DNA of 43,582 nucleotides from the NCBI GenBank assembly GCA_018897155.1, contig JAHILE010000017.1:1-43582 (forward strand), written 5' to 3'. The stretch is from Nanoarchaeota archaeon (GTDB lineage: Archaea > EX4484-52 > LFW-46). Shown piece by piece: positions 1 through 43,582 of this stretch (its first letter is position 1; the number at the start of each line of letters is the position of its first letter). Below the pieces are notes generated by a model. That model did no database searches and was not told where the DNA came from. It saw only the letters and a program-made list of their open reading frames with translations. The position numbers and the translations under genes were made by a program.

Positions 1-107
1 ATAATCGCTCCTGCCTGCTTTAATTGATTGTATATTTCATTATATTTTGGATGCTCGACAATGAAAAGCAAATCATATGAGTTAATTAGCTCCTGCCCGT
101 TTTCCAT
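1..107 (-). CDS. Partial unknown protein or 3' half of a frameshifted gene
   Basis: An open frame begins with ATG at 107 and runs off the left edge (35 codons visible, starting MENGQELINSYD). The same frame is open further upstream to about 204, where it overlaps the end of the 122..391 gene in another frame, and the upstream residues (RTAEPEYAPEKIDNFQR) continue naturally into it. It is therefore likely the downstream part of one gene whose first part is 122..391, separated by a -1/+1 shift in an A-rich tract (about 163-176 or 122-130). I do not recognise the family. If it is a separate gene the start at 107 has no clear Shine-Dalgarno sequence. Confidence 0.45.
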   Translation of the reverse strand, partial: MENGQELINSYDLLFIVEHPKYNEIYNQLKQAGAI

Positions 108-121
108 TCTTTGAAAATTAT

Positions 122-391
122 CTATTTTTTCAGGCGCATATTCCGGTTCGGCTGTTCGGAAATGTTTCTTTTTTCTGATGCAAAACTCGATAATCGTTTG
201 TTTTCAACTTCAGCTATGTTTGGATATACCTCTTCTGCGGTTTGGAACTCCAAGTCTTTGGCATTTGGCTCTTTTCTAGGTTTTGAGGCCCAGATTAATC
301 TTGCTGTGTCTTTTGCCTTGGGCTTTTCCTGTCCGAATTGCGCTCTTTCCTCTTGGACTGTGAGTTCTTTATTTTGCGGTTCTTCTGACAT
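122..391 (-). CDS. Small charged protein, probably N-terminal part of a frameshifted gene
   Basis: 89 residues, rich in Glu, Lys and Pro, with no membrane segment. The start ATG at 391 is preceded by a good Shine-Dalgarno sequence (GAGGG, about 8 bases away), which supports real translation. The stretch around residues 28-55 (TARLIWASKPRKEPNAKDLE) recalls, from memory only, the N-terminal leader of some adenine-specific DNA methyltransferases. No catalytic motif is present before the stop at 122. The frame-shifted continuation at 1..107 suggests that the stop is premature. Function not assigned. Confidence 0.5.
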   Translation of the reverse strand: MSEEPQNKELTVQEERAQFGQEKPKAKDTARLIWASKPRKEPNAKDLEFQTAEEVYPNIAEVENKRLSSFASEKRNISEQPNRNMRLKK

Positions 392-456
392 AATAATCCC
401 TCATTTAATTACACGTTAGCGTTCAATAATATAAATTCAAAAAACACATATACGCT

Positions 457-864
457 ATGTCGATAAAGATATACTGCGACACAAACATTTATCTTGATTA
501 TCTTCTTAATCGGAACAATTTATTTGGAAAAAATATTGGCGACAGAGCTTTTTCCGTATTTAATCGCAGCCTTTCTTGCGAGTTTGAAATCATTGTTTCA
601 AGCTGGACTTTGGTCGAATTGAAAAATAAGGTTGAATTTGGCCAGATCAATACGCTCTTTTCATTTCTCAAACGAAAAATCGTTAAAGTCGAACACACAC
701 CCGAAGATATTGAAAAAGCCAAAATATTGTCAGCACATTTTCAAGATGCATTGCACGCAATTCTTGCAAATAAAGCCGGAGCTTCATTCTTGATAACACG
801 TGATTTAAAGGGCTTTTTGGCGTATGAAACTTTAGTTAAGGTCAAACTCCCTGAAAATCTTTGA
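457..864 (+). CDS. PIN-domain protein (VapC-like ribonuclease)
   Basis: 135 residues, the normal length for a single PIN domain. The N-terminus reads IYCDTNIYLDYL, with the first acidic metal ligand at Asp8; a mid-protein Glu lies in LVELKNK and the C-terminal acidic set in DALHAILA and LITRDLKG. PIN domains of this kind are Mg-dependent RNases, usually toxins paired with a small antitoxin or acting in RNA processing. No antitoxin-like small gene lies directly upstream. A TATA-like AATATAAATT is centred about 26 bases before ATG, so the mRNA is probably leaderless. The last 33 bases overlap the 3' end of the convergent 832..1938 gene. Confidence 0.8.
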   Translation: MSIKIYCDTNIYLDYLLNRNNLFGKNIGDRAFSVFNRSLSCEFEIIVSSWTLVELKNKVEFGQINTLFSFLKRKIVKVEHTPEDIEKAKILSAHFQDALHAILANKAGASFLITRDLKGFLAYETLVKVKLPENL

Positions 865-1938
865 CGGCTCTTTTGCGGATTCTTCCGCTAATTTATGCGA
901 TTCTTCCTCGGTAAGAGTTTTAATTTCTTTTATTGAACCATGCAATTTTTTCAGCGCTTCGTATTCGGGGCACTTTGCATTATTTTTATCCAGAACGTAC
1001 TCGCTTAATTGTGAAATGCAATCTTTCGCTATTTCATTTTGAGTATATCTTTCAAGAGCAAGATTCATCAACTGATGTTTCGAATATTTGCAAGATAGGT
1101 CTTTAAAGAAAAGCTTTGTCGCTATAGCCTTCCATAATTCATTAAATGAAGAAATAACTTCGCCTTTCGTTTGCAATAGAGCCCGCTCATCAAGTAATAA
1201 AAGGCTATTTGATACGCTCATAAATTCAACAAATAATTGTATACTTTCCAATTCATCTTGCGGTATTTTGATAAGCATATTCGAAAGAGAATTGCAAAAT
1301 TTTGAAAAATTAATTTTATTGAAGTCTGCACAAGCCAAAGACGCGCTTTCTTCCTTGGCTAAATATAAGAAATTATCTGTTTCGCCATAATGCCGTATTT
1401 TTAACTCAGGTATTGAAAGTTCAGAATATTCATTTACTGCCGATTGTATGGCTGCTGTTATTTGTTGATTATTCTCAGGAATTGGATAACTATATGCTTC
1501 ATCTTGATTAAACGGCTTGATGCAAATCATTCCATAAAGATACCGGCCGATAGGCAAATCTAACTTGCAGGCACGATTTACATTTACAACAACTTTTTGC
1601 ATTTGCGTTTTTCCTATTTTGCAACCGGTTTTTTCCACCCATATTCTTTTTGTGATATCGAAAATAAAGTTTATGAGCCCATCATCCCGCTTTTCAAGAG
1701 GGATATTAAACCAGGTATTATTGCTGCCAACGGTTGGAAGAAAATGCTTTTTAAAGAATTTTTTGTTTTGATCCGTTGTACTTTCTACAACTTCTAAAGA
1801 CTGTAAGAATTCTAGAGCTTTTTTTGTGCTTTCCCAACTCGTTCCAGAAGCATTTGCAATTTCAAGTATTGATTTAGGCTCCGAGCTAACCGAGTTAATA
1901 ATGGAATGCATAAATTCTTCTGTCGCTTTTCGCGGCAT
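832..1938 (-). CDS. Winged-helix N-terminal protein of unknown function
   Basis: 368 residues. Residues about 10-60 look like a winged helix-turn-helix (alternating helices, then KSILEIANASGTSWESTKKA as the recognition region). The remainder is mixed alpha/beta with no motif I recognise; the last 80 residues are Lys/Glu-rich helices. No signal peptide or membrane segment. ATG at 1938 has a TATA box (TTTATATATC on the minus strand) centred about 25 bases upstream, so it is probably leaderless. It is convergent and overlapping with the PIN gene; whether they are partners is unknown. A DNA-binding regulator is the natural guess from the N-terminus only. Confidence 0.7.
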   Translation of the reverse strand: MPRKATEEFMHSIINSVSSEPKSILEIANASGTSWESTKKALEFLQSLEVVESTTDQNKKFFKKHFLPTVGSNNTWFNIPLEKRDDGLINFIFDITKRIWVEKTGCKIGKTQMQKVVVNVNRACKLDLPIGRYLYGMICIKPFNQDEAYSYPIPENNQQITAAIQSAVNEYSELSIPELKIRHYGETDNFLYLAKEESASLACADFNKINFSKFCNSLSNMLIKIPQDELESIQLFVEFMSVSNSLLLLDERALLQTKGEVISSFNELWKAIATKLFFKDLSCKYSKHQLMNLALERYTQNEIAKDCISQLSEYVLDKNNAKCPEYEALKKLHGSIKEIKTLTEEESHKLAEESAKEPSKIFREFDLN

Positions 1939-2067
1939 GTATAGTATAAGTATGTAAAGATATATAAAGTTTTGTCGTCAAAAATATAAGTATCTAATGT
2001 ATATAACTATATCACTATGTGTATATACTAACATATTCACGCTGATGACTGTAACGGAGTTGATTAA
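1939..2067. promoter_or_regulatory. Divergent AT-rich promoter region
   Basis: This gap separates the minus-strand winged-helix gene (start 1938) from the plus-strand 51-residue gene (start 2068). A minus-strand TATA box sits at about 1958-1968. A plus-strand GTATATACTA sits at about 2021-2030, which would place transcription start near 2051. A weak GGAG at 2056-2059 could then act as ribosome binding site for ATG 2068. No gene is visible inside. Confidence 0.5.
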
Positions 2068-2223
2068 ATGGGCATAAACATAAATGCATTTGGCAGCGGC
2101 CTGCCAGCAATCTTAGGCGCCGGCGCAATAATACTTGCTGTAATGAATAATGCAAACTCAGGCACTTTCTTAGCAATGGCAATAATTGCGCTGATAGCAT
2201 CAATATTATTAAGAAAAATCTGA
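2068..2223 (+). CDS. Small hydrophobic membrane peptide (51 aa)
   Basis: 51 codons from ATG 2068 to TGA 2221-2223. The peptide is almost entirely hydrophobic: Gly/Ala/Ile-rich, with two likely transmembrane helices separated by MNNANSG, ending in RKI. It has its own plus-strand TATA box, a modest GGAG about 9 bases before the start, and a perfect 10-bp terminator-like hairpin right after the stop. This trio of signals supports a real gene although it is short. Family unknown; similar tiny two-helix proteins are common and mostly uncharacterised. Confidence 0.55.
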   Translation: MGININAFGSGLPAILGAGAIILAVMNNANSGTFLAMAIIALIASILLRKI

Positions 2224-2234
2224 TTGATGCCTTA

Positions 2235-2264
2235 GGAGAGTGTTTTAACATAACAACACTCTCC
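2235..2264. terminator. Perfect 10-bp stem-loop between convergent genes
   Basis: GGAGAGTGTT at 2235-2244 pairs exactly with AACACTCTCC at 2255-2264 across a 10-base loop. It lies 11 bases after the stop of the 51-residue gene and 10 bases beyond the stop of the convergent DHH gene, so it could end transcription from both sides. The flank after it on the plus strand is only moderately T-rich. Confidence 0.6.
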
Positions 2265-2274
2265 CTTAATATTA

Positions 2275-3273
2275 TCAAGCAATCTGTTTTCTCTTTGCGC
2301 CAAGCTCTTTTTCCAGCGCCTGCAAAAGCGCGTCTTCAACTTTCTTGCCGCTCTTCACGTTTTTTCCGTTAGCAGATGCCGCGCTCGGGTGCCCGCCCGC
2401 GCTTCCGCCAATTAGAGGTTCAATGCATTTCATCATTTTTGACAAGTCGATTTTCCCGGAAAGATGAGTGCGCAGCCTTCCGGAAATCCGGTACTCCGGC
2501 TTTTTTTCATCAATATTTTCCACAAACGCGACGTCAGCTCCGCTTTTAATCAGCGCGAGTGCTGCCTGCGACTCAAACGAGCCTGCATGCGAAAATGCAA
2601 CAATTATGTCGCCAAGGCGGTATGCGTTCATGCGCTTGAAACACTTGAATTTTGCGATGCGCTCGGAAATATCCTCGGGCGTTGAAATCGCGCTGTAAAC
2701 CATGTCGATATCATCGCCGATAATTTCAAGAAGATCTGCCGCAGTTTTTAAGTCGCGCGAATTGACCATTCTCAAAAACGCAGTGTCTGCGACAATTCCC
2801 GCAAGAAGAAAAAACGCAATCTCGGAAGTTAGTTTTACGCCGAGATTTTTGAATAAATCAAATACAATGAATGCAGTTGCATGAGCCTCTTTTTCCGCAA
2901 AACGGTACTTAGCAGCTGTAAAAAACACGCCGGGCTCATGATGGTCGATTACAACAAGCTCTGATGATTCAGGAATTTTTATGTTGCCTATCTGCTCCGG
3001 GGTTGATGTATCAACAAGAAAAACAAGCGATTTAAATTCTATTTTCTGGCTCTCAAAAACCGGAAAAGGATATTTTGCAAGAATGCTTTTTGATTGCAGG
3101 GAAATGCCAAAAGGCGCGCAAACTTCCGAAGTTACTCCGAGCTGCGCAAGCCCGCGAGATAATGCTATCGCGCTTCCGATTGCGTCGGGGTCTGCATTAT
3201 GGTGAACTATGATTGTCGCCGATTTGTGCGCAACAAGTGCGTCTTTCAGTCCTGTAATGTTTGATTTTGGCAT
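2275..3273 (-). CDS. DHH/DHHA1 phosphoesterase (NrnA-like)
   Basis: About 332 residues. The metal-binding DHH core shows HHNADPDAIGSA near the N-terminus, VIDHHEP in the middle, a GIVADTAF motif, and a C-terminal DHHA1 substrate-binding motif GGSAGGHPSAA. This layout matches NrnA/oligoribonuclease-pAp phosphatase relatives that hydrolyse short RNA or nucleotide phosphodiesters in the cytosol; the exact substrate cannot be read from sequence. An in-frame ATG at 3282 exists, but the TATA box (minus TATATAAA centred near 3299) is 26 bases from the ATG at 3273, so 3273 is preferred as a leaderless start. The gene is separate from the RecJ-like DHH protein at 16802. Confidence 0.88.
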   Translation of the reverse strand: MPKSNITGLKDALVAHKSATIIVHHNADPDAIGSAIALSRGLAQLGVTSEVCAPFGISLQSKSILAKYPFPVFESQKIEFKSLVFLVDTSTPEQIGNIKIPESSELVVIDHHEPGVFFTAAKYRFAEKEAHATAFIVFDLFKNLGVKLTSEIAFFLLAGIVADTAFLRMVNSRDLKTAADLLEIIGDDIDMVYSAISTPEDISERIAKFKCFKRMNAYRLGDIIVAFSHAGSFESQAALALIKSGADVAFVENIDEKKPEYRISGRLRTHLSGKIDLSKMMKCIEPLIGGSAGGHPSAASANGKNVKSGKKVEDALLQALEKELGAKRKQIA

Positions 3274-3318
3274 AAGATACATTGCTTCAGGAAATTTATA
3301 TACTGCTGGACTGAAGGA

Positions 3319-4398
3319 TTATTTTTTCAGATAAACCGTCTGCGTCGGGAATGCTATCTCTATCTTTGCTTTATTGAATTCGCGGTTGATTGCAGTATTT
3401 ATTTCATCAAGCACCGTGCCTTTTTTCGTCGGCATGTCAATCCAGACAATAAGCAGGAATTTTAGCGCGAAATCCCCGTGCTCCATAAAAAGAACCACTG
3501 GCTTGGGATTTTTCAATATGTTTTGCGCGCCTTCAGCAGCATTCAAAAGCGTTTTTTTCACCTTTGCAACATCCGAGCCGTATACAACGCCAATATTAAA
3601 TTTCACATTCATCCTAGGTATTGGCTGGTTGAAATTTGTGACTTTGGAATTGGCTATCTTTTCATTTGGAATTATTATCAGGGTGTCATCAAATGTCTGC
3701 AATCTTGTGCTTCTGATACCGATTTCGACAACATCGCCGATTTCGCCGCTTTCCAGCTGAATCCTGTCGCCGACCTTGAACGGCTTGTCAAAATAAACCG
3801 CCACGCCGCCGAAAAGATTCGCCACAGTGCTTTGCGCGGCAAAAGCGAGCGCAAGTCCTACGATTCCCGCGGATGCCAGAAGCGGCGTCACATTTATATC
3901 CCATGCCGAAAGCGTCAGCATTATTGCTGCAAAAATTATCAAAAGTTTTGTAATGTTCTTAAAAAGCGGCATCATTTCGTCATCAAGCGTGCTCTTTGTT
4001 TTTGCTGCGAATTTCGCTATAACGCGGCCGATGAATAAGTCCGTAATGCGCCATGCGGCAATCGCGCCGATTATTATGAGTATTGTCTGAATCAGGTTGT
4101 CGATGTAGAAAAATGCAGCATCTCCAAGGCTGATGGAATGCAGCGATGCGTAAGTGCCGATTGAAATGACCGCATAATAAATCGGCGACTTCAGGCTTGC
4201 GACAATCCTGTCATCAAGATCTGTTTCCGTATGCGCGGTAAGCCTAAGAAACACTTTTTCAAAAAGAAAGTCCGCGATTTTTGCAAGAATGAATGATGCT
4301 AAAAGAATGATAAGCGCATTCAAATAAGGTGACGAAACCGCCGGGATTATGATTTCGGCTCCGGACGTAATATTTTTCAGGATTTCTGCTATAAACAT
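3319..4398 (-). CDS. MscS-family mechanosensitive channel
   Basis: 359 residues from ATG 4398. There are four to five transmembrane helices in the first 180 residues. They are followed by the pore-lining and beta-domain signature of MscS: GLALAFAAQSTVANLFGG, then VYFDKPFKVGDRI and IRSTRLQTFDDTLIIIPN. Such channels open on membrane tension and release solutes during osmotic downshock. A TTG 18 bases upstream is in frame, but the TATA tract at about 4424-4438 places the transcript start near the ATG at 4398. It lies just downstream of the DHH gene start, with its own promoter. Confidence 0.93.
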   Translation of the reverse strand: MFIAEILKNITSGAEIIIPAVSSPYLNALIILLASFILAKIADFLFEKVFLRLTAHTETDLDDRIVASLKSPIYYAVISIGTYASLHSISLGDAAFFYIDNLIQTILIIIGAIAAWRITDLFIGRVIAKFAAKTKSTLDDEMMPLFKNITKLLIIFAAIMLTLSAWDINVTPLLASAGIVGLALAFAAQSTVANLFGGVAVYFDKPFKVGDRIQLESGEIGDVVEIGIRSTRLQTFDDTLIIIPNEKIANSKVTNFNQPIPRMNVKFNIGVVYGSDVAKVKKTLLNAAEGAQNILKNPKPVVLFMEHGDFALKFLLIVWIDMPTKKGTVLDEINTAINREFNKAKIEIAFPTQTVYLKK

Positions 4399-4512
4399 AA
4401 TATACAGTTTATTCAAAGATAACTATATATGTATATATGCTTAGAATAATGTAATTCTTTATTGGTGGTGAACTTTTTAAAGATTTATAAAGTTAAACGA
4501 CCATGATATACT

Positions 4513-4854
4513 GTGTGTGATATTATGATAGACAACTATAAAGATTTAACAGATTTACTAGATATAGCTGCAGGAGCCGTAGAAAAAAAGAATGTTGAAG
4601 CAGCAATAAACTCTATTGGTTCTGGAAAATATGATGTTGATGCTTTAAGGTATGCGTTAATGCTGGGAATAAAGACTATGCAAATGGAGATTGACAATAC
4701 AATGATGCAGGTTGCTCCAGGAGGCAAAACACCGAAATATCTTATTGAGTTAGAAGAAACGTATCAAGAACTGGCGAGAGGACGAAAAGTCAAAGTGTTT
4801 GGTATTGAAATTCCAGCAGGTATAAGTGAAGGTCAATTAGCGAATATAGATTAG
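4513..4854 (+). CDS. Unknown small soluble protein
   Basis: 113 residues (109 if the ATG at 4525 is used), acidic, mostly helical, no membrane segment and no motif I know. A central stretch (MLGIKTMQMEIDN) looks like an amphipathic helix, and the C-terminus is GISEGQLANID. A TATA box (TTTATAAA at about 4484-4491) is 26 bases from the GTG at 4513, which would make the GTG a leaderless start. Codon use is like its neighbours. It stands alone between the divergent MscS gene and the convergent adenylate kinase. Confidence 0.65.
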   Translation: MCDIMIDNYKDLTDLLDIAAGAVEKKNVEAAINSIGSGKYDVDALRYALMLGIKTMQMEIDNTMMQVAPGGKTPKYLIELEETYQELARGRKVKVFGIEIPAGISEGQLANID

Positions 4855-4885
4855 CTCGCAACCAAATTTTGTTTAACTCTATAGC

Positions 4886-5407
4886 TTACTTGATGTGTTC
4901 TGTCCAATCAATTTTCCCGGGCGCGTATTTTTCCCGTTTCTTTCCTGCAATGATTTCTTCGATTATTTTCGCAACTTCTTCAGCGCTTTTCTTTGCCGTG
5001 TCCACTTCAAAAACCGCCTTTCCATGAAGCTCCACAGCCTCATCGAGGCAGATATTCATTATTTCGGCTTCGACATTTTCGCGTATTTTTTCCTCGCTCC
5101 AAACACGCGTTTTCATTCGTTTCCTAAGTTCCTTGGGGTTGGTGCGCAATATGATATATATGTCAGCATCGCAGAAATGCGCAAGATGGCCTTCAAGAAT
5201 GATGTTCCCTTCCATCTGCGCAACTTCTTTTTTCAGCGCGGAAACATCAACAATGACGCTATTTCTTTTTTTATCATTGCCGAGCGTGAGTTTGTGAGAT
5301 TTAGCGAACTCATTAAGGCTAAGAAGAGAATAGTTTAAGTTGCGCGCAAGAATTTTTGCAACTGTGGTTTTGCCGGTTCCAGGAGTTCCTGAGAGCGCTA
5401 TTTTCAT
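4886..5407 (-). CDS. AK6/Fap7-type adenylate kinase
   Basis: 173 residues. A Walker A motif GTPGTGKTT begins at residue 8. The LID-like arginine region RKRMKTRVWSEEKIRENVEAE and the DVSAL/EGHLAHFCDADIYI segment match the short archaeal AK6 family (eukaryotic Fap7/hCINAP), which interconverts adenine nucleotides and in eukaryotes helps 40S ribosome maturation. Cytosolic. The ATG at 5407 is preceded by an excellent Shine-Dalgarno sequence (GAGGTGACTC), one of the clearest in the window. The C-terminal tail (KREKYAPGKIDWTEHIK) is typical of the family. Confidence 0.9.
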   Translation of the reverse strand: MKIALSGTPGTGKTTVAKILARNLNYSLLSLNEFAKSHKLTLGNDKKRNSVIVDVSALKKEVAQMEGNIILEGHLAHFCDADIYIILRTNPKELRKRMKTRVWSEEKIRENVEAEIMNICLDEAVELHGKAVFEVDTAKKSAEEVAKIIEEIIAGKKREKYAPGKIDWTEHIK

Positions 5408-5550
5408 TTTTGAGTCACCTCATGCATCGAAAAAATGAAAAGCTTAAAATTGGCTGCTTTGCTAAGCAATTTTATGATTTTCATAATGTGATATGTTGAG
5501 CATTCAACAATAAATCATTAATGCGCCCAACCTCTCGCCATATCAAGGTA

Positions 5551-5594
5551 TGTCTATATATAGTACTTAAAACAATAAAAGGCGCACCGAGGAG
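5551..5594 (+). promoter_or_regulatory. TATA box and Shine-Dalgarno for the CBS gene
   Basis: TCTATATATAGT at 5551-5562 is a clear TATA box; transcription would start near 5583. GAGGAG at 5589-5594 sits 10 bases before the ATG at 5605. Together they decide the start of the CBS protein against longer in-frame possibilities beginning at 5521. Confidence 0.65.
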
Positions 5595-5604
5595 AAGATA
5601 TAAG

Positions 5605-6039
5605 ATGCCGGGCATACTGGAAAATTCGATAAAAACAGTGATGAAAACCAATACACTAATGCTTAAAAAGGAGGACACGATATCTGAGGCAGTCGAACTG
5701 ATGCAAAAAACCGGCATTCAATTCATAACGGTTGTCGACGACTTCAAAACGCTCATAGGAACGCTATGTCCAAGAGATATACTCAAGGCATTCCAGGTTT
5801 CGTCAATACTTGGCGGAAATATAAAAATATCTGAAGAATTTTTTGTTTCCGGATTGTCAAGAAAAATCGAAGAAGTTATGATGGCTCCTGCGATTCAATT
5901 GGAAGAAGAAAATACTGTCGGGGACGCACTAAGATTATTCACAAACAACCAGGTAACTTTTATACCCGTTATAAATAAAGGCACGGTAGTTATCGGATTT
6001 GTAAGCCTTTTGGATGTATTCGGCCAAACAGGCAAATAA
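5605..6039 (+). CDS. Tandem CBS-domain protein
   Basis: 144 residues consisting of two CBS domains (a Bateman module): about residues 8-65 (VMKTNTLMLKKEDTISEAVE) and 88-142 (VMMAPAIQLEEENTVGDALR). Such modules bind adenosine nucleotides or related ligands and regulate partners. Here the natural partner is the antiporter two genes downstream. The start is set by GAGGAG 10 bases upstream and by the TATA box at 5551-5562. First gene of a likely three-gene unit 5605-7552. Confidence 0.88.
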   Translation: MPGILENSIKTVMKTNTLMLKKEDTISEAVELMQKTGIQFITVVDDFKTLIGTLCPRDILKAFQVSSILGGNIKISEEFFVSGLSRKIEEVMMAPAIQLEEENTVGDALRLFTNNQVTFIPVINKGTVVIGFVSLLDVFGQTGK

Positions 6040-6116
6040 AAGAAACTACAAAATCAAACAAAAAGTCAGGAAGCATACATTATAATTGCACCAATCGAAC
6101 AAAAAGGGGAGATAAA

Positions 6117-6365
6117 ATGGAAAACTATTTATCAAAATTAGCTATCAAATCAGAAGAAGACGCACGTTTCAGGTATTATAAACCGATTTCTATATTGGAC
6201 AATTTGCCAGGCGCTCACATACTAAGGACTTTTTTAGGCATTTATGAAACAAAGTCGCTAAACAACGCAGTTTCACTTTTAGTGTCTGATGAGCCAAAGA
6301 GCAGCACAAGTAATTTTTCATTAAATGCGGCGAAATCTGTCGATAAGTATATCTTGCCGTGCTAA
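6117..6365 (+). CDS. Unknown 82-residue protein in antiporter operon
   Basis: 82 residues, soluble, with no recognisable motif. It is preceded by a very strong ribosome-binding region (AGGGGAGATAAA ending 1 base before ATG 6117), nearly the same as the one in front of the antiporter at 6381-6392. The repeated leader and the position between CBS gene and antiporter argue that it is translated. It could be a small regulator of the antiporter, but this rests only on position. The sequence is not strongly protein-like, so a spurious frame in a leader region remains possible. Confidence 0.45.
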   Translation: MENYLSKLAIKSEEDARFRYYKPISILDNLPGAHILRTFLGIYETKSLNNAVSLLVSDEPKSSTSNFSLNAAKSVDKYILPC

Positions 6366-6394
6366 GTGTGGCAAAAACAAAGGGGAGATAAAAC

Positions 6395-7552
6395 ATGGAA
6401 TTATTATTCGTAATGGTAATGCTATTGCTCTTCGCGCGAATCGGCGGCGAAATGGCGGAACGATTGAACCAGTCGACGCTCGTGGGAGAAATAGCTGCCG
6501 GAATTATTCTTGGGCCGTCCATTCTTGGAATTCTTGGCACAAACATGGAGTTGAATCAGTTTATTGAAATCGGCGGAATATTGCTTCTTTTTCTCATAGG
6601 GCTCAACACCAAAATGGAAGAAGTTCATGACAATATCGTAGATGCTCTCTTTATCGGCGTAGTCGGCCAGGTTGTTGCATTTGTAATAATTGTTCTGTCC
6701 GCACATTTTCTGCTCGGATTCAATTATGCTATTTCAGCATTTCTCGGAGCGGTTTTCAGCCAGTCAAGCACAGGCGTATGTGTTAAATGCATGATAGATC
6801 TAAACAAACTCTACACAAAAGCGGGAAAATTTCTCTTGAGCCTAAGCATAGTGGATGATTTTGTGGGCATAATTGTATTTGCAATTGCCGCCACATATTT
6901 CACAAATTCTGCACTGAATACTTCCGAAATATGGAAATTAATTTTAACTGTTGTTGGTTTCATAACAATAATGACGACTGTCGGCGCAAAGATAGTGCCC
7001 CAGGTGCTCAAAGTCGCAGAAAAGATGGTTGTGAAAGAGGCGCTGATTTCGTTCACGCTTGTGATTGGATTTGCAATCGCGCTTCTTGCCCACCAGATAG
7101 GCATTTCACTGATAATCGGCGCGTTCATCGGCGGGATGGTAATAAACAAGTCCCCGTTTGTCAATCCTGCGATAGTGCCAAAACTCAGTACAATAGCATA
7201 CGGGCTTTTCATTCCGATGTTCTTTACAAACATTGGCGTTTCGACATCGATAAGCGATGTCTCATCAAATATGGTTTTGTTTATCTCGATGTTTTTCATT
7301 GTTCTGATAAGCAAATTCCTGCCGCTCTTCATGGCTTCAAGATACATGGGCTACAAGAAAGGAGATGCTTTCGCATTAGCGGCAGGGATGATTCCGCGCG
7401 CGGAATTCTCACTCATACTTGCAGCAAGCGGCTTTGGAATGAAGCTGATTGACTTCTCGCTCTTCTCGACAATAGTGGCAGTCTCTATTGCAACCATACT
7501 TATTGCTCCGAGCTTGATTAAGAGAGGATTTACAAGCGATAGTTCGTATTGA
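6395..7552 (+). CDS. CPA2-family cation/proton antiporter (Kef/NapA type)
   Basis: 385 residues with about 12 transmembrane helices. The N-terminus has the family pattern GEIAAGIILGPSILG; the ion-site pair of aspartates is at about residues 154-155 in LSLSIVDDFVGI; a late helix has AAGMIPRAEFSLILA. These are marks of CPA2 Na+/H+ or K+/H+ antiporters. There is no C-terminal TrkA-N domain, so regulation may come through the separate CBS protein upstream. The start is fixed by AGGGGAGA about 6 bases before ATG. Membrane protein for pH or sodium homeostasis. Confidence 0.93.
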   Translation: MELLFVMVMLLLFARIGGEMAERLNQSTLVGEIAAGIILGPSILGILGTNMELNQFIEIGGILLLFLIGLNTKMEEVHDNIVDALFIGVVGQVVAFVIIVLSAHFLLGFNYAISAFLGAVFSQSSTGVCVKCMIDLNKLYTKAGKFLLSLSIVDDFVGIIVFAIAATYFTNSALNTSEIWKLILTVVGFITIMTTVGAKIVPQVLKVAEKMVVKEALISFTLVIGFAIALLAHQIGISLIIGAFIGGMVINKSPFVNPAIVPKLSTIAYGLFIPMFFTNIGVSTSISDVSSNMVLFISMFFIVLISKFLPLFMASRYMGYKKGDAFALAAGMIPRAEFSLILAASGFGMKLIDFSLFSTIVAVSIATILIAPSLIKRGFTSDSSY

Positions 7553-7602
7553 AATTCAATAAATCGGGAATCCGAACGCGTCAGAGATCTCTTTAAGCCT
7601 GT

Positions 7603-8679
7603 TTAAATCAGCAGCATCACCGCGCCTGCGATGATTGGAACTGAGAAGTTGTCATCAACAGGAATTCCAAAAATCTTCAGGTCAAGGGACTCCACGAACA
7701 TCCCGGCAAACGCGCCAATCAGCGCAACCTTTGGCGACACTAAGAAAAGCGCGCCAATAAACGCTGCGACAAATCCGGCAAAAGAGCCTTCAACCGATTT
7801 CTTGCCGTTGTGCGTATGTTTGGTCATTCCAAAAGGCTTTCCGACCAAAGTCGAGAAGCAGTCGCCAAGCGCAAGGATTATTATTGCCGCAGATGCTATT
7901 GTTTTTTCAAAAAGCAGCATTGTGGCAAATGAGCCGATGAGAAAATATATTGTGCCTTTCAAAGGGAATTCCTGCATATCTTTTTTTCGCTCAAAAATCG
8001 CAAGTATCTCGCTTAAGAGAGGCACGTAAATTCCGCTTCTTATCATTGCAGAAAGTAATAAAAGAAAAATAATTAATGTGATGCTAAAATAAAGTGCAAA
8101 AGGTCTTGGCGCAAAAAATACAAACAGTGAAACAGGTACTCCCAGGAGGCCGTGCACTAGTTTGCGCCTTGTTTCAAAGATGTGCTCTTTGCTGAAAAAC
8201 GTATTGAAAATGATTTTTTCGTATATCCTTGCAGCATTACCGATTGCATAGCCGATGAACGCGCCTGCCAAAATGTCGCTTAGATAGTGCACTCCAAGAA
8301 CCATCCTGCTGACGGCAATAAACGCAGCCCATAAATACATAATATTTTTTGCAGAAATCGCGGCCGCACCAAAGCTTGTTGATGAGTGCGTGCTTGGAAA
8401 GCTTGCATCGGTTTCTTTGTCGATAAAAACGAGAGCGTCATTATTGGGCCGTGAGATGTTGAATATCATTTTCAGCGCAGTGCTTACCACAAAAATTATG
8501 CCGAGTGATGCGGTTGTATATATTCCTTTTTTCAGTCCGCCGTTTTTAAGCGCAAGAAGTACTGAAACAAACAGCATCAAATAAATCGATTCACTTACAT
8601 AGTACGCGGCTTTCAAAAGTGCCGGCGAATATCCGTTAAGATACAATGTCAACGGAAGTTCCAAAAGCATAAACATCAT
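7603..8679 (-). CDS. PAP2 phosphatase fused to CTP-dependent lipid-kinase-like domain
   Basis: 358 residues from ATG 8679, all membrane-embedded. Residues about 1-155 are a PAP2 phosphatase with its three motifs: K-x6-RP (KMIFNISRP), FPSTHSS, and SRMVLGVHYLSD. Residues about 170-358 match the dolichol/phytol kinase-CDP-lipid synthase superfamily: RKLVHGLLG, LALGDCFSTLVGKPFG, GKKSVEGSFAG and a late FVESLD. One half would remove phosphate from a polyprenyl (di)phosphate and the other would phosphorylate a polyprenol or related lipid. This combination on one chain is unusual. The convergent antiporter ends 50 bases away. Confidence 0.85.
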   Translation of the reverse strand: MMFMLLELPLTLYLNGYSPALLKAAYYVSESIYLMLFVSVLLALKNGGLKKGIYTTASLGIIFVVSTALKMIFNISRPNNDALVFIDKETDASFPSTHSSTSFGAAAISAKNIMYLWAAFIAVSRMVLGVHYLSDILAGAFIGYAIGNAARIYEKIIFNTFFSKEHIFETRRKLVHGLLGVPVSLFVFFAPRPFALYFSITLIIFLLLLSAMIRSGIYVPLLSEILAIFERKKDMQEFPLKGTIYFLIGSFATMLLFEKTIASAAIIILALGDCFSTLVGKPFGMTKHTHNGKKSVEGSFAGFVAAFIGALFLVSPKVALIGAFAGMFVESLDLKIFGIPVDDNFSVPIIAGAVMLLI

Positions 8680-8711
8680 TTGGCGCAATTCTTTTTAAGG
8701 CTAAGTTATTT

Positions 8712-9203
8712 CTATCTAAAAAAACTTCCTAAAAGCGACATGAAGAATTTCGCCGCAAGCATCACAAAAGCCGCGGAAATAAGGATTCCTGCGCATATGG
8801 CGATAAAAGACCTCTTTTTATCGAGCTTAAGTGCGTTTGCCGTGATAACGCTGATTATTGTTCCAGTTCCGGGAATCGGGACGGCGACAAGAAATATCAG
8901 CGCAAGTTCTTCATATTTTTCAAAAGTTTTCCGGTTTTCTTTGATTTTTTTCTCGATTTTTTTGCCGAGTATGCGACCCATCCAGTTCATGGCTTTTTTG
9001 TTTCCAATTAAAGAGAATAATGCGATTGCTTCAATAATATTTGCTGATGCTGCAACAAGAAATAAGTTAAAATGATCAAGCCCGGCAAATAATCCGTAAA
9101 GTATCGCTATTCGCACCTCTGTCAATGGAAGAAAGCCAAGAATAGCTACAATAATCCACGGATTTGAAATATAGGATATTAAGAACGAAAGCAGTTCTGA
9201 CAT
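8712..9203 (-). CDS. Small multi-drug export family membrane protein (COG2426)
   Basis: 163 residues with four to five membrane helices. Early segment PLTEVRIAILYGL, a charged cytoplasmic loop with KKIEKKIKENRKTFEKY, then the family signature VAVPIPGTGTI and a final membrane pair. This matches the 'putative small multi-drug export' family (Pfam PF06695), whose real substrate is not known. A TATA tract at about 9229-9243 lies upstream, between this gene and the uS2 stop. It is 23 bases upstream of the PAP2-kinase gene on the same strand and may be cotranscribed with it. Confidence 0.85.
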   Translation of the reverse strand: MSELLSFLISYISNPWIIVAILGFLPLTEVRIAILYGLFAGLDHFNLFLVAASANIIEAIALFSLIGNKKAMNWMGRILGKKIEKKIKENRKTFEKYEELALIFLVAVPIPGTGTIISVITANALKLDKKRSFIAICAGILISAAFVMLAAKFFMSLLGSFFR

Positions 9204-9260
9204 TAACCATCCCTTGATAAACTAAGGCGGGATTGTTTATATACATATATAGTAATTAGT

Positions 9261-9938
9261 CTACTCTTCTTCGCCTGCTTCTTCCCCAAATACTTCGCCT
9301 TCAGCTTCAGGAGGCATTTCAAAATCTTCGACAGTGTATTTGAATTCTGCATCGCCCTTTATTGTTCCGCGCAGCTTTAGAATTTCGCGCGTAAGAATCC
9401 AGTACAATAAAGCAACTGATCTGCGGCCCTTGTTATTCAATGGCACAACAAGATCTATAAGATTCGTGCTGCTATATGTATCGCATAGCGCGATTATCGG
9501 GATATTTGCATTGAATGCTTCTTTTACAGCCTGCTTGTCTGCGAAAGGATCTGAAACCAGCATTATCTTTGGCTCGATATATCCTTTCTGGTAAGGATTA
9601 GTAAGAGTCCCGGGCATAAACCTGCTCGGGACCGCCCTTGTGCCGAGGGTCTTTGACATCAATTGAACTGATTTGTGGCCGATTTTCTTTCTGCTGACAA
9701 CAATTATGTCCTCGGGATTGTATCTTGAAAGCATTTTTGCGGCGACTTCTATCTGCTCGTCGATTTTTCTGACATCAATAAATGCAAGGCGGTCGTTTCG
9801 CACTTTGTAGATGTATTTTGACATCGCTTTTGTTCTTTGTGTCATGCCAATATGAATTCCTGCTGAAAGATAATTTTCAAGTGGAACTAGTAGGTCTTGT
9901 CTTTCAATTTGCTGCGTTTCTTCTGTTGCGTCAGTCAT
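9261..9938 (-). CDS. rpsB: Small ribosomal subunit protein uS2
   Basis: 225 residues, archaeal/eukaryotic type. Typical segments: YLSAGIHIGMTQRTKAMSKYIY, DVRKIDEQIEVAAKMLSRY, RFMPGTLTNPYQ, EPKIMLVSDPFADKQAVKEA and NKGRRSVALLYWILTREIL. It ends in an acidic tail, as archaeal homologues often do. The start is set at ATG 9938 because GGAGATGG lies 6 bases upstream; an in-frame extension to 10022 reads like non-coding sequence. The usual ribosomal-protein operon partners (uL13, uS9, enolase) are not adjacent in this window. Confidence 0.96.
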   Translation of the reverse strand: MTDATEETQQIERQDLLVPLENYLSAGIHIGMTQRTKAMSKYIYKVRNDRLAFIDVRKIDEQIEVAAKMLSRYNPEDIIVVSRKKIGHKSVQLMSKTLGTRAVPSRFMPGTLTNPYQKGYIEPKIMLVSDPFADKQAVKEAFNANIPIIALCDTYSSTNLIDLVVPLNNKGRRSVALLYWILTREILKLRGTIKGDAEFKYTVEDFEMPPEAEGEVFGEEAGEEE

Positions 9939-10236
9939 TTTTAGCCATCTCCGTGAATCATAAAAATTTCGCTTTGGGCTAATCATGCCACTTGCGTGGC
10001 AAGCTTTTGAGGATTCCTTCAAAAAGCCTCGAACATAGCACTTAATGGTGTGTGCTAAAGCGAAGTAAGAGAGTTTTCAATCCGCTTATTATGCATTGGA
10101 TTGAAATCATCTCTGATAATAACATACTACATACATCAGTAAGGTTTTTAAAGGTATTGATTTCGGGATTTATAAAGTTTTAATTTTAAATAAAATATGT
10201 TCTTTTAGCTTAATGCAAAAGAATATATTAAACAAT

Positions 10237-10268
10237 CTTGAAAACTTATACATAAAGACGTTTTCAAG
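10237..10268. other. 9-bp inverted repeat in SSB leader
   Basis: CTTGAAAAC at 10237-10245 and GTTTTCAAG at 10260-10268 form a perfect stem with a 14-base loop, followed on the plus strand by CTTTTT. This could be a terminator or an attenuator in the SSB leader. Confidence 0.5.
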
Positions 10269-10402
10269 CTTTTTAATCCAAAGATAATCCTTTCACTTCG
10301 TTCAAGGCTTTTTAGCCCAGAATGAAAGGTAAATGGCTAAAAATGGAGAATGATTAAAAATCATGGCGTTTTTCGCGCCAAGCTTTTTAATCCAAAGATA
10401 AT
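10265..10402 (+). repeat. Pair of 24-base direct repeats upstream of SSB gene
   Basis: A 24-base segment starting CAAGCTTTTTAATCC occurs at 10265-10288 and again, identical, at 10379-10402. The second copy abuts the ribosome-binding segment of the SSB gene. Confidence 0.9.
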
Positions 10403-10419
10403 GGAGAATGATTAAAAAT
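10343..10419 (+). repeat. Duplicated ribosome-binding segment of SSB gene
   Basis: The 19-base segment ATGGAGAATGATTAAAAAT, which holds the GGAG and reaches into the SSB start codon, is present at 10343-10361 and 10401-10419. The upstream copy is not followed by a usable frame, so it looks like a decoy or a remnant of tandem duplication. Confidence 0.85.
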
Positions 10420-10711
10420 GGTAGACAAGATTAGCGATTTAACAGCAGATTCTAAGGAAATCGAAGTCGAAGCGACTGTTATTGAAGTTCAGGACCCGCG
10501 AACAGTCAACACGCGATTCGGGCCAAAGCAGGTTGCTACGGCAGTTCTTGAAGACGACAGCGGAAGGATGAATCTTAGCGTATGGGAAGATCAGATAAAG
10601 ACTCTTAAGGAAGCAAAAAAAATCAAGCTCTCCGGCGGATATATAACGGTCTGGAACAAGAACATGCAATTAAATGTCGGCAGGGGCGGAAAAATTGAAG
10701 TTGTGGAGTAA
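10418..10711 (+). CDS. OB-fold single-strand DNA-binding protein (archaeal SSB/SOSS-B type)
   Basis: 97 residues forming one OB fold with no zinc finger or acidic tail: VEATVIEVQDPRTVNTRFGPKQ, AVLEDDSGRMNLSVWEDQI, then GGYITVWNKNMQLNVGRGGKIEVVE. The LNVGR...GKIEVVE ending is typical of crenarchaeal-type SSB and human SOSS-B relatives. It should bind single-stranded DNA (possibly RNA) in replication and repair. GGAG 11 bases upstream sets the start. The long leader carries two sets of direct repeats and hairpins. Confidence 0.88.
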   Translation: MVDKISDLTADSKEIEVEATVIEVQDPRTVNTRFGPKQVATAVLEDDSGRMNLSVWEDQIKTLKEAKKIKLSGGYITVWNKNMQLNVGRGGKIEVVE

Positions 10712-10800
10712 CGTTCTTAACGTACTTTGCAAATTGGAGCCGTATTTAATTTTCCATAGTGTTCCGAACGGTCACAAGACGGATTTAAATTTATTTTCGA

Positions 10801-11649
10801 ATGATTCCAAGTAGTGATTTAATGGATATTTTCAAGCATAAAAAACTCTCCAATGCCGAATTAAATAAGAAAGCAGATTTCCTTAATTATGTTCTAAATA
10901 ATGCCGGCATAAACTTCCGAGATGGCGGCACAATAACTACATATAATATTCGAGAAGTTTTTGGTTATCCTGTTGATGGATGTTGTCAGGAAAGCCCGAT
11001 TATACGGCGCGCATATGATAATAATCTTCTCATAGTTGTTGAAAAACCCATTGAGAATACACTATTGAGTGGAACGCGTATTGGACTTCGAAACAGGACA
11101 GTAACCGCAAACCCGTTCCCGAACATACCGGCAAAATTGCTGGAATACGGAAATGACTATACAAATCTTAGGGCGTCCTCGCCGCAGGAAAGAAGTATAA
11201 CTGTGCAGAAACTTATTGAAGAAGCGCTTAAAGATACAATATCTCTTAAAGAAAGAATTTCTTTTCTGGAGACGAATGCTAACGTTATGTATGACGAAAT
11301 TCTTTCTCAATCGAGCGCCAATACAATTGAATTAAGGCAGGCCGGCGGATTTACTATCATTCCACTGGGAAAAGAACCCATTCAAAAAGACATCGAGCAA
11401 ATCGAAAAAGCTAAAAAGATAGTTGATGGATATAGTCCCGAGAAGCTGGAGTCTGTTTTGGATGAGCTTAAACAAGTAAAATTAGCAGATAAGTTTTATA
11501 GAGGAAAACCACCGCTTAAGCAAAATGAGTTGATGTTGAAAGAAGGTGAAGAAGGAGTTATAAAGGATATTTACGCAAAAGTTATTCATTCAAGCCCTTT
11601 GACCAAAGAAGATGTTAGAGAATATGGGAAACTTTTGGGAAATCGCTGA
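10801..11649 (+). CDS. Unknown protein, 282 aa
   Basis: Soluble, mixed composition, with no domain I recognise. Residues about 110-180 are helical with coiled-coil-like stretches (QKLIEEALKDTISLKERISF), and residues 190-235 are Lys/Glu-rich (KDIEQIEKAKKIVDGYSPEK). A pair of adjacent Cys (GCCQES) lies near residue 60. The promoter TTTAAATTTA is centred near 10789; the start could be ATG 10801 or ATG 10822. It stands alone, with about 90 bases before it and 194 after it. Confidence 0.65.
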   Translation: MIPSSDLMDIFKHKKLSNAELNKKADFLNYVLNNAGINFRDGGTITTYNIREVFGYPVDGCCQESPIIRRAYDNNLLIVVEKPIENTLLSGTRIGLRNRTVTANPFPNIPAKLLEYGNDYTNLRASSPQERSITVQKLIEEALKDTISLKERISFLETNANVMYDEILSQSSANTIELRQAGGFTIIPLGKEPIQKDIEQIEKAKKIVDGYSPEKLESVLDELKQVKLADKFYRGKPPLKQNELMLKEGEEGVIKDIYAKVIHSSPLTKEDVREYGKLLGNR

Positions 11650-11843
11650 GATTTTAGATGGATGACTTTTCCATCGCGTTTTACTGTCTTTGTTCTATGG
11701 TGTTTTGAGATATGCTAATGTACTTTGCTGTTCGCTACGAAATTATTCGGTATATGCCCGCAGCCGTTTGTTGCGGAACACTTCAGCATATGCCATCAGC
11801 CTTGATAATATCTATATTATATTAAAACGCCAATAATACTACT

Positions 11844-13241
11844 ATGTCTCAGGCTAGTTCATCGTTAGCATCCTTTTTCACTCCGCGCACCATTGCCGTT
11901 GTCGGCGCGTCTCCTGATGAAAAAAAGCTCGGCGGCATAATTTTTAAGAACTTGATGCATGGCGCTGCGCGCGGAAATCTCTATCCTATAAATATCCATG
12001 AGAAAAAAATCCACGGCATAAAATGCTTTGTTTCAATAGAAAAATTGCCTGTTTCTCCAGACCTTGCAGTTATTGCTGTGCATGCGTCAGATGTCGGAGG
12101 CGTTCTTCGCCAGTGCGTAAAAAAGAAAGTGAAAGCAGTTGTCGTGATTTCTGCCGGTTTTCGCGAAACCGGAGTTAACGGCGCAATAAGGGAGCAGGAG
12201 CTTAAAGAAATAATCAAAGGCTCTAGCACAAGAATTATCGGCCCGAACTGCATGGGAGTCTATGATGCGCACTCAAAACTGAATATGCTTTTTGTCTCAC
12301 CTGTTAAATTCAGCACACCTGTTGCCGGAGACATCTCAATAATTTCTCAAAGCGGAGCTGTAGGAACCGCAATACTTGATTATATGGCATCCCGCGGCAT
12401 TGGCGTCTCGAAATTTGTGAGCTATGGAAATCGCGCGGATGTTGACGAGTCGGAGCTTTTGCAATATCTCCTGGCAGACTCTAAAACAAAGGCGATATTG
12501 TGCTATGTCGAAGGGCTAAAAGACGGCAGAAGATTTTACGAAATTCTGAAAAAATCAAAATCAAGCTCAAACTCGAAAATTAGAAAGCCCGTCATAATCC
12601 TGAAAGCGGGAAAACACGAAGGCAGCGCAAAAGCCGCAGTGTCGCATACCGGAAGCCTTACTGGAAATTACCGCGTGTTTGGCGCAGCAATGAAACAGGC
12701 CGGCGCGATATGCGCAAAAACAATCGAAGAGCTTACCGATTTTGGAAAGGCCGCGGCTTACGAAACAAAGGCAGATAAAAAAGAGCATCCGCGCATTGCG
12801 ATAGTAACAAATGGCGGCGGCTTTGGCGTGATGTGCGCGGATATGTGCTTAAGCCACGGAATGCAGCTTGCGGAATTTAGTGATGCGACAAGGCACAAAG
12901 TAAAGTCAGTGATGCCGGATTTTTCCGAGATAAATAATCCGCTTGACCTAATCGGCGATGCCGCAAGCGAGCGCTTTGAGGCGGCGCTTGACGCAGTGAT
13001 AAAAGATGAAAATGTCGATGGAATTGCTGTTTTTGTATGGCATCTCGGAATATCCCTTGATGATTATATCGCAAATGCCATAATTTCCGCAAAAAGGAGG
13101 ACGCAAAAGCCGTTTGTTGCCGGAGCATTCGGCGGAAAATATGCGGCAGCGGTATTAAAATATCTTGAGAGCCAAAAGATACCTGCGTATCCTACGCCGA
13201 GAAGGGCTTTGAAAGCTCTTGAAGTTTTGGCGAAAAAATAA
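11844..13241 (+). CDS. acdA: ADP-forming acetate-CoA ligase, alpha subunit
   Basis: 465 residues. Domain order: CoA-binding Rossmann domain (FFTPRTIAVVGASPDEKKLG), a second Rossmann-like domain (GPNCMGVYDAHSKLNM, ISQSGAVGTAILDY), then a ligase-CoA domain. The phospho-histidine motif KAAVSHTGSL lies at about residue 272. The family makes acetate (or other acids), ATP and CoA from acyl-CoA, ADP and Pi, the archaeal route for substrate-level ATP. The ATP-grasp beta subunit is absent from the protein and from the window, so it must be encoded elsewhere. TATA-like CTATATTATATT is about 30 bases upstream. Confidence 0.93.
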   Translation: MSQASSSLASFFTPRTIAVVGASPDEKKLGGIIFKNLMHGAARGNLYPINIHEKKIHGIKCFVSIEKLPVSPDLAVIAVHASDVGGVLRQCVKKKVKAVVVISAGFRETGVNGAIREQELKEIIKGSSTRIIGPNCMGVYDAHSKLNMLFVSPVKFSTPVAGDISIISQSGAVGTAILDYMASRGIGVSKFVSYGNRADVDESELLQYLLADSKTKAILCYVEGLKDGRRFYEILKKSKSSSNSKIRKPVIILKAGKHEGSAKAAVSHTGSLTGNYRVFGAAMKQAGAICAKTIEELTDFGKAAAYETKADKKEHPRIAIVTNGGGFGVMCADMCLSHGMQLAEFSDATRHKVKSVMPDFSEINNPLDLIGDAASERFEAALDAVIKDENVDGIAVFVWHLGISLDDYIANAIISAKRRTQKPFVAGAFGGKYAAAVLKYLESQKIPAYPTPRRALKALEVLAKK

Positions 13242-13294
13242 TCTTAAATGGCACTTTGAAAACTTATTTTTGAAAAAAATATCTGGTTGATAGT

Positions 13295-13933
13295 ATGTCT
13301 GTCCGAAGAATAAATGAATCTGTCAAAATCATTTCATCAGGCGGCTTCGAGCCTAATCTGTACATAATAAACAATGAGCTTTTGATAGATGCAGGCACCG
13401 GTTTTCATCCGAAAATCCTTGTGCGCGAGCTTCACGAACTCGATTTGTTTCTTGAGGATATCAAGCGTGTCATTCTGACCCACGCGCATTTCGACCATAC
13501 TGGCGGAACGTATTTATTCAAGGCGGCAAAGCTTGGCGCGCATCGGGACGAAGCCAAAATAATTGAGACTGGCGACAGCATCGCATCGCTTGCGACTTTG
13601 TTTTCAGCAACTCTCAAAAAGAAAAATGTCGATTTCAAGCTTGATGACGGCGATCTGATAAAATCAGGCGACTTAAAGCTGAAAGTAATACACACACCAG
13701 GCCACACAAAAGGAAGCATCTGCCTGTACGACGAAAAGAACAAGATTCTTTTTTCAGGCGATACGGTTTTTGCCGGAAGCTTCGGAAGGGTGGATTTTCC
13801 CGGGAGCAGTTCGCGCGAAATGAAACAAACTCTGGAAAAGCTCTCAAAGTTAGAAATCGACAAAATACTTCCGGGACACGGCGAAATTGTTTGGGGCTCG
13901 GGGAATGAAGTGATTAAAAGGCTTCTGCATTAG
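13295..13933 (+). CDS. Metallo-beta-lactamase-fold hydrolase (glyoxalase II-like)
   Basis: 212 residues. Metal motifs: THAHFDHTGG (HxHxDH) at about 61-70, HTPGHTKGSI near 131, SGDTVF near 153, and PGHGE near 196. These are the two-metal ligands of hydrolytic MBL enzymes such as glyoxalase II and small RNase/lactonase relatives. It lacks the C-terminal extension of true glyoxalase II, so the substrate is open. ATG 13295 has no convincing Shine-Dalgarno sequence. It lies 53 bases after acdA on the same strand. Confidence 0.88.
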   Translation: MSVRRINESVKIISSGGFEPNLYIINNELLIDAGTGFHPKILVRELHELDLFLEDIKRVILTHAHFDHTGGTYLFKAAKLGAHRDEAKIIETGDSIASLATLFSATLKKKNVDFKLDDGDLIKSGDLKLKVIHTPGHTKGSICLYDEKNKILFSGDTVFAGSFGRVDFPGSSSREMKQTLEKLSKLEIDKILPGHGEIVWGSGNEVIKRLLH

Positions 13934-14043
13934 GTTTTTGAAATGCGGAAAAGAATCAGTACTTGATAATGATTTGTATCGGCAATGCTAAGAGCAATGT
14001 TTTATATACTATGAGACAATATAAGAAGACGGGGGGGTTATCG

Positions 14044-15852
14044 ATGGTTAATGAACGGATTACTGAAGATTTTTTCAGAGATAATGTAAAAAAAGATGAC
14101 TTTTATAAAAAAGGTAAAATTATTCTTGAAGAACAATCCTCTAAAAATATCAAAATCGATAAACTTTTAAAAAACGCTTCAAAAAATGGAATTGGTGGCG
14201 GTCGCCCTGAATTTGTAATTCAATTTAAAGAAAATCCTGATTTAATACTTATTGTAGAATGTAAATCAAATGTTTTATTTCATGAATCTAAAGAAGGAAC
14301 AAAATATAAAGAGTATGCAGTAGATGGCGTGTTATTATATTCATCATTTTTGTCTAAAGAATACGACGTGATTTCTATTGCAATAAGTGGTGAAGAAAAA
14401 AATAATTTAAGAATATCTCATTTTTTGCAATTAAGAGGCACTGTAGAAGCTCATAAGATATTCGAAGAAGACAAATTATTATCATTGACAGATTATTTGA
14501 ATGGATACAAAACAGATGAAAAGAAATTTAATCAAGATTATCAAGAATTATTAAAATATTCTAAAATTCTTAATGATAAATTGCATTCAATAAAAATCCC
14601 GGAATCGCAAAGAAGTCTTTTAATTAGTGGTGTTCTTATTGCTTTAACAGATAAAGCATTTCGCAATGCATACAAATTTCAGAAACCCAAAGAATTATCT
14701 GAAAATTTAATTAATACAATTAAAAATAAATTGACCAATGTTCAAAATGAACACATAAATGAAATTATTACTACTTACAGTTTTATTAAAACGCATACAA
14801 TCATTTCTAAAGAAGAAAATAAATTAAGAGACATAATAACCGAGATAGATGAAAAAATAAATAATTTTATGAAAACATATAAATATTATGATGTTCTAGG
14901 ACAATTTTATATTGAGTTTTTAAGATATGCTAATAATGATAAAGGATTAGGAATTGTTTTAACTCCGCCGCACATAACTGAACTTTTCTCAGAAATAGCC
15001 AATGTGAATAAGGATAGCATAGTTTTAGATAATTGCACAGGAACTGGCGGTTTTTTAATTTCTGCAATGAGAAAAATGATTAAAGATGCAGGAAATGATG
15101 GTAAAAAAGAAGAAAAAATTAAACACGAACAACTTGTTGGAATTGAATTTCAACATGAGATATTTGCGTTAGTTTGCTCTAATATGTATATTCATGGAGA
15201 TGGTAGGAGTAATTTAATAAAAGGTTCTTGTTTTGATGAAAAAATAATAAAGCATGTTAAAGAATTTAAACCAAATGTAGGATTTTTAAATCCTCCTTAC
15301 AAGTCTACAAAAACAGATCCAGAAGAATTAGAATTTGTTTTAAACAATTTATCCGTGCTTCAAAAAGGTTCATTATGCATTGCTATTATTCCCATGAGTT
15401 GTGCTTTAGCTCAAAGCGGAATTGGATTAACATTAAAAGAAAAATTATTAAGAGAACATACATTAGAAGCTGTTTTTTCTATGCCTACAGAACTATTTCA
15501 TAATTCGGATGTGGGTGTAAATACTTGTGTAATGGTTTTCAGAACAAAAGAAAATCATCCAGCGAATTATAAAACTTATTTCGGATATTGGAAAGACGAT
15601 GGGTTTATCAAAAGAAAATCCGGAAGGGATGATTATAAAAATAAATGGAGCGAAATAAAAAAATATTGGTTGGAAAATTATAGAAATAAAGAAGAAATTG
15701 AAGGGTTTAGTGTTAAAAAATATGTGGCAGCCAATGATGAATGGTGTGTAGAAGCATATATGGAAACAGATTATTCTAAATTAAATGAAAAAGATTTTGA
15801 AAAAACATTAAAAGATTTTGTCGCTTTTAAATTTTTAAACAGGGGGATTTAA
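14044..15852 (+). CDS. BcgI-like fused nuclease-methyltransferase (R-M subunit A)
   Basis: 602 residues from ATG 14044. The N-terminal 100 residues carry a PD-(D/E)XK-type site: P55-E56 in GRPEFVIQF, then E72-C-K74 in LILIVECKSN. An N6-adenine methyltransferase follows, with LTPPHITELF (about 306-315), SAM motif DNCTGTGGF (about 329-337) and catalytic NPPY (416-419). Nuclease plus methylase on one chain, followed by a specificity subunit, is the plan of type IIB/BcgI-like enzymes, which both cut and methylate. The TATA box at 14001-14008 puts transcript start near a run of seven G at 14031-14037. Far more AT-rich than neighbours: likely acquired. Confidence 0.88.
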   Translation: MVNERITEDFFRDNVKKDDFYKKGKIILEEQSSKNIKIDKLLKNASKNGIGGGRPEFVIQFKENPDLILIVECKSNVLFHESKEGTKYKEYAVDGVLLYSSFLSKEYDVISIAISGEEKNNLRISHFLQLRGTVEAHKIFEEDKLLSLTDYLNGYKTDEKKFNQDYQELLKYSKILNDKLHSIKIPESQRSLLISGVLIALTDKAFRNAYKFQKPKELSENLINTIKNKLTNVQNEHINEIITTYSFIKTHTIISKEENKLRDIITEIDEKINNFMKTYKYYDVLGQFYIEFLRYANNDKGLGIVLTPPHITELFSEIANVNKDSIVLDNCTGTGGFLISAMRKMIKDAGNDGKKEEKIKHEQLVGIEFQHEIFALVCSNMYIHGDGRSNLIKGSCFDEKIIKHVKEFKPNVGFLNPPYKSTKTDPEELEFVLNNLSVLQKGSLCIAIIPMSCALAQSGIGLTLKEKLLREHTLEAVFSMPTELFHNSDVGVNTCVMVFRTKENHPANYKTYFGYWKDDGFIKRKSGRDDYKNKWSEIKKYWLENYRNKEEIEGFSVKKYVAANDEWCVEAYMETDYSKLNEKDFEKTLKDFVAFKFLNRGI

Positions 15853-16793
15853 TGGTTAAAGTAAAAGATTATTTTGATTTAAATTATGGTGTTAATTTAG
15901 AATTCTCCAATATGGAAGAAGATTCTAATGGCATTCCATTTGTAGCCAGAACCGAAAAAAACAATGGTGTTGTTGGCAAAGTCAAATTAATTGAAGGAAT
16001 AAATCCAAATCCGGCAAATACGATTTCAGTTTCTTGTGGTGGTTCTGTAATGGCGAGTTTTTTACAAGAAGAACCGTACTATAGTGGGTTTCACATACTA
16101 TACCTAACACCAAAAATAAAATTAAATGAAAGAGAATTATTGTATTATTGTATGTGTCTAAAACAAAATGCCTGGAAATATTCATATGGAAGGCAAGCAA
16201 ATAAAACTTTAAAAGATTTAGAAATTCCATCCAAGGAAGAAATTCCTACTTGGGCGTATTCATTAAAAGTCAATGAATTGAAAAAAGAACCAATTATCTC
16301 TAAAAAAATTGAATTAGATGTTAAAAATTGGAAAAATTTTAAGATTATCGATTTATTTGAAATTAAGAAGGGTGAAAGATTAGTAAAAGAAGAAAGAATA
16401 GAAGGAATGATTCCATTAATCACCGCAACTTCTGAAAATAATGGTGTTGTAGATTATATCTCTTATGATGACTTTAAGGATAATAAAAAGATTTTTAGAG
16501 ATAAAGTAACTATTGATATGTTTTTTAATGTATTTTATCATAATTATGGCTATTTTAGTGATGACAATGTTCATACCCTAATTCCGAAAAATATTTCTCT
16601 CAATAAATATGTTTGCCTGTTTTTGGCAACAACTCTAAAGAAACTTCATTACAAATATGATTTCGGCAGGCAGGCAAGATTACAAAGATTAGATTTCGAT
16701 GAAATCAAATTACCCGTAGATAAAAAAGGAACTCCTGATTGGCAAGTTATGGAAGAGTATATAAAATCATTGAATTACAGCTCAAATTTATAG
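15852..16793 (+). CDS. R-M specificity subunit (HsdS/BcgIB-like)
   Basis: 313 residues built as two half-repeats. Half 1 contains IPFVARTEKNNGVVGKV and ends YGRQANKTLKDLEIPSK; half 2 contains IPLITATSENNGVVDYI and ends FGRQARLQRLDFDEIKLP. Each half is a target-recognition domain plus a spacer helix, as in HsdS and BcgIB. It should read a bipartite DNA site for the fused nuclease-methylase. Its ATG overlaps the TAA of the A subunit by one base, so the two are translationally coupled. It is as AT-rich as its partner. Confidence 0.88.
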   Translation: MVKVKDYFDLNYGVNLEFSNMEEDSNGIPFVARTEKNNGVVGKVKLIEGINPNPANTISVSCGGSVMASFLQEEPYYSGFHILYLTPKIKLNERELLYYCMCLKQNAWKYSYGRQANKTLKDLEIPSKEEIPTWAYSLKVNELKKEPIISKKIELDVKNWKNFKIIDLFEIKKGERLVKEERIEGMIPLITATSENNGVVDYISYDDFKDNKKIFRDKVTIDMFFNVFYHNYGYFSDDNVHTLIPKNISLNKYVCLFLATTLKKLHYKYDFGRQARLQRLDFDEIKLPVDKKGTPDWQVMEEYIKSLNYSSNL

Positions 16794-16801
16794 GTATCCT
16801 C

Positions 16802-17938
16802 ATGAATATTATAAAAACCGCAGAAGGTGTACAAAGCGCGAATTTTGATAAAACTCCCGAAGCCAGACGGTTATTTGGGCGACTGGATTCTTTTGTTTCG
16901 CGCCTTTCTAAAGCGGATGATGTCGCGATAATATTTCATACCGATGCAGACGGCATTACTTCAGGCGTCATTGCAACAAAAGCGGTTGAGCGCGTTTCCG
17001 GGAAAAAACCCGCGCTGTTCTTAACGCCAGCGCCTTCAGAAGTCACGCTTTCGAAAAAAATGGTTGCAGGGCTCAAAAAAAAGAGAATCAATAAAGTGAT
17101 TGCAGTCGATCTGAATGTTGATCAGGATCCGAAGTCCATAAAAGAAATCGAAAAATTTGCTGAAATTCTTATTCTTGACCACCACACAATCCAGAACGAT
17201 GTAAATTCGAAAAAGACCGTAATGATCAAACCGCAAATTTTCTCAAAAATTGCGCCTTCCAGATATTGCGCGTCAAAGCTGACTTACGACATATTTTCCC
17301 GATACACGAATCTGTCTGATTTGGCATGGCTTTCTGTTATCGGCATTTACGGCGATATGGCAGAGAACGAGTGGGTTGGTTTCATTTCAGAGGCGCTGGA
17401 AAAAAACGGGCTTCTAAACGAACACATTTCAAAAGCAGGCGCGCTCATAGTTTACGCGCGCTCCTTTGACGAAAAAAACGGCCCGATGAAAGCATTTAAT
17501 GCATTTTATTCGGCAAAGTCCATAAAAGAAGTTCTTGGAAGCGCACTTCTGAACTACGAGGAAAAGATTGAAGGCGAAATTGAGCAGTTTGTCAAAAAGA
17601 GGGAAGAACTCGTGCAGTTTTATCCGGAAAAAAAGCTCTTGATTTACGAAATTTCGCCAAAGTACAACATAAAATCCGAGCTTGTGAATCGGCTGTCGCG
17701 CGACTTTTATCCGAGCTGGACGTGCATAGTTATCCAAAAGAAAGGCAAAATCGCAAGCATCGGCGCAAGAAATCAGACCGGCACAGTTTCGATGAACGAT
17801 TTGATGATTCGCGCAACAAAAGGAATTCCTGGCGCGTCCGGAGGCGGGCATATACAGGCTGCAGGGGCGAGTGTGCCGAATAAGATAAATTGGGTTGGGC
17901 GCTTTAAAATCACTGCCGTAAAATTATTAGTTATTTAG
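16802..17938 (+). CDS. Archaeal RecJ-like DHH exonuclease
   Basis: 378 residues. DHH core: IIFHTDADGITSGVIA (motif I), KVIAVDLNVDQD, LILDHHT (motif III) and GIYGDMAENEW (motif IV). C-terminal DHHA1 motif GASGGGHIQAAGASV. This is the archaeal RecJ/GAN family associated with GINS and CMG or with RNA/DNA exonuclease activity. The start at ATG 16802 gives the conserved N-terminus; it lies only 8 bases after the specificity gene, so the R-M island sits tightly against this gene's 5' end. Its stop overlaps the end of the convergent 17935..18258 gene. Confidence 0.9.
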   Translation: MNIIKTAEGVQSANFDKTPEARRLFGRLDSFVSRLSKADDVAIIFHTDADGITSGVIATKAVERVSGKKPALFLTPAPSEVTLSKKMVAGLKKKRINKVIAVDLNVDQDPKSIKEIEKFAEILILDHHTIQNDVNSKKTVMIKPQIFSKIAPSRYCASKLTYDIFSRYTNLSDLAWLSVIGIYGDMAENEWVGFISEALEKNGLLNEHISKAGALIVYARSFDEKNGPMKAFNAFYSAKSIKEVLGSALLNYEEKIEGEIEQFVKKREELVQFYPEKKLLIYEISPKYNIKSELVNRLSRDFYPSWTCIVIQKKGKIASIGARNQTGTVSMNDLMIRATKGIPGASGGGHIQAAGASVPNKINWVGRFKITAVKLLVI

Positions 17939-18258
17939 TTTGTTGGCATACTGAAATTTTTCGGGGCTGGTGGTGTAGGAGATGCAATTGGGTGGAATTC
18001 TGTTTTATTTGAATCACTGACTTTTTTTATAGTCGTATTTTTTGAAAATAATGGCTCGGATTCGTTATTATTTGCTTCTTTAATTACGGGAATGTTATTT
18101 TCTGGAGTGGTGAACTTGTTGGCTATTACATATCCGATAAAAATCAACATTATGATTAAAATCAAGATTTTTATATACGGCGTATCTCTTTTATTAGTTT
18201 CATCGTTCATAATTTCAAGATTTTTGTTTGAATTTTGTTCTTCTGATGTTTCTTCCAT
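17935..18258 (-). CDS. Single-pass membrane protein of surface operon
   Basis: 107 residues from ATG 18258, which follows the stop of the upstream surface gene (18261) almost directly. An acidic, Asn-rich N-terminal tail of about 35 residues is followed by one hydrophobic helix (IKILILIIMLIFIGYVIANK) and a Ser/Asn/Pro-rich tail ending FSMPTN. No family recognised. The short gap to the 316-residue protein implies one transcript and probably a shared role at the cell surface. The 3' end overlaps the RecJ-like gene by 4 bases. Confidence 0.7.
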   Translation of the reverse strand: MEETSEEQNSNKNLEIMNDETNKRDTPYIKILILIIMLIFIGYVIANKFTTPENNIPVIKEANNNESEPLFSKNTTIKKVSDSNKTEFHPIASPTPPAPKNFSMPTN

Positions 18259-18260
18259 AT

Positions 18261-19211
18261 TTATCTCATCCCCGCAAATCTGCCGTAGGTATAACCATAT
18301 CCGGAACATCCCGAAGCACAAGGATAATTTGTATATGGCTGGCATCTTGTTGGTCTAAAACCTGCCCAGCTCCAATCCCAAATAATCCCATATTGATTTG
18401 GAGCGCTATTTTCAGCAATACAACGTCCTACACCTGTTCCGTAGCCGATGTTAAAATTACATTGAGTACCCCATGTATCCGTGCATTTTACTGCTTGTTG
18501 CACTACACATCCACTAAGAAGATTATTGTTCGTAATCCAATCCTTACATGATTGTCCAAGCGCTCCGCAACTGCCGCCAATTCCGGCCCATCCTCCATAA
18601 ACCCAATCATCAGTAACACCATTACAGTCCTGATCAAGCCCATCTGCGGCGCACGTATATGCAGTTGAGCCAGGATAGCATGTTGCGCAGGCATCGTTAC
18701 AGTCGTCTTTGGGCCATGGACCTCCCGGGCATGTTTGAATTGGTGAATGATTATCGCCATCCACATCAGTAGTGTTGATGAGCCACGCAGTTATGTTGTT
18801 ATCACAATAATCGGTGATTTGACCGTTGCATTTGTTGTTTGCACGGCCATCCCCATCAATATCAACCCAGCAAGAGTTCAAGAATGTTCCGTCCGGAAAA
18901 ATTATGCCGTTTCCAGCCCCGATAGATATATTTCCGGAAACCGTCAGCCTTTTGTTTGAAGGCGCCACCCCGATTCCGACGTTTCCGCTGGATGAAACAT
19001 TTATCGGGCCGTCAATGTAAGTGGAATTAAATTCTCCAGATGGCATTGTTATGCCAATGTTTCCGTCAATGTCGAATGAAAATTCTGATAATGGATGCCA
19101 TTGCAGCGGCACTGCAGATGCGTAGTTTATAGCCACTTCAATAGCTAGAACAGCAAAGAGAATAAGAATGTGCGCTGCATATTTTTTTTGAATGTTGATT
19201 ATAAATTTCAT
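18261..19211 (-). CDS. Secreted surface protein with GNVGIG and MopE-like motifs
   Basis: 316 residues. An uncleaved signal or N-terminal anchor covers residues about 10-33. Residues 37-112 are the segment shared with the 116-residue neighbour, containing SSGNVGIGVAPSNKRLTVSG, a pattern typical of phage tail-fibre and S74-chaperone-type repeats. Residues about 115-205 hold MopE-like Asp/Cys clusters (DIDGDGRANNKC and DVDGDNHSPI...DDCNDACATC...DGLDQDCNGVTDD), which in other proteins bind Ca or Cu. The C-terminal 110 residues are Cys/Trp/Gly-rich. GGGAG lies upstream of ATG 19211. Second gene of a three-gene operon. Confidence 0.82.
   Translation of the reverse strand: MKFIINIQKKYAAHILILFAVLAIEVAINYASAVPLQWHPLSEFSFDIDGNIGITMPSGEFNSTYIDGPINVSSSGNVGIGVAPSNKRLTVSGNISIGAGNGIIFPDGTFLNSCWVDIDGDGRANNKCNGQITDYCDNNITAWLINTTDVDGDNHSPIQTCPGGPWPKDDCNDACATCYPGSTAYTCAADGLDQDCNGVTDDWVYGGWAGIGGSCGALGQSCKDWITNNNLLSGCVVQQAVKCTDTWGTQCNFNIGYGTGVGRCIAENSAPNQYGIIWDWSWAGFRPTRCQPYTNYPCASGCSGYGYTYGRFAGMR
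18925..19015. repeat. 91-bp exact direct repeat, copy 1
   Basis: Identical over 91 bases to 19298-19388, in the same orientation. It encodes the GPINVSSSGNVGIGV...SGNISI segment of the 316-residue protein. Flanking codons differ, which implies recent duplication or gene conversion. Confidence 0.95.
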
Positions 19212-19230
19212 CAGATCTCCCGGTGCTTTA

Positions 19231-19581
19231 TTAGCATTTCGTTTTCATAAACGTTCCGTCCGGGAAAATTATGCCGTTTTCAGTTCCTCCTACTATGGAT
19301 ATATTTCCGGAAACCGTCAGCCTTTTGTTTGAAGGCGCCACCCCGATTCCGACGTTTCCGCTGGATGAAACATTTATCGGGCCGTCAAGATAACTTGAAT
19401 TAAATTTCCCGGATTTCGTTGTTATATTGATGGTTCCAGCATTATCTAGCGTGACTTCTGATATTGGATGCCATTTTACAAGGGCGGCAACATAATTGCC
19501 TGACATGCTCACTACAAGAACCGAAAGAAAAACTATGAGCACGATTGCTGTGTTTTCAGAAATATTGATAGTGATTTGCAT
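19231..19581 (-). CDS. Short paralogue of the GNVGIG surface protein
   Basis: 116 residues. A hydrophobic N-terminal anchor (TAIVLIVFLSVLVVSMSGNYVAAL) is followed by the same module as residues 37-112 of the 316-residue protein, including the exact SSSGNVGIGVAPSNKRLTVS segment. It stops at FMKTKC just where the neighbour continues FLNSCWVDIDGDG. It thus looks like a copy truncated before the MopE-like part, or a minimal fibre-base protein. First gene of the operon; a TATA tract near 19598-19610 lies about 24 bases before ATG 19581. Confidence 0.8.
   Translation of the reverse strand: MQITINISENTAIVLIVFLSVLVVSMSGNYVAALVKWHPISEVTLDNAGTINITTKSGKFNSSYLDGPINVSSSGNVGIGVAPSNKRLTVSGNISIVGGTENGIIFPDGTFMKTKC
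19298..19388. repeat. 91-bp exact direct repeat, copy 2
   Basis: Identical to 18925-19015; the copy lies in the 116-residue paralogue. Confidence 0.95.
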
Positions 19582-19658
19582 AATATATTATAGAATGTTT
19601 GTATATATATGTTTGACAGGTAGTTGTCTATATATATCTTTGTTGATGATATGTATTT
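19582..19658. promoter_or_regulatory. Back-to-back promoters of two surface-protein units
   Basis: A 77-base gap holds two TATA boxes: GTATATATATG near 19599-19609 for the minus-strand operon (24 bases from ATG 19581) and CTATATATATC near 19629-19638 for the plus-strand gene (26 bases from ATG 19659). Both transcripts would be leaderless. Confidence 0.65.
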
Positions 19659-20657
19659 ATGGGCTTTACAAACACATCTATGAAAAAAAGCATTTTTCTC
19701 TTATTTATATTTTTGGTCTTGGCCATTATTTTAACAACGCCTACTTATGCGGCAAATAATATTGATTGCAGCTTTTCTTATTCTACTACCAATCCTGATT
19801 GTCCGGGCCCTCAAATACTTCTTTTTAAAGGAATATCGGATGCCAATTCACATGCCGGCGTAAATACGTCCGATATATCAGAATATCCGTGGAAAGTTTG
19901 CTGTAAACTTACCGGCGGAGGCAATTTAAGAGTTATGAATTATAGTTATGCTAATCGGGGTAGTTGCACTTCTCCGACAATGGGTGGTGTAATTTCCATC
20001 AGCAGAAACGATAATGCGCATGTGGCTGATTATGGCCAAGGATTAAATTATCAAAACAACTTATGCCTCTCTTCAACAAGCGGAAACATAAGCTGCGTTT
20101 ATCAAAATGGCGGCGGCAGCACATGCACGGGTAGCGGATATAAATGCATTGCTTCAATTACTGATGATATTAATGCGCATGTTGGAAAGTGCGGCCGGCA
20201 TGATAGAAAGATCTGCTGCAAATTTAGTCAAGGATATTTGCCACCTCTTGCAGGCGATCTGGATATGGGTGTTGGAGAAACAGGCATGTTTGTTTTTAAC
20301 ATAACAAACACTCTTTCAGATTCAGACATATATACAATAGATTTGTCCGGCTCTCCATCAAAAATCGGCTATTGGTCATGGTTTAACGGACACCGTTATG
20401 ATGACGAAAAAAATAATATGTCAGTTACCTTAAAGCCCGGAGAAACAGCGGCTTTTGCAGTTCTTGTTTTTGGAGGCGAGGTGGGGAGCGGAACTATTAG
20501 CGTAAATATAAAATCCGCTTCAACAGGAGAAACCAGACAACTTACAAAAAGCGTAGTCATACGATTTGCCAATGACGGCATATTTACAGACGTTCCTGAG
20601 TTTGGCTGGCTGTGGTATATCATAATCGGTATTGTCGCAGCAATTATTTTGATCTAA
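19659..20657 (+). CDS. Surface protein with NxH...CC repeats and PEFGWL C-terminal anchor
   Basis: 332 residues. The signal peptide is about residues 8-32 (KKSIFLLFIFLVLAIIL...TYAA). Residues 55-190 contain three copies of a repeat with N-[SA]-H and a following Cys or Cys-Cys: SDANSHAG...WKVCCK, RNDNAHVA...NNLC, and DDINAHVG...RKICCK. Residues about 197-310 are an Ig-like domain (IGYWSWF, LKPGETAAFAVLVFGGEV). The protein ends VPEFGWLWYIIIGIVAAIILI, a membrane helix with no basic tail. The Ig-plus-PEFGWL unit is shared with the 776-residue protein at 30195. The 3' end overlaps the convergent radical SAM gene by 14 bases. Confidence 0.82.
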   Translation: MGFTNTSMKKSIFLLFIFLVLAIILTTPTYAANNIDCSFSYSTTNPDCPGPQILLFKGISDANSHAGVNTSDISEYPWKVCCKLTGGGNLRVMNYSYANRGSCTSPTMGGVISISRNDNAHVADYGQGLNYQNNLCLSSTSGNISCVYQNGGGSTCTGSGYKCIASITDDINAHVGKCGRHDRKICCKFSQGYLPPLAGDLDMGVGETGMFVFNITNTLSDSDIYTIDLSGSPSKIGYWSWFNGHRYDDEKNNMSVTLKPGETAAFAVLVFGGEVGSGTISVNIKSASTGETRQLTKSVVIRFANDGIFTDVPEFGWLWYIIIGIVAAIILI

Positions 20658-21708
20658 TATTAAGCGGCTCAAATTCAATGTCAAACCCTTCTGCAGTCGG
20701 GAGCTCAAGAACAATAGCTGATTTAAAGCCTTTTTTTGCGGCAATGCGCGCATTTTTTTCTGAAGTTTCGATGCGCTTCATTTCAGTTCGTTCGAACATC
20801 TCGTTTTTCGGCAGAAAATCAAGTTCTTTAATATCCGCAAATATAACTCCTTTTTTCAAGAGACTTTCTTCAGTTATTGTTTCAAACGGCTTTTTTATGC
20901 TTTCTGCCCTGCGCCGTATTCTGTTCGTGTACTGGTAGACGTCTTTTAGCATTGAGGGACAGAAATGCACGCTTAATTGTTTGCAATTATTTGCTGCGAA
21001 TGAAAGAATTTTTTGCGCAAGCTCTCTACTGCCTTTTGCCTGCCTGAGAGCTCCGTCTGCGATAATAAAGCCGCGTTTTTGCATTGCATCGTATTGATTC
21101 TCCGAGAACTCGAACTCGTTAAGATTAAGGAATTTGACGCCAACACGGTCAAGAAATAAAACCATCTTCTTTAGGACTTCAAATGTTCCGGGTATGCAGG
21201 GTATTTCAACTCCGACATCGAAATTTCGTTTTAGGGCGGGCTCAAGAACTTTCCAGTTATTTTCATTCTCTATGTCGAGATGAAATCGTATTTCGTCAAG
21301 CCCTGCGTTTTGGAGCTCTTGGAGAACTTGTTCGGTCATCCCGATTCCCGAGGTATAAAGATGTATATGGAACTCTTTGCCGAATGTCTTTTTTAGAAGC
21401 GTAATATAATGCATCGTTTTCTTGACAGTTGCGGGAAGAAGCGGCTCGCCGCCGGTAATTCCTGCGCCTTTTGCAGTGCAGAGCCTTGCTTCGTTCAGCA
21501 CGTCTTCATCGCAGTTTACCGGCTGCTCGTTTGCCCATGCAGAATCGACAGCCTTTCTTTTTTCAGACAGCGTGCAGTAGAAGCAGTCGCGCGGGCATAA
21601 TCCGGAAATAAAAAGCACGAGTTTTTCGCCTGTGATGCAAAGCTTGCAGCCTTCGGGCATTTCGCCTACAAGGATTGATTTTGCGGGAGTGATCCTAATT
21701 TTGCGCAT
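20644..21708 (-). CDS. Radical SAM protein (COG2108, NifB-related)
   Basis: 354 residues. The 4Fe-4S site is C-P-R-D-C-F-Y-C (CxxxCxxC) near residue 38, followed by GITGGEPLL, the SAM-binding GGEP motif, and LYTSGIGMTEQ. An extra Cys pair upstream (EGCKLC) could bind another cluster. The ending and the HLDIENENNW segment match an archaeal radical SAM group of unknown reaction. Cytosolic. A TATA box (ACTATATATT, minus) is about 27 bases before ATG 21708. It is not adjacent to an obvious substrate partner. Confidence 0.86.
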   Translation of the reverse strand: MRKIRITPAKSILVGEMPEGCKLCITGEKLVLFISGLCPRDCFYCTLSEKRKAVDSAWANEQPVNCDEDVLNEARLCTAKGAGITGGEPLLPATVKKTMHYITLLKKTFGKEFHIHLYTSGIGMTEQVLQELQNAGLDEIRFHLDIENENNWKVLEPALKRNFDVGVEIPCIPGTFEVLKKMVLFLDRVGVKFLNLNEFEFSENQYDAMQKRGFIIADGALRQAKGSRELAQKILSFAANNCKQLSVHFCPSMLKDVYQYTNRIRRRAESIKKPFETITEESLLKKGVIFADIKELDFLPKNEMFERTEMKRIETSEKNARIAAKKGFKSAIVLELPTAEGFDIEFEPLNIRSK

Positions 21709-21746
21709 ATCTTAAGGTATGATTGGAAATAATATATAGTTTGATT

Positions 21747-22247
21747 CTAGTGTTTTGTAGCGGTTGAGGTTCTAAGGATGTTCGTAGCCCAGTATTTCGC
21801 TTTTTTCGCGCATGATTCTTTGTCGTTTTTCAGAGGCTCGAAGAAATCTATTTCCCCGATTATCTCGTTTCCCGGAAGCGCTTTGCGCATGTCGCCAAAC
21901 GTGTCTTTTTTTCCGCCGCCATGGCAGATAAAAAGCGCGATTTTTTTGTTCTTGAGTTCAGTTTCATGGAAAAAAGTATTGAAAGGCGCAGAATATGAAA
22001 AAGCCCAGACAGGCGTGCCGATGAAAATCATGTCGTAGTCTTTCGGGTCTTTGTCAAACGGAAGGAGTGCGGGCTTCTCGCGCATAACGACCTGCCCCCC
22101 ACCCTATAAAAATCTCATAAATCCTTTTGATTTTATTTCCTTTTTTGGCTTTATTTCAAGAATATCCGCGCCGACAGCTTTCGCAATACGGTTTGCGATG
22201 AATTTGGTGTTGCCTTCAAGAGAATAGAAAACGACGAGTTTTTTCAT
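21747..22247 (-). pseudogene. Flavodoxin gene interrupted by one in-frame TAG
   Basis: Reading from ATG 22247, the N-terminal 47 residues (KKLVVFYSLEGNTKFIANRI, the FMN phosphate loop) are followed by TAG at 22104-22106. Then, in the same frame, GGGQVVMREKPALLPFDKDP and FIGTPVWAFSYSAPFNTFF follow to the natural end. Flavodoxins of this group normally have Trp where the TAG stands (K-G-F-M-x-x-x-W-G-G), so a single TGG to TAG change explains it. No frameshift is present. It may be a fresh pseudogene, an assembly error, or a readthrough case. A TATA-like ATTATAATG is about 24 bases before ATG 22247. Confidence 0.85.
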
Positions 22248-22270
22248 AAGAATCAACCATTGATAGGGCA

Positions 22271-22498
22271 TTATAATAATTTTTCGAATTCTTCGCGCTT
22301 CAAACCTGCCTGACGAATTATCTCAATCAAAGTTCCCGTATCTATTTCCTTGTGGTTTGGAACAACCAACGCTTTTCTAGGGTTCGCATCCATCTTTTCA
22401 AGAATTATGTGGCTGCCTTTCTGTCGTACGGGTTCAAAGCCCATTTTTTTCAGAATTTTAACTAAATCACGCCCTGACAGAACAGGTAATTTTGTCAT
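22271..22498 (-). CDS. hicA: HicA-family mRNA interferase toxin
   Basis: 75 residues from ATG 22498: LPVLSGRDLVKILKKMGFEP, RQKGSHIILEK, VVPNHKEIDTGTLIEIIRQAG. The double-stranded-RNA-binding-like fold and catalytic His in QKGSHIIL are the mark of HicA (YcfA) toxins, which cleave mRNA. The start overlaps the end of hicB by 32 bases. Order is hicB then hicA, so antitoxin is made first, as is common in archaea. It directly precedes the flavodoxin pseudogene. Confidence 0.92.
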   Translation of the reverse strand: MTKLPVLSGRDLVKILKKMGFEPVRQKGSHIILEKMDANPRKALVVPNHKEIDTGTLIEIIRQAGLKREEFEKLL

Positions 22499-22712
22499 CG
22501 GTAGACACCTCAAAGCGTGCAATAAGCGTATCTTCATTCTTTAGTTCTTCAGGAATACCCATTTCTTCAATATACAGTTCAACGGCTTCTTTCAGGTTTT
22601 TTAATGCCTCTTCTATCGTATATCCCTGACTGACAACATCAATTTCCGGGCAAAGCGCAACATATTGCTTTTCACCTTTTTTAATAATCGCTGTAAGTTC
22701 CATTTTAATCAC
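22467..22712 (-). CDS. hicB: HicB-family antitoxin
   Basis: 81 residues from GTG 22712 (or 78 from ATG 22703). The partial RNase-H-like HicB fold is clear: LTAIIKKGEKQYVALCPEID, SQGYTIEEALKNLKEAVELY, EEMGIPEEL. It lacks a separate DNA-binding domain at its C-terminus, so autoregulation may be through another surface. A TTTAAAAAC box is about 26 bases before the GTG, favouring a leaderless GTG start. It neutralises HicA encoded downstream. Confidence 0.9.
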   Translation of the reverse strand: MIKMELTAIIKKGEKQYVALCPEIDVVSQGYTIEEALKNLKEAVELYIEEMGIPEELKNEDTLIARFEVSTDDKITCSVRA

Positions 22713-22753
22713 GAATATTTATTGGGTGGCTGAGTTTTTAAAGGCAAATTAAG

Positions 22754-23236
22754 TTATTTCAAGATTCCAACAATCCAATCATCATTTATATTTCTCATAC
22801 TCACTATTTTAAGATGGTATTTTTTATTCACATATGCTTCCATTTTTTTCATTTCTTCAGATTTTTTCTCTTCATTCCCTTCAGGCGCCCTTAACAAAAA
22901 TAAACACATATCTACTTTTACGTCTTTTTTTCTATAGTATAGTATGCCGTCTCTTATCCATTCCAAAGTGGGCGTAAATTCATTTTTGCATTTAAGCTCG
23001 ATTAATTTAGGCGTTTCATTATCCATAAAGTTTATCGATAAATCCGGTCCCTTATTATGTGGTATCTCTACTTTGTATTTCGAAAGCGCAGCAATCACCT
23101 CAACTTTAAACCATCCCTCAAATCCTATTTTCTGTCCTTCATAAGTTTTCAAAGCGATTAATGACTCCGCCTTAATTTTTATCCGCTCTGCCACATCATC
23201 TAAAATACTTTTTTCCATAAAAATATCAGTTTCCAT
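22754..23236 (-). CDS. PD-(D/E)XK nuclease-like protein
   Basis: 160 residues. The nuclease signature is visible in order: E in GFEGWFKVEVIAAL, then NKGPDLSINF, then LIELKCKNEF (D...E-x-K). The rest includes GILYYRKKDVKVDMCLFLL and a Lys/Glu helix. Such stand-alone domains act as restriction or repair nucleases; the target is unknown and no methyltransferase or ATPase neighbours it. A TATA box (TTTATATTG, minus) about 27 bases upstream supports the ATG at 23236 over a second ATG at 23218. It sits beside hicBA in what looks like a small defence or stress cluster. Confidence 0.72.
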   Translation of the reverse strand: METDIFMEKSILDDVAERIKIKAESLIALKTYEGQKIGFEGWFKVEVIAALSKYKVEIPHNKGPDLSINFMDNETPKLIELKCKNEFTPTLEWIRDGILYYRKKDVKVDMCLFLLRAPEGNEEKKSEEMKKMEAYVNKKYHLKIVSMRNINDDWIVGILK

Positions 23237-23296
23237 ATTTTCTATATTGCAAGATTATCAATATAAACCTTCTTCCCTAAAAAAACTCGTGATTAA

Positions 23297-24592
23297 ATGC
23301 CGTACGAAGTCATGAAAATCCAAGAGATTTCCAAGCCTTCGAAACCGAGTTTCGAAGTGAAAGATATTTCTTTGGCAGAACAAGGGAAAAAACAGATAGA
23401 ATGGGCTGAAGTGCAGATGGTCGGCCTGATGAAAATCCGCGCGCGTTTCAAAAAGGAAAAGCCGCTTGCGGGCGTCAAAATCGGAATGGCGCTTCACGTC
23501 ACAAAAGAGACCGCAGTTCTTGTGCGCACTTTGCTTGACGGGGGCGCAGAAGTCGCAATTACAGGATGCAACCCTCTCTCAACGCAGGATGATGTTGCAG
23601 CAGCTCTTGCAAAAGACGGCGTCAATGTCTATGCAAAACGCGGCGTAAATAAGGAGGATTATTACCGTTTCATACATACTATAATGGACTTTGAGCCGAA
23701 CATAACAATTGATGACGGCTGCGATTTAGTTTCTGAAATTCATACCAAAAGGCCCGAACTCATCAAAAACATTATTGCAGGCGCTGAGGAAACAACAACC
23801 GGAGTAATTCGTTTGCATGCAATGGTGCGCGACGGAGCTTTGAAATACCCGATGATTGCTGTCAACGACTCGAACACAAAGCATCTTGTTGACAACTATT
23901 ACGGAACCGGGCAGAGCACCCTTGACGGAATAATTCGCGCGACAAACGTATTTATCGGCGGAAAGAATTTCGTTGTCGCAGGATATGGACCTTGCGGAAA
24001 GGGCGTTGCCCTGAAAGCATGCGGGATGGGTGCTCATGTAATAGTCACTGAAGTCGATGCATTCCGCGCGCTACAGGCGCATTTTGACGGCTACAGAGTC
24101 ATGCCTATGGCAGAAGCCGCAAAAATCGGCGATATATTCGTGACGCTTACAGGCGATAAAAACGTCATCGACATACACCACATGAAAGCCATGAAAACCG
24201 GCGCAATACTTGCGAACTCAGGGCACTTTGACGCTGAAATCAACCTGAAAGAGCTTTCAAAAATCGCGCAGAAACGAAATATTCGCGCGAATATGGATGA
24301 ATATTCGTTTGACGGCAAGAAAATATTCATTCTTGGTGAAGGCCGCCTCGTAAATCTCGCTGCAGCAGAAGGCCATCCGTCGCTTGTAATGTCGTTTTCA
24401 TTCTGCGACCAGGCTCTTGCATGCGAGTACGCAGTCAAGAACAAAGGCAAGCTGAATATTGCAGTGCATAAACTGCCGGATGAAGTCGACGACAATGTCG
24501 CAAAGATTCATCTTGAAGCAATGGGAATTCATTTCGATGTTCTTACAGAAGAGCAGAAGAAATACCTTGCGAGCTGGGAAGAGGGAACTTAG
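23297..24592 (+). CDS. ahcY: Adenosylhomocysteinase
   Basis: 431 residues, full length for the archaeal enzyme. It hydrolyses S-adenosylhomocysteine to adenosine and homocysteine, recycling the product of methylation. Signatures: AEVQMVGLMKIRARF, GAEVAITGCNPLSTQDDVAAAL, EETTTGVIRL, NDSNTKHLVDNYYGTGQST and the NAD site VVAGYGPCGKGVALKACGMG. The bacterial-type insert is absent. It shares a short AT-rich gap with the divergent nuclease-like gene; ATATAAACC lies about 35 bases before ATG. Confidence 0.97.
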   Translation: MPYEVMKIQEISKPSKPSFEVKDISLAEQGKKQIEWAEVQMVGLMKIRARFKKEKPLAGVKIGMALHVTKETAVLVRTLLDGGAEVAITGCNPLSTQDDVAAALAKDGVNVYAKRGVNKEDYYRFIHTIMDFEPNITIDDGCDLVSEIHTKRPELIKNIIAGAEETTTGVIRLHAMVRDGALKYPMIAVNDSNTKHLVDNYYGTGQSTLDGIIRATNVFIGGKNFVVAGYGPCGKGVALKACGMGAHVIVTEVDAFRALQAHFDGYRVMPMAEAAKIGDIFVTLTGDKNVIDIHHMKAMKTGAILANSGHFDAEINLKELSKIAQKRNIRANMDEYSFDGKKIFILGEGRLVNLAAAEGHPSLVMSFSFCDQALACEYAVKNKGKLNIAVHKLPDEVDDNVAKIHLEAMGIHFDVLTEEQKKYLASWEEGT

Positions 24593-24641
24593 AGTTTCAG
24601 CATAAACAGCAAAATATAAGTATTACTGCTAATTAATGCTT

Positions 24642-25379
24642 ATGAATGCTGTCAATTTACCGGAAAGGCTGGTAGTAATAAGACAGCCTTATTCGATACA
24701 AAATGCAGCATTAGATTTGCTAAAGGTTATACCAATCAGCCTATTAGCACAGATAACTTAGAATTACTCTATGAATATATTTTATTAAACCTGGATATTA
24801 GAGACCCGTAATCGGAACTTGACACGATTAAAGGATTGGCTGCTATTCCTGACGCGGATGTATTTGTAACCGACTTTGGCATGTGGCAAGGCACAGAAAC
24901 CGGAAAATATTTAGCAAAAAAATCTCGTTTTGATTTCTGCTTCTCTCCAAAAAAATATACGCACTCTTCAACTGGAAGGTGCAATTAGTTCTCAATTGGA
25001 ATATGATTTAAAGACTGTTATAGACGAACGGTTAGGAGAAAAGAACTTCGGAATTTTTTACGGCTTAACAGATAAGGAAATTAAAAAAAGAAACCTCCTC
25101 GAATATCGCCGATGGAGTGCTGAGGGAAGATACAGATATCGACCACCGGAAGGAGAAAGTTATATCGATGTCAGGGCAAGAATCGAGGGCTTCATGAAGG
25201 ACAAAGGACAAGATTGGAATGGAAAAAATGTTCTTGTAATTACGCATCAAGTTCCATATAAAATGTTCAGAGCCATAATTGAGGGCTTAGATGAAGAGGC
25301 TGTGTTAAACTTACCACATACGCCTAACTGCGGGATTCAAGAATATCAGCTTCGTGGAGGTAAACTGGAGTTATCATAA
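24642..25379 (+). pseudogene. Decayed histidine phosphatase (phosphoglycerate-mutase family)
   Basis: The start reads MNAVNLPERLVVIRQPYSIQ, where family members have R-H-G: catalytic His is lost. A frameshift near 24720-24725 moves reading to KGYTNQPISTDNLELLYEYI, then TAA at about 24810 (after IRDP), then SELDTIKGLAAIPDADVFVT. A second frameshift in an A-run near 24950 leads to NIRTLQLEGAISSQLEYDLK and on to ITHQVPYK, the second His motif, ending at 25379. Four lesions make this a clear pseudogene. The C-terminal 149 residues (from about 24930) remain open, but lack the active-site half. TATA AAATATAAG is 26 bases before ATG. Confidence 0.88.
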
Positions 25380-25556
25380 TATGACACTGTAGCTTACAAA
25401 CCCAAAGAGTACTTACCATTTGAGGATGTTTGATTAATCGTAAGGGTCAGAAAAAGTCATAAAGAAAACATCCAGAACGGTTTTTATGACAGCGAGCCGG
25501 GAAGAAGGGAATTAACTGCTAAAGGACCCCCGGGATATGGTGAGCTCCGAAGTTGA
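25380..25556 (+). pseudogene. Second histidine-phosphatase remnant
   Basis: Directly after the first pseudogene and in its final frame, the sequence reads YDTVAYKPKEYLPFEDV, stop (25431-25433), then LIVRVRKSHKENIQNGFYDS and EPGRRELTAKG to TGA at 25554-25556. The part after the stop resembles the N-terminus of a second histidine phosphatase (IVR...SHKEN...LTAKG, compare R-H-G-E-N...LT-x-x-G). Nothing further of it remains before the next gene. The resemblance is by eye and short. Confidence 0.5.
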
Positions 25557-25568
25557 AATAAGTGAAAC

Positions 25569-25769
25569 TTATTTCGCAAAAACCTTATACAACGGCCTTA
25601 TTGCTGCGAGCACAAATATAACTGCATACCAATGCCATTCCAAACTCAGCAGCGGCGCCCAAAGCTTTGCAGCCATAAGGGCAAAACTGAAAACGCTGAT
25701 TTTTGTCAGCGAAATATCTGCCCAGTCGAATTTTCGTATTTTTGAAGTCATCCAATCAGTTAGATTCAT
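25569..25769 (-). CDS. Small conserved-looking membrane protein (66 aa)
   Basis: 66 residues from ATG 25769: a short amphipathic N-terminus (MNLTDWMTSKIRKFDWADIS) and two hydrophobic segments (KISVFSFALMAAKLW, WHWYAVIFVLAAIRPLYKVF). I have seen similar small proteins in archaea and candidate-phylum bacteria, but no function is known. ACTATATTTT about 22 bases upstream serves as TATA box. It is transcribed towards the phosphatase remnants. Confidence 0.7.
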   Translation of the reverse strand: MNLTDWMTSKIRKFDWADISLTKISVFSFALMAAKLWAPLLSLEWHWYAVIFVLAAIRPLYKVFAK

Positions 25770-25859
25770 AGCAATCACACTCTAAAATATAGTATGTGCT
25801 GGATGTGTGTATATATATATGTTAATATATATGTGTGTTAAATCCTAAAAAACATCCAG

Positions 25860-27011
25860 TCATATCTTTTTCTGCACATCATATATCGCATCCATAAGCC
25901 CTTCAGCATCTTTCATATCCTGTTCCATGAGGCTTATCTGCCCTTTTTTCAGGTTTGCCTCTGCGCTTGCTATGCACTCTTCAGCCACTTTTAAATACTG
26001 CGCGTATTCATTTGCACTTTTTCCATCAAGAATGCTTCCGATTCTTTTTGATTTTGAAAGGAAAAGGCGGGATTTTTCGAACCACAAGCGATACTTTTCA
26101 GAATCATCCTGTTTTGGATTTGCTGTTGTCTGAATAGAAGCGGCAATATTAGCGGAATCTTTCTTTTCCACAACAGTCTCTGTTTTTTGAACCGGTGCAT
26201 CAGCAGTAAGCGCCTTGTTTTCTGCAATGGCTTGCCGAGTTATTACTGACGCACCTTTGGATATACTACCCGTATTTGATGCAGTTTGCACAGGCGCTCT
26301 AATTAATGTGTTCTTGCCTTCCGGAATAATGTTGCGCTTGACAGGAGGATTTGATGGAAGTGCAGAAACATTGTATTTTTGCACTACACCGGAAATTGCG
26401 GCATTTTTTTCGCCTAAAGAAGGCGTTTTATTTTTTGAATATTGTTCATATGCTTTTACAATGGCAAAGATAATGATCGCTAAAATAGGAATTGCAAGAA
26501 TATACTTGATATAGTTCGTCTTATTTTCAACATTGCTATTGCTTTCGTTAACTGCTGGTTTTTCAGTAACTTCTGTGATTCCAGTTTCAGTTATTTCCCC
26601 CTCACATGAGGGAACAACGGACCACCCCATAGGCACAGCACAAGGTGATGAAAATTCCCCGCATTCATTTGTTTCAATATTTCTTGCCGCAGTTGAAATA
26701 TTCGGACACGAAGAATATGTTTGATTTTGCGATAGGTCTATCGATTCTGCATAGACTTCTGTAGCAAAAGAATCGATGATATCAATAGATACCGCTTTAC
26801 TTACATCGTAAGATATTCTCAAAATATCTCCGGATATATGCGGCGTTATGGCAAAGTTTTTATATTCTGCGCCATTTTCCAGAAATTCGGAAAGATACAA
26901 GACAATCGGCTTTGAGCTTTGGGATATTTTTACCGGCTGAGAATCCACGAGAATCGATAGCGCTACGATGAAGAGAATTGTAAAACATAATGCAATCATC
27001 GGCTTTTTCAT
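25860..27011 (-). CDS. Bitopic membrane protein with long disordered tail
   Basis: 383 residues from ATG 27011. The first helix (MIALCFTILFIVALSILV) is a signal or anchor. An extracytoplasmic domain of about 140 residues with six Cys follows, then a second membrane helix (YIKYILAIPILAIIIFAIVK, about 175-194). A Lys/Ala/Pro/Thr-rich low-complexity stretch of about 110 residues comes next, and an acidic helical C-terminus (ECIASAEANLKKGQISLMEQ). No family recognised. It lies at the edge of the second surface-protein block, and a structural or signalling link across the membrane is possible. Confidence 0.7.
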   Translation of the reverse strand: MKKPMIALCFTILFIVALSILVDSQPVKISQSSKPIVLYLSEFLENGAEYKNFAITPHISGDILRISYDVSKAVSIDIIDSFATEVYAESIDLSQNQTYSSCPNISTAARNIETNECGEFSSPCAVPMGWSVVPSCEGEITETGITEVTEKPAVNESNSNVENKTNYIKYILAIPILAIIIFAIVKAYEQYSKNKTPSLGEKNAAISGVVQKYNVSALPSNPPVKRNIIPEGKNTLIRAPVQTASNTGSISKGASVITRQAIAENKALTADAPVQKTETVVEKKDSANIAASIQTTANPKQDDSEKYRLWFEKSRLFLSKSKRIGSILDGKSANEYAQYLKVAEECIASAEANLKKGQISLMEQDMKDAEGLMDAIYDVQKKI

Positions 27012-27086
27012 ATAGAACCAGCTCTGATATTTCGCAAGCAAGTGTTTTACAGTATATTTATTTCTTGATTATATAAACATTCTTAA

Positions 27087-27401
27087 TCAAGAAGAGCCTC
27101 TAATCCGGAAAACCATGGCGTACTTAATTCCGCACATTTCTTTAACCGAGCATTCCTTAAGCGCGCCCATCTTCACAAGCTCTGCAATAATGCGGTTTCC
27201 GATGATGCTCGAGGTATTTGCGCTTTTTATAGAATCCGCAATTTCTTTGATTTTTTCCGGCGGCATTTTTTCTCCGCCGAAAAAATCCGCATCAACATCA
27301 AGGACGCGCTCATTTTCTTCAAAAATTTTGCCGAGAATGCCTGAGTCGCAGATTGCGCAGACTGTTTTGTTGTCGGATTCATGGATTTTTAGAAAGAACA
27401 T
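27087..27401 (-). CDS. DUF424 family protein
   Basis: 104 residues. FFLKIHESDNKTVCAICDSG, LGKIFEENERVLDVDADFFGG and a C-terminal CGIKYAMVFRIRG match the archaeal DUF424 family (PF04242), a small universal-like archaeal protein of unknown role often found near translation genes. A CTTTTAAGG element (minus CCTTAAAAG) is about 27 bases before ATG 27401, fitting a leaderless transcript. Confidence 0.88.
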   Translation of the reverse strand: MFFLKIHESDNKTVCAICDSGILGKIFEENERVLDVDADFFGGEKMPPEKIKEIADSIKSANTSSIIGNRIIAELVKMGALKECSVKEMCGIKYAMVFRIRGSS

Positions 27402-27452
27402 GCATTATTGATGGTGTTTGTTGCTTTTAAGGCTTTTCCAGAGTCACGCGCT

Positions 27453-30185
27453 TCAATACATGATATACGGTATTATAGAAGTGCGGCATCGCGCTTCTTT
27501 GCCGCATCTGGATATGTTGTAATACGATTCATTTGTTGTGTCAATAATTAATTTGTAATCTGTTCCAAGCCGGATATTGAATTTATTTTTTAATCCGATT
27601 GCAATAGTTATGTATTTATTCTTTATTTTGGCCCATTCAAAGAAATCTTCCTTGTTTAATCCGTATATATATTCGTCAGATGTGTTTTTTATCTTGATTT
27701 CGTAAGTGCCGTTTACTGGCGCGCTTATATTTGTTTCTAATATTGATAAGCCGGGCACGGTTCTGTTTGCGATAACTACTTTGCCGTTTGCGCCATACGC
27801 CCACCAACAACAACCCGTGCACGATGTGCAATAATATGTTGCAGCTCCGCTTACATCAAAAATATATGTGGGCGCTAAATAACCGGAATCTGAAAACAGT
27901 CCTATAAAGCCGCCGTTGCCGGGACGACCACACCATCCATCCCAACCATCATCGGAATCATGTCTGCCGTTAGCGCCACGTTCAGTTATCGGACCGATTA
28001 TGTAATTATCCGCATATAGTTTAGTTGAGCCTCCGGGTCCACCACTCATTCCGCCATTTGCAGTAACAGCGCCTAATGTTAAATTATCCGCAGCTATTTT
28101 TAAATTACCTCCTGAAGTGCCCCAGCAATCATCACCCGCGCTATTGGCACCATTCAGATTGATGTTTCCAATAATTGCTTTTTTCTTTGATTTGATTATA
28201 ACCGAACCGCCGGAGCCCACTCCGCTGCTATACCAACCGTTATAACTGATGTCCGTATATGTTTCCCCCTTAGATGAAATTGGGCCTATTTTTGTAATAT
28301 TGCCAGTAACTATAATTGTACCCCCACGGCCGTACAATCCCACACCATCGTCCGCATTTATCGTACCGATATCTATCATATCTCCGGTTAGTATGATCGG
28401 GCCGCCACTATTTGAATGGCAAGCAGTACCACAACTCGAACAGCCCCAACCCAATCTGCAGTATGCGCCATAAGTATACAAAGAGGTTGCTTTTATCATT
28501 TTGGCCTCTATCGTAATTGATTTGCCTGATCCGTCGCTCATTGAAGAAATTCCGGATGCGTAAATATTCTTTGCAGAAAAATTGCCTTTTGCATGGAAAA
28601 CGAGGTTATTGGTGAGTGTTATATCATTCGTAATATTTATATCAAACCATCCGGCTTCATTTATATCATATATGATTTTATCTCCAATTTCCTGTGTCTC
28701 AAAATCATCATAAAACTCGGAAATAATGGTACCGCTCATGTCTTTTTTGATTATATTCACATTATCCAGCCATGCGCCATTGCTTGTAAACGCAATCCAT
28801 TTTATTGCCGGAAGCGCTCCAGAAACGCCGATGATTGATGAAACTTCCGGATAGCCGTCTCCGATTATTTTTAAAGCCATTGTATTGGCAGATTCATCAA
28901 AAACAAAAGAAAAGTTATACCACGTTTTATTCTTTATGTCTGCCACAACAGTGTTCCAGCCAGTACTATTAAATAACGAAACTTTCAGATTGTTCGCATC
29001 AAAATTATTTATCCGGACAGAAACCAATGTGTTCGAATCGTCTTTCAGCAAAGCGTATGTTGTGTCTGTGGTTATGGAATCAAAATATATTGAAAAATTG
29101 CTTATAACAATATTGCTGTTGGATCCGTTTTGGTAAGCTACACCGCTTCTCATATAGTATGCTTTTGTTATCGGCAAATCGTTAGTCTCCTGAATCCGCA
29201 TATTGCCTGTTGCAACCCAGTGAACTTTTTTTGTGCAATAATACGCGGGCATTTGCGGGAAGTATTGGCAGTTTGCCGTTATATTATTAATTGAAGATAT
29301 AATCAGGCTATCTCCAATCCCGTCGCAGTTGTCGTCTTTGCGGTTGCCGGGTATTTCGGCACGCCCGGGATTTACATTTGGGTCGCTGTCATCGCAGTCA
29401 TTTCCCATTGTGCAGGCATCAGTGTAATATCCGTCGCCGTCATTGTCGCTTCCCTGTGTAACGTTTTCCTCATACCAGTAAATTGTGTAGTTGAATTTAT
29501 TGAGGTTCTGGGCACTCATATCGAGCAGATTATTTCCGAGCTGAAGGCTTCCGGGCACAAAAGTTAAAGGAGACCATGCCGGCTTTGATTGGTTTATGAG
29601 GATTGATATAACTGAAGTGTCGTTTATCATGCCGACATAATTATAGGTTGTTCCGTTTATGATTATTCTCGGATTTATTGTGCACGGAGCGTATTGAGTA
29701 TTTATATCGCAGTTGAACGTATTGCATCCTCCGACACTGCAGCTCGTATTATGCCCTCCTAAAATAGTTGCTGATTCTGCAATTATCGAGCCGCTGCAGT
29801 TGGCTTTGAGCGGCGTATTATTTAAAAGTGTGCTGTTAGTATTTGAGCATATTTCAGTTATTGTATCATTCAGCCACGCGGTGCAATTGCCTATCGAGCA
29901 AGTGCCTTCTACAGAAACGTTTGCATAGTGCTGTATTAATTTTCCAAAATTCGAGTACGCCGAATTAGTCGGGCCGCAGCCATATATTATTGAATTTGTT
30001 CCTTCGCAGATTCCTTTGACAATCATTACAAGGCCAATCGGCGGGCAGTTCCCGCCTATCGATACTGTCGGAGACGCACCGCTAAAAGTGCCTGAAGAAT
30101 ATTTTATTTCTTGAGAGACTGCTGCATGCGCAGAAGAGCTAATGATTGCCAAAGTTATAAAACATGCAATAAAGAGGTATTTCAT
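27453..30185 (-). CDS. Giant secreted protein: MopE motif, lectin-like and beta-helix domains
   Basis: 910 residues. The signal peptide is about 1-21 (cleavage near SSAHA-AV). Residues 50-240 are Cys- and Asn-rich. Residues 247-292 are a MopE-like motif (SDNDGDGYYTDACTMGNDCD, then NPGRAEI, DDNCDGIGD). About 351-475 look like a LamG/concanavalin-type lectin domain (SNFSIYF, WYNFSFVFDESANTMALKI). About 555-770 are repeating GG-x-I-x-I...IGxI units of a right-handed beta-helix. No C-terminal anchor is visible. Stop codon is followed by the DUF424 gene. It starts 10 bases after the stop of the 776-residue gene: one operon, likely extracellular adhesin or sheath. Confidence 0.82.
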   Translation of the reverse strand: MKYLFIACFITLAIISSSAHAAVSQEIKYSSGTFSGASPTVSIGGNCPPIGLVMIVKGICEGTNSIIYGCGPTNSAYSNFGKLIQHYANVSVEGTCSIGNCTAWLNDTITEICSNTNSTLLNNTPLKANCSGSIIAESATILGGHNTSCSVGGCNTFNCDINTQYAPCTINPRIIINGTTYNYVGMINDTSVISILINQSKPAWSPLTFVPGSLQLGNNLLDMSAQNLNKFNYTIYWYEENVTQGSDNDGDGYYTDACTMGNDCDDSDPNVNPGRAEIPGNRKDDNCDGIGDSLIISSINNITANCQYFPQMPAYYCTKKVHWVATGNMRIQETNDLPITKAYYMRSGVAYQNGSNSNIVISNFSIYFDSITTDTTYALLKDDSNTLVSVRINNFDANNLKVSLFNSTGWNTVVADIKNKTWYNFSFVFDESANTMALKIIGDGYPEVSSIIGVSGALPAIKWIAFTSNGAWLDNVNIIKKDMSGTIISEFYDDFETQEIGDKIIYDINEAGWFDINITNDITLTNNLVFHAKGNFSAKNIYASGISSMSDGSGKSITIEAKMIKATSLYTYGAYCRLGWGCSSCGTACHSNSGGPIILTGDMIDIGTINADDGVGLYGRGGTIIVTGNITKIGPISSKGETYTDISYNGWYSSGVGSGGSVIIKSKKKAIIGNINLNGANSAGDDCWGTSGGNLKIAADNLTLGAVTANGGMSGGPGGSTKLYADNYIIGPITERGANGRHDSDDGWDGWCGRPGNGGFIGLFSDSGYLAPTYIFDVSGAATYYCTSCTGCCWWAYGANGKVVIANRTVPGLSILETNISAPVNGTYEIKIKNTSDEYIYGLNKEDFFEWAKIKNKYITIAIGLKNKFNIRLGTDYKLIIDTTNESYYNISRCGKEARCRTSIIPYIMY

Positions 30186-30194
30186 AATAGATCC

Positions 30195-32525
30195 CTATAA
30201 TAACATAAGCGCACCTAAAAGTGCAATTGATGCAAAGCCGAGCCATCCGAATTCGGGCGTTTGCGCAGTTAGCCCGTCTTCTGAGTAGACTATGCTGACA
30301 TCAAAAATAACGCTTTTTGCAACTCCTTTGTCCGATGATTCTGCTGTAAGGTTTATTCTTCCGCCTGAAAGCACCTCGCCGCCGAATACATTAATCGATA
30401 CAACTTTTTCTTCCCCGGGCAGGAGCGAAATTGATGTTTTTTGGCGGTTGGTTTCTTTTTTCCCTGTAAACCATATCCAATAATCTATTTTTGGAGGCAG
30501 TCCAAAAACTGAAAACTCCATAATATCGCTTGTGCTTTGCAGATTTTTTATGTTGGCAGTTGCCTGCCCTTCCTCTCCGAGCAATACAACAATTTTTTGA
30601 TCATTTGCCAATATAGCGAACGGCTGGGAGGTATATATTTTCAATACTGCTGTTTTTACCAGCTCAATATTTCCGGCACCGTCTTCTGAATAATATTCAA
30701 TCGTATGTATTCCATTTCCCACTATTAAAAATGGCAGATAATAATTAGTCCATGTGCCGTTATCAAGCTTGTATTTTGGCGAGCATCCCGATGACGGTTC
30801 CGGATCTACACAGGTTAGTGTTGCAATAACATTTGTCAAATACCACCCCTTTGCATTTGGAGCCGGCGGATTGAATGTAATTGTAGTAACCGGCGGCTCT
30901 TGGTCCGCACATGCTTCTATATTCGTGCAATTGCAGCCGAGCGCAGTTGCACAATCAGGATCATCACAGTCAATAAGGCAATCGTGATCGTTGTCTTTTC
31001 CATCCATGCAGTTGAAACTTAATTGATCCACATACAATTTTGTATTAGTTAATTCCGGAGGCTCTATGAAATTATATATTATTTGGTATGAGTTGTCTGT
31101 TTCTTTTGTTCCTGCGTTGCACTGCAGCCCGCCGTCGACGCAGGTTTCGGCGCAATTCTGCAAGCCGTCAGTGCATGAGGCGGGGTTAAATCCCAATCCG
31201 GTTGTCTGGCATGAATAAATGCAGCCATATTCTTCATAAGAGCAGCTTACAAGCCCGAGGCAGATGCTTGTGCCGCAATAATACTGGCATTTGTTTACCC
31301 CTATTGGGCCGCAATCATCTTTTCCATAACTTGGCTGGGTATAGCATGTCCCGGTATAAAGAATTTGGCATGGCTCTCCGCATACGTCTGTGCTCGGCTC
31401 TCCGCAGTTTTGTATTCCATCCTGGCAATAGTCGCATTTGTCGCAGTATAATGCGGAGTTTTTATCCGCAGTTGTGCATACATTTTCGCATCCTGTTTCT
31501 GTGCATATCTCCTGGGCCGTGCATGTGTAATATCCTCCGGCAGTACAGCAGGGTGTTTCTCCTATCTGTGGATTGTGGGATGTGCATTGCGGTGCATTTC
31601 TGCATCCTATTGGTGCTGTTTCGCAGCACACAAACTGCTGATTTGCGTAGCTGGGAGGACATCCGCTTGAGCATATGTTGAATGTGGTTGACCACCATGT
31701 GCATCCCACGGGTGTCGGAGCAGGAGTATATGGATCAGATGGGCCTGTTGTGCACACACCGTTATAGCAGAATTCACTTGACGAGCAGGCGATTGTTTCT
31801 GACGCACATGTCTGGATTGCTGAACCGGAACAGTAAAACTCATTAACAGAACCACTGCTTGCGCACGTGTCAGTGCATCCGCCGCTGGCTGCATCGCATA
31901 CTCCATTAGCTGTGTCTCTGCACGTTGCTTTATAATATACATTTATTCCATTATCATCGTCAGAGCATATTGAGCATGAGGGATCTGACAGGCATTGGTA
32001 TGTTCCAGATAATTGGCATTTTGTTCCGGGAAATTTTACACAACATGCGTCTACGGCAGTATCAATTATTGTGTCGCCGTCTTGGTCGCAGCCTATTGGT
32101 GGGGGGGTTTTGCATTTATGCGTACCTATATCGCAGGTATCTGGACTTGTGCAATCCGCATTAGTTAAACATTCAACACACGTTACAGTAGCGCCGTCGT
32201 CATAGCATCGGGGCGTTGGAGATGTACATGGAGTTGTTTTTTTGCACTGGGCTTGCTGTAACAAATAGAGCCGCAGTATACATAAATCAGGTGCTTTGTA
32301 CTCTGCAATTGAGTTAGCTTCGCATTTTATATCATTTTCACAATCCGAACAATATCCGATAAGATTTTTGCATAAATCTGATGAGCAGCAATCAGTTATA
32401 TACGTATATCCTGAGTCGCAATCGTCTTGTGTGCAGAGCGGAAAACAGTCATCTGCAGTTACATTATCAGAAGAAAAATGAAAAACCGCAAGAAACAAAA
32501 ATACAAAAAGAATTTTTGATTTCAT
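30195..32525 (-). CDS. Cysteine-rich surface protein with PEFGWL C-terminal anchor
   Basis: 776 residues from ATG 32525. The signal peptide is about 1-24. Residues 25-540 hold almost all of about 74 cysteines, in EGF- or disintegrin-like spacing (for example CVECLTNADCTSPDTCDIGT), ending with a MopE-like DGKDNDHDCLIDCDDPDC. An Ig-like domain covers about 545-635 (PPVTTITF...YYSEDGAGN). A second Ig-like domain of about 640-750 and the end TPEFGWLGFASIALLGALML are the same module as in the protein at 19659. Many disulfides suggest a rigid exported stalk held by its C-terminus in the membrane. First gene of the operon with the 910-residue protein. Confidence 0.82.
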   Translation of the reverse strand: MKSKILFVFLFLAVFHFSSDNVTADDCFPLCTQDDCDSGYTYITDCCSSDLCKNLIGYCSDCENDIKCEANSIAEYKAPDLCILRLYLLQQAQCKKTTPCTSPTPRCYDDGATVTCVECLTNADCTSPDTCDIGTHKCKTPPPIGCDQDGDTIIDTAVDACCVKFPGTKCQLSGTYQCLSDPSCSICSDDDNGINVYYKATCRDTANGVCDAASGGCTDTCASSGSVNEFYCSGSAIQTCASETIACSSSEFCYNGVCTTGPSDPYTPAPTPVGCTWWSTTFNICSSGCPPSYANQQFVCCETAPIGCRNAPQCTSHNPQIGETPCCTAGGYYTCTAQEICTETGCENVCTTADKNSALYCDKCDYCQDGIQNCGEPSTDVCGEPCQILYTGTCYTQPSYGKDDCGPIGVNKCQYYCGTSICLGLVSCSYEEYGCIYSCQTTGLGFNPASCTDGLQNCAETCVDGGLQCNAGTKETDNSYQIIYNFIEPPELTNTKLYVDQLSFNCMDGKDNDHDCLIDCDDPDCATALGCNCTNIEACADQEPPVTTITFNPPAPNAKGWYLTNVIATLTCVDPEPSSGCSPKYKLDNGTWTNYYLPFLIVGNGIHTIEYYSEDGAGNIELVKTAVLKIYTSQPFAILANDQKIVVLLGEEGQATANIKNLQSTSDIMEFSVFGLPPKIDYWIWFTGKKETNRQKTSISLLPGEEKVVSINVFGGEVLSGGRINLTAESSDKGVAKSVIFDVSIVYSEDGLTAQTPEFGWLGFASIALLGALMLL

Positions 32526-32556
32526 AACCCGCCACAATAATTATATGCGCAAATAA

Positions 32557-32573
32557 ATATATATATATATATA
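32557..32573. repeat. (AT)n microsatellite
   Basis: An uninterrupted AT dinucleotide run of 17 bases in the gap upstream of the 776-residue gene. It may act as, or tune, the TATA region of that promoter. Confidence 0.8.
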
Positions 32574-32578
32574 AGGCT

Positions 32579-33874
32579 CTAATCTACTGATAGCTCATCT
32601 TCAAAATATTTGGGATCTTTTGTGTAATACCTCATTTTTTGAAGAAACCCTTCTTTTACTTGTTCGTCAGTACTATTATATCTCGCTTTTTCCCAAGCGG
32701 TCTGAAGTTTTATTGCATCATGTTCGTGAAAGAAACTACGTTTTTCTCCTTTGATTTTTTCATCCCACTTATGCATTTTATCAAGAAATGTCTTATTCTG
32801 CCCCTGCTCAATATGGCGTGCTATATGCATCAAATTTGAAGCGTCAATAATTTTAAGAGGATATTGTTCAATACCTATATCGATATATTTTTCTTCTTCG
32901 CCCTCGTACAATTCATCTATGTAGTAGGTAACATATTCATGGGCAGTCATTCCGTTTATGCGAAAAGTATCCGGAGTTTTTTTAATATCCTCAAGATACT
33001 CCTGAACCTTTTTCTGGTAGTTTTCGCTTCCGAAAACTTTCATATCAGGCGTGAACTGGTGCGGTGTTGGCGTTGGTTTTGGAGTTGCCTTTATTTCGCG
33101 TCCATTTTTATCATAAGAAATGCCATTTGGCATTCTTATTGTGACGTTATCACTACCGTTTCCGCCAACTTCTAATAAACCTTCTGCGCCCCCTGCCACA
33201 CCAATCTCTGCTTTTACCTTTGAGATTCCTGCGTCTGTGGCGTCGCCATGCTCTTCCTTATTTGCGTTAACAATGGCATTGCTTGCATACAGCCCGACAA
33301 GCGCCGCAACTGTTCCAAATGCTAAGGCTTTTTTGTGCTTAATTACGCCGCCCATAATATAATCAATAACATCAAACGCTTTCTTAATAGGCAATTCCTC
33401 CGTCTTATGCGCGGGTACGCCAGAATCAGATACTGCCTTACCTCCTAAAATGTTTTTCGGCGGGGGCGCCATAAGCACAATCATTGCAGCGCCAAATGTG
33501 GTCATTTCTCTAATGTGTTTCGGCGCAGTTTTGCTGATTCCGCCGTATTTATTGTGCTCCACAGGAACTAACTGTTTCTCAAGATCGTCCAGTTTTTCCA
33601 TAACGTCGGGATAATAGAAGCGCAAAGCATCATTATACAGGTTTTCTTCTTTATCATTGCCTGTGGCTTTATCTTTGAGATACTCGGCAAAAAATATCTT
33701 GGGGTCAACATCTATTGCGCCGTATATCTTTTCCGCCGACAAGCCGTGCTTTTTTGACATTTCGCGGACTCTTGAATCAAGCTCAATCATGCTGGAGAAA
33801 ACAGAATCGTAATCAGGGCTGTGCGGTTCAGCTGCAAGCCCTTCAATTAAATATTCAAACCGATCGTTTTTCAT
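32579..33874 (-). CDS. Unknown protein with two central membrane segments
   Basis: 431 residues. A helical acidic N-terminal domain (1-125) is followed by two hydrophobic segments (TFGAAMIVLMAPPPKNILGG, about 125-145; ALAFGTVAALVGLYASNAIV, about 184-203). Then comes a Gly-rich stretch, a Pro/Thr linker (TPKPTPTPHQFTP) and a charged C-terminal domain containing HEHDAIKLQTAWEKARYN. No known family. GAGGGG upstream of ATG 33874 is a good ribosome site. The last codons lie about 50 bases from the surface operon start. It may be an envelope component, but this is only from context. Confidence 0.65.
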   Translation of the reverse strand: MKNDRFEYLIEGLAAEPHSPDYDSVFSSMIELDSRVREMSKKHGLSAEKIYGAIDVDPKIFFAEYLKDKATGNDKEENLYNDALRFYYPDVMEKLDDLEKQLVPVEHNKYGGISKTAPKHIREMTTFGAAMIVLMAPPPKNILGGKAVSDSGVPAHKTEELPIKKAFDVIDYIMGGVIKHKKALAFGTVAALVGLYASNAIVNANKEEHGDATDAGISKVKAEIGVAGGAEGLLEVGGNGSDNVTIRMPNGISYDKNGREIKATPKPTPTPHQFTPDMKVFGSENYQKKVQEYLEDIKKTPDTFRINGMTAHEYVTYYIDELYEGEEEKYIDIGIEQYPLKIIDASNLMHIARHIEQGQNKTFLDKMHKWDEKIKGEKRSFFHEHDAIKLQTAWEKARYNSTDEQVKEGFLQKMRYYTKDPKYFEDELSVD

Positions 33875-34261
33875 ACCAATCCCCTCTCAAACATTATTCA
33901 AGCCATTTCAAGGTTTGTTTTGCGCTGAAGCAGACCAAACCATTGAAAGTGTTACTATCCATATATGATGAACCACTATCAAAGAGTAACGCTACACTAT
34001 TATTATGTGACGAACTACTATTTAAAGCCATGGGCTTTAAAGCTACGAGTGAGCGAGAGCGAAACGAAATGATTTAAACTTTAGAAATGGCTGTTTTTAA
34101 TCATTTTGGCAGAAAAAGGCAAAAATCGGCAGAAAACGAATGGTTCGCCCAGGATTAATTTTAAAAGATATGTCTAAAGTGCTTTAATTATTTCACAGAT
34201 GCTATATGATATTAGGAACGCAAGTTTAAGGCTTTTAAATACTACTGATTAATAGCGATGT
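33875..34261. other. 387-bp gap without a convincing gene
   Basis: I see no supported protein. The gap holds a strong short hairpin (34021-34041), a weaker pair GGTTTG/CAAACC near 33911-33946, a 23-codon frame starting at ATG 34087 (MAVFNHFGRKRQ) that I do not trust, and a TTTAAATA box near 34234-34241 serving the gene at 34262. Confidence 0.4.
34021..34041. other. Perfect 9-bp hairpin
   Basis: TTTAAAGCC, loop ATG, GGCTTTAAA: a perfect palindromic stem-loop in a gene-free stretch. It could be an operator or terminator; no T-run follows. Confidence 0.6.
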
Positions 34262-34852
34262 ATGGCAAAACCTCGCTCAAGTCCCGCTACAAAGAAATTT
34301 GATATAGCGCCTTATGTAGGGCCGATAAAAAACGTAGAATCCGACATATTCAATAATTTCAAGATGGCTGAATTGATGGGTGTTTCAAGCGATTCCATGA
34401 AGCTCAGATTGAAGGATATGACTCTGCGCGAATATCTCCAGCTCGAAGGCGGAGATCCTGCAAAAATTCCGATAAACATTGTTATCTTCAGAAGAGTTAC
34501 AAAAAGAAGATTGTGGGTTTGGCGCCGTCAAACTTATATCAAATTGCCCGATGCATTCTTTCGGAAATATAAAATTACAAAGAAAATTGAGTTCTACTTC
34601 AAATTAAACACAATCGTATGTATTTTTGTCATTTCTTCCATGCTGGTTCTTATGCCCTCGCGCCCTATTCCTGAATATTTGTCGCCTCCGAACGGGAATG
34701 TGCCTACGCCATGCATCGGCGCGGCATTTATCTGCACTGTTCCGTCAATCAGCTTTAGCGCGCCATCCAACGCGCGATTCAGATCATTCGTAAATATCGA
34801 CGCGTCAAGGCCGTATTGCGATTCGTTTGCCATGCGCAGCGCTTCTTCATAG
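34262..34852 (+). CDS. Unknown basic protein whose frame runs antisense into the dehydrogenase gene
   Basis: 196 codons. The first 110 residues (KFDIAPYVGPIKNVESDIFN, DMTLREYLQLEGGDP, RRVTKRRLWVWRRQTYIKLP) look protein-like, basic and soluble. From about 34594 the frame runs for 258 bases opposite the 3' end of the aldehyde dehydrogenase and reads like antisense sequence. A natural stop before 34594 seems to have been lost, perhaps by a deletion or rearrangement that removed the true C-terminus. TATA TTTAAATA about 25 bases upstream supports ATG 34262. Family unknown. Confidence 0.5.
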   Translation: MAKPRSSPATKKFDIAPYVGPIKNVESDIFNNFKMAELMGVSSDSMKLRLKDMTLREYLQLEGGDPAKIPINIVIFRRVTKRRLWVWRRQTYIKLPDAFFRKYKITKKIEFYFKLNTIVCIFVISSMLVLMPSRPIPEYLSPPNGNVPTPCIGAAFICTVPSISFSAPSNARFRSFVNIDASRPYCDSFAMRSASS

Positions 34853-36075
34853 TCTTTTACGCGAATTATTGAAACAACAGGACCGAAAGTCTCTTCCCAG
34901 GCTATGCGCATGTCTTTTGTTACATTGCCAAGAACCGTGGGCTCGAAATACAATCCTCTGACTTTCTTTCCTCCTGCAAAAAGGTGTGCGCCTTTCTCTA
35001 CGGCGTCATTAACAAGAGCATCGATTTTTTCAAGCGCCTTTTGATTTATTATCGGGCCTATTGAGATGTCCGCATTTTTCGGAGAGCCGAGCTTCCATTT
35101 CGGCAGCTCTGCAAGTATTTTCTTTGTAAATTCGTCAGCAACGCTTTCAACAACCAGAATTCTGCTTATTGCGTCACAGCGCTGCCCTGAATATTTTAGC
35201 GCGCCGCTGATACATTCCTTTGCCGCAAGGTCAAGGTCTGCGTCTTCAAGAACAATTCCGGGAGACTTTCCGCCAAGTTCCATATGGATTTTTTTCATGC
35301 CTGCGGCTTTTGCTATATGTATTCCGACTTCAGAGCTTCCTGTAAATGAAATCATGTCAACTTTTTCGCTTTCGACAAGAATATCACCTATTTCTGCGGA
35401 GCTTCCTGAAACTACGTTGAAAGTGCCGTCAGGCATTCCTGCTATTTGAAGCAGTTTCGCAAGCATAATCAAGCATATGGGATCGTCGCTTGCAGGCTTT
35501 GAAATAACCGCATTTCCCGCAGCTATCGCCGGCGCGATTTTTGCAGATGCAATGAAAAGCGGATAATTGAACGGCGAAATCGCAAGAACTACGCCTAAAG
35601 GCTGCCTTCGAGTCATTGCTATTTTTTTCTTTGTGTGCGGGAAAGAATCACCGCTTATTGCTTCGCCTTTCAGCTCTTTTGCCTCTTCGGCTGCGAACTT
35701 GAACCTCTCGATTGTGGCATCGACTTCGCCTTCGGCGACTTTTACGGGCTTTCCGGCTTCGGCTACAATTGTGTCGACAAAGAAAGTTTTGTAATCGCTA
35801 AGAAGCTTTGCAGTTTTTTCAAGGATTTGGGCGCGCTCGTATGAAGACATTCCTGCAATTTTTGCCTTTGTATTGAAGGCAGAATCAAGTGCCCACAAAG
35901 CATCATTTTTTGACGCCTTTTGCACTTTTCCGACTATCGAGAAATCATCAGGATTGTGTACATTGAACGTGTGCTGGTTGGATGATTCAACCCATTTGCC
36001 GTCGATAAACATCTTGTATATTTGAACGCCGTCTGCCGCAGAAGGAAATCTGATTTCGTCGAAAATGTTAGACAT
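34594..36075 (-). CDS. gapN: Aldehyde dehydrogenase, GAPN-like
   Basis: 493 residues from ATG 36075. NAD(P) aldehyde dehydrogenase marks: SPFNYPLF with the oxyanion Asn (about 169), FTGSSEVG, the base Glu in MELGGKSPG (about 266) and nucleophile Cys in GQRCDAISR (about 300). The ending QINAAPMHGVGTFPFGGDKY and SGIGREGIR resemble non-phosphorylating glyceraldehyde-3-phosphate dehydrogenase more than other family branches. The reaction would give 3-phosphoglycerate, the same product RuBisCO makes in the pathway encoded nearby. TATA CTATATATAC (minus) is 27 bases before ATG 36075. Substrate not certain. Confidence 0.85.
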   Translation of the reverse strand: MSNIFDEIRFPSAADGVQIYKMFIDGKWVESSNQHTFNVHNPDDFSIVGKVQKASKNDALWALDSAFNTKAKIAGMSSYERAQILEKTAKLLSDYKTFFVDTIVAEAGKPVKVAEGEVDATIERFKFAAEEAKELKGEAISGDSFPHTKKKIAMTRRQPLGVVLAISPFNYPLFIASAKIAPAIAAGNAVISKPASDDPICLIMLAKLLQIAGMPDGTFNVVSGSSAEIGDILVESEKVDMISFTGSSEVGIHIAKAAGMKKIHMELGGKSPGIVLEDADLDLAAKECISGALKYSGQRCDAISRILVVESVADEFTKKILAELPKWKLGSPKNADISIGPIINQKALEKIDALVNDAVEKGAHLFAGGKKVRGLYFEPTVLGNVTKDMRIAWEETFGPVVSIIRVKDYEEALRMANESQYGLDASIFTNDLNRALDGALKLIDGTVQINAAPMHGVGTFPFGGDKYSGIGREGIRTSMEEMTKIHTIVFNLK

Positions 36076-36116
36076 GTATATATTATTGTGCATAAATGTA
36101 TATATAGATTTTTGAG

Positions 36117-36125
36117 ATTTTGAGT
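36117..36125. repeat. Left 9-bp target-site duplication
   Basis: ATTTTGAGT directly before the left end of the insertion at 36126; identical to 36426-36434. Confidence 0.85.
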
Positions 36126-36188
36126 GGTGCTTTGTTGTATGTTTTCCAGTTTATCTTCTTTTTTCTCCGGTCTTGGTCTTTTCCCATG
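36126..36188 (-). pseudogene. Truncated transposase N-terminus
   Basis: From ATG at 36188, after a GGGGGG ribosome site, the frame reads MGKDQDRRKKKINWKTYNKA and then runs into the left terminal repeat of the insertion. The W-x-x-YN-x-A pattern recalls the N-terminus of IS5/IS903-type DDE transposases (W..YN.AL..RG). Everything after about residue 21 is deleted, so the element cannot move by itself. Confidence 0.6.
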
Positions 36189-36198
36189 CTTATCCCCC

Positions 36199-36220
36199 CT
36201 GCGAAGCTGACGCTTCGCAG
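36199..36220 (-). promoter_or_regulatory. Perfect 9-bp hairpin before the transposase ribosome site
   Basis: CTGCGAAGC, loop TGAC, GCTTCGCAG. On the minus strand it ends right against the GGGGGG ribosome site of the transposase fragment. IS elements often use such hairpins to block translation from outside transcripts; that role is inferred. Confidence 0.65.
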
Positions 36221-36425
36221 TAGATTATTTGTCAGAATCCGTATATGCGCTTATCGCTGGTGGACAACATCGAGTGGTGCTGTTGCACAATTCGCAGAGC
36301 ACATACACCTTAGCGTTATCTGCAAAGCTAAAACCGAGTCATTCAAAATTCTTGCGTTCAACGCTAAGATTTGAGCAAGAATTTTGGCATATATAAATCT
36401 TATATAAATCTTATGCAACAGCACC

Positions 36426-36434
36426 ATTTTGAGT
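36426..36434. repeat. Right 9-bp target-site duplication
   Basis: ATTTTGAGT directly after the right end of the insertion; identical to 36117-36125. Confidence 0.85.
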
Positions 36435-36461
36435 AACTTTTGGCCGCGAGTATAATTTAAT

Positions 36462-36911
36462 TTATTTTTCTAATTTATTTATTGCCTCACGCGTCATTTC
36501 ATTCAGACGAATTGGTATTTCACTTTGATATAATGTGTTGATGTTTATTTTCAAAACGTTAATTATTTCATTAGCCGCAATTTCATCAAATAACTTTTCT
36601 CCGAGATATACTGGAATTGTAGTGGATTGTATTTTTTTAGCGGCAGTTATGGCTTCTATATATGCGTCTTGTAATGTTTTTAATCCATCAATCGTTGTAT
36701 ATAACTCACTATGTGGATGTATTTCAGCCTTTTTTTCAATTAACTTAATGCTGTTTTTACCGTCAGTAATATTTGCTTCATAAATTGTATGTTTTTCTCC
36801 TTGAGAACATTCAATGGAAATAGTTACTTTTTTAGGTTTTGTTTCATTCAAGTTAATTATAAATTCTTCAAGTGTTAGTGGATTTCCAAAAAATTTGTAA
36901 AATTGAGACAT
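36462..36911 (-). CDS. Unknown soluble protein, 149 aa
   Basis: Alpha/beta composition, no membrane segment, no motif I recognise. The N-terminal half is beta-rich (KKVTISIECSQGEKHTIYEA) and the C-terminal half helical, with LKTLQDAYIEAITAAKK and FDEIAANEIINVLKINI. AT-rich codon use differs from the aIF2-beta neighbour, which hints at recent arrival. Two AT boxes (TTATAA near 36928, TTTATAAA near 36943) lie upstream of ATG 36911. The IS-like insertion sits just beyond its 3' end. Confidence 0.6.
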   Translation of the reverse strand: MSQFYKFFGNPLTLEEFIINLNETKPKKVTISIECSQGEKHTIYEANITDGKNSIKLIEKKAEIHPHSELYTTIDGLKTLQDAYIEAITAAKKIQSTTIPVYLGEKLFDEIAANEIINVLKININTLYQSEIPIRLNEMTREAINKLEK

Positions 36912-37023
36912 GTCATCACAAACTACTTATAAGTAACAATACTTTATAAACCTTTGCTTGCGCCGCCACATACAACTAATTAAGTTTAATTACTGGTTTT
37001 CAAATTATTCCGATATTCTAGAA

Positions 37024-37440
37024 TTATCTAACATCCGCCACGCTTTTCTTCGCGCCGCAGGCCTCGCATTTTAAGAACCAGAGCCGGTTTTCCTTGAATA
37101 GCTTTGTGTCCGGCTTTTTGCACTCGTGGCAAAGGACGTACTCATCCACATATCGCTTGAATTTTTCATCGATCTGAATCATGCCGAATTTTCCTATGAA
37201 TATTGCCGTGCCGTTCTCGATGTTGCCTGAACTGCCAAGGGAACGAGCCATATAATGCAGAAAGTGTTCCTGGTCGCGGCGAATAGTTGATGCAATCTGG
37301 AGAAAATCTTTGATAAATGTGCGGTTGCCCATTATCTGCGAGGAAATTTTCGGTATCTCAAAGCGCTCCTTCTGCAGGACTTTTTCAGGCACTTGAGCAC
37401 GGGCGCGCTTTGCAAGTTCATCATAATTAAAATTATCCAT
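37024..37440 (-). CDS. eif2b: Translation initiation factor aIF2 subunit beta
   Basis: 138 residues, full length. The N-terminal helix domain is followed by the central fold (VLQKERFEIPKISSQIMGNR, RDQEHFLHYMARSLGSSG) and a C-terminal zinc ribbon with C104-x2-C107 and C125-x2-C128. It forms the aIF2 heterotrimer that brings initiator Met-tRNA to the small ribosomal subunit. TATTTAAAG is about 26 bases before ATG 37440, so the transcript is probably leaderless. Confidence 0.96.
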   Translation of the reverse strand: MDNFNYDELAKRARAQVPEKVLQKERFEIPKISSQIMGNRTFIKDFLQIASTIRRDQEHFLHYMARSLGSSGNIENGTAIFIGKFGMIQIDEKFKRYVDEYVLCHECKKPDTKLFKENRLWFLKCEACGAKKSVADVR

Positions 37441-37495
37441 AAGAACAAATTGTTTGGAAGTTATTTAAAGGTGTTATCCAAAAATAATCAAATAT

Positions 37496-37818
37496 TCAAA
37501 AACCTGAACTTGTTTGATTATGCTGAATGGTGGCGCGATATTGCTCACACCCCGGATTTGCGCGCGAAATAAATGTTTCAAAACGTATTTTTTTATCAGA
37601 ATCATAATTTTCTAATGTGCTCAAATACTCATTAAGAGACATATTTTTAAGCCGATAACGACATTTCCATGGCGCGTCTCCATAGTAATTCTTTCAGGAT
37701 TAATATCTAATAATTATTTTTTAAATTCATTAAAAAAGATAACTTCGGTTGATATTTTTTTATAACCCAGATTATTATCCAATGCTTCTTTGTATGCATT
37801 CACTAGTTTTTCAAGCAT
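37496..37818 (-). pseudogene. Unknown gene broken by one stop and one frameshift
   Basis: From ATG 37818: MLEKLVNAYKEALDNNLGYK and KISTEVIFFNEFKK, then TAA, then in the same frame LLDINPERITMETRHGNVVI-GLK. A one-base shift near 37650 continues as NMSLNEYLSTLENYDSDKKI, RFETFISRANPGCEQYRATI, QHNQTSSGF, stop 37496. The three pieces join into one plausible 107-residue protein. Family unknown. It lies in a 700-bp gap between aIF2-beta and rtcA that otherwise holds no gene. Confidence 0.7.
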
Positions 37819-38143
37819 AAAATTAATGATTGATAGAAATATTTAAAGATAATCGAGGCCGCTTATTCAGAAACCTCAAAAAATCTTTTTAGAAAAAGTA
37901 TTAGAACCGTTGCCGAGAAGCGCACAGGTTGCCCCGCACGCCTCAAGGTTTCGGTAAGGGAGATAAAACAACATGAATAATTGCAAATGGTATTATCCCA
38001 CGAGATAACTATCATATGTCTTTCCCTATATAAAAGCCTTTCGGTGTGCTTTAATATTGCTATATCGATATATCTTATGTTGCATTTGAGGTGCGCCTAG
38101 CGAAAAATCAGATATTAACGAATTCGATAATTAACGAATGGAA
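37819..38143. other. Gene-free stretch with a GC-rich island
   Basis: AT-rich intergenic sequence containing one GC-rich block at 37904-37954 (33 of 51 bases G or C). A short frame of 11 codons with a GGGAG site follows at 37973 and is not convincing. TATA-like CTATATCGATATATC near 38061-38075 has no gene to serve. Confidence 0.4.
37904..37954. ncRNA. Candidate structured RNA (GC-rich island)
   Basis: 51 bases at about 65% GC inside sequence near 30% GC, with short complementary ends (ACCG and CGGT) and a repeated GTTGCC. In AT-rich archaea such islands are often structured RNA. No family (tRNA, SRP, RNase P, C/D box) could be recognised; the strand is not determined. Confidence 0.25.
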
Positions 38144-39157
38144 TTATGACTTATTTACACGTATTATTTTTTTCGCCTTATCAACTTCAAATATCTTTCC
38201 CAAAAACCGCTCAACAACCCAAATATTTGTTTCAACATGCGGTGTAATTTCCTCTACTTTCACCGAACCTCCTGAAAGCGCGAGGTACGGCACAATCTGG
38301 TCGGCCATCCATTCATCAAGGCACGCGTCGGATTCCATCTGCTTATCAAGACGGTTTGCTGCCTCTTCACCAACTTTCTCAGCAGGCTTGTACAGCTCCC
38401 CTATTGCGCTAGCACCCAGTTTGCAGTTCTCGTAATTCGCGTCAAGATATATGAATGATCCTGGTGACGGCGTATTGCAATAAGAAATTTCTGTTTTTCC
38501 GTGATATTCTTTAAGGATATTTTTTGCGCCTTCAATCTGCCTTTCGGCGACTTTTGCGCCTTTCAGGCTTTCAGAGGCAACGCTTAGGAAATTTATTTTA
38601 TCTAACGACCCCCTTTTTGTCAGGTTCAGCGGCTTAAGATTCGCGCATGGCGTTATTATCGCTTTGACAATGCCTCCGCCTTTTGGATAAAATCCATAAC
38701 TTGCAAGCCCTACATTAATATCCACACCCATTTTTTTCAAAAAATAGCAGAATATGTCCTGAAAGTAGTTTATTGTCGGGCTCCACAGGACGCTGGTTCC
38801 TCCGGTTATTTCAAAAATAACATTTTCTCGCGCATGAAGTGCAGGCAAGACAATTGCCTGAAAAACAAGAGGGATTGATCCAGCAGTTCCAATATCTATT
38901 GAAAATGAGCCTCCCTGTATAGGATTTGGCGAAAATTCAAGTGCCAATGAGCCCATAGAAGCACCTTTTACTCTTGCATTGCAGAGCTTTGCCACTGCAT
39001 TGACTGCCGCAAGATGCTGCGCCTGAATGCCGGGATTCTGCCTTCCTGCGCGTATATTTTCAATCCTCACAGCTTTGCCGGTAAGCGCGGAAAACGCAAC
39101 AGCAGTCCGTATTATCTGCCCGCCGCCTTCGTGGTACGAGCCGTCTATGATAAGCAT
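38144..39157 (-). CDS. rtcA: RNA 3'-terminal phosphate cyclase
   Basis: 337 residues, full length. GSYHEGGGQIIRTAVAFSAL, IRAGRQNPGIQAQHL, GGSFSIDIGTAGSIPLVFQA, and the catalytic His at about 307 in TPHVETNIWV, the residue adenylated by ATP. RtcA converts RNA 3'-phosphate to 2',3'-cyclic phosphate, feeding RNA repair or ligation by RtcB (not in this window). Minus-strand TTATATAA about 27 bases upstream supports ATG 39157. Confidence 0.96.
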   Translation of the reverse strand: MLIIDGSYHEGGGQIIRTAVAFSALTGKAVRIENIRAGRQNPGIQAQHLAAVNAVAKLCNARVKGASMGSLALEFSPNPIQGGSFSIDIGTAGSIPLVFQAIVLPALHARENVIFEITGGTSVLWSPTINYFQDIFCYFLKKMGVDINVGLASYGFYPKGGGIVKAIITPCANLKPLNLTKRGSLDKINFLSVASESLKGAKVAERQIEGAKNILKEYHGKTEISYCNTPSPGSFIYLDANYENCKLGASAIGELYKPAEKVGEEAANRLDKQMESDACLDEWMADQIVPYLALSGGSVKVEEITPHVETNIWVVERFLGKIFEVDKAKKIIRVNKS

Positions 39158-39203
39158 GATTCTTTATTCGGTAAAGAATATTATATAAGCACCGCATTCT
39201 AGT

Positions 39204-39471
39204 TTAAAGAGTTTTTGCAAAAGCCAGTTCTTTTTCAAGCTCTTTTTTGGATGATATTTTGCCTTCAAGTATCAATGGAACGTCGCGTTTTCGGATTATC
39301 GGCGCGATTTCCTTTTTGTGCAATAATGCGTGCCTTGAGCCTTCGCCGGAAATTTTATGCGCGCTTATATGAAATTCAGTTATTTTGCCGAAGAATGCTT
39401 CTTCGTATGCACTGAATGACTCTTCAGTATCCATACAATGCGCAAAATCCAGAACAATGCCGAGCTTTGAA
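39204..39471 (-). pseudogene. C-terminal remnant of a xylose-isomerase-like TIM-barrel protein
   Basis: The readable frame begins near 39471 (DRYSKLGIVLDFAHCMDTEE) and continues FSAYEEAFFGKITEFHISAH to KELAFAKTL. The LGIVLDFAHCMDT and EFHISAH pieces are like the metal-binding strands of sugar-phosphate isomerase/AP-endonuclease-2 TIM barrels. Upstream the same frame has two TAA stops within 30 bases and the expected N-terminal 180 or so residues are missing. An ATG at 39434 would give a 76-residue product without a complete barrel. The remnant abuts the promoter of the R15P isomerase gene. Confidence 0.65.
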
Positions 39472-39562
39472 TATCTGTCAGTGATCTTTTATTTCGGTTA
39501 ATTGCTGAACCTGTGCTAAATCAGCACGATTGAATATATAGACAAAAAACCATAATATTTAT

Positions 39563-40381
39563 ATGGACAAGCTTGTTGCAAAAACCGTTCAGGACATCAA
39601 GTCGCTTAAGATCCAAGGCGCGCGAAACATTGCACTCGCCGCGCTTGATGCACTGATTCACGTCGCGAAAAAGCATGGGTTTGAAAAAGAGTTCTTTACT
39701 GCGACAGACGCGCTTTCGAATTCAAGAAAAACGGCAGTGCCGCTTTACAATGTAATCGAGGCAGCGAAAAAAAGGAAAAGTATAGAAGTAATGGCTGAAT
39801 TAAAGAGCTTTTTTGAAATCGCTGCAGAGAACATCGCAGAAAACGGCGCGGATCTGATAAAAGACAATACGGTGGTAATGACGCACTGCCATTCTTCAGA
39901 AGCCATTTTTGTGATGAAAGTCGCAAAAAATCGAGGAATTCATTTCAATGTCATTGTCACTGAAACCCGGCCAAAGATGCAAGGCGTCAGAACCGCGCAG
40001 GATTTGCGCGCTGCAAAAATCCCGGTGGATTATATTATCGATTCTGCCGCAGGATTGTATATGAAGTACGCAGGAATTTTTCTTGTCGGATGCGACTCGA
40101 TAAGGCCTGAAGGAATCTACAACAAGATAGGCACGTACTTGATGGCAGTTTGCGCGCAAAAACACAAGGTTCCGGTTTATTTTGTCGGCGATTCGCTAAA
40201 GATTGACAGGCGAACGTCTATAGAACTCGAGATGCGCGATGTAAATGAAATAGCCAGATCCCGGGAGTTGAAAGGCGCGAAAATTCTGAACCCTGCGTTT
40301 GACTGTACGCCATGGAAGCTCATTTCAGGAGTTGTGACTGAAAAAGGAATATTTGCGAGCTGGAAAGAGCTGAATAAATAA
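39563..40381 (+). CDS. Ribose-1,5-bisphosphate isomerase
   Basis: 272 residues, eIF2B-like fold. It turns ribose-1,5-bisphosphate (from AMP phosphorylase) into ribulose-1,5-bisphosphate for RuBisCO. Candidate catalytic residues are Cys109 in MTHCHSSEA and Asp178 in LVGCDSI; their spacing of 69 equals that between Cys133 and Asp202 reported for the Thermococcus enzyme. GVRTAQDL and PEGIYNKIGTYL are also typical and separate it from eIF2B subunits and MtnA. TATA AATATATAG is about 27 bases before ATG. The RuBisCO gene begins 3.1 kb away. Confidence 0.92.
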   Translation: MDKLVAKTVQDIKSLKIQGARNIALAALDALIHVAKKHGFEKEFFTATDALSNSRKTAVPLYNVIEAAKKRKSIEVMAELKSFFEIAAENIAENGADLIKDNTVVMTHCHSSEAIFVMKVAKNRGIHFNVIVTETRPKMQGVRTAQDLRAAKIPVDYIIDSAAGLYMKYAGIFLVGCDSIRPEGIYNKIGTYLMAVCAQKHKVPVYFVGDSLKIDRRTSIELEMRDVNEIARSRELKGAKILNPAFDCTPWKLISGVVTEKGIFASWKELNK

Positions 40382-40397
40382 TTTTAGCATCATCGCA

Positions 40398-41126
40398 TTA
40401 TTCGTATGCCTCATTGAATAATTCTATTACTTGATAACCTTTTTCAGGAAACATCTGCTTTAAGAACGAATGTACGTTCCACAATTCCTCTTCTTTTAAT
40501 TCTTCAGTTTCAGATATGTATGAATTGCCAAAATCGATTAATTTGGAATCTTTGTCAAGTAGATTAAAATATAAGTGCTTCCAAAAGTCGTCATTGTATA
40601 TTATGTCATTTTTATGTACCGTACCCATTAATTCTCCAAAAGAAGTTACCCACATTTCATAATGCTTTCTGATATTTTGCTGTTCTGAATAAACTGGATT
40701 CCACCCTTTTGTTGGAGATAAAAATTCTTCAGTAATATATTTGCCATTGCCTTCTTTGAAAGGAGATGAAAATGATGTAATAACCTTCGGTCCTGCTGTT
40801 TTTTCTGATGCTATTTTTGAGGTACTCAATTCATCGAAGCTTTGTTCCGGCTTAATAATATAATACTGAATGGGTTTAGCTGTTTGAACTAAGAAAACAA
40901 AGTCATAGCCTTCTCTGAGTAATGAAGCGTATAGTTTTTGCGGTATTTTGCCGGAAATTTTCTTCATTCGGGCGTAATGATCTATGCCCAAGCTCAGATT
41001 ATCTCGGATGTTTTTAAATAAATATAACTGCTCACAATCTACATATTGCTCGATTTTGTCAGTTAATGGCTTTAATTCTTGGCACAATTCTTTATGAACT
41101 GGTATCCAATGTTTTGGTAAACTCAT
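40398..41126 (-). CDS. Protein-kinase-fold protein with altered catalytic loop
   Basis: 242 residues from ATG 41126. The second half contains HKNDIIYNDDFWKHLYFNLL followed 6 residues later by LIDFGNS. This fits the catalytic loop (D...N) and metal-binding DFG of small kinase-fold proteins (RIO, aminoglycoside or LPS kinases). The usual HxD is YND here. A candidate ATP-site Lys is in QYYIIKPE. No glycine-rich loop is clear. Substrate unknown. TTTAAATA centred 27 bases upstream supports 41126 over an ATG at 41150. Convergent with the R15P isomerase gene. Confidence 0.6.
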   Translation of the reverse strand: MSLPKHWIPVHKELCQELKPLTDKIEQYVDCEQLYLFKNIRDNLSLGIDHYARMKKISGKIPQKLYASLLREGYDFVFLVQTAKPIQYYIIKPEQSFDELSTSKIASEKTAGPKVITSFSSPFKEGNGKYITEEFLSPTKGWNPVYSEQQNIRKHYEMWVTSFGELMGTVHKNDIIYNDDFWKHLYFNLLDKDSKLIDFGNSYISETEELKEEELWNVHSFLKQMFPEKGYQVIELFNEAYE

Positions 41127-41282
41127 ATTACTACTAAGCAATACGAACATTTAAATAGGGATTATTGCCTTAGCAACCTTATTGCGACTGAAAAGGGTGT
41201 TTTTAACGCCAAAAAGGCGTTAAAAAACTTCAAGTACTATCGAAATAATTTTCAAGAACTGTAACGCGTTAAATAAATAAAA

Positions 41283-41933
41283 TCATTGAAACATCTTCCG
41301 CACATCTTTTTCAAGGTGCTTTTTCACAAGCACTATGACACGATCCCCTAATCTCAACATCGTATGCACATCAGGTATAACAAACTCTTTACCTTCCTTT
41401 ATTGCAACAATAAGGGATCCTCTCGGCTTCTCCAGGTCAAGCACCTTTTTGCCAAGAGCCCGTGACGTCAATGTGACTGTAAATTCCAGCATCTCTATAT
41501 TGCCTCTGTGAATCATTGCGATATCAACAACATCCGGCTCTACAATCATGGATTCCAGCCGGGACGCAAAAGCGTCCTCCGGAGAAAGAACAATATCGAC
41601 TCCGGCTTTTTTGAAAAGCTTTTCATAGCCCGGACCGGATAATCTTGCAAGAGTTTTTGCCTTGGACATCTCCTTTGCAAGAAGGCATGCCAATAAATTG
41701 GCTTCCTGACTTGAAGTGACTGCTGCAAAAACATCAGCACGCCCGATTTTTGCCTCTTTCAGCACATCTTCATCAGTGGCATCGCCATTTAGGACAACGC
41801 CGTTGAATTCATCGGCTATTTCCTGGCATTTTCGCTTATCTTCTTCTATCAGGATAACATCGTGTTTATGCGCCGAAAGCGTTTCAGCAAGCGACACCCC
41901 TATTTTTCCTCCACCGGCTATTATTATGTGCAT
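41283..41933 (-). CDS. trkA: TrkA: NAD-binding regulatory subunit of K+ uptake
   Basis: 216 residues from ATG 41933. RCK N-domain with HIIIAGGGKIGVSLAETL (GxGxxG), acidic ribose ligand in VILIEEDK, LNGDATDEDVLKEA; then a TrkA-C domain (FTVTLTSRALGKKVLDLEKP...LRLGDRVIVLV). It binds NAD(H) or ATP and gates TrkH. A start at 41945 (MVKTM) is also in frame. It lies downstream of trkH on the same strand, 72 bases away, with a hairpin and a TTTATAAA between them. Confidence 0.93.
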   Translation of the reverse strand: MHIIIAGGGKIGVSLAETLSAHKHDVILIEEDKRKCQEIADEFNGVVLNGDATDEDVLKEAKIGRADVFAAVTSSQEANLLACLLAKEMSKAKTLARLSGPGYEKLFKKAGVDIVLSPEDAFASRLESMIVEPDVVDIAMIHRGNIEMLEFTVTLTSRALGKKVLDLEKPRGSLIVAIKEGKEFVIPDVHTMLRLGDRVIVLVKKHLEKDVRKMFQ

Positions 41934-41962
41934 AGTTTTCACCATTTTATAAATCTTAAGGT

Positions 41963-41994
41963 GTGTGCGCGTTTTTATCTTGCGGCGCGCACAC
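41963..41994 (-). terminator. 9-bp GC-rich stem-loop between trkH and trkA
   Basis: GTGTGCGCG at 41963-41971 pairs exactly with CGCGCACAC at 41986-41994 around a 14-base loop. It follows the trkH stop by 11 bases on the minus strand. It may end or slow the trkH transcript or protect its 3' end, setting the ratio of TrkH to TrkA. A TTTATAAA at 41946-41953 next to it could start a separate trkA transcript. Confidence 0.55.
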
Positions 41995-42005
41995 CATATC
42001 AATAT

Positions 42006-43394
42006 TCATCCCAGCAATCTTATGCGCATTGACTTGACTGCAATATAAATTAAAAGCGTAAGGGCCGCCCATATTTCAAGTCTGCCCGCCCACATAAGGA
42101 AAATCGCGGTACTCATGCTAAATGTGCCGTACGTAGAGATAACTGAAAGCCCGGAGTTGCCCAGTGCAGACGCTGACTGAAACATTGACAAATTAAGGCC
42201 ATAGCCATCATACAAAAACACAAATGTTCCGAGCATAAATAATAAGAGATACAGCATCATGAACTTATATATGCTCAACAACGAATCGTTAGTATAACTT
42301 ACATCGCCAATTCTTTTTGAGAATATCTGCCTTGGATTGCGTATGCGATTCATAGACCAGAGAAGGGACTTCAAGGCAACTAACACGCGGTTTATCTTTA
42401 TTCCCGATGCAGTGGCGCCTGCATTGCCGCCCACAATCATCAATATGATAAGGGCAAAATATGAAAACCCGTGCCAGGCGCTGATTGAATCCAGGTTAAA
42501 TCCCGTGCTTGAAGCTGCCGATACCACGGTGAATATCCCTGTTCTTAGCCCCCTGTCTGAATAAACAAAAGCCGTACCGATTATTATCAGAATGATAAAC
42601 GATCTTACAAAGACGTCAGAAAAGAATTTGCGCAAATTTCCTGTCAGGAGGTCGTAATGCGAAAGAAACGATATTGAGCCGATGACCATTATGAGCATTA
42701 TGATAAATTCTACAGTCGGGCTATTGTAATACGCGATGCTTTCGCTGTGCGTTGAAAGCCCGCCGGTTGCGATTGCAGTCATGCTGTGGTTTATCGCGTC
42801 AAACGGCGTCATGCCTGCCAAAAAAAGCAAGAGGATGCCTAAAACAGTATATGCCGCATAAATCCACCAGATCATCTTGATTGTACCAAGAATATTCGGC
42901 TTTATTTTTTCATTTCTGGCTTCTGCGTAATATAGGCTCGCGCTGGTGTTAAATACGCCGGCTATTGCGATGACAACTATCCCAACCCCTCCGAACCACT
43001 GCTGGACGCTTCTAAAAAAAAGCATTGCCTTTGGAAGCGTTTCAGGAACAAGAATGCTAAAGCCTGTTGTTGTCCACGCAGACATTGTTTCAAACAAAGA
43101 TTCAAGAAGAGAGATATTTGCAAGCCCGATATACGGAATTGCAGACACAAGCGGTATTATCAGCCAGATAAGAGAAACGCACATAAGCCCTTCCTTGAGC
43201 AATGTTTTCTCATCAGTTCTGAAGACCTTTTCAATAGCATCGCCTAACACAAGAGCTGCCAAAAAAGCGATAAAAAAGTATTTTATGGTGAAATATTCGC
43301 CGTAATAAATCGCGGCAAATATCGGAAAAAGAAAGGAAATGCTCGAATATTTTACAACAACGCCCGTATCACGGAGAATCACTTTCAGATTCAT
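42006..43394 (-). CDS. trkH: TrkH-family potassium transporter
   Basis: 462 residues from ATG 43394, with about ten membrane helices. Selectivity-filter-like segments are visible in each of the four pore repeats: SAWTTTGFSIL, SMTAIATGGLSTH, VVSAASSTGFNL and SASALGNSGLS, the filter Gly of SKT-type channels. It imports K+ and is regulated by TrkA encoded downstream. A TTG 12 bases upstream is in frame, but the AT box GATTTAAAAC about 28 bases before ATG 43394 favours that start. Confidence 0.94.
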   Translation of the reverse strand: MNLKVILRDTGVVVKYSSISFLFPIFAAIYYGEYFTIKYFFIAFLAALVLGDAIEKVFRTDEKTLLKEGLMCVSLIWLIIPLVSAIPYIGLANISLLESLFETMSAWTTTGFSILVPETLPKAMLFFRSVQQWFGGVGIVVIAIAGVFNTSASLYYAEARNEKIKPNILGTIKMIWWIYAAYTVLGILLLFLAGMTPFDAINHSMTAIATGGLSTHSESIAYYNSPTVEFIIMLIMVIGSISFLSHYDLLTGNLRKFFSDVFVRSFIILIIIGTAFVYSDRGLRTGIFTVVSAASSTGFNLDSISAWHGFSYFALIILMIVGGNAGATASGIKINRVLVALKSLLWSMNRIRNPRQIFSKRIGDVSYTNDSLLSIYKFMMLYLLLFMLGTFVFLYDGYGLNLSMFQSASALGNSGLSVISTYGTFSMSTAIFLMWAGRLEIWAALTLLIYIAVKSMRIRLLG

Positions 43395-43406
43395 TGTTAA
43401 TCCCAA

Positions 43407-43498
43407 TAGACCTTTTTTGATTTAAAACGATATATAGCCGAATGTTTTCCAAAGCACATATATACTAGAACGAACCTATAATATACTATGGGACTTTT
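43407..43498. promoter_or_regulatory. Divergent promoter region of trkH and the RuBisCO-like gene
   Basis: Minus strand: TTTAAAA near 43421-43427 for trkH. Plus strand: CATATATACTA near 43457-43467, which predicts a transcript start near 43488, exactly at an ATG that opens a 4-codon frame (MGLL, stop). That TGA overlaps the ATG of the main gene at 43499 (ATGA). Confidence 0.5.
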
Positions 43499-43582
43499 AT
43501 GAAATATGCGGATTACGTAAACTCAAAATACAAAATAAAAGAATCTGATCTCGTCTGCACATTTTTTGTTGAACCTAATGGC
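43499..43582 (+). CDS. rbcL: Probable type III RuBisCO large subunit, 5' end only
   Basis: 28 codons are visible: MKYADYVNSKYKIKESDLVC followed by TFFVEPNG, cut by the window edge. The pattern YxDYV..KY.....DLVCTF.VEP is what archaeal RuBisCO large subunits begin with (N-terminal domain strand B). The presence of R15P isomerase 3.1 kb upstream on the same strand fits the AMP-salvage pathway. Too short to check active-site residues. ATG overlaps the stop of a possible 4-codon leader frame starting at 43488. Confidence 0.6.
   Translation, partial: MKYADYVNSKYKIKESDLVCTFFVEPNG

Follow-up and report, generated by a model that had tools for sequence, protein, structure and literature searches.

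A candidate archaeosortase/CTERM pair with an obligate Ig-like spacer in the EX4484-52 group of DPANN archaea

Introduction

The S-layer glycoprotein of Haloferax volcanii ends in a PGF-CTERM signal, a short P-G motif followed by a hydrophobic helix and basic residues, and is processed by archaeosortase A (ArtA). This membrane enzyme, whose active-site Cys is conserved, has been shown to remove the helix and transfer the protein to a lipid (PMC7157517). Archaeosortase C (ArtC) is the published partner of PEF-CTERM (PMC5244752).

Here, we compare with these systems a C-terminal module encoded twice in a 43,582-nucleotide stretch of archaeal DNA (the window; positions 1 to 43,582 of contig JAHILE010000017.1, assembly GCA_018897155.1). 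Copies of the module have the general layout of a CTERM signal, namely a short conserved motif and a hydrophobic helix at the extreme C-terminus. Most relatives of the module resemble PGF-CTERM in possessing a P-G motif, a helix, and basic residues, and the enzyme class considered below, class S, resembles archaeosortase A in being a membrane enzyme whose active-site Cys is conserved. Unlike in the archaeosortase A/PGF-CTERM system, an Ig-like domain always precedes the module tag, and in the genus of the window the tag reads PEF rather than PGF and lacks a basic tail. No archaeosortase A model was found among the NCBIfam matches of either archaeosortase of the window genome and no PGF-CTERM model among the matches listed for 58 module copies, and we therefore do not assign the module to that system. 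With PEF-CTERM, the window tag shares the letters PEF before a C-terminal helix, but it continues with GW rather than P or S, lacks a basic tail, and is tied to an obligate Ig domain. None of the named PEF-CTERM models matched the module and the module genes do not lie near the ArtC-like gene of the genome, which places the module outside PEF-CTERM as defined.

Results

Two otherwise unlike proteins share a C-terminal module

The features of the two window proteins are as follows.

19659..20657, plus strand: module protein 1, 332 aa, with a signal peptide (by eye), a Cys-containing middle, and a C-terminal Ig-plus-tag module (ORF, alignment, profile match).
20247..20654, plus strand: C-terminal module of protein 1, comprising an Ig-like domain, PEFGWL tag, and terminal helix (profile match; fold predicted for a homologous copy).
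20595..20612, plus strand: PEFGWL tag of protein 1 (sequence search).
20613..20654, plus strand: hydrophobic C-terminal stretch of protein 1 (WYIIIGIVAAIILI), without a basic tail (sequence).
30195..32525, minus strand: module protein 2, 776 aa, with a signal peptide, Cys-rich regions, an OmpL47-type domain, and a C-terminal module (ORF, alignment, domain and profile matches).
30198..30614, minus strand: C-terminal module of protein 2 (profile match; predicted fold).
30240..30257, minus strand: PEFGWL tag of protein 2 (sequence search).
30198..30239, minus strand: hydrophobic C-terminal stretch of protein 2 (GFASIALLGALMLL), without a basic tail (sequence).

The open reading frame of protein 2 spans 30195-32537, and the ATG at 32525 is the start that had been used in a sequence-only reading of this DNA. 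Both proteins begin with an N-terminal Sec-type signal peptide, read by eye (MKKSIFLLFIFLVLAIILTTPTYA in protein 1), and are unlike each other upstream of the module. Over the C-terminal ∼134 residues they align with 37% identity and 56% similarity (E 4e-28 in a pairwise alignment), and the motifs KIGYWSWF/KIDYWIWF, LKPGE/LLPGE, VFGGEV, and PEFGWL are all present, bearing out the earlier observation that two otherwise dissimilar proteins share an Ig-plus-PEFGWL tail. In both, PEFGWL lies 14 residues from the protein end and no K or R follows it, in agreement with the membrane helix lacking a basic tail that had been described for this pair.

The string PEFGW occurs only twice in the 1.43-Mb window genome (96% complete), in module proteins 1 and 2, and a two-sequence profile found no third copy of the module there. 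Across the window genome (G000) and its sister genome (G030), C-terminal PEFG-plus-helix tails are restricted to four module proteins. The orthologous pair in G030 has kept the C-terminal part, is divergent in the N-terminal part, and likewise ends without a basic tail; the DNA 3′ of module protein 1 is similar between the two genomes. The stops of the window proteins are therefore genuine, and an assembly error as the source of the absent basic tail is ruled out, as all four copies in the two genomes end alike.

Module protein 2 also contains Cys-rich repeats and, at 30636-30821, an OmpL47-type domain (NF047446, above cut-off; the model is named after a Leptospira surface protein). On the same strand, 10 bp past module protein 2, starts a 910-aa exported-looking protein (27453-30185) that has a MopE-type metal-binding motif and no C-terminal module. 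Elsewhere in the window, two neighboring minus-strand ORFs at 18261-19581 share a near-identical stretch (LDGPINVSSSGNVGIGVAPSNKRLTVSGNISI); the 316-aa ORF has a weak MopE-type motif and the 116-aa ORF looks like its truncated duplicate. Positions 13963-16793 hold type I restriction-modification genes for an N6 methylase and a specificity subunit.

Fold and distribution of the module

AlphaFold2, run on the family alignment, confidently predicts (mean pLDDT 92.5) an Ig-like sandwich that leads through a loop into a terminal helix, and Foldseek searches with the module return many Ig-like folds at low identity. In neither window protein does a Pfam or NCBIfam model exceed its cut-off over the module; the best Pfam matches across 58 module relatives are generic Ig-like families. 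Protein 1 gives a faint match in the same C-terminal region to the PACE-CTERM putative S-layer protein model (NF033506; E 0.23, 10.1 bits against a cut-off of 110), but the PACE-CTERM proteins inspected have no P-[GED] tag at their ends and are not matched by the module profile. PACE-CTERM was ruled out as the same family on the basis of this sub-threshold score and the unlike tails.

We compared the module across the EX4484-52 group of DPANN (here, the phylum), whose members carry the NCBI labels Nanohalarchaeota, Aenigmatarchaeota, or simply archaeon. The two-sequence profile detects the module in 26 of 34 phylum genomes, at 1 to 7 copies each, and a 58-row profile in 30 of 34; these are metagenome-assembled drafts, for which absence calls are soft. 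The 58-row profile also reaches other archaea, mostly small-genome lineages. No relative was found in viral contigs, and a separate search of genome contigs with the two-copy module profile gave no match. Host proteins range from 149 to 3723 aa, and every complete copy is C-terminal, ending at most about 25 residues from the stop, which answers the question raised by the sequence-only reading of whether profile matches are always C-terminal. That reading had also named mid-protein matches as evidence against a sorting signal: across the phylum the narrow profile finds C-terminal matches exclusively, whereas a broad profile also picks up generic Ig domains inside proteins.

The tag and the basic tail

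Of 70 phylum copies, 69 retain the proline immediately before the helix. This position is tied for the most conserved column of a module with a mean column identity of ∼30%, and the next residue is G (55 copies), E (8), or D (7). PEFGW is restricted to family f1 (two genomes, 4/4 copies). The tag reads PDI in f4 and SPEGSY or SPEPGF in f6, and other families have mostly PGL, PGI, or PGM in the arrangement [ST]PG[LIM]-helix-K/R. Outside f1, 65 of 66 phylum copies have at least one K or R after the helix; within f1, 0 of 4 do. PEFGWL occupies the same alignment columns as the PGL/PGI of its relatives, most of which lack ArtC. The defining tag is a phylum-wide P-[GED]-[LIMF]-helix, and PEFGWL without a basic tail is a genus-level variant of it.

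This revises the view that PEFGWL and the absent basic tail define the signal, since both are confined to f1. The wider suggestion of a new sorting or anchoring signal with a fixed Ig domain fares better: the module is C-terminal, is matched by no named CTERM model tested, and occurs in genomes with a particular type of archaeosortase. In a tree built from the Ig part alone, the tag class switches about five times, tracking taxonomic family; because the changes track family they are not separable from descent, which alone could explain them, and coevolution of tag and enzyme is not demonstrated.

The window genome encodes two archaeosortase homologs

Two archaeosortase homologs in the window genome score above the family cut-off. 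The first, class S (199 aa; contig C58, 4109-4708), exceeds the cut-offs of TIGR04178 and PF09721 and has the conserved Cys and Arg, which place it in the exosortase/archaeosortase superfamily. The nearest named enzymes are exosortase H (TIGR04177; 57.4 bits against a cut-off of 86) and pacearchaeosortase (NF033505; 42.8 bits against 80), both below the curated cut-offs, and a search for a solved-structure match to class S found none. Class S proteins are ∼200 aa long with the layout DCxGWK...NxxR...H; within the phylum the Cys, Lys, Asn, and Arg are invariant and the His is mostly conserved. The exosortase H tag is IPTLxxWG, which bears a loose likeness to PGLxWIG/PEFGWLG; a literature search for exosortase H tags found nothing relevant. 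The second homolog is an ArtC-like enzyme of 315 aa on contig C39 (L131, G000:C39; 90.1 bits against a cut-off of 100), adjoined by five tandem ordinary PEF-CTERM genes (IPE[FY]P...K/R).

Two further observations concern class S. In the enzymes of L172, L176, and L183 (G287, G320, and G253; f103) and of L336 (G226; f97), Ser replaces the catalytic Cys (DSTGWKS or DSTAWKS) while the Arg and His are kept, and in G253 and G320 the module tag also lacks its proline. A second gene lies 20 to 86 bp downstream of class S, on the same strand, in f1 and f5 (L098:4729-6723, L099:4339-5919, L102, L103, L104, L108, L110, and L113). It encodes a long coiled-coil protein of 526-1226 aa whose C-terminal end, P-[IL]-[IL]-[IVL]-[DE], is conserved and to which no Pfam family is assigned with confidence.

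Class S and the module are linked by gene adjacency and co-occurrence

In three genomes (G001, G003, and G004) class S adjoins a module gene on the same strand, 150 to 210 bp apart, whose product (173-202 aa) is little more than a signal peptide and the module; in G025, class S is one gene away from the gene for the 3723-aa module protein. This adjacency comes from two lineages only, one genus and G025. Among the 30 module-bearing phylum genomes, class S is found in 26 and the ArtC-like type in eight; two have no detected archaeosortase and two the ArtC-like type only, all four being drafts of 74 to 87% completeness. The idea that genomes with the module carry a specific archaeosortase is borne out by class S, with exceptions among incomplete drafts. 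G030, which encodes PEFGWL proteins, has class S as its only detected archaeosortase type.

Across 394 archaeal genomes, any archaeosortase is present in 66 of 76 module-positive and 158 of 318 module-negative genomes (Fisher p 1e-9, hand tally), counts that are inflated by shared ancestry and, like the other co-occurrence statistics, carry no phylogenetic correction. A signature, DCx[GA]WK, was derived from phylum sequences and then tried outside the phylum, where DCxGWK is present in 22 of 27 module-positive genomes against 5 of 38 module-negative genomes, the latter a non-random sample of mostly small genomes (p 3e-8); counted by family, the figures are 6/9 and 4/24 (p 0.01). In three of the five module-positive genomes without the signature, the site matches except that Ser stands in place of Cys, and the other two have close variants. 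Among the module-negatives, a broader profile detects a full-length module (E < 1e-3) in 3 of 6 genomes with the signature, the sixth being G226 with the Ser form, and in 5 of 32 others; the follow-up prediction of modules in signature genomes was only weakly borne out.

Discussion

We consider it probable that the shared tail is a sorting signal of the archaeosortase kind, borne on an obligate Ig-like stalk and read by class S. In this scheme, the Sec pathway would export a module protein by way of the N-terminal signal peptide read from its sequence, and the C-terminal helix would keep the exported protein temporarily in the membrane. At the membrane face, class S would recognize the P-[GED]-[LIMF] tag and cut off the helix. 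The C-terminus so formed would probably be joined to a membrane lipid, and the Ig domain would come to lie beside the membrane. Recognition, cleavage, and lipidation are here modeled on Haloferax ArtA and PGF-CTERM (PMC7157517). Known CTERM signals are defined by a basic tail, and its absence in the genus of the window counts against this scheme.

The chief alternative is a plain membrane anchor with a conserved hinge: a membrane-proximal Ig stalk is held by its uncleaved helix, as in tail-anchored S-layer proteins, and the proline marks the junction of domain and helix. By itself the helix could be enough to hold the protein, a simple anchor fits the lack of a K/R tail in the genus of the window, and a few genomes with the module have no detected archaeosortase. 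Yet a hinge would not explain a near-invariant P followed by G, E, or D in otherwise divergent proteins, and the adjacency of class S and module genes and the enrichment of DCxGWK in module genomes would be left without explanation; we regard this alternative as rather unlikely.

We give little credence to the view that the ArtC-like enzyme on C39 processes PEFGWL as a divergent form of PEF-CTERM. The letters PEF are common to both and an ArtC-like enzyme, of the kind paired with PEF-CTERM, is encoded in the genome, but that gene has five IPE[FY]P...K/R neighbors of its own, G030 combines PEFGWL proteins with class S as the only type detected, and the tag aligns with those of relatives that mostly have no ArtC. 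Because the genome has ordinary PEF-CTERM genes next to an ArtC-like enzyme of their own, PEFGWL is not demonstrably a PEF-CTERM variant.

That the resemblance comes down to a generic Ig domain and a hydrophobic end, with no common signal, is scarcely credible: although the Ig part weakly matches many Ig-like folds and broad profiles match Ig domains inside proteins, the strength of the pair alignment, the exclusively C-terminal narrow-profile matches, and the P-[GED] pair at a fixed place across the phylum refute it for EX4484-52, and with it the possibility, raised by the sequence-only reading, of an Ig domain and helix without a conserved motif.

Returning to a sorting signal read by class S, we see an even chance that the DCxGWK enzymes form an unnamed archaeosortase class with its own substrates, many to one enzyme, and with the Ig-like domain as an obligate part of the recognized unit. 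Such a class would date back to the ancestor of the EX4484-52-type phylum and occur in other DPANN lineages as well, with some members having Ser for Cys and with the tag drifting to PEFGWL without a basic tail in the genus of the window.

DPANN archaea are small and are thought to rely on contact with other cells, and how their surface proteins are anchored is little characterized. A tag and enzyme that can be read from sequence yield a list of the surface proteins of the phylum, up to 3723 aa in size, and class S and the module tag are a defined pair for a reporter test. One genome apparently contains two distinct systems, so the enzyme cannot be told from the letters PEF ahead of a helix. 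On our best reading, the module and class S are a new archaeosortase/CTERM pair in which the Ig spacer is obligate, a variant of the known anchoring of archaeal surface proteins.
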